From the IMG/VR virus record IMGVR_UViG_3300048883_000494, positions 1 to 22,324 of that record: a DNA stretch of 22,324 nt, one strand, 5' to 3'. Origin of the DNA: a virus. Both the position numbers and the translations under genes were made by a program. Each line of letters opens with the position of its first letter. The stretch's first letter is position 1. The notes under the pieces were generated by a model that was not told the origin of the DNA, ran no database searches, and saw only the letters and a list, made by a program, of their open reading frames with translations. This document shows positions 1-22,324 of the stretch, in pieces.

Positions 1-71
1 GGAACAAACCAAAATATGTGTATACATATAGAGAAGGAGCTGAAGGAACATGGTATGCAGGAAACTATTAA
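1..71 (+). CDS. C-terminal end of an unidentified protein (partial)
   Basis: An open frame enters from the left edge (codons start at base 3) and stops at TAA 69-71. Only 22 residues are visible, ending in EGTWYAGNY, rich in Tyr and Gly. They loosely resemble the Tyr/Arg-rich tail of the small protein at 4208-4483, but this is too short for a family call. It is on the same strand as everything downstream and is followed by a stem-loop before the protease gene, so it may be the last gene of the preceding transcription unit. The reading frame could be chance, although its position just before an intergenic hairpin supports a real gene end. Confidence 0.45.
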   Translation, partial: NKPKYVYTYREGAEGTWYAGNY

Positions 72-83
72 TACATGTACTCG

Positions 84-120
84 CCCCGGATTTAATATAG
101 GCTTTTACGAAGCTCCGGGG
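84..120 (+). other. Intergenic stem-loop, possible terminator or processing site
   Basis: CCCCGGA (84-90) pairs perfectly with TCCGGGG (114-120). Inside it GCTT (101-104) pairs with AAGC (110-113), stacking directly on the outer stem on the 3' side and leaving a bulge at 91-100. This GC-rich structure stands out in AT-rich DNA between a stop codon and the next ribosome binding site. The bases after it (TAAAACC) are not a U-tract, so a standard intrinsic terminator is not proven. It could also stabilise or process the downstream mRNA. Confidence 0.4.
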
Positions 121-140
121 TAAAACCTAAAGGAGACACT

Positions 141-1070
141 ATGTTTGTCAAAAGGTTATTTTCTGCGGCTTTGTCAACGGCATTGATTTTATCTACCCTT
201 TCCGTCGCTTGTGCTCAGAACGTAGCGCAACATCTTCAAGATATTAGCGTAACCATCAAATCTGGTTCCTCTGAGGGGTCTGGAGTCCTTATCACCAGAG
301 AGCTTACGCCTAAAGAGGGATCTGAAGATAAAATTAAGGTAAATTTTGTCGTTACATGTGCCCATGTAGTAGATAACCTCCGATCTACACGTCAGATCAT
401 TGAGGATGGTAAACCTAAAACTATCGTGGAGTTTCGAGACGCTCAAATAGTAAAAGAGTTGGTAGAAAATGGTAGAAAAGTGGGCGAGCTTAAAATGGAT
501 GCCAAGGTCATCTTATATTCTCATGCTGAAAATGGTGAAGATTTAGCAATTCTTATGGTAAGAAAGAGAGGTTTTGTTACCGCAAACACAGAATTCTACC
601 TAGAAGATAAAACGGTGGATATTGGCACTAATCTATTTCACGTAGGCTCCTTATTGGGTCAGTCTGGTGCTAATTCTATGACCGCTGGCATTATGTCACA
701 AGTGGGACGTGTATTGAATCTAGGATCAGGAGGAGATGGTACTGTTTTTGATCAGACAACGGTCACAGCATTTCCCGGTTCTTCTGGAGGAGGAGTGTTT
801 CTAACTGATGGTAAATACGTAGGAATGTTAGTTCGCGGCGCTGGCGAAACTTTTAATTTAGTCGTCCCCGTTAGACGTATGCAATCATGGGTCAAGTCTC
901 GTGACATAAAATGGATACTTGATCCTAGTGAACCAATGCCTACATTAGAGTATATTAAAAAAATAGAAGTAGAAAACGAATCTTCCGAACATAAAAAAGA
1001 TTCAGAAAACTCCAAGGCGTTCCCCCATCTCATCAGGGATGTGCGGCCCGTCAAAGAAAAATCTGAATAA
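141..1070 (+). CDS. Secreted trypsin-like serine protease
   Basis: A 309-residue protein with a Sec signal peptide: basic start (VKRLF), hydrophobic core at 7-22, and a likely signal peptidase I site after ACA (residue 25). The mature part looks like a chymotrypsin-fold (S1/HtrA-like) protease. The triad is visible as His75 in TCAHVV, Asp134 in GEDLAIL and Ser215 in FPGSSGGGVF, followed by a typical C-terminal strand (KYVGMLVRG). No PDZ domain follows; residues 270-309 are a charged, probably disordered tail. It should act outside the cytoplasmic membrane; the substrate is unknown. The ATG follows AAGGAG at 130-135. Fifteen bases separate it from the first DUF1501 gene, so the two are probably co-transcribed. 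A secreted protease is unusual on a phage-like element; it might process envelope or exported proteins (inference). Confidence 0.9.
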   Translation: MFVKRLFSAALSTALILSTLSVACAQNVAQHLQDISVTIKSGSSEGSGVLITRELTPKEGSEDKIKVNFVVTCAHVVDNLRSTRQIIEDGKPKTIVEFRDAQIVKELVENGRKVGELKMDAKVILYSHAENGEDLAILMVRKRGFVTANTEFYLEDKTVDIGTNLFHVGSLLGQSGANSMTAGIMSQVGRVLNLGSGGDGTVFDQTTVTAFPGSSGGGVFLTDGKYVGMLVRGAGETFNLVVPVRRMQSWVKSRDIKWILDPSEPMPTLEYIKKIEVENESSEHKKDSENSKAFPHLIRDVRPVKEKSE

Positions 1071-1085
1071 CTTAAGGAGAACAAG

Positions 1086-2360
1086 GTGTTGAATATAGAT
1101 TTTAATAGACGAGAATTTCTAACATACGGAACGAGTTGTCTAGGAGCATTTCTAGCTAATAAAAACGTTGCAGTTTTATATGCTGATGACTATGCCCCCA
1201 AAATGAGTAAAAATGAAAATAGCGTAATTTTTCTATGGATGGGCGGAGGGGCTACTCACATAGAAACTTTTAACCCCATTCCTAATGCACCTATTGAAAG
1301 AAGGTCGGCCACCGGATTTATTGATACTAAAATTCCATCAGTTAAATTAGGCGGTCTTTTCAAAGAAGTAGCAAAAAGATTTGACAAGATAAATGTCGTC
1401 AGAAGTTTTGCCCACAAAGATTCCAGTCATCAAACCGCTACACATTGGGTGGTTGGAGGGGAGAAAAACCAAGGAGGCACTGCTCAAAACTACCCTAGCT
1501 ATGGAGCTATGGTTGCAAACTTCTACGGACCAGTATCTCACCTTCATGGTTTGCCCACATATATCAAAATGAATAAGATTGAAGGTGATGGTGCGGCTTG
1601 GTTGGGGCAAAAATATATGGGCTATGAGGCCAGCAAAGAGGGTATAGGCGATTTGCAACTCAAGATGCCCAAAGATAGATTCATGAAAAGAAAAAGTCTT
1701 TTAGACTTAGTAGAGAATCATTCCCCATTAAGTGGACAAAAAATGTCTTGGAGAGAATTCCAAAGTCAAGCTGTAACTGCGATTACTGGAAAGGCCGCAG
1801 AAACTTTCCGAATAGAAGAGGATGCCAAGTATGATACATTCAAAGACAATCAATTAGGCAAGGACGCTCTCTCAGCCATAAGGGCTATTCAAAATGGTGC
1901 AAAATTTGTAAACATTCAATATGGTGGATGGGATATGCACAGCAATATTGTCAATGGCCTCGAATCCAGACAGGTGGTTTTGGATAAATATATAGCACTT
2001 TTGATGGACGAGCTACAAGTTAGAGGTCTTTTTGATAAAACGCTATTAGTTGTTGCTACAGAATTTGGCAGAACACCAAAAATCAATAGTAATGCAGGCC
2101 GTGACCACTGGAGTGGAAGCATACCACTCATGCTTGCCGGTGGCGGATATGAGGCTGGACGTGTTATCGGAAAGTCTAACGCCAACGCAGAAGTGCCTCA
2201 AGATGGAGAGTGTGGCCCAGAAGATTTACGATGGACTGTATTGAACCATGTGGGCTTGCACAGAAATAATACTTGGATGAGCATAGAAGGTCGTCCAATG
2301 CCAGTTACTGGTAGCGAGGAAAAGAACATCCTAACTGACATCCATGCAGGTATTGGGTAA
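1086..2360 (+). CDS. DUF1501 family exported protein, copy 1
   Basis: A 424-residue protein matching DUF1501 (PF07394), abundant in Planctomycetes and Verrucomicrobia and related to the sulfatase/alkaline-phosphatase fold (family knowledge). Visible hallmarks are a twin-arginine N-terminus (NRREFL, residues 7-12), FLWMGGGATHIETF (49-62), the His-rich HKDSSHQTATHWVVGG (110-125), GGWDMHSN, and the late block TEFGRTPKINSNAGRDHW. The conserved His and Asp residues may bind metal, but no reaction is established. The Tat-like signal implies export after folding. Translation starts at a GTG 6 bases after AAGGAG (1074-1079); no better ATG exists. It is followed 17 bases later by a second DUF1501 gene, probably an old duplication because the two are clearly divergent. 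The family call is strong and the function unknown. Confidence 0.9.
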   Translation: MLNIDFNRREFLTYGTSCLGAFLANKNVAVLYADDYAPKMSKNENSVIFLWMGGGATHIETFNPIPNAPIERRSATGFIDTKIPSVKLGGLFKEVAKRFDKINVVRSFAHKDSSHQTATHWVVGGEKNQGGTAQNYPSYGAMVANFYGPVSHLHGLPTYIKMNKIEGDGAAWLGQKYMGYEASKEGIGDLQLKMPKDRFMKRKSLLDLVENHSPLSGQKMSWREFQSQAVTAITGKAAETFRIEEDAKYDTFKDNQLGKDALSAIRAIQNGAKFVNIQYGGWDMHSNIVNGLESRQVVLDKYIALLMDELQVRGLFDKTLLVVATEFGRTPKINSNAGRDHWSGSIPLMLAGGGYEAGRVIGKSNANAEVPQDGECGPEDLRWTVLNHVGLHRNNTWMSIEGRPMPVTGSEEKNILTDIHAGIG

Positions 2361-2377
2361 TATAGAGGGGTAAGTAA

Positions 2378-3595
2378 ATGGAGAGAAGATCTTTTTTATC
2401 ATCGTTTGCTGGGCTATTCGCATTAACGCAAACCCTCAAAGCCAATGAGCAGGAATTAAAGAAAAACGGCAAATCAGCTATCCTGCTATGGATGGGCGGA
2501 GGTCCGTCTACGATGGACATATGGGATCTAAAGCCAGACTCTCCTACGGGTGGTCCATTCAAGCCCATTACCACCTCTGGGGATGTTGAAATCTGCGAGC
2601 ACATGCCCTTAATGGCGAAGCAGATGCACAATATGGCTATTATTCGTAGCATGAGCACCCGTGAAGCAGATCATACGCGGGGCAAATATTACATGCATAC
2701 TGGGTATGTCCCAAGCCCAAGCATGGAACATCCAAGCTATGGTTCTGTAATATCGAAACAGCTTGAAAACGATAATATTAAAATTCCACAGTTTGTTTCC
2801 GTGAACGGTGGCAGTATGGGGTCAGGATTTTTGGGAGCGCAGTATGCCCCGTTTTTAGTGAATGGTGATGGTCAAGTGAAAAATCTAGACATCAAGATAG
2901 ACGCAAGATTCTATAAGCGGATGCAATATTTAGATGTGTTAGAGAACAACTTTATAAAATCCAATAGAGGCTTACTACCAAAAGAACATCAGAGAGTTCT
3001 AAAGAAGACCCTTGACGTTTTGACCAGTAAACAGATGGAAGCCATGAAGGTTGCGAACGAATCAGAGGTAGTAAAAGAAAGATATGGAGACAATGGTTTT
3101 GGTAAGGGATGTCTTATGGCTCGACGGTTAGTAGAGGTGGGGGTTCCCTTTATTGAAGTCGGCCTTGGAGGATGGGACAATCATCAAAACATTTTTCCCA
3201 TCTTAAAAGATACTAGACTCCCGGTATTAGACCGGGGAATGAGTGCCTTAATGGAAGACTTGGAACAGCGAGGTCTATTAAAAGATACTGTTGTCATATG
3301 GATGGGAGAGTTTAGCCGAACCCCCCGGATCAACGCCGACGCGGGCCGTGACCACTGGGCGGCGAGCTGGAGTGTAGTGGTGGGAGGAGGAGGAATGAAC
3401 GGAGGTATCTCTGTCGGAAGTACCAGCGATGACGGAAAGAGAGTCGAAGGCATAGCATATTCATCCCAAGATATAATGGCTTCTGTTTGTAATGCTTTAG
3501 GTATTTCTCTTAAAACCACCTTTACAAGTAATAACGGAAGGCCGATGAAAATTGCTAACTCGGGAAGAATTATTAAGGAATTATTTACCGCTTAG
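2378..3595 (+). CDS. DUF1501 family exported protein, copy 2
   Basis: A 405-residue DUF1501 protein, closer than copy 1 to the usual planctomycete form. It begins MERRSFLSSFAGLFAL, a compact twin-arginine signal (Arg3-Arg4). It then shows WMGGGPSTMDIWDLKP (38-53), TREADHTRGKYYMHTGY (94-110), EHPSYGSV, GGWDNHQNIF and GEFSRTPRINADAGRDHW. Spacing between blocks is like that in copy 1, so neither copy is obviously truncated. It probably acts in the periplasm; the substrate is unknown. The start ATG follows GAGGGG. The segment encoding MEDLEQRGLLK (3251-3283) is closely matched at nucleotide level inside the next small gene. In cellular planctomycetes DUF1501 genes usually neighbour DUF1549/DUF1553 cytochrome genes; none is seen here, which fits transfer into a virus-like genome. 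Confidence 0.92.
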   Translation: MERRSFLSSFAGLFALTQTLKANEQELKKNGKSAILLWMGGGPSTMDIWDLKPDSPTGGPFKPITTSGDVEICEHMPLMAKQMHNMAIIRSMSTREADHTRGKYYMHTGYVPSPSMEHPSYGSVISKQLENDNIKIPQFVSVNGGSMGSGFLGAQYAPFLVNGDGQVKNLDIKIDARFYKRMQYLDVLENNFIKSNRGLLPKEHQRVLKKTLDVLTSKQMEAMKVANESEVVKERYGDNGFGKGCLMARRLVEVGVPFIEVGLGGWDNHQNIFPILKDTRLPVLDRGMSALMEDLEQRGLLKDTVVIWMGEFSRTPRINADAGRDHWAASWSVVVGGGGMNGGISVGSTSDDGKRVEGIAYSSQDIMASVCNALGISLKTTFTSNNGRPMKIANSGRIIKELFTA

Positions 3596-3627
3596 TATAA
3601 ACATGACAACATAAAAAGGCTGTTGAT

Positions 3628-3828
3628 ATGAGAATCTATGAATATAGACAATCTGCAACATCTCCGTTGAAATACCATTTGGAGTTTAGTCCCGAGGAAT
3701 TTAAAATAGTAAAGGAGCTAGTCATGGACATGATGGAAAAAATTAAAACATATAAAAAGGAAGAAGTGTTATACACAAAAGCATGGATAGAAGACTTGGA
3801 ACAGAGAGGTCTATTTAAAAGTCCATGA
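3628..3828 (+). CDS. Small protein, unknown function, DUF1501-like tail
   Basis: A 66-residue charged, probably helical protein without a signal peptide or membrane segment. The first 50 residues (FSPEEFKIVKELVMDMMEKI and what follows) are not recognised. The last 14, WIEDLEQRGLFKSP, match the helix in the upstream DUF1501 protein that reads LMEDLEQRGLLKD. The match is also strong in DNA, codon for codon. A ribosome binding site AAAAAGG lies 8 bases before the ATG, and the gene fits its slot between 3595 and 3847 on the common strand, so it is probably translated. It may be a chimera formed by local duplication, or a protein that mimics that DUF1501 helix. No function can be assigned. Confidence 0.65.
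   Translation: MRIYEYRQSATSPLKYHLEFSPEEFKIVKELVMDMMEKIKTYKKEEVLYTKAWIEDLEQRGLFKSP
3787..3819 (+). repeat. Short codon-aligned repeat of a DUF1501 segment (partner 3251-3283)
   Basis: Bases 3787-3819 match 3251-3283 at 30 of 33 positions without gaps, including an uninterrupted run GAAGACTTGGAACAG. Both copies are read in the same codon phase, giving IEDLEQRGLFK and MEDLEQRGLLK. Identity at synonymous positions suggests a recent copy or conversion event rather than protein-level convergence. Confidence 0.6.
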
Positions 3829-3846
3829 AGACATAAAGGAGTACTT

Positions 3847-4194
3847 ATGTACAAAAATTTACTAAAATTGGCATTATGGTCCTGTGTCGTTCTCGCCCTA
3901 AGTGTTTCTACGACTGAAGTATGTTCAGCACACAACAATTTCCCTCATCAACACAGCGGGCACTGGCATTCACACCCACACAATAGCTACCATTACCACA
4001 ACAATGTTGCATATTATCCTCACGTTCAATGGTTTTCGTGTGGAACGAATTTCAATGCTGGACCCATTATGGTTTCTCCAGATAGGAGATATGTAAGAAT
4101 GGGGATTGGGGTGGGGTTCTCTTCCTATCAAGGGTTTCACACGTTTAATTATAGAACAGGTCAATCTAGATGGTATCCCCATAATAGACATTAA
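3847..4194 (+). CDS. Histidine-rich secreted protein with VSPDRRYVR motif
   Basis: A 115-residue protein. Residues 1-28 are a Sec signal (KNLLKLALWSCVVLALSV, likely cleavage after CSA at 28). The mature N-terminus (29-59) holds ten histidines, including HQHSGHWHSHPH, which could bind divalent metals. The second half contains MVSPDRRYVRMGIGVGF (75-91), a pattern I associate with small secreted proteins of Planctomycetes; that is recollection, not a search result. The AAAGGAG box (3835-3841) fits the ATG. It lies between two small genes in the exported-protein cassette and is probably periplasmic. Metal sequestration or structural association with the protease or DUF1501 products is conceivable but not shown. 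Confidence 0.85.
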   Translation: MYKNLLKLALWSCVVLALSVSTTEVCSAHNNFPHQHSGHWHSHPHNSYHYHNNVAYYPHVQWFSCGTNFNAGPIMVSPDRRYVRMGIGVGFSSYQGFHTFNYRTGQSRWYPHNRH

Positions 4195-4207
4195 AAGGAA
4201 AAGTTTT

Positions 4208-4483
4208 ATGTCAACACCCAAAAGAGCAAAGACGGAAAGCATTAGCCTTGTTGATGCGGTAGACTTGCAACTGAAGTCTGATGCAGATAAAAAGGCTGGA
4301 TACCCGCCCAATTGCAATGAAGGATACGCGGAAAAAGATGGAAAATGTGTTCCCGTAGAAGATGGTGAACACGCCTCTTTCAAGTACGAAGATCCTAAGA
4401 CTAGAGAAATTTATCTTTATCAACGAAGAGGAATCTACAAAAAAAATGGTAGGATTTTAGTATACCGAGGTGAGGATAAATAG
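4208..4483 (+). CDS. Small protein with a Cys pair, unknown function
   Basis: A 91-residue protein. The chosen ATG at 4208 follows an AAAAGGAAAAG ribosome site. The frame is open further upstream (to 4106), but that would overlap the histidine-rich gene by about 90 bases and has no ribosome site. There is no clear signal peptide. The middle reads CNEGYAEKDGKCVPVEDG, resembling the Cys-containing turn of small EGF-like or lipoprotein-like domains. The C-terminus (REIYLYQRRGIYKKNGR) is basic and Tyr-rich, somewhat like the protein fragment ending at base 71. It is the last gene before the replication promoter. Function unknown. Confidence 0.7.
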   Translation: MSTPKRAKTESISLVDAVDLQLKSDADKKAGYPPNCNEGYAEKDGKCVPVEDGEHASFKYEDPKTREIYLYQRRGIYKKNGRILVYRGEDK

Positions 4484-4513
4484 TCACAAATACAGGTATT
4501 CTCCAAAATTGGA

Positions 4514-4542
4514 TTGACAAAAAGCTGTTTGTAGACTATAAT
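4514..4542 (+). promoter_or_regulatory. Consensus sigma70-type promoter for the replication block
   Basis: TTGACA at 4514-4519 and TATAAT at 4537-4542, both perfect hexamers with an optimal 17-base spacer. It lies in the 162-base gap before the polymerase N-half gene, the longest gap in the window. Transcription should begin near 4549-4550. A match this exact suggests strong use of the host vegetative RNA polymerase. Confidence 0.88.
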
Positions 4543-4551
4543 AGAATAGAT

Positions 4552-4596
4552 CTGTCATCATTGAAGCTGAGTTACGGTTCTCACGCGAGATGTCAG
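4552..4596 (+). promoter_or_regulatory. Predicted 5' leader stem-loop at the start of the polymerase mRNA
   Basis: CTGTCATC (4552-4559) pairs with GATGTCAG (4589-4596) at 7 of 8 positions (one T-T mismatch). Within it GCTGAG (4566-4571) pairs with CTC-A-(C)-GC (4580-4586) with one bulged C, closing an 8-base loop at 4572-4579. The structure starts 2-3 bases after the expected transcription start and ends 49 bases before the polymerase ATG. It could protect the 5' end, be a protein-binding operator for autoregulation, or be a short regulatory RNA. No ligand-riboswitch signature was recognised. Confidence 0.5.
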
Positions 4597-4645
4597 GAAG
4601 AACAAAACCGACATTTTTGAATATCAAACATTGAAAAGGAACAAT

Positions 4646-6283
4646 ATGGACTGGTTTCCGCTGTGCAATTATACTCATTATTCACTACAAAGAGGTTTTT
4701 CTAAGCCAAAAGAGCTGGCAAAAAAATGTTCTGAAAATCTCTATCCCGCCTGCGGCATCGCTGATTACAAATCTATATCCGGTGCCGTTTCTTTCTATCA
4801 ATGCTGTATAGCTAAGAATATCAAGCCTATTATCGGTTGCTCATTTGACGGATTCTCTCTATTCGCCAAAAACAAGCAAGGGTGGCTTGATTTAATACGG
4901 CTTGTATCTTCCCTTGACGACGACGGTAATCTTGATAGCATTCTATTGCTAGATACCACCTCTCTGGGAAATCTAATCTCAATCGCTACAAACGTAGCAG
5001 ACTCTCCAATACAGGGTGCAGACTTTTATAAAAAGTCAGAATCCTTCATGGATATTTACTATACAGACAAAGAAGATGCTAATCTTCACAGAATCATGCT
5101 ATGCTCCAGCATGAAAACGACCCTACCTAAAATTAACAAGCTAATTAGGGGTGGTGGTTCTGTTAATAACCAAAGTTTCTTTGAGTCAAATGATTTCTTT
5201 CTAAAGAATAAAATTCAAGTAACAGAGTCAATTCTTAGAGATAATAAGACTGATCAGTTCAAAGAAATATATAAGAAATGTGAGAATTATAATATTCTAA
5301 ATAAGCCCATGCTCCCTATTTTCCCAACGCCCAACGGCGAGCCAGAAGAAGAATATTTGAAAAAACTCTGTAGGGAGGGTTGGACAAAACTTCTAGTTCA
5401 AGAGGGCAAGGTCAAAAATTCTGACGACAAACAAAAGTATCTTAATAGATTTTTGATGGAACTGGAAGTTATCAATAATGCTGATTTGTTTGGCTATTTT
5501 CTAATAGTGCAAGACATCGTGAACCATGTTGATAGCATGGGTTGGCTCTCTGGACCCGGAAGAGGTTCCGCCGCAGGTTGTTTGATTTCTTATCTTATCG
5601 GTGTTACTAAAGTTGATCCCATTGAGTTCGATCTTCTTTTTGAAAGATTCTATAACTCTGGACGAAACACAGAAGATCATATCTCACTGCCAGATATTGA
5701 TATTGATGTTCCCGGAAATAAACGAGACGAGATCATATATTACCTAAAAGAAAAATACGGTCATGGCAATGTAAGCCAGATGATCACGTTTGGTAGATTA
5801 CAGGGGCGAAGTGCTATTAAAGAAGTCTTAAGAGTAAATGGGGCTTGTAGTTTTGGAGAAATGAACGAAATTACTAAGTCCATACCAGACGAGGCTTCAA
5901 TCTCAGATCAGCTTGCGGAGATGGATGACGATGATCGGTCTATCATTAAATGGGCTTTAATAAATAATGCTGACGAATTAAGAGACTATTGTTTTATTAA
6001 TCAAAACGGCGAACTAGACGGCGATTATGCTGAATTTTTCGATCAGGCAATATTTATAGAGGGTACGTTTAAAACACAGGGCAAACACGCCGCTGGCGTA
6101 GTTATCTCTTCCGAGATGCTAAATAAAGTTTGTCCAATGGTGAATCCTAAAAGCGGAACTGAAAAGGTTGCGGGTTTAGAAATGGCCGACCTAGAAGCTT
6201 TGGGACATGTAAAGTTTGATATTTTGGGTATTAATCTTTTGGACAAGCTTATGAAAATCAAGGAGATAATTAATGAATCGTGA
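4646..6283 (+). CDS. dnaE: DNA polymerase III alpha subunit, N-terminal half (PHP-like + palm)
   Basis: A 545-residue C-family polymerase fragment. Residues 1-70 align with the PHP start (YSLQRGFSKPKELA, KPIIGC), but the usual HxH metal pair is Cys7/Tyr9 and the usual TDH reads ADY (Asp40-Tyr41), so PHP nuclease activity is probably lost. Palm motifs are GPGRGSAAG (303-311), PDIDID (349-354, catalytic Asp352 and Asp354), QGKHAAGVV (478-486) and VKFDILG (522-528, third catalytic Asp525). It stops just after that Asp, before the fingers, which are encoded separately at 7496-9052. ATG 4646 follows AAAAGGA; a TTG 15 bases upstream is in frame but less likely. It has its own consensus promoter and overlaps the exonuclease gene by 11 bases. 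The fragment can work only by assembling with the C-half. Confidence 0.93.
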   Translation: MDWFPLCNYTHYSLQRGFSKPKELAKKCSENLYPACGIADYKSISGAVSFYQCCIAKNIKPIIGCSFDGFSLFAKNKQGWLDLIRLVSSLDDDGNLDSILLLDTTSLGNLISIATNVADSPIQGADFYKKSESFMDIYYTDKEDANLHRIMLCSSMKTTLPKINKLIRGGGSVNNQSFFESNDFFLKNKIQVTESILRDNKTDQFKEIYKKCENYNILNKPMLPIFPTPNGEPEEEYLKKLCREGWTKLLVQEGKVKNSDDKQKYLNRFLMELEVINNADLFGYFLIVQDIVNHVDSMGWLSGPGRGSAAGCLISYLIGVTKVDPIEFDLLFERFYNSGRNTEDHISLPDIDIDVPGNKRDEIIYYLKEKYGHGNVSQMITFGRLQGRSAIKEVLRVNGACSFGEMNEITKSIPDEASISDQLAEMDDDDRSIIKWALINNADELRDYCFINQNGELDGDYAEFFDQAIFIEGTFKTQGKHAAGVVISSEMLNKVCPMVNPKSGTEKVAGLEMADLEALGHVKFDILGINLLDKLMKIKEIINES

Positions 6284-6947
6284 CATCATCGTATTTGACT
6301 TTGAAACGGGCGGGAGAAACCCTCTAAGGTGTCAACCCACACAAATCGCCGCTATCGCATTAGATGGTAGGAATTTTAGGTTGAAAGGAGAGTTCAATAG
6401 CATGATGCGTCCAATTCTAGACGACGACAAAGCAATCGCAGCGGGTGTCGATCCAATTGAAGAGGGTGCGTTAAAAGTTACTGGTCAAACAAGGGCACAG
6501 CTAGCCAAAGCACCTCTGCCAAGGGGCGTGTGGAAAAAGTTTGGCACGTTTGTTAACAAGTATAACTGGAAAAGTACGCCCTATTTTGCTCCCATCCCGG
6601 CTGGATTTAATATCATTGGATTCGATATGAAAATTGTAGATAGGCTATGTAAGGAATATGGTCCTTGGGATGAAAAAAGAGAATCCCAAAAGCTGTTTCA
6701 TCAAATCTATAAGATTGACGTGATGGATGACGTATGGCTATGGACTGAGGGTGATCCAAATGTCAAATCTATTAGCATGGATTCGCTGAGAGAGAGAATG
6801 GGGCTTTCTTCGGAGAATGCTCACGATGCGTTGCAAGACGTTAAGGATACAGCCAACATCTTCATTAAACTACAAAAGTCCAGAAGGGCTGTTTATAGAA
6901 ACATGAAATTTGAAAAGGCGTTTGCTGACGGAAAGCTATATGTATGA
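6273..6947 (+). CDS. DEDDh 3'-5' exonuclease, DnaQ/epsilon-like proofreading subunit
   Basis: A 224-residue DnaQ-like exonuclease. The acidic motifs are complete: ExoI Asp9 and Glu11 (VFDFETGG), ExoII Asp118 (GFNIIGFDMKI), and ExoIII HDALQD with His184 and Asp189. DEDDh enzymes remove 3' nucleotides and proofread for C-family polymerases, as epsilon does in E. coli (family knowledge). Its gene sits between the two halves of the polymerase, and that polymerase's PHP residues are lost, so proofreading for it is the natural role. AAGGAG (6260-6265) precedes the ATG, which lies inside the end of the N-half gene; its own end overlaps the next gene by ATGA. The last 30 residues (RRAVYRNMKFEKAF) are basic, and no clamp-binding motif is obvious. 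Confidence 0.93.
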   Translation: MNRDIIVFDFETGGRNPLRCQPTQIAAIALDGRNFRLKGEFNSMMRPILDDDKAIAAGVDPIEEGALKVTGQTRAQLAKAPLPRGVWKKFGTFVNKYNWKSTPYFAPIPAGFNIIGFDMKIVDRLCKEYGPWDEKRESQKLFHQIYKIDVMDDVWLWTEGDPNVKSISMDSLRERMGLSSENAHDALQDVKDTANIFIKLQKSRRAVYRNMKFEKAFADGKLYV

Positions 6948-7432
6948 ACGACAAAAGATACAATATGATTAATCGTAGGAATGCTGTAAAACTTGGACTC
7001 TCTCCTCTTTTACTCCTTTTTGCTGGAGCGAAAGCCGTAGCTAAGGTAGAACAACCCAGATGGGATATTGTCGCCAGAGCTATGGAAGTTATGAAAGAGG
7101 GGGTCAAAGTAGATCCTGTAGTATATTATACGTCACATAGTGGTCAAAAGGTTACGTGCTATAGGACAAATATTGGTAAGCCGTTCAGTAGAATTTGGAT
7201 TGCTAAAAGATATTACGATGTAGATCCAATTGAACATCATGTTTTATCATATCGAGCAACGAAAAAAGTGATTGATGATATAAAAGAAACTGAACATTAC
7301 GCTGTAAACGACAAAAAATTTGATCATAAGACCATCTACACATACTATTACTCTGGAAGCTTTGTTGGTCCAGAGAGATCTGTGTGTGTTATATGGGGTC
7401 AACCAATAATTAAATATGATTCTACTCCGTGA
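6944..7432 (+). CDS. Tat-signal protein of unknown function inside the polymerase locus
   Basis: A 162-residue protein starting at an ATGA overlap with the exonuclease; an in-frame ATG at 6965 (MINRRN) is an alternative start. Neither has a strong ribosome site, so translation may be coupled. It has twin arginines (Arg11-Arg12 in NRRNAVKLG), a hydrophobic stretch SPLLLLFAGAKA (20-31) and an Ala-X-Ala site near 29-33, a credible Tat export signal. The mature part is about 130 residues, rich in Lys, Tyr and His, and I recognise no domain; it has a single Cys in TCYRTN and another in SVCVIWG. Why an exported protein is encoded between two polymerase halves is unclear. It may be a later insertion or may belong with the exported cassette upstream. 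Confidence 0.8.
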   Translation: MNDKRYNMINRRNAVKLGLSPLLLLFAGAKAVAKVEQPRWDIVARAMEVMKEGVKVDPVVYYTSHSGQKVTCYRTNIGKPFSRIWIAKRYYDVDPIEHHVLSYRATKKVIDDIKETEHYAVNDKKFDHKTIYTYYYSGSFVGPERSVCVIWGQPIIKYDSTP

Positions 7433-7495
7433 AGTTCTGTAAGCTGTTTTACGACAGTATACATGAGGGTTTAATATCAAAATTGGAAAAAGATA

Positions 7496-9052
7496 ATGAT
7501 TGATTATAAAGATAAGAAAACTTGGGATTTATTTAAGGACGGCAAGACAAAGGGCATCTTCCAGTTAGAAAGTAATCTAGGTAGGAACTGGTCTAAAAAA
7601 TTAGAACCTTCTAATCTAGAAGAATTAGCCGCGCTGATTGCGCTAATCCGACCGGGTTGCCTAAAGGCTATCATTGATGGCAAGTCCATGACCCAAAGGT
7701 TTGTTGATAGAAAACATAAGAATGAAGAAGTTACCTATCTGCATGACGCCTTAGAGGATATTCTAAAGCCCACCTATGGAGTACTTGTTTATCAAGAGCA
7801 GTCTATGCGTATAGCGCAGAAGTTAGCTGGTTTTGACCTAAAAAAAGCCGATGATCTTCGTAAGGCTATCGGAAAGAAGAAGGCAGAACTTATGGCTTTT
7901 ATTCGTGGTGACTTTATTACTGGCTGTAAAGAGGTTGGCTTAGTTGACGAAGACACAGCCTCTGAGATCTTTGGTTGGATCGAGAAATCTTCTAGGTACT
8001 CCTTCAATAAGTCTCACGCAGTAGCCTACGCGGTTGACTCTTACTGGTCCGCTTGGTATAAAGCGAATCATACGAACGCATTTTTCCTATCCTACCTGTT
8101 CTACGCAAACGAAAAACAAGATCCCCACCAAGAAATATATGAACTAGTGTCGGAAGCTAAATTGTTTGACATAGAAGTAAAAATTCCCAAGCTTTCTTCT
8201 CATAGCTTAAAGTTTAATATTAAACCTGATGGTATATACTTTGGCATCAAGGATATCAAATGTTTAACAGGAGTCACTGGCGATAAGGTTTGTGTTGGAA
8301 TCAAAGATTCCGAAGATGAGGCTGATAAATGTGCGTCTGAGTTTACTTGGATGGACACTCTAGTATATTTATCTCCAAGAATTAATGCTACGGCATTCAA
8401 GGCTCTATGCTCTATTGGATTTTTCTCTACCAAATCTACAAACGTATCTCGGAATAGAGCTTTGTATGAGTATTTGATTTTTAGAGAACTAACAAAAGCA
8501 GAAGCAAACTGGGTTCAGAGATGGTATCCAGAAAAACTATGGGATAGCTTATATGAATGCTTGCAGGAACTTGCTCCTACTAAAAAAATGGGCGGAGGAA
8601 CCAGCAAGGTAGGAAGAATGCAGATTATACACAACGAGGCCGAAATGCTTCAAAATCCACCGTATGACTTGTCGGACGATCCCACTTGGATTATTGAACA
8701 AGAGACAAAATTTTTAGGTTGTCCAATTTCTTTGTCTAGAATTGACGCGGTAGATACATCCATTGCCAACAGTACATGTAAAGATATCCTTAGCGGTAAA
8801 AGAGGAAAAGATATTTGCATAGTGGCCAATGTGAATAGATTAGTGAATCACACAGTTAAAAAGGGAGAATCCAAAGGAAAGCTCATGTCTTTCCTTACGA
8901 TTGAAGACCAAACCTGCTCCCTAGACAGCGTGGTGGTCTTCCCAAGGGCAAGAAGCCAATATCAATTTATTTTATATGAAGGAAATAATCTTATGCTATG
9001 CGGGGAAGTACAGAAGGATTCATTTATTGTTAACAAAATTCATGAAATATAA
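7496..9052 (+). CDS. dnaE: DNA polymerase III alpha subunit, C-terminal half (fingers, HhH, OB)
   Basis: A 518-residue fragment continuing the C-family polymerase. It opens shortly before the fingers motif GIFQLES (20-26), then IRPG (51-54), YGVLVYQEQ (94-102), KAIGKK (123-128) and SFNKSHAVAYA (169-179), all typical of DnaE. Residues about 290-312 look like the helix-hairpin-helix (INATAFKALCSIGFFS), and 437-512 like the OB fold (FLTIEDQTCSLDSVVVF). The N- and C-halves join with almost no missing sequence; together they total 1063 residues against about 1160 in E. coli. There is no intein or Cys/Ser extein junction. The ATG at 7496 has only a weak GGAAAAAG site, and the frame is closed by a stop at 7472-7474. 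A weak promoter-like pair (TTTACG, TTTAAT) lies at 7448-7475. Confidence 0.93.
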   Translation: MIDYKDKKTWDLFKDGKTKGIFQLESNLGRNWSKKLEPSNLEELAALIALIRPGCLKAIIDGKSMTQRFVDRKHKNEEVTYLHDALEDILKPTYGVLVYQEQSMRIAQKLAGFDLKKADDLRKAIGKKKAELMAFIRGDFITGCKEVGLVDEDTASEIFGWIEKSSRYSFNKSHAVAYAVDSYWSAWYKANHTNAFFLSYLFYANEKQDPHQEIYELVSEAKLFDIEVKIPKLSSHSLKFNIKPDGIYFGIKDIKCLTGVTGDKVCVGIKDSEDEADKCASEFTWMDTLVYLSPRINATAFKALCSIGFFSTKSTNVSRNRALYEYLIFRELTKAEANWVQRWYPEKLWDSLYECLQELAPTKKMGGGTSKVGRMQIIHNEAEMLQNPPYDLSDDPTWIIEQETKFLGCPISLSRIDAVDTSIANSTCKDILSGKRGKDICIVANVNRLVNHTVKKGESKGKLMSFLTIEDQTCSLDSVVVFPRARSQYQFILYEGNNLMLCGEVQKDSFIVNKIHEI

Positions 9053-9057
9053 TTGGA

Positions 9058-9086
9058 TTTTTGTAACCTTCATACTATTATATAAT
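9058..9086 (+). promoter_or_regulatory. Possible promoter upstream of SSB
   Basis: A perfect -10 hexamer TATAAT at 9081-9086 lies in the 69-base gap before the SSB gene. At 17 bases spacing the -35 is a poor TTTTTG (9058-9063); TTGTAA (9061-9066) is better but only 14 bases away. It could give separate SSB and glycan-operon expression. The AT-rich context makes chance likely. Confidence 0.35.
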
Positions 9087-9121
9087 ATGTATCGAACTAG
9101 GGGTTCAAGACTGGAGGGAAG

Positions 9122-9439
9122 ATGAACAATTGTACATTTACTGGATATTTGACCGAAGACCCTCAAATAGAAAATGACGACGGTCCAAGTTGTTGTCTTT
9201 TTAAGATGGTTACTTACGAATATCGTAAAAACAGGAGTGGGGAGAAGAAAAGATATCCTACCATTCTTAGTTTTGAAGCTTGGCACACGGGCGCAGACGC
9301 TATTGCTAAATTAGCAAAAAAAGGAACTAAGATGACGATCTATTCCTCCGCTAGAAATGGCCAATTTAAAACAGATTCGATTGACGACGTGATTTTTAGA
9401 GTAAACGAATTTGACTTTGGATGCTTGGACAAGGAATAA
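9122..9439 (+). CDS. ssb: Single-stranded DNA-binding protein (SSB-like OB fold)
   Basis: A 105-residue protein with the SSB pattern: NCTFTGYLTEDPQIE at the start, CLFKMVTYEYRKNRSGEKKR with its basic strand pair (about 22-41), FEAWHTGADAIAKLAKKGTK (53-72), and a final strand FRVNEFDF. It should coat single-stranded DNA at the replication fork used by the divided polymerase just upstream. It lacks the Gly/Pro-rich linker and the acidic DDDIPF-type tip through which bacterial SSBs recruit partners; it ends GCLDKE. A strong GGAGGG site precedes the ATG. It stands between the polymerase and the glycosyltransferase operon, ending one base before the first transferase start. Confidence 0.85.
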   Translation: MNNCTFTGYLTEDPQIENDDGPSCCLFKMVTYEYRKNRSGEKKRYPTILSFEAWHTGADAIAKLAKKGTKMTIYSSARNGQFKTDSIDDVIFRVNEFDFGCLDKE

Positions 9440-9440
9440 T

Positions 9441-11123
9441 ATGAGAAAAAAACGAATTCTATTTTGTAGCGAGGCCACTTTTCTGAATACTGGCTACGCT
9501 ACATATACAAGGGAAATTCTAAATTATTTACAGAGTACTGACAAATACGAATTGGCAGAGATGTCCTCTTACGGACAAAGAAATGACCCCAGAGCAGCCA
9601 ATATACCGTGGAAATATTATGGTGTAGCACCAAATACCGACTGTGAGCCAAAAGCCCCCGAAGAAGAAGTCAATGCCTATAACTCGTCTGGTACTAATCA
9701 GTTTGGAGAATGGATATTTGAACATGTTTGTTTAGACTTCATGCCAGATATCGTATGTGATATCCGCGATTTCTGGATGCTTGAATTTGCGGAGAGATCT
9801 CCATTTCGACCATATTTTAAATGGGCCGTGATGCCAACGGTTGACGCCAAGCCTCAAGCTAGGCAGTGGATAGCAAGCTACGAATCCGCAGATGCCTGCT
9901 TTACATATTCTGATTGGGCGGGCAAAATTCTAGAAGATCAATCTGGCGGCAAAATCAATTATCTTGGTAGCGCCCCTCCCTCTGCACATCCGGCGTACCA
10001 ACCCATTCCCGATAAGAAAGCTCACAAGATATCAATGGGGGTTGATCCAGAATATAAAATCATTGGAACAGTAATGCGTAATCAAAGACGTAAACTGTAT
10101 CCAGATTTATTCGAGGCTTTCAAGAAATTTTTAACAAAATCAGAGGATAAAAAGTATTATCTATACTGCCATACCTCATATCCTGACTTAGGCTGGGACA
10201 TTCCAGAGTTGATACAAGAGTACGGTCTTGCCTCACACGTTCTGTTCACATACATTTGTCCCGAAACCAAACAGCCTTTTCCATCTCTCTTTAATGGAGC
10301 GGTTGCACAATCGCCCTTCACTGGCAGGTGGGGATCGACACTATCAAATGTCAAAAACGGAGCATCCTACGAAGATCTATCTAGAATTATTAATTTATTT
10401 GATCTTTATACTCAATATGCTAACTGTGAGGGATTTGGCTTACCACAAGTAGAAGCGGCAGCATGTGGAGTTCCTGTCTGTGGCACGGACTACTCTGCGA
10501 TGGAAAGCGTACTTAGAAAGCTAGAAGGTTATCCCATTAAACCAGCGGCTTTGTACAAAGAATTGGAAACTGGCTGTCTCAGGGCCGTTCCAGATAATGA
10601 AGAGGCTGCTAACTATTTCTTGGACTTTTTTGCTAATACGGAAGAAGAAAGATTGGCCCAAGGAAATAGGACGAGAGAAAATTTTGAGAAATATTATCAA
10701 TGGCACCTTAGTGGTAGTCAGTGGGAAAAATATTTTGACAGCATAGAAATTCATCCCGTTCAGCAAACTTGGGCGTCTCCGCCCAAAATACACCAACCCG
10801 CAGAAAAGCCCAAGGACATGCCCCCAAATATAAACTCCAATCACCTATCCAGATGGTTGATCGTAAATGTGTTGGGCGATCAATCCAAAATTAACACATA
10901 TTTTGAGTCAAGAATGACCCGAGACCTGTTATACAAAACCGCTACAGCTTCAACCGGGGGTATGTATTTCAATGAGTCATCTGCCGCATTTGACGGAGTC
11001 CATCATAGAGTTCCATTTAATTTTGATATAGCCTACGATCAAATGTCCTCACAGTGTATGAGAAGGAACCACTGGGAAGAAAAAAGAGTTTCACTTATGA
11101 AACAAAGGGGTTTGATCCAATGA
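9441..11123 (+). CDS. GT4-like glycosyltransferase with C-terminal extension
   Basis: A 560-residue GT-B fold transferase, first gene of the glycan operon. The N-terminal acceptor domain starts ILFCSEATFLNTGYATYTRE, and the donor-binding signature CEGFGLPQVEAAACGVPV is at 329-346. Residues 271-307 (TYICPETKQPFP to NVKNG) occupy the place where I recall related phage transferases carrying a four-Cys zinc knuckle; here one Cys remains. After the GT core a Pro-rich linker (about 455-470) leads to a 90-residue tail (WLIVNVLGDQ, ASTGGMYFNESSAAFD) of unknown role. ATG 9441 follows AAGGAATAAT; the frame extends 30 bases upstream inside ssb without a ribosome site. It probably uses a nucleotide sugar in the cytoplasm; donor and acceptor are unknown. 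Confidence 0.88.
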   Translation: MRKKRILFCSEATFLNTGYATYTREILNYLQSTDKYELAEMSSYGQRNDPRAANIPWKYYGVAPNTDCEPKAPEEEVNAYNSSGTNQFGEWIFEHVCLDFMPDIVCDIRDFWMLEFAERSPFRPYFKWAVMPTVDAKPQARQWIASYESADACFTYSDWAGKILEDQSGGKINYLGSAPPSAHPAYQPIPDKKAHKISMGVDPEYKIIGTVMRNQRRKLYPDLFEAFKKFLTKSEDKKYYLYCHTSYPDLGWDIPELIQEYGLASHVLFTYICPETKQPFPSLFNGAVAQSPFTGRWGSTLSNVKNGASYEDLSRIINLFDLYTQYANCEGFGLPQVEAAACGVPVCGTDYSAMESVLRKLEGYPIKPAALYKELETGCLRAVPDNEEAANYFLDFFANTEEERLAQGNRTRENFEKYYQWHLSGSQWEKYFDSIEIHPVQQTWASPPKIHQPAEKPKDMPPNINSNHLSRWLIVNVLGDQSKINTYFESRMTRDLLYKTATASTGGMYFNESSAAFDGVHHRVPFNFDIAYDQMSSQCMRRNHWEEKRVSLMKQRGLIQ

Positions 11124-12271
11124 AAGTATTGTATATAGGACATTATAAAGAGTTCGGTGGTTGGGCGCAGGCTGCTACTGATCAAATATTAGCACTTGAC
11201 ACCGTTGGAATAGATGTTGTGTGTCGAAATGTTACGTTGACTAGAGACAAGCAAGACGTTCACCCCAAGTTGTTAGAGTTAGAACAGAAAGACTCATCTA
11301 ATTGTGATTTCTGTATTCAACACGTATTGCCGCACCACCTTGTAGGAACCAAAGCTTTTAAGAAGAACATAGCGTTTTTAGAAGCAGAGTCTGATAGCAT
11401 AAAACAATTGGCTTGGTTTGAATGTTTAAAACAAATGGATGAAGTTTGGGTTCCGAATGAAGATTTGTTAAATTCTTTGATTAACGATGCGTCACAAGAG
11501 GGGTGGCAGATTTCCGCCAAGCTGGTCCATCACGCAACAGACATCGAAAAGTATAAAAAACAGTATGAAAATATGAGCATACCCCAAGCAAATGATTCTT
11601 TTAAATTCTATTACGCCGGAGACTTTAACGATAGAAAAAACCTAGAGTGTATATCTAGTTGTTTTCACAGTGAATTTGATAGGTCAGAAGACGCCGTTCT
11701 AATTATTAAAACCAGAAAATTTGGGAAATCAAGTGAAGAAACAAAGGCTGAACTAGACAACAAATTTTCCCATGTTAAACACCTTCTGCGAATTTATTCT
11801 TCCTTAGATCAATACAAACAAGATATTGTTATAGCTGAGGAGATAACCATAGAACAAATGTACGCACTTCATAATTATTGCGATTGCTTTCTATGTCCAT
11901 CTCATGGAGAGGCTTGGTCTATACCCTCTGTTGATGCTATGGCGTTTGGCAATACACCAATATGCAGCAATTTTGGGGGTCCAAAAGAATTCATCACTGA
12001 GGATGAAAATACGGGTAAATTAATTGACGGTCACTTTGCAGTTTGTAAATGTTCTGACGCGGCTTTTCCAGACATTTTTACAGCACGAGAGTATTGGTTT
12101 CAACCCTGTGAAAAACAAATTAGACAACAAATGAGAAAGTACTATGAAAGTTATAAGAAGAACCCGATAGTACATAAACAAAAGGCTAGGGCCGCTGGCT
12201 TGAACAGCGTTGCTAGATTCTCCCACGAGAATATTGGAAAACGAATGTTGGAGATACTAAATGAGTCATAG
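11120..12271 (+). CDS. GT4-like glycosyltransferase
   Basis: A 383-residue GT-B transferase. The N-terminus VLYIGHYKEFGGWAQAA (3-19) carries the acceptor-domain Gly-rich turn, YYAGDFNDRKNL (164-175) starts the donor domain, and SHGEAWSIPSVDAMAFGNTP (261-280) is the GT4 donor-binding signature (E-x7-E-like pattern with the second Glu replaced by Asp). Translation starts at an ATG sharing ATGA with the previous stop, with AAAGGGG about 10 bases upstream; the open frame before 11120 lies inside the upstream gene and is ignored. This coupled arrangement suggests that consecutive transferases are made in fixed proportion. The sugar transferred cannot be deduced. Confidence 0.88.
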   Translation: MKVLYIGHYKEFGGWAQAATDQILALDTVGIDVVCRNVTLTRDKQDVHPKLLELEQKDSSNCDFCIQHVLPHHLVGTKAFKKNIAFLEAESDSIKQLAWFECLKQMDEVWVPNEDLLNSLINDASQEGWQISAKLVHHATDIEKYKKQYENMSIPQANDSFKFYYAGDFNDRKNLECISSCFHSEFDRSEDAVLIIKTRKFGKSSEETKAELDNKFSHVKHLLRIYSSLDQYKQDIVIAEEITIEQMYALHNYCDCFLCPSHGEAWSIPSVDAMAFGNTPICSNFGGPKEFITEDENTGKLIDGHFAVCKCSDAAFPDIFTAREYWFQPCEKQIRQQMRKYYESYKKNPIVHKQKARAAGLNSVARFSHENIGKRMLEILNES

Positions 12272-13253
12272 AACATTATCAATAATAAACAAAGCGATTC
12301 ACGGTAACACTAAAGACAAATACAATATATTAACTTTTGATACTCACGAAAGATATCAAACTCAGTTGTGCAAAACTGGGCACAACTTCTATTCTTTTAG
12401 ATACGACGATTGTAAGGAATGGGACGAGACATATGCAAAAAAACCTAAGAATTATTACACTATGCCCAAAAACTCGGTTATGTCGGGAATCCAATTCGAC
12501 GCAATACTAAGTCAAAGTAAGTTCGGTCAGTTCCAAGTGGCTAGTCAAATAAATAATAGTTTTGGCCTGCCACTCATATCATTAGAACATACCCTGCCTA
12601 TCCCAAGTTGGCCAGAGTCTCAATTGGAGACATTTAAGAATTTAATTGGAGACATGAATATCTTTATATCAGAATATTCAACTAAACAGTGGGGCATGAA
12701 CTGTGACAACGGTGTCGTTCATCACTCTGTTGATTCAGAATTATTCAAACCACGAGACATAGAAAGGCAACCCGTGGTTCTTAGCGTTGTAAACGATTTT
12801 GTTAACAGAGATTATTGCTGCAATTATAGTGGCTGGAAGAGAATTACTGAGGGGATTGAAGTAAGACTAGTAGGCAATACAGAAGGATTATCCGAACCAG
12901 CCAAGTCAACCGACGATCTTGTCAACGAGTATTGCTCCGCTCAGGTATTCTTAAATACTTCAACGATTAGTCCGGTTCCCACGTCTCTGTTGGAGGCTAT
13001 GTCCTGTGGCTGTGCGGTAGTAACAACGGCTACATGTATGATACCAGAGATTATAGAAAACGGTGTAAATGGATTTATGTCAAATGATGAAAAAGAATTA
13101 AAGCAATTCATTGATCAATTACTTGGCGATAAAGATCTTAGGAACAAGATGGGAGAAGCTGCACGACAAACAACGCTTGATCAATTTTCTGAGGAAAAAT
13201 TTATTAATAACTGGAACACAATATTTGACAAGGCTTGTGAGGTTCAAAAATGA
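12261..13253 (+). CDS. GT4-like glycosyltransferase
   Basis: A 330-residue GT-B protein, somewhat short for the family. The N-terminal domain is divergent (YNILTFDTHERYQTQL, 21-36). The interdomain VHHSVDSELFKP (153-164) is the common start of the donor domain, and SPVPTSLLEAMSCGCAVVTT (236-255) with IPEIIENGVNGF is the classic GT4 nucleotide-sugar site. The ATG lies 11 bases inside the end of the preceding transferase and has GGAGA at a good distance. It ends in an ATGA overlap with the methyltransferase-like gene. It is probably one of several sequential enzymes building the same glycan. Confidence 0.88.
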   Translation: MSHRTLSIINKAIHGNTKDKYNILTFDTHERYQTQLCKTGHNFYSFRYDDCKEWDETYAKKPKNYYTMPKNSVMSGIQFDAILSQSKFGQFQVASQINNSFGLPLISLEHTLPIPSWPESQLETFKNLIGDMNIFISEYSTKQWGMNCDNGVVHHSVDSELFKPRDIERQPVVLSVVNDFVNRDYCCNYSGWKRITEGIEVRLVGNTEGLSEPAKSTDDLVNEYCSAQVFLNTSTISPVPTSLLEAMSCGCAVVTTATCMIPEIIENGVNGFMSNDEKELKQFIDQLLGDKDLRNKMGEAARQTTLDQFSEEKFINNWNTIFDKACEVQK

Positions 13254-13666
13254 AAATACATGTGACAAGGATGGATCAAGAAACAGTAGAAAATTACGAC
13301 CACGTAGTAGTAAGTGACAACCATATTAATTTTTTAGATATTTCTGACAACGAATGTCAAGAAATTTTAGCTAACGATGTGTTAGACAATTTTTCAATAG
13401 ATAAAGTGGGCGAATGTATCACCAGCCTCGTTAACAAATTAAGGTTGGGAGGAACCCTTGTTGTGGGAGGAAAGGATGTAAGACTATTTGCGAAGGCCGT
13501 ATTAAATAACGGAATCAGTGAAATTGTAGCGTCTGAAATAGTAAATTCATGTCAATCAATGTCATCCATTAATGATGTTGTCCCGGTATTGCAACATTTA
13601 GGGTTGAAGATTATTAATACCAACGTTGCCGGTATTCATTATGAGGTAAAAGCTTCAAGGGGTTAA
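13250..13666 (+). CDS. Methyltransferase-like protein lacking the SAM-binding N-terminus
   Basis: A 138-residue protein resembling the second half of a class I methyltransferase. ILANDVLDNFSI (39-50) matches the usual shVLEH-type strand and helix, and LRLGGTLVVGG (64-74) matches the LkPGG segment. The Gly-rich motif I that binds S-adenosylmethionine is absent; the protein starts almost directly with VVVSDNHINFLDISDNE. It may be a non-catalytic partner, a degraded gene, or a family with a minimal fold. The start uses an ATGA overlap with the upstream transferase. No frameshifted N-terminal half was seen, because the preceding DNA is fully used by the GT gene. Confidence 0.7.
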   Translation: MKIHVTRMDQETVENYDHVVVSDNHINFLDISDNECQEILANDVLDNFSIDKVGECITSLVNKLRLGGTLVVGGKDVRLFAKAVLNNGISEIVASEIVNSCQSMSSINDVVPVLQHLGLKIINTNVAGIHYEVKASRG

Positions 13667-13667
13667 A

Positions 13668-14459
13668 ATGGATTGTCAAGATTGTGTTTTTTCAACTTAC
13701 AACGTAGACAAAACTAAGCAGGTGGGCTGCGAGGCTGGCAGGCTTGAAGTTCTAAAAGAAAAGGACATGGCAAAACCAGTTTTAGGGAAACCATATTACG
13801 AACTAAAACAATTCTGTAACATGTACAGAACCAAGGTGTGGGGGAATAAATTTGATGCAGAAGATTTAGTAGCTAGAGCTACACTCGAATCAATGTTAAC
13901 TTTTGGCATAGTGATAGAGATTGACTCAGAAAATATTGACCAACTAAACCAAACTTTAGACTCAATAAAGTCGATAGATTATCCTCAGAATAGGATCGGC
14001 ATAATTCTATCTAAACATGGTAATACTGCCAATGTTCAAAATTATGTTAATAAGGTTGTCGAGTTACAAGAACTGAATTTAAGATCAAGATTAGTCGTTC
14101 ATGGCGAGGTGGATATAGCCACAAGAGATAGAGACGCCTTCTACCCCTTAATAGTCACAAAGTATGGCTATCTTACTAAGATAAGGCCCGGATCAAAAAT
14201 TGATTGTCAATATTTTAATTTCATAAATTCCGAGGTAAATGATTCATTAAATAAGGTCGGCCTTTGTGAAGATTGCGATAACGGAGTATTAGCAATACAC
14301 TCGAAGGTGGTAAACAGCTCTTATCTAGATTTTGAGAATTTCGACTTAATGGCCGAAGAATTGAAAAAACACGGACGGGAACTTTCAAATCAGAGTACGT
14401 ATATAAAATATGAGAAAAAAAAACAGATTCATAACAAGCCCTCAAACAAAACAGGTTGA
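13668..14459 (+). CDS. Divergent GT-A-like protein with four N-terminal cysteines
   Basis: A 263-residue protein. The N-terminus has CxxC (Cys3, Cys6), then Cys21 and Cys50, in a layout (CQDCVFSTY, QVGCEAGRLE, FCNMYRTK) suited to a zinc or iron-sulphur site. From about residue 79 (FGIVIEIDSENIDQLNQTLD, then SIKSIDYP) it resembles the first strand and helix of family 2 transferases, but no DxD motif follows clearly. The C-terminal tail is Lys-rich. The start follows AAGGGG, 1 base after the previous stop. Its last 50 bases overlap the nucleotidyltransferase gene, and an A9 run in that overlap could shift ribosomes into it. It may be a degenerate or regulatory transferase; the function is uncertain. 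Confidence 0.75.
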   Translation: MDCQDCVFSTYNVDKTKQVGCEAGRLEVLKEKDMAKPVLGKPYYELKQFCNMYRTKVWGNKFDAEDLVARATLESMLTFGIVIEIDSENIDQLNQTLDSIKSIDYPQNRIGIILSKHGNTANVQNYVNKVVELQELNLRSRLVVHGEVDIATRDRDAFYPLIVTKYGYLTKIRPGSKIDCQYFNFINSEVNDSLNKVGLCEDCDNGVLAIHSKVVNSSYLDFENFDLMAEELKKHGRELSNQSTYIKYEKKKQIHNKPSNKTG

Positions 14460-15159
14460 TGGTAATGAGCTTGACGGTTTTATATCCGTTGTATTGTTTG
14501 GAGAAAATCACGGATATAGAATGAAGTCATATGGCCCAATACCATTAATGAAAATAGAGGGCAAAACACTTATACAAAGACAGGTCGAGTCTATAAAAGC
14601 CACCTTCAAAAATTTTGAGATCATATTATGCTCAGGGTTTGAGACACAAAAAACTGTTGAATTTATAAAAGACAATTTTGCAGATGTCAATATCAGGGTG
14701 GTAGAAAATCAAATGCATTTTAATTCAAATTGCTGCGAGAGTGCTAGACTATGTATTAACAATATAAATAACGATAAAATACTATTTTGTGGGGGCGGGA
14801 TTCTTATGACACCGGACTCACTTAGAAGTATAGATTATAGGGTGTCAACCGCATTATACCAAGATGAAGGTGATTATAAAGACTTTGATATAGGAGTGAT
14901 CCACAGCGGGGGGGAATTAACATCTCTTGCCCTCGGGATTAAAGCAAAGGTATGGACAGAAATAATTTATCTATCTAACAAGAAATCAATAAAGTCTCTC
15001 TATCATACAGTTTCAAACCCCGATTACAAAAATAGATTCATGTTTGAAGCAATAAATGAGTTAGTGAGGAATAATAGGGTTTTTGTGAAAAATAACGATC
15101 ACAAATCTGTAATAAAGATCAACAATATAAAAACGCTCAGAAGGATTACAAGGATATGA
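14410..15159 (+). CDS. Sugar nucleotidyltransferase-like protein, probably degenerate
   Basis: A 249-residue protein with the N-terminal plan of sugar-1-phosphate nucleotidyltransferases: SVVLFGENHGYRMKSYGPIP (26-45), LMKIEGKTLIQRQVESI, EIILCSGFE and VVEN. The nucleotide-binding loop is altered (GENHGYRM instead of GxGxR), and the metal-binding Asp expected after the second half-Rossmann strand is replaced by FCGGGILM (126-133). It may therefore be inactive or use an unusual substrate. The only plausible start, ATG 14410, lies 50 bases inside the preceding gene and has no clear ribosome site, so translation may rely on coupling or on frameshifting at the A9 run. It ends in an ATGA overlap with the next gene. 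Confidence 0.78.
   Translation: MRKKNRFITSPQTKQVDGNELDGFISVVLFGENHGYRMKSYGPIPLMKIEGKTLIQRQVESIKATFKNFEIILCSGFETQKTVEFIKDNFADVNIRVVENQMHFNSNCCESARLCINNINNDKILFCGGGILMTPDSLRSIDYRVSTALYQDEGDYKDFDIGVIHSGGELTSLALGIKAKVWTEIIYLSNKKSIKSLYHTVSNPDYKNRFMFEAINELVRNNRVFVKNNDHKSVIKINNIKTLRRITRI
14415..14423 (+). repeat. A9 homopolymer within the overlap of two genes
   Basis: Nine consecutive A bases lie inside the 50-base overlap between the GT-A-like gene (13668-14459) and the nucleotidyltransferase gene (14410-15159). A +1 shift here, equivalent to reading eight A bases, would join both frames into one protein of about 496 residues. It could be a slippery site or a sequencing-length error. Confidence 0.6.
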
Positions 15160-16034
15160 GAACATTAATTCAAAACTATACCTCTGCATTATCAACGGAG
15201 CCAATGTATATTCACAGATGCCTGTCGGAGTGTGGATATGAAACATCTCTATGGTCCGACCCACAAATGAGCGCTTATGACACCTTTGATATGTACCAGC
15301 CGAATTTATTTATAACCCACTACAAATTTTTGACCAACGACATAGTGAAGTATCTGTCGAAAAAAAAACAAATCAAAATGGTATTAAATATTTCTGGGGC
15401 CAGTCAATCAGAAATAGACGTTATAGAAAACATTGCTAAAGCAAAGAATGTAAATATCCCCTTTATGTTTACCAACCTGTACGAATCCAATAATAATGTA
15501 AAGACAAAAAATATTAAATGCATCAATTTATATCCAGCAGCAGACATTTTTTTGGCACCTGCTCCGACCCCTGACTATAACCTACAAGCGTGTGTCATTA
15601 GCATACAGAAAAATGATTTAGCGGAGCGGGCCATTGAGAACAAAGAAACCTACCACACACTTTCCTTGAACCCGGAAAGTTCAGATTACGCAGATATGAG
15701 CCTAGACGTTGCTGGGCTATCTAGTTTTTATCACAAGTATGATGAAGTCATTTTAGCAGACGATGTTAATCTTGTGACATCTCAGATACTTTTTGATTCT
15801 ATTTTAAAATCTAAGAAGGTAACCCTGAGAGTTCCTGAAAACCAGCAAAAATTGTTAGATTCTATTTTAGCCAGTTTATTTATAGAGGATAATTCAAAGT
15901 CTGACATATCTGATTTGATCAGGGGGCAAATAAAAAGAAAGCATAATTGTTTCAAAAGAACAGCCCGACTTTTTCGGGCGTTGAAGATAGAAGATGTTTC
16001 CCAAAAATTAGAAGGAATCAGTGATAAGTTATGA
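15156..16034 (+). CDS. Unidentified protein of the glycan operon, possibly GT-like
   Basis: A 292-residue soluble protein with no signal peptide. It starts TLIQNYTSALSTEPMYIHRC and includes LFITHYKFL (51-59), a Rossmann-like beta-alpha pattern around KMVLNISGASQSE, and a later YDEVILADDVNLVTSQILFD (193-212). The last segment recalls the C-terminal region of CgeB-like or GT-B-like proteins, where a Ser-Gln pair precedes a helix, but no diagnostic donor-site motif is visible. It starts at an ATGA overlap with the nucleotidyltransferase gene and ends in an ATGA overlap with an epimerase gene, so it belongs to the same operon. A GC-rich hairpin lies within its last codons (15963-15979). The function is not assigned. 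Confidence 0.8.
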   Translation: MRTLIQNYTSALSTEPMYIHRCLSECGYETSLWSDPQMSAYDTFDMYQPNLFITHYKFLTNDIVKYLSKKKQIKMVLNISGASQSEIDVIENIAKAKNVNIPFMFTNLYESNNNVKTKNIKCINLYPAADIFLAPAPTPDYNLQACVISIQKNDLAERAIENKETYHTLSLNPESSDYADMSLDVAGLSSFYHKYDEVILADDVNLVTSQILFDSILKSKKVTLRVPENQQKLLDSILASLFIEDNSKSDISDLIRGQIKRKHNCFKRTARLFRALKIEDVSQKLEGISDKL

Positions 16035-16921
16035 GAACTATAGTTACTGGAGGGGCGGGCTTTATAGGATCACACATAGTCGATAGACTGGTGAAAGATG
16101 GACATGGTGTGATGGTCATTGATAATGAATCGTCAGACTCTCACGAACAATTTTATTATAATAAAGACGCTGAATACATATGGTATAATGTTCAAGATTT
16201 TTACGACATAAATCATTTGTTTGAAGGTGTAGATTGTGTTTTTCATTTGGCAGCAGAAGCAAGTATTCAATCGTGTGTCACCAATCCCACTTTCGCCATT
16301 AGCTCAAACGTTACTGGCACCTGTAGTGTGCTTCAAGCCGCTGTAGAGAATGGGGTAAAAAGGGTAGTCTTCTCTTCCACCTCTGCCGCCTACGGGATTG
16401 CTAACGACCCACCTCTATCAGAAAGTATGGAAACTGATTGTCTTAATGCTTATTCAGTTTCTAAATGTGCTAGCGAGCAGCTATGTAAGATGTTTTATAA
16501 ATTGTATGGACTGGAAACAGTTATATTTAGATATTTTAATGTTTACGGAGAACGACACCCTACTAGTGGGCAGTATGCACCGGTTATTGGCTTGTTTCAA
16601 AAGCAGGTTGAAGAAAGTTTGCCACTCACAGTGGTTGGAGATGGCCTACAATCTCGTGATTTTATACATGTCTCAGATGTTGTGGAGGCAAACATAAAAG
16701 CAGCGTTTACCGATAACAAGAAAGCAATTGGTGAAATAATCAATGTCGGCTCAGGTAAATCACACACTGTTATGGATCTTGTGAAAATGATAGGAGACGG
16801 ATTTTATATAGATATTCCAGAAAGAAAGGGGGAAGTAAGACATAGTCAGGCCGACATATCGAAGGCCAAAACATTATTGAACTGGACTCCACAAGTTGAC
16901 TTAGAGGAATGGCTCAAATGA
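16031..16921 (+). CDS. NAD-dependent sugar epimerase, GalE-like extended SDR
   Basis: A 296-residue extended short-chain dehydrogenase. It has a Rossmann NAD site GGAGFIGS (7-14), the acidic end of strand 2 (VIDNESS), FHLAAEAS (71-78), FSSTSAAYG (114-122) with catalytic Ser/Thr at about 116-117, and Tyr141 with Lys145 in AYSVSKCASEQ. FRYFNVYGERHP and DFIHVSDVVEA are typical of UDP-glucose/UDP-GlcNAc 4-epimerases and related enzymes. The catalytic set appears intact. It should supply an epimerised nucleotide sugar to the transferases around it; the exact substrate is not readable. Start and end both use ATGA overlaps, showing tight coupling. Confidence 0.92.
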   Translation: MRTIVTGGAGFIGSHIVDRLVKDGHGVMVIDNESSDSHEQFYYNKDAEYIWYNVQDFYDINHLFEGVDCVFHLAAEASIQSCVTNPTFAISSNVTGTCSVLQAAVENGVKRVVFSSTSAAYGIANDPPLSESMETDCLNAYSVSKCASEQLCKMFYKLYGLETVIFRYFNVYGERHPTSGQYAPVIGLFQKQVEESLPLTVVGDGLQSRDFIHVSDVVEANIKAAFTDNKKAIGEIINVGSGKSHTVMDLVKMIGDGFYIDIPERKGEVRHSQADISKAKTLLNWTPQVDLEEWLK

Positions 16922-17655
16922 GATTACTAATCCAGCTTCCAACTCTTAATCGCCCTGACAAATTTCTAAGTGTACTCGATAAGTATGTGAATAAGGCCAG
17001 TGGTCACTGGATAGATAACAAGAGGTATGTAGATTTATTTTTCAATATCAATTGCGATATTGATGATGACTCAATGAATAACGACATGATGAAATATAAG
17101 ATCAGTGAAATATTGAAACAGAATCCATTCGCGGGCTATAAGATACACTATGATAAAAATACTGAGAAAATTAGTTCCATAAATGCGCACATTGATGATT
17201 TCTGGATAGACTATGATATAATAGTATGCGCCTCAGATGACATGGTGCCCCAAGTTAATAACTGGGATTGGGAAATAATTTGGGCGATGGGGGAACATTT
17301 TCCAGATGGAGATGGCTGCGTACATTTCAATGACGGTCATACCGATGGCAAATTAATTACCTTCTCTATTTTGGGTAAGAAGTTGTATGATCATTTTGGA
17401 TATATATATCATCCAGATTATAAAAGTCTATACTCCGACGATGAGTTCACACGCGAAGTTACACGTATGGGGAAAGTAGCATATATTGATAAAGTTATTA
17501 TCAAACATGAGCATTACGGGGAAGAGGGGAATATTAATTCTGGTGATTTTGACCTCGCCGCCCAAAAAACCCTTCATTATGCTGGAAGAGATCAGTTCGT
17601 TTTCAATAAAAGAAAAGAACTTGGATTTCCCCGAAACAAAATTACTAATGACTAG
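16918..17655 (+). CDS. GT-A-type glycosyltransferase
   Basis: A 245-residue protein read from the second of two in-frame ATGs. ATG 16918 shares ATGA with the epimerase stop and has GAGGAA 8 bases upstream; ATG 16909 would add MAQ. It opens LLIQLPTLNRPDKFLSVL, the usual GT2 first strand and helix, and has IIVCASDDMVP (101-111), a DxD-like metal and nucleotide site. GCVHFNDG and VIIKHEHYGEEG provide plausible later active-site His and Asp residues. It is probably a cytoplasmic transferase using a nucleotide sugar and a divalent metal. It ends 8 bases before a methyltransferase with a strong ribosome site. Confidence 0.82.
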   Translation: MRLLIQLPTLNRPDKFLSVLDKYVNKASGHWIDNKRYVDLFFNINCDIDDDSMNNDMMKYKISEILKQNPFAGYKIHYDKNTEKISSINAHIDDFWIDYDIIVCASDDMVPQVNNWDWEIIWAMGEHFPDGDGCVHFNDGHTDGKLITFSILGKKLYDHFGYIYHPDYKSLYSDDEFTREVTRMGKVAYIDKVIIKHEHYGEEGNINSGDFDLAAQKTLHYAGRDQFVFNKRKELGFPRNKITND

Positions 17656-17663
17656 GAGGTAAG

Positions 17664-18281
17664 ATGGACCATCACGATATTAAAAACATGAAAATTATTA
17701 GAGAATTAGACCTGATAAAGTTAGGTGACACTGTTGTGGACGTGGGAGCGAATGTGGGGGCTTATACTTCATTTATGTTACAACGACTGGGTGCTACCGG
17801 CAAGGTCTATTCTATAGAATTATATCCCCACACATTCTCAAATCTAGAGATGCGTTTTGGACATCACAAAAATATAGAAGTTTTAAACGCCGCGATTTCA
17901 GACACGAATGGTACAGAGTCATACTACGCGGGGGAAAATAGCGAAGTTCATAATATACTGGGCCACGACACTTCATATAAAGCAAATGTAAAAATAGGTG
18001 AAATTAAATCTATCACCTTAGATGAACTACTCAAGGACGAAGAAGAAGTGTCACTCATAAAAATAGATGTGGAGGGGGCGGAATTAAAAGTTCTCAACGG
18101 AATGAAAAACGTAGCTAAAAGAACGAGAGCGGTTCTGATAGAGAATCATCTAGATGAAGATTGGCCAAAAATTAGAACGATTTTGATTGAAGATTTTGGT
18201 TTCTCATGCTATAATGTAGAGAAGGATGAGACTGTAGATATTAATAGCCCACGACCCTATCAGTGCTTATGTCAAAAATGA
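17664..18281 (+). CDS. FkbM family SAM-dependent methyltransferase
   Basis: A 205-residue class I methyltransferase. Motif I is VVDVGANVGAYT (24-35), the acidic residue after strand 2 is Glu52 (VYSIELYPH), and the FkbM hallmark IKIDVEGAELKVL lies at 132-144, followed by VLIENH. These enzymes O-methylate sugars or peptides, and FkbM genes are common in surface-glycan clusters (family knowledge). It probably caps or decorates a sugar made by this operon. It has the best ribosome site in the operon, AGGAGG just before ATG 17664, suggesting relatively high translation. Its stop overlaps the next start by ATGA. Confidence 0.92.
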   Translation: MDHHDIKNMKIIRELDLIKLGDTVVDVGANVGAYTSFMLQRLGATGKVYSIELYPHTFSNLEMRFGHHKNIEVLNAAISDTNGTESYYAGENSEVHNILGHDTSYKANVKIGEIKSITLDELLKDEEEVSLIKIDVEGAELKVLNGMKNVAKRTRAVLIENHLDEDWPKIRTILIEDFGFSCYNVEKDETVDINSPRPYQCLCQK

Positions 18282-19153
18282 AACATATCTGTGTAGTCTC
18301 GGACTATAATTTTCTATCTAAAGGTCTAACTCTTTACGAGTCATTGCTGCGTAAAAGCTCAGACTTCGTGATTCATTATCTATGTTTTGATCAAGAGTCG
18401 TTTGATAAGCTATCTAAATATAGTAATGAAACACTTACAGTTTATAGTGACAAATATTTCTTAGACAACAAAACGTTACGAGATCTTAAGTCCGAAGATA
18501 AAAAATACTATTCGTATACACTTGCATCATTCTTTTCTGACTATTTAATAAAAGAACTTAAGTCTGATATCACATATATAGATGCAGACATATATTTTCA
18601 TCAGGACATTGATAGTGTATTTCAGGAGATAGGCGATAAGGAAATTGGGATATTCAGACATAGACAATATGACCCAAGAATACCCAATGGAAATGGCTGG
18701 TTCAATGTTGGAGTAGTCCACTTTAAAAATAACGATATAGGCCGAAACACGTTAAGTTGGTGGGCTGACGCAGTACTTCACAGGAAATACCCAGAGTTGG
18801 CTACATGTGGGGATCAAAGATATTTAGACGCATTTGTCTCTTTGGATAGAACAAATTTGTTTATAGATGGAAACATAGGGCATGGAGCGCCTTGGCAGTG
18901 GATGCTTTATAATTTTGATTCTTACGTCGAAGATGGTTGTATTGCATGGGGAGACAAAAGGCAAAAATTAATATTTAGTCATTTTTCACAATTTGAATAT
19001 TCTATTTCTGAAGATAAATATACTCCATCCACAATGCACCATTGTTTTACCCCGCAGGATATGTACCAATCCAATTTGGGGCTTAAAAAAATATATGATG
19101 ACTATTTTGAAGCAATCAAACGAACACATAAAATATATAATTTTGAGGGATAG
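18278..19153 (+). CDS. GT-A glycosyltransferase with DxD, GT8-like
   Basis: A 291-residue protein. ATG 18278 is chosen because it forms the ATGA overlap with the methyltransferase stop; in-frame starts at 18263 and 18269 are possible. It begins HICVVSDYNFLSKGLTLYES, a GT8-type start, and has the DxD site YIDADIYF (100-107, Asp102 and Asp104). GWFNVGVVHF and CGDQRYLDAF are typical later blocks of GT8/GT77-like proteins, where the Gly-Asp-Gln segment contacts donor or acceptor. Metal-dependent transfer from a nucleotide sugar in the cytoplasm is likely. It ends 3 bases before an RmlB-like gene. Confidence 0.88.
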   Translation: MKHICVVSDYNFLSKGLTLYESLLRKSSDFVIHYLCFDQESFDKLSKYSNETLTVYSDKYFLDNKTLRDLKSEDKKYYSYTLASFFSDYLIKELKSDITYIDADIYFHQDIDSVFQEIGDKEIGIFRHRQYDPRIPNGNGWFNVGVVHFKNNDIGRNTLSWWADAVLHRKYPELATCGDQRYLDAFVSLDRTNLFIDGNIGHGAPWQWMLYNFDSYVEDGCIAWGDKRQKLIFSHFSQFEYSISEDKYTPSTMHHCFTPQDMYQSNLGLKKIYDDYFEAIKRTHKIYNFEG

Positions 19154-19156
19154 CTA

Positions 19157-20050
19157 ATGATTTTCACAGTAACTGGCGGTAGGGGATTTATTGGTAGCCA
19201 TTTTGTAGAACAGGTGCTTGATGAGGGTCATCGCGTAATAGACATAGATAAAATGACCTACGCCGCGAACAAAGAGTTGCCTTGGGATAATGACCCAAGC
19301 TATTGTCACATAGAAGAAGACATATGCGATATGACTCACATGCCCGTGTGCGATATAATTGTTAACTTCGCCGCCGAATCTCACGTAGATAACTCGATAG
19401 AATCCCCCAAGGAGTTTTTGAGATCTAACGTAGATGGAGTATTTAACATTCTAAGCCTGTTGAGAGCCAAGGTCTATCAAAAACCGCTACTTGTGCATAT
19501 CAGCACAGACGAAGTTTACGGAGACGTTAATGAGGGCGAGAAAACAGAGGATAGCATATTGAATCCCAGCAATCCGTATTCGGCAACCAAGGCTGCTGCG
19601 GAAATGCTCATATTTGCTTACGCTCGTACTTTTGATATCAACTATCAAATAGTGAGGAGCACTAATAACTACGGACCTCGACAGTATCCAGAGAAATTAA
19701 TCCCAAGAATTTTACACTGTCTTGATACCAACCAGAAAATACCGCTGCATGGAGATGGGTCATATGTTAGAGACTGGCTATTTGTTAAAGACAATGCCGA
19801 CGCAATATACAAAATTTGCCACGCCGACCACGTAAACGAAATATGGAATGTTTCTACATACAACTATATGCGAAATATAGAGATTGTAGAACAAATATGT
19901 CAATGGTACGATATAACTAACTACCAAGATCACATAGAATTTATCGAGAACAGAATGGGTCAGGATTACAGGTACTCTATTTGCTCTGATAAAACTAGAG
20001 AGTGTTTAGGGTGGACCCCAAAGAAAACATCTCTATTCAAATTTGTTTGA
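19157..20050 (+). CDS. dTDP-glucose 4,6-dehydratase-like extended SDR
   Basis: A 297-residue extended SDR. GGRGFIGS (7-14) binds NAD. HISTDEVYG (114-122) carries the Thr-Asp-Glu triad specific to RmlB-type 4,6-dehydratases (Asp118, Glu119), with Tyr141 and Lys145 in PYSATKAAAE. NNYGPRQYPEKLIPR and GSYVRDWLFV complete the RmlB pattern. It is shorter than the usual 340-360 residues, mainly at the N-terminal middle and the C-terminus, but the catalytic residues are intact. It should make a 4-keto-6-deoxy sugar nucleotide; no RmlA, RmlC or RmlD is seen in the window, so the later steps are unknown. A GAGGG site precedes the ATG. Confidence 0.9.
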   Translation: MIFTVTGGRGFIGSHFVEQVLDEGHRVIDIDKMTYAANKELPWDNDPSYCHIEEDICDMTHMPVCDIIVNFAAESHVDNSIESPKEFLRSNVDGVFNILSLLRAKVYQKPLLVHISTDEVYGDVNEGEKTEDSILNPSNPYSATKAAAEMLIFAYARTFDINYQIVRSTNNYGPRQYPEKLIPRILHCLDTNQKIPLHGDGSYVRDWLFVKDNADAIYKICHADHVNEIWNVSTYNYMRNIEIVEQICQWYDITNYQDHIEFIENRMGQDYRYSICSDKTRECLGWTPKKTSLFKFV

Positions 20051-20057
20051 GGTTAAG

Positions 20058-20939
20058 ATGAAAATAGCTTTTGGTATGATTGTTTTTGAGGGCGACTATG
20101 TTCTACAGGAATGCTTAGAGCAAGTATACCCTTATGCAGAGCAAATTTTGATAGCAGAAGGACCAGTTGAATATTGGCAAAGACAAGGAAGAACAACTTC
20201 AACCGATAAAACTAACGAGATACTTGATAATTTCTCAGATCCAGAGAATAAGATTAGTATAGTACACGGTCAATATTCAGAAAAGGACGAGCAGTGTAAA
20301 GCATACATGCAATTTATTAGAGATGACATAGATTATATTTGGAATCTAGACTCTGACGAACTATATAAAAATGAGGATTTAGAAAAAACGATTGACTTCT
20401 TGCGTCAACATCAGCCCACCAGCGTTGGTGTGACAAGCTGCTCCTTTTATGGGGGGATGAATCATTACCTCACTGGCTTCGAGTTAGCAAGAGATAATTT
20501 CTTAAGAATATTTAAGTACGAGCCGGGATCAACTTGGCTCACGCACAGACCCCCCACAATCAAGTATGCTTCAGACATGCCAAGAAAACACATAGACAGC
20601 GAAACGTTTTATAATATGACCGAAGTTTTAATGTATCATTATTCATATGTTTTTCCAGATCAGGTTTTTAAAAAGGTTTCTTATTATAAAGATAGCGTGT
20701 CTAAAAGTAATTGCATAGACAATTATTTTGAAAGAATATATCTTCCGTGGGTGCTAGGTGGTGATGATGAACGTAGAACGATAGAGGACGAATATATGGG
20801 CGTTCACGAATTTAAACCATCCGTTAGGGGTGAATGCTTTACTTCGCCCTTCCTATTAGAACATCCAGAAAGTATTAATAGAAATCTAAAAGAATTAGAT
20901 GACAAATTTTTACTACAATTGAGGAAGTATAAACCGTGA
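20058..20939 (+). CDS. GT2-like glycosyltransferase
   Basis: A 293-residue GT-A protein. ATG 20058 follows GAGGT; an upstream in-frame TTG at 20043 would overlap the RmlB-like gene. The N-terminus IAFGMIVFEGDYVLQECLEQ (3-22) and QILIAEGPVE are the GT2 first strands. YIWNLDSDELY (93-103) is the DxD-type metal site, with the Asp-Glu pair common in GT2 enzymes that add sugars to proteins or lipids. Later His residues (LTHRPPTIKY, MYHYSYVF) resemble the acceptor side. It ends in a GTGA overlap with the next transferase gene. Confidence 0.88.
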   Translation: MKIAFGMIVFEGDYVLQECLEQVYPYAEQILIAEGPVEYWQRQGRTTSTDKTNEILDNFSDPENKISIVHGQYSEKDEQCKAYMQFIRDDIDYIWNLDSDELYKNEDLEKTIDFLRQHQPTSVGVTSCSFYGGMNHYLTGFELARDNFLRIFKYEPGSTWLTHRPPTIKYASDMPRKHIDSETFYNMTEVLMYHYSYVFPDQVFKKVSYYKDSVSKSNCIDNYFERIYLPWVLGGDDERRTIEDEYMGVHEFKPSVRGECFTSPFLLEHPESINRNLKELDDKFLLQLRKYKP

Positions 20940-21868
20940 TAAATATTAACCCACAAGACAACTTTGAATTATTTACAGATTATAAGAAATGTTTAGAATT
21001 TTTAAAATCTATAGACTATGACTCAATTTCTTATCCCGAAGAAGTAACTAATTTTCATATATATTCAGAGATAAAAACTAATAAAGAATTGCTTTGCGTA
21101 GAGTCTTTCTTGGCAACACAAAACTTAAAAAAGACAAAACTAATTTTATGGTCAGATTATGATATATCCCACAACCGGTTGTTGGAACCTTACAAAGAAT
21201 TGATAGACTTTAGAGTTTACCACCCTGAAGAAGAAGTCAAGGGAACGGTATTAGAAGATTGTAAAAAATGGACAGAAGCTAGCGACAGTAAACACTATAT
21301 GAAAAGTGGTGTGTTAAGATTTCTAGTTACCCATAAATATGGTGGAATTTGGGCTGATATGGACATGGTTTTTCTGAGAGATCTTAAAACGATTCTCGAT
21401 CAAGAGTGGGCATATATGTGGGGTTCAGAATTAGATTTTTATCATTTTGGTCCGTGTGCAGCGATGATGAGCATACACAAAGATAGCCTACATTCAAATC
21501 TCTGTATGCAAGAAATCGTAAACTCAGAACCTGTAGCGGATAGTACCGTATTAGATCATGTGTTATTAGCAAAGGTTTATACTAAAAAACAATTTACTGT
21601 ATTTCCTTCAACGTTTTTCAATACAGAATGGCAGCTCAACACAACTTATGTGAACGGCATTAAGCATTACAACTCCGGCGGCTTGGGAACCCAGATTGAG
21701 AGTGGGTGGTTTGAAAAAAATCAATTTAGTGATTATCTTTTTGAGGGTGCCCTTACTTGGCACTGGCATAATTCATCTTATAAAAATAACAGGATAGAGG
21801 ATGGGTCTAAGTTTGATATACTGATGAAGCTAAATAAAAAATCCCTGAAACAAAAGGGAATCCTGTGA
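20936..21868 (+). CDS. GT32-like glycosyltransferase with DxD
   Basis: A 310-residue protein starting at GTG 20936, whose last two bases begin the previous TGA stop. The core KSGVLRFLVTHKYGGIWADM (123-142) followed by DMVFLRDL is the sugar-binding DxD region of GT32 (Gly_transf_sug) proteins, with Asp141 and Asp143 as metal ligands. It includes LTWHWHNSSYKNN near the end, and the His-rich segment may close the active site. Family members transfer hexoses in capsule, LPS-like or eukaryotic mannan synthesis. It is coupled to the partial gene downstream by another GTGA overlap. Donor and acceptor are unknown. Confidence 0.88.
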   Translation: MININPQDNFELFTDYKKCLEFLKSIDYDSISYPEEVTNFHIYSEIKTNKELLCVESFLATQNLKKTKLILWSDYDISHNRLLEPYKELIDFRVYHPEEEVKGTVLEDCKKWTEASDSKHYMKSGVLRFLVTHKYGGIWADMDMVFLRDLKTILDQEWAYMWGSELDFYHFGPCAAMMSIHKDSLHSNLCMQEIVNSEPVADSTVLDHVLLAKVYTKKQFTVFPSTFFNTEWQLNTTYVNGIKHYNSGGLGTQIESGWFEKNQFSDYLFEGALTWHWHNSSYKNNRIEDGSKFDILMKLNKKSLKQKGIL

Positions 21869-22324
21869 AAATTAAAATACTAGACTACAAAGAAATATTG
21901 GAAGAATTGTCGATGTCACTTGGGGCATTCAAAGAGTACCTCGATGGCGGCAGACAAGATGTTTTGTATAATACCGATATTTTTTGTGAAAACGTGCGAA
22001 CAACAAGTATAGTAGAAAAAGATTTCTCACTCTTTGATAGAGTCGATACTATTGACGACGATACAGTTATTATTTTCCCGATATATTTGGAACTGTTACA
22101 ATTTGAAGAAATTCTCGGCAAGATGAATATTTTTGCTAGAAAAATCGCACGGTGTATAGAGTATTTTTGCAATCAATTTCCTAACAATAAAGTGATTTTC
22201 TTTTGGAATCATGATGTAGACTTTAGATTCTATAATAGTTTCGTAGAAAAGCATCGTAATGCAGTTATTATCAACTACAATACTTCTGAAGAAACACACC
22301 ATGATATTGTGGTCCCATTTTGGA
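21865..22324 (+). CDS. Partial gene, exostosin/GT-like protein (runs off right edge)
   Basis: An open frame begins at GTG 21865 in a GTGA overlap with the GT32-like gene, preceded by AAGGGA, and stays open to the last base (153 codons). The start MKIKILDYKEILEELS leads to an alpha/beta pattern with TVIIFPIYLELL, KVIFFWNHDVDFRF and AVIINYNTSEETHHDIVVPF. The last phrase recalls GT-B/exostosin-like proteins near the domain junction, but the donor site is outside the window. It confirms that the glycan operon continues to the right. The family call is tentative. Confidence 0.75.
   Translation, partial: MKIKILDYKEILEELSMSLGAFKEYLDGGRQDVLYNTDIFCENVRTTSIVEKDFSLFDRVDTIDDDTVIIFPIYLELLQFEEILGKMNIFARKIARCIEYFCNQFPNNKVIFFWNHDVDFRFYNSFVEKHRNAVIINYNTSEETHHDIVVPFW

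Follow-up and report, generated by a model that had tools for sequence, protein, structure and literature searches.

A probable permanent two-chain C-family replicative polymerase in an uncultured-phage lineage

Replicative polymerases encoded in two pieces have previously been known as isolated cases in phages with a family B polymerase (PolB), or as the intein-joined DnaE of cyanobacteria. In the cyanobacterial enzyme, inteins ligate the two halves, and the split site lies just before the FNKSH motif in the fingers. Fractured genes, as outlined by Dassa et al. in 2009, reportedly consist of a split intein together with an endonuclease.

Among the phages, the two split products of Aeromonas phage 25, gp43A and gp43B, purify together and show activity, and breakage by a homing endonuclease has been proposed for nrdA, gene 60 and gene 43, which are split in T4-like phages (PMC2988022). 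In phage MIJ3, PolB is split and accompanied by an intein (PMC6892783). For the group 2.2 jumbo phages, the published text suggests a break in Pol III between the NTP-binding and Mg-binding subdomains (PMC7824862).

Two dnaE genes and the sequence between them

The window analysed here, which is the whole of a 22,324-base virus record, encodes a DnaE-type polymerase in two genes. The dnaE halves and the genes for the exonuclease and the single-strand DNA-binding protein (SSB) all lie on the + strand:

4514..4542, + strand: sigma-70-type promoter-like site, TTGACA-17-TATAAT, matching 12/12 consensus positions, about 100 bases 5' of the N-half
4646..6283, + strand: DnaE N-half, 545 aa, PHP and palm/thumb, with D350 and D352 (PDIDID) and D525 (VKFDILG)
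6273..6947, + strand: DEDDh 3'-5' exonuclease, 224 aa, its start overlapping the N-half stop by 11 bases
6944..7432, + strand: 162-aa open reading frame (ORF) with a Tat-like N-terminus (RRNAVKLG), outside the conserved system
7496..9052, + strand: DnaE C-half, 518 aa, with fingers, post-finger helical region and OB fold
9122..9439, + strand: SSB (Pfam SSB, 4.9e-07)

A complete DEDDh exonuclease and another gene had been placed in the gap by the first-pass annotation, and both are indeed present (6273-6947 and 6944-7432). The N-half, exonuclease and C-half genes probably form a single operon, in which the 11-base overlap between the N-half stop and the exonuclease start probably provides translational coupling. 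The promoter-like site is a candidate for the operon promoter; it is a consensus match only, and the total of such matches in the region is not above that in shuffled sequence. No terminator-like signals above chance were found in the region. The SSB gene is syntenic 3' of the C-half throughout the group (tblastn match, 228 loci).

The N-half begins at the ATG at 4646 and matches Pfam PHP (9e-14) and DNA_pol3_alpha, the latter over its full 260 positions (2.4e-67); the C-half begins at the ATG at 7496 and matches DNA_pol3_finger (9.4e-48). Both halves have the same best match in NCBIfam (NF004226, of 1146 positions: 206-576 for the N-half, 587-1049 for the C-half) and in PHROG (405, of 1190 positions: 244-617 and 626-1081). 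Only about 10 model positions separate the two matches, which together cover one enzyme. The N-half continues for 17 residues beyond VKFDILG, and does not stop directly at this motif as had been stated at first, while 21 residues of the C-half precede FQLES, consistent with the earlier description of a chain that resumes shortly before it. The motif-to-motif linker therefore sums to 38 residues; the equivalent stretch measures 42-50 residues in five fused phage enzymes, and its median across 169 split loci is 40. Practically no sequence has thus been lost at the break, as the first-pass annotation had also concluded.

By its domains, its residues and its structure, with E. coli and Taq alpha as structural matches, the enzyme belongs to the DnaE-type C-family. 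A single continuous chain is a usual but non-defining trait of DnaE; all members of the clade described below have separate starts and stops instead. The tau-binding domain, which follows next after the OB fold in E. coli alpha, is absent from the C-half.

The halves were predicted separately by AlphaFold2, from alignments of 88 (N-half) and 85 (C-half) sequences, with a pLDDT of 94.3 and pTM of 0.91 for the N-half and a pLDDT of 94.6 and pTM of 0.85 for the C-half. The N-half model aligns with residues 4-575 of E. coli alpha (2hnh; Z 28.3, rmsd 3.2, 502 aligned), and the C-half model with residues 588-910 (2hnh; Z 20.4, rmsd 3.0, 315 aligned) and 588-1073 (5fku; Z 22.4, rmsd 8.2, 444 aligned), this last alignment appearing from the model to cross a flexible domain joint. 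Merely some 12 linker residues therefore lie between the regions matched, and the break maps to linker residues 576-587, away from the catalytic core.

Catalytic residues are invariant across the related loci, the aspartates in 182/182 N-halves and the fingers residues in 181/181 C-halves, and dN/dS is about 0.01-0.14 for the N-half, exonuclease and C-half in every pair with an estimable dS. Pairwise distances of the two halves correlate with r = 0.93 (163 loci), a value that mainly reflects shared descent. Purifying selection acts on both halves, which are complete and conserved, and the models predict a well-folded chain for either one in isolation.

Recurrence and origin of the break

IMG/VR was scanned four times and the GTDB genomes once, which yielded 187 distinct C-half loci. 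The first-pass annotation had proposed a search of related viral contigs for the same break point, and it was found in 182 of the 187, with the N-half and exonuclease upstream of the C-half, the break at a constant position and no fused gene at any locus. This recurrence of break and gene order is far above chance. Two of the five exceptions are cut by a contig end (L075, L110), and in two more the N-half lies elsewhere on the same contig (L094, L207); in L113 there is no N-half within 4.3 kb upstream of the C-half.

A fifth viral scan, seeded with fused phage enzymes, returned 80 loci, 75 of which carry the N and C motifs in one frame (73 simply, two with an extra N piece) and four of which carry a separate C-half and are taken up below. 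Uninterrupted dnaE in relatives had been named at the outset as the observation that would speak against a split enzyme; over the five viral-contig scans, fused genes occur only outside the clade. Among the cultured phages of INPHARED the best matches are distant, about 25-34% identical, and fused where examined, with the exception of MMB025, whose polymerase gene is broken at another place, by an endonuclease. No isolate is known for the clade. The GTDB matches are five metagenome-assembled genomes assigned to five unrelated lineages, SAR202, Verrucomicrobiales, Alphaproteobacteria, Flavobacteriales and Phycisphaerales, and probably represent binned viral contigs. A search for Terminase_6C was negative.

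Forty split representatives form one clade (SH-aLRT 100), and a single origin of the split within it is most likely. A sister clade (L301, L308, L319) is split as well, with a longer palm and no exonuclease between the halves, and the two are joined in one clade with a support of 100. The nested exonuclease is therefore either younger than the split or was lost from the sister clade. A further locus, L307, is broken in the same linker, with a 4-base overlap and no nested exonuclease; it falls outside the clade in the tree, and one shared origin is not rejected (AU p 0.139). The sister clade and L307 have no exonuclease gene in the gap and are nevertheless split, so a location there is not a requirement for the split. 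The nearest fused enzymes to the split clade occur in other phages, and a single long chain is what almost all known relatives encode.

The 162-aa ORF is absent from the near-identical L002 (N-half 96%), has no relative at other loci, and has no match in Pfam, PHROG or NCBIfam. Because the exonuclease-to-C-half gap is only 40 bases in L002, the ORF represents a clean, window-specific insertion of about 0.5 kb and, judged from sequence, a recent one. Gap genes in relatives include Endonuclease VII and HNH nucleases as well as metabolic cargo, and further HNH/HTH and PD-(D/E)XK-like nucleases were recognised by inspection. These nucleases suggest a homing-type endonuclease as the original gene breaker, and, by analogy, such a nuclease was probably the wedge that split dnaE. 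The case for a mobile-element origin is circumstantial: Endonuclease VII or HNH occupies the gap in some relatives, and no endonuclease is found there in the window and in many others.

Separate chains, replicase role and proofreading

Were the halves to be joined, by a group I or II intron, by ribosomal bypass or by a trans-splicing split intein, the product would be a normal DnaE. Elements that could suggest this do occur among the relatives: inteins lie elsewhere in the C-half in L078 and apparently in L113, the C-half of L282 is arranged like a fractured gene, with an endonuclease inserted in a split intein, and a LAGLIDADG ORF lies within the N-half of L111. However, Rfam introns were found neither in the window region nor in nine related loci, and Pfam detected no intein domain in either window half or at the break, where an intein would have been detected given that those of L078 and L282 served as positive controls. 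Furthermore, among 142 distinct loci, 29 have coding overlaps at both gene junctions, which leaves no space for an intron core in these; the N-half is separated from the C-half by about 6 kb in L094 and about 13 kb in L301, with other genes between; and the ends of both halves remain within the ordinary linker length. Joining is thus highly improbable. The lack of intein residues noted in the first-pass annotation holds: the break contains neither intron nor intein, even though relatives have inteins at other positions of these proteins, and the halves therefore most likely associate without splicing. Harder still to sustain is the notion that dnaE is decaying or misassembled and that the host replicase does the copying. 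In its favour, the window comes from a metagenome and spans only 22 kb, and dnaE is interrupted at further points in a few related contigs, among them G010 and L111; yet an identical architecture recurs in 182 distinct loci from many assemblies, and the invariant catalytic residues, the low dN/dS and the well-folded prediction for each half are not those of a decaying gene. Decay and misassembly were rejected on the 182 concordant loci together with the low dN/dS.

Alternatively, the two-chain enzyme could be an accessory or repair polymerase and not the main replicase, a role that has been proposed for the minimal split Pol III found in some jumbo phages. In group 2.2 of these phages, a PolB replicase is present alongside the minimal split alpha subunit of Pol III (PMC7824862), and no DnaN clamp is recognisable in the phages studied here. 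On the other hand, PolB (PF00136) was found in 0 of 16 records and PolA in 0 of 15 viral records, the latter being contigs of 122-230 kb that are possibly incomplete. DnaB is present in 15/15 of the related viral contigs, 14 of which have one alpha palm and one of which (G010) has two. The SSB synteny, the nearby DnaB, the near full-length enzyme and the clade-wide conservation also argue against an accessory role, which we regard as improbable. Since no family A or B polymerase occurs in the 15 long related contigs, the two-chain DnaE is probably the replicase. The original proposal of a working two-chain DnaE, as opposed to decay, is accordingly supported by the conserved break, the invariant sites, selection, the predicted folds and the membership of one clade, and further by the lack of a second replicative polymerase in long relatives and of an intron or intein at the break.

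The nested exonuclease was initially described as the likely proofreader. Its DEDDh residues are conserved in all sequences that cover them, and the window copy is complete; at the D adjacent to the histidine, 5 of 185 sequences carry E, and the catalytic D189 is invariant. The exonuclease matches PHROG 192, which is labelled 'DNA polymerase exonuclease subunit', and the nearest solved chains by sequence are the PolC exonuclease, an exodeoxyribonuclease III entry and ExoI. It does not reach the DnaQ equivalog cut-off (TIGR01406; 19.8 bits versus 222.7), and the proofreader role therefore rests on gene context and active site. A function as proofreading subunit is plausible from these features; the active site and the PHROG label favour the initial description, and the missed DnaQ cut-off does not.

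Proposed assembly and comparison with known systems

Together, these results make it very probable that the locus encodes a permanent two-chain C-family replicative polymerase of a large uncultured-phage lineage; the halves would pair non-covalently, with a putative DEDDh proofreader and a likely homing-nuclease origin. A mobile endonuclease of the homing type would most likely have split dnaE a single time, in a linker that tolerates a break, and the break site would since have gathered endonucleases and other cargo. The N-half, exonuclease and C-half would be co-transcribed and translated as separate chains, coupled where the genes overlap. The N-half contributes the PHP fold, the palm and all catalytic aspartates, and the C-half the fingers through to the OB fold; the two would pair non-covalently via a palm-fingers contact that ordinary DnaE forms within one chain. 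The core polymerase would then consist of N-pol, exonuclease and C-pol, with the DEDDh exonuclease as a bound proofreading subunit, and may cooperate with the phage SSB, the DnaB helicase and probably the host clamp. We infer both that the halves associate and that the heterodimer has polymerase activity. A more speculative and rather unlikely extension is an obligate heterotrimer replicase, in which the translationally coupled exonuclease helps to lock palm and fingers together; if this were true, polymerisation and proofreading would come together in a single assembly, and phages could exchange palm and fingers independently of each other.

A whole clade of uncultured phages (contigs of 122-230 kb) appears to have had a two-chain enzyme since its common ancestor. 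This makes testable whether a replicase can operate with palm and fingers on different chains, in what way proofreading is coupled to such an assembly, and how one essential gene comes to be divided into several by selfish nucleases. A natural split DnaE could also be used as a tool, and automated annotation may easily misread either half as a fragment or pseudogene. Searches of the open literature revealed no near full-length two-chain DnaE that is intein-free, clade-wide and combined with a nested exonuclease gene, and on that basis a conserved intein-free two-chain DnaE provisionally appears to be undescribed.

As in gp43A/gp43B of phages 25 and 44RR (PMC2988022), the replicase consists of two complementary chains, with a homing-type endonuclease or another insertion in the gap. 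Those polymerases, however, are of family B and occur in a few T4-like phages, whereas the enzyme of the window lineage is of family C, is broken between palm and fingers at a site fixed over a diverse clade, and usually has an exonuclease gene in the gap. The group 2.2 jumbo phages (PMC7824862) similarly carry the C-family catalytic region in two phage proteins, but theirs are described as minimal, encoded by distant genes and accompanied by PolB; here the halves are near full length, from PHP to OB fold, and PolB was found in none of the 16 records. In fractured genes, as reported, and in the split nrdA of phage Aeh1 (PMC2988022), a mobile endonuclease has likewise broken a phage core gene, and the C-half of L282 resembles a fractured gene; between palm and fingers, by contrast, there are no intein halves and, in the window, no endonuclease.

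The cyanobacterial enzyme also has dnaE in two genes, but the break described here is intein-free and lies about 150 residues earlier, which bears out the first-pass statement that it is not at the cyanobacterial intein-split position. Finally, the fused DnaE enzymes of Pseudomonas phage Y1, Moorella phage MTATph1 and Streptomyces phage Circinus have the same domain order; those examined are encoded by one open frame of 1033-1198 aa, whereas the window lineage encodes its DnaE as two genes.

Variation within the N-terminal polymerase half

In the subclade of the window, the N-half (the DnaE gene encoding PHP and palm; 545 aa) has a shorter PHP domain (window 4646-4970) than in deeper members, whose N-halves reach about 630 aa, and the first metal-ligand histidine of PHP is missing relative to those members. 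In a related locus, L111, the N-half is itself split within the active-site motif PDIDID by a LAGLIDADG ORF (L111:3230-4081), at which an Rfam intron search detected no intron.

Small proteins and further genes around the cluster

Approximately 50 loci encode small conserved proteins, belonging to two families, between the N-half and the exonuclease gene (for example L103:5080-5307, and L117). Neither family has a Pfam match, and these proteins are possible further subunits.

Small protein families of the N-half/exonuclease gap
Family 1: 71-87 aa, motif YQVHS...IDxAVDKFxELK
Family 2: approximately 59 aa, SCCK motif

Elsewhere, this viral window carries the following:

141-1070: trypsin-like (HtrA-type) protease, secreted-looking; its viral relatives are few, at six loci
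1086-3595: a neighbouring pair of DUF1501 proteins, both Tat-like at the N-terminus; 47 related loci encode homologues
9411-22324: long run of glycosyltransferase, nucleotide-sugar and methyltransferase-like genes 3' of SSB, the first glycosyltransferase being syntenic across 243 loci

Additional breaks in DnaE and other split forms

The 206-kb related contig G010 carries a second copy of the cluster (L282:6162-9157), in which the C-half (fingers to OB) is interrupted at FNK|SH, with a split intein on both sides of a DUF559 endonuclease, as in a fractured gene. Owing to this extra break, the locus encodes three polymerase pieces together with the exonuclease. The doubling of the DnaB and polymerase blocks in G010 may have arisen from chimeric assembly.

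DnaE is also split in a sister clade (L301, L308, L319 and L113), where the exonuclease is absent from between the halves, the separation from N-half to C-half reaches approximately 13 kb, and the palm bears an insertion of about 110 aa ahead of PDIDTD. L113, from a Phycisphaerales MAG, was not included in the tree and was assigned to this clade through synteny and sequence; its C-half contains an apparent intein. In a distant lineage (L307:3247-6521), DnaE is broken at the same palm-fingers linker, with half-genes that overlap by 4 b, possibly through an independent break.
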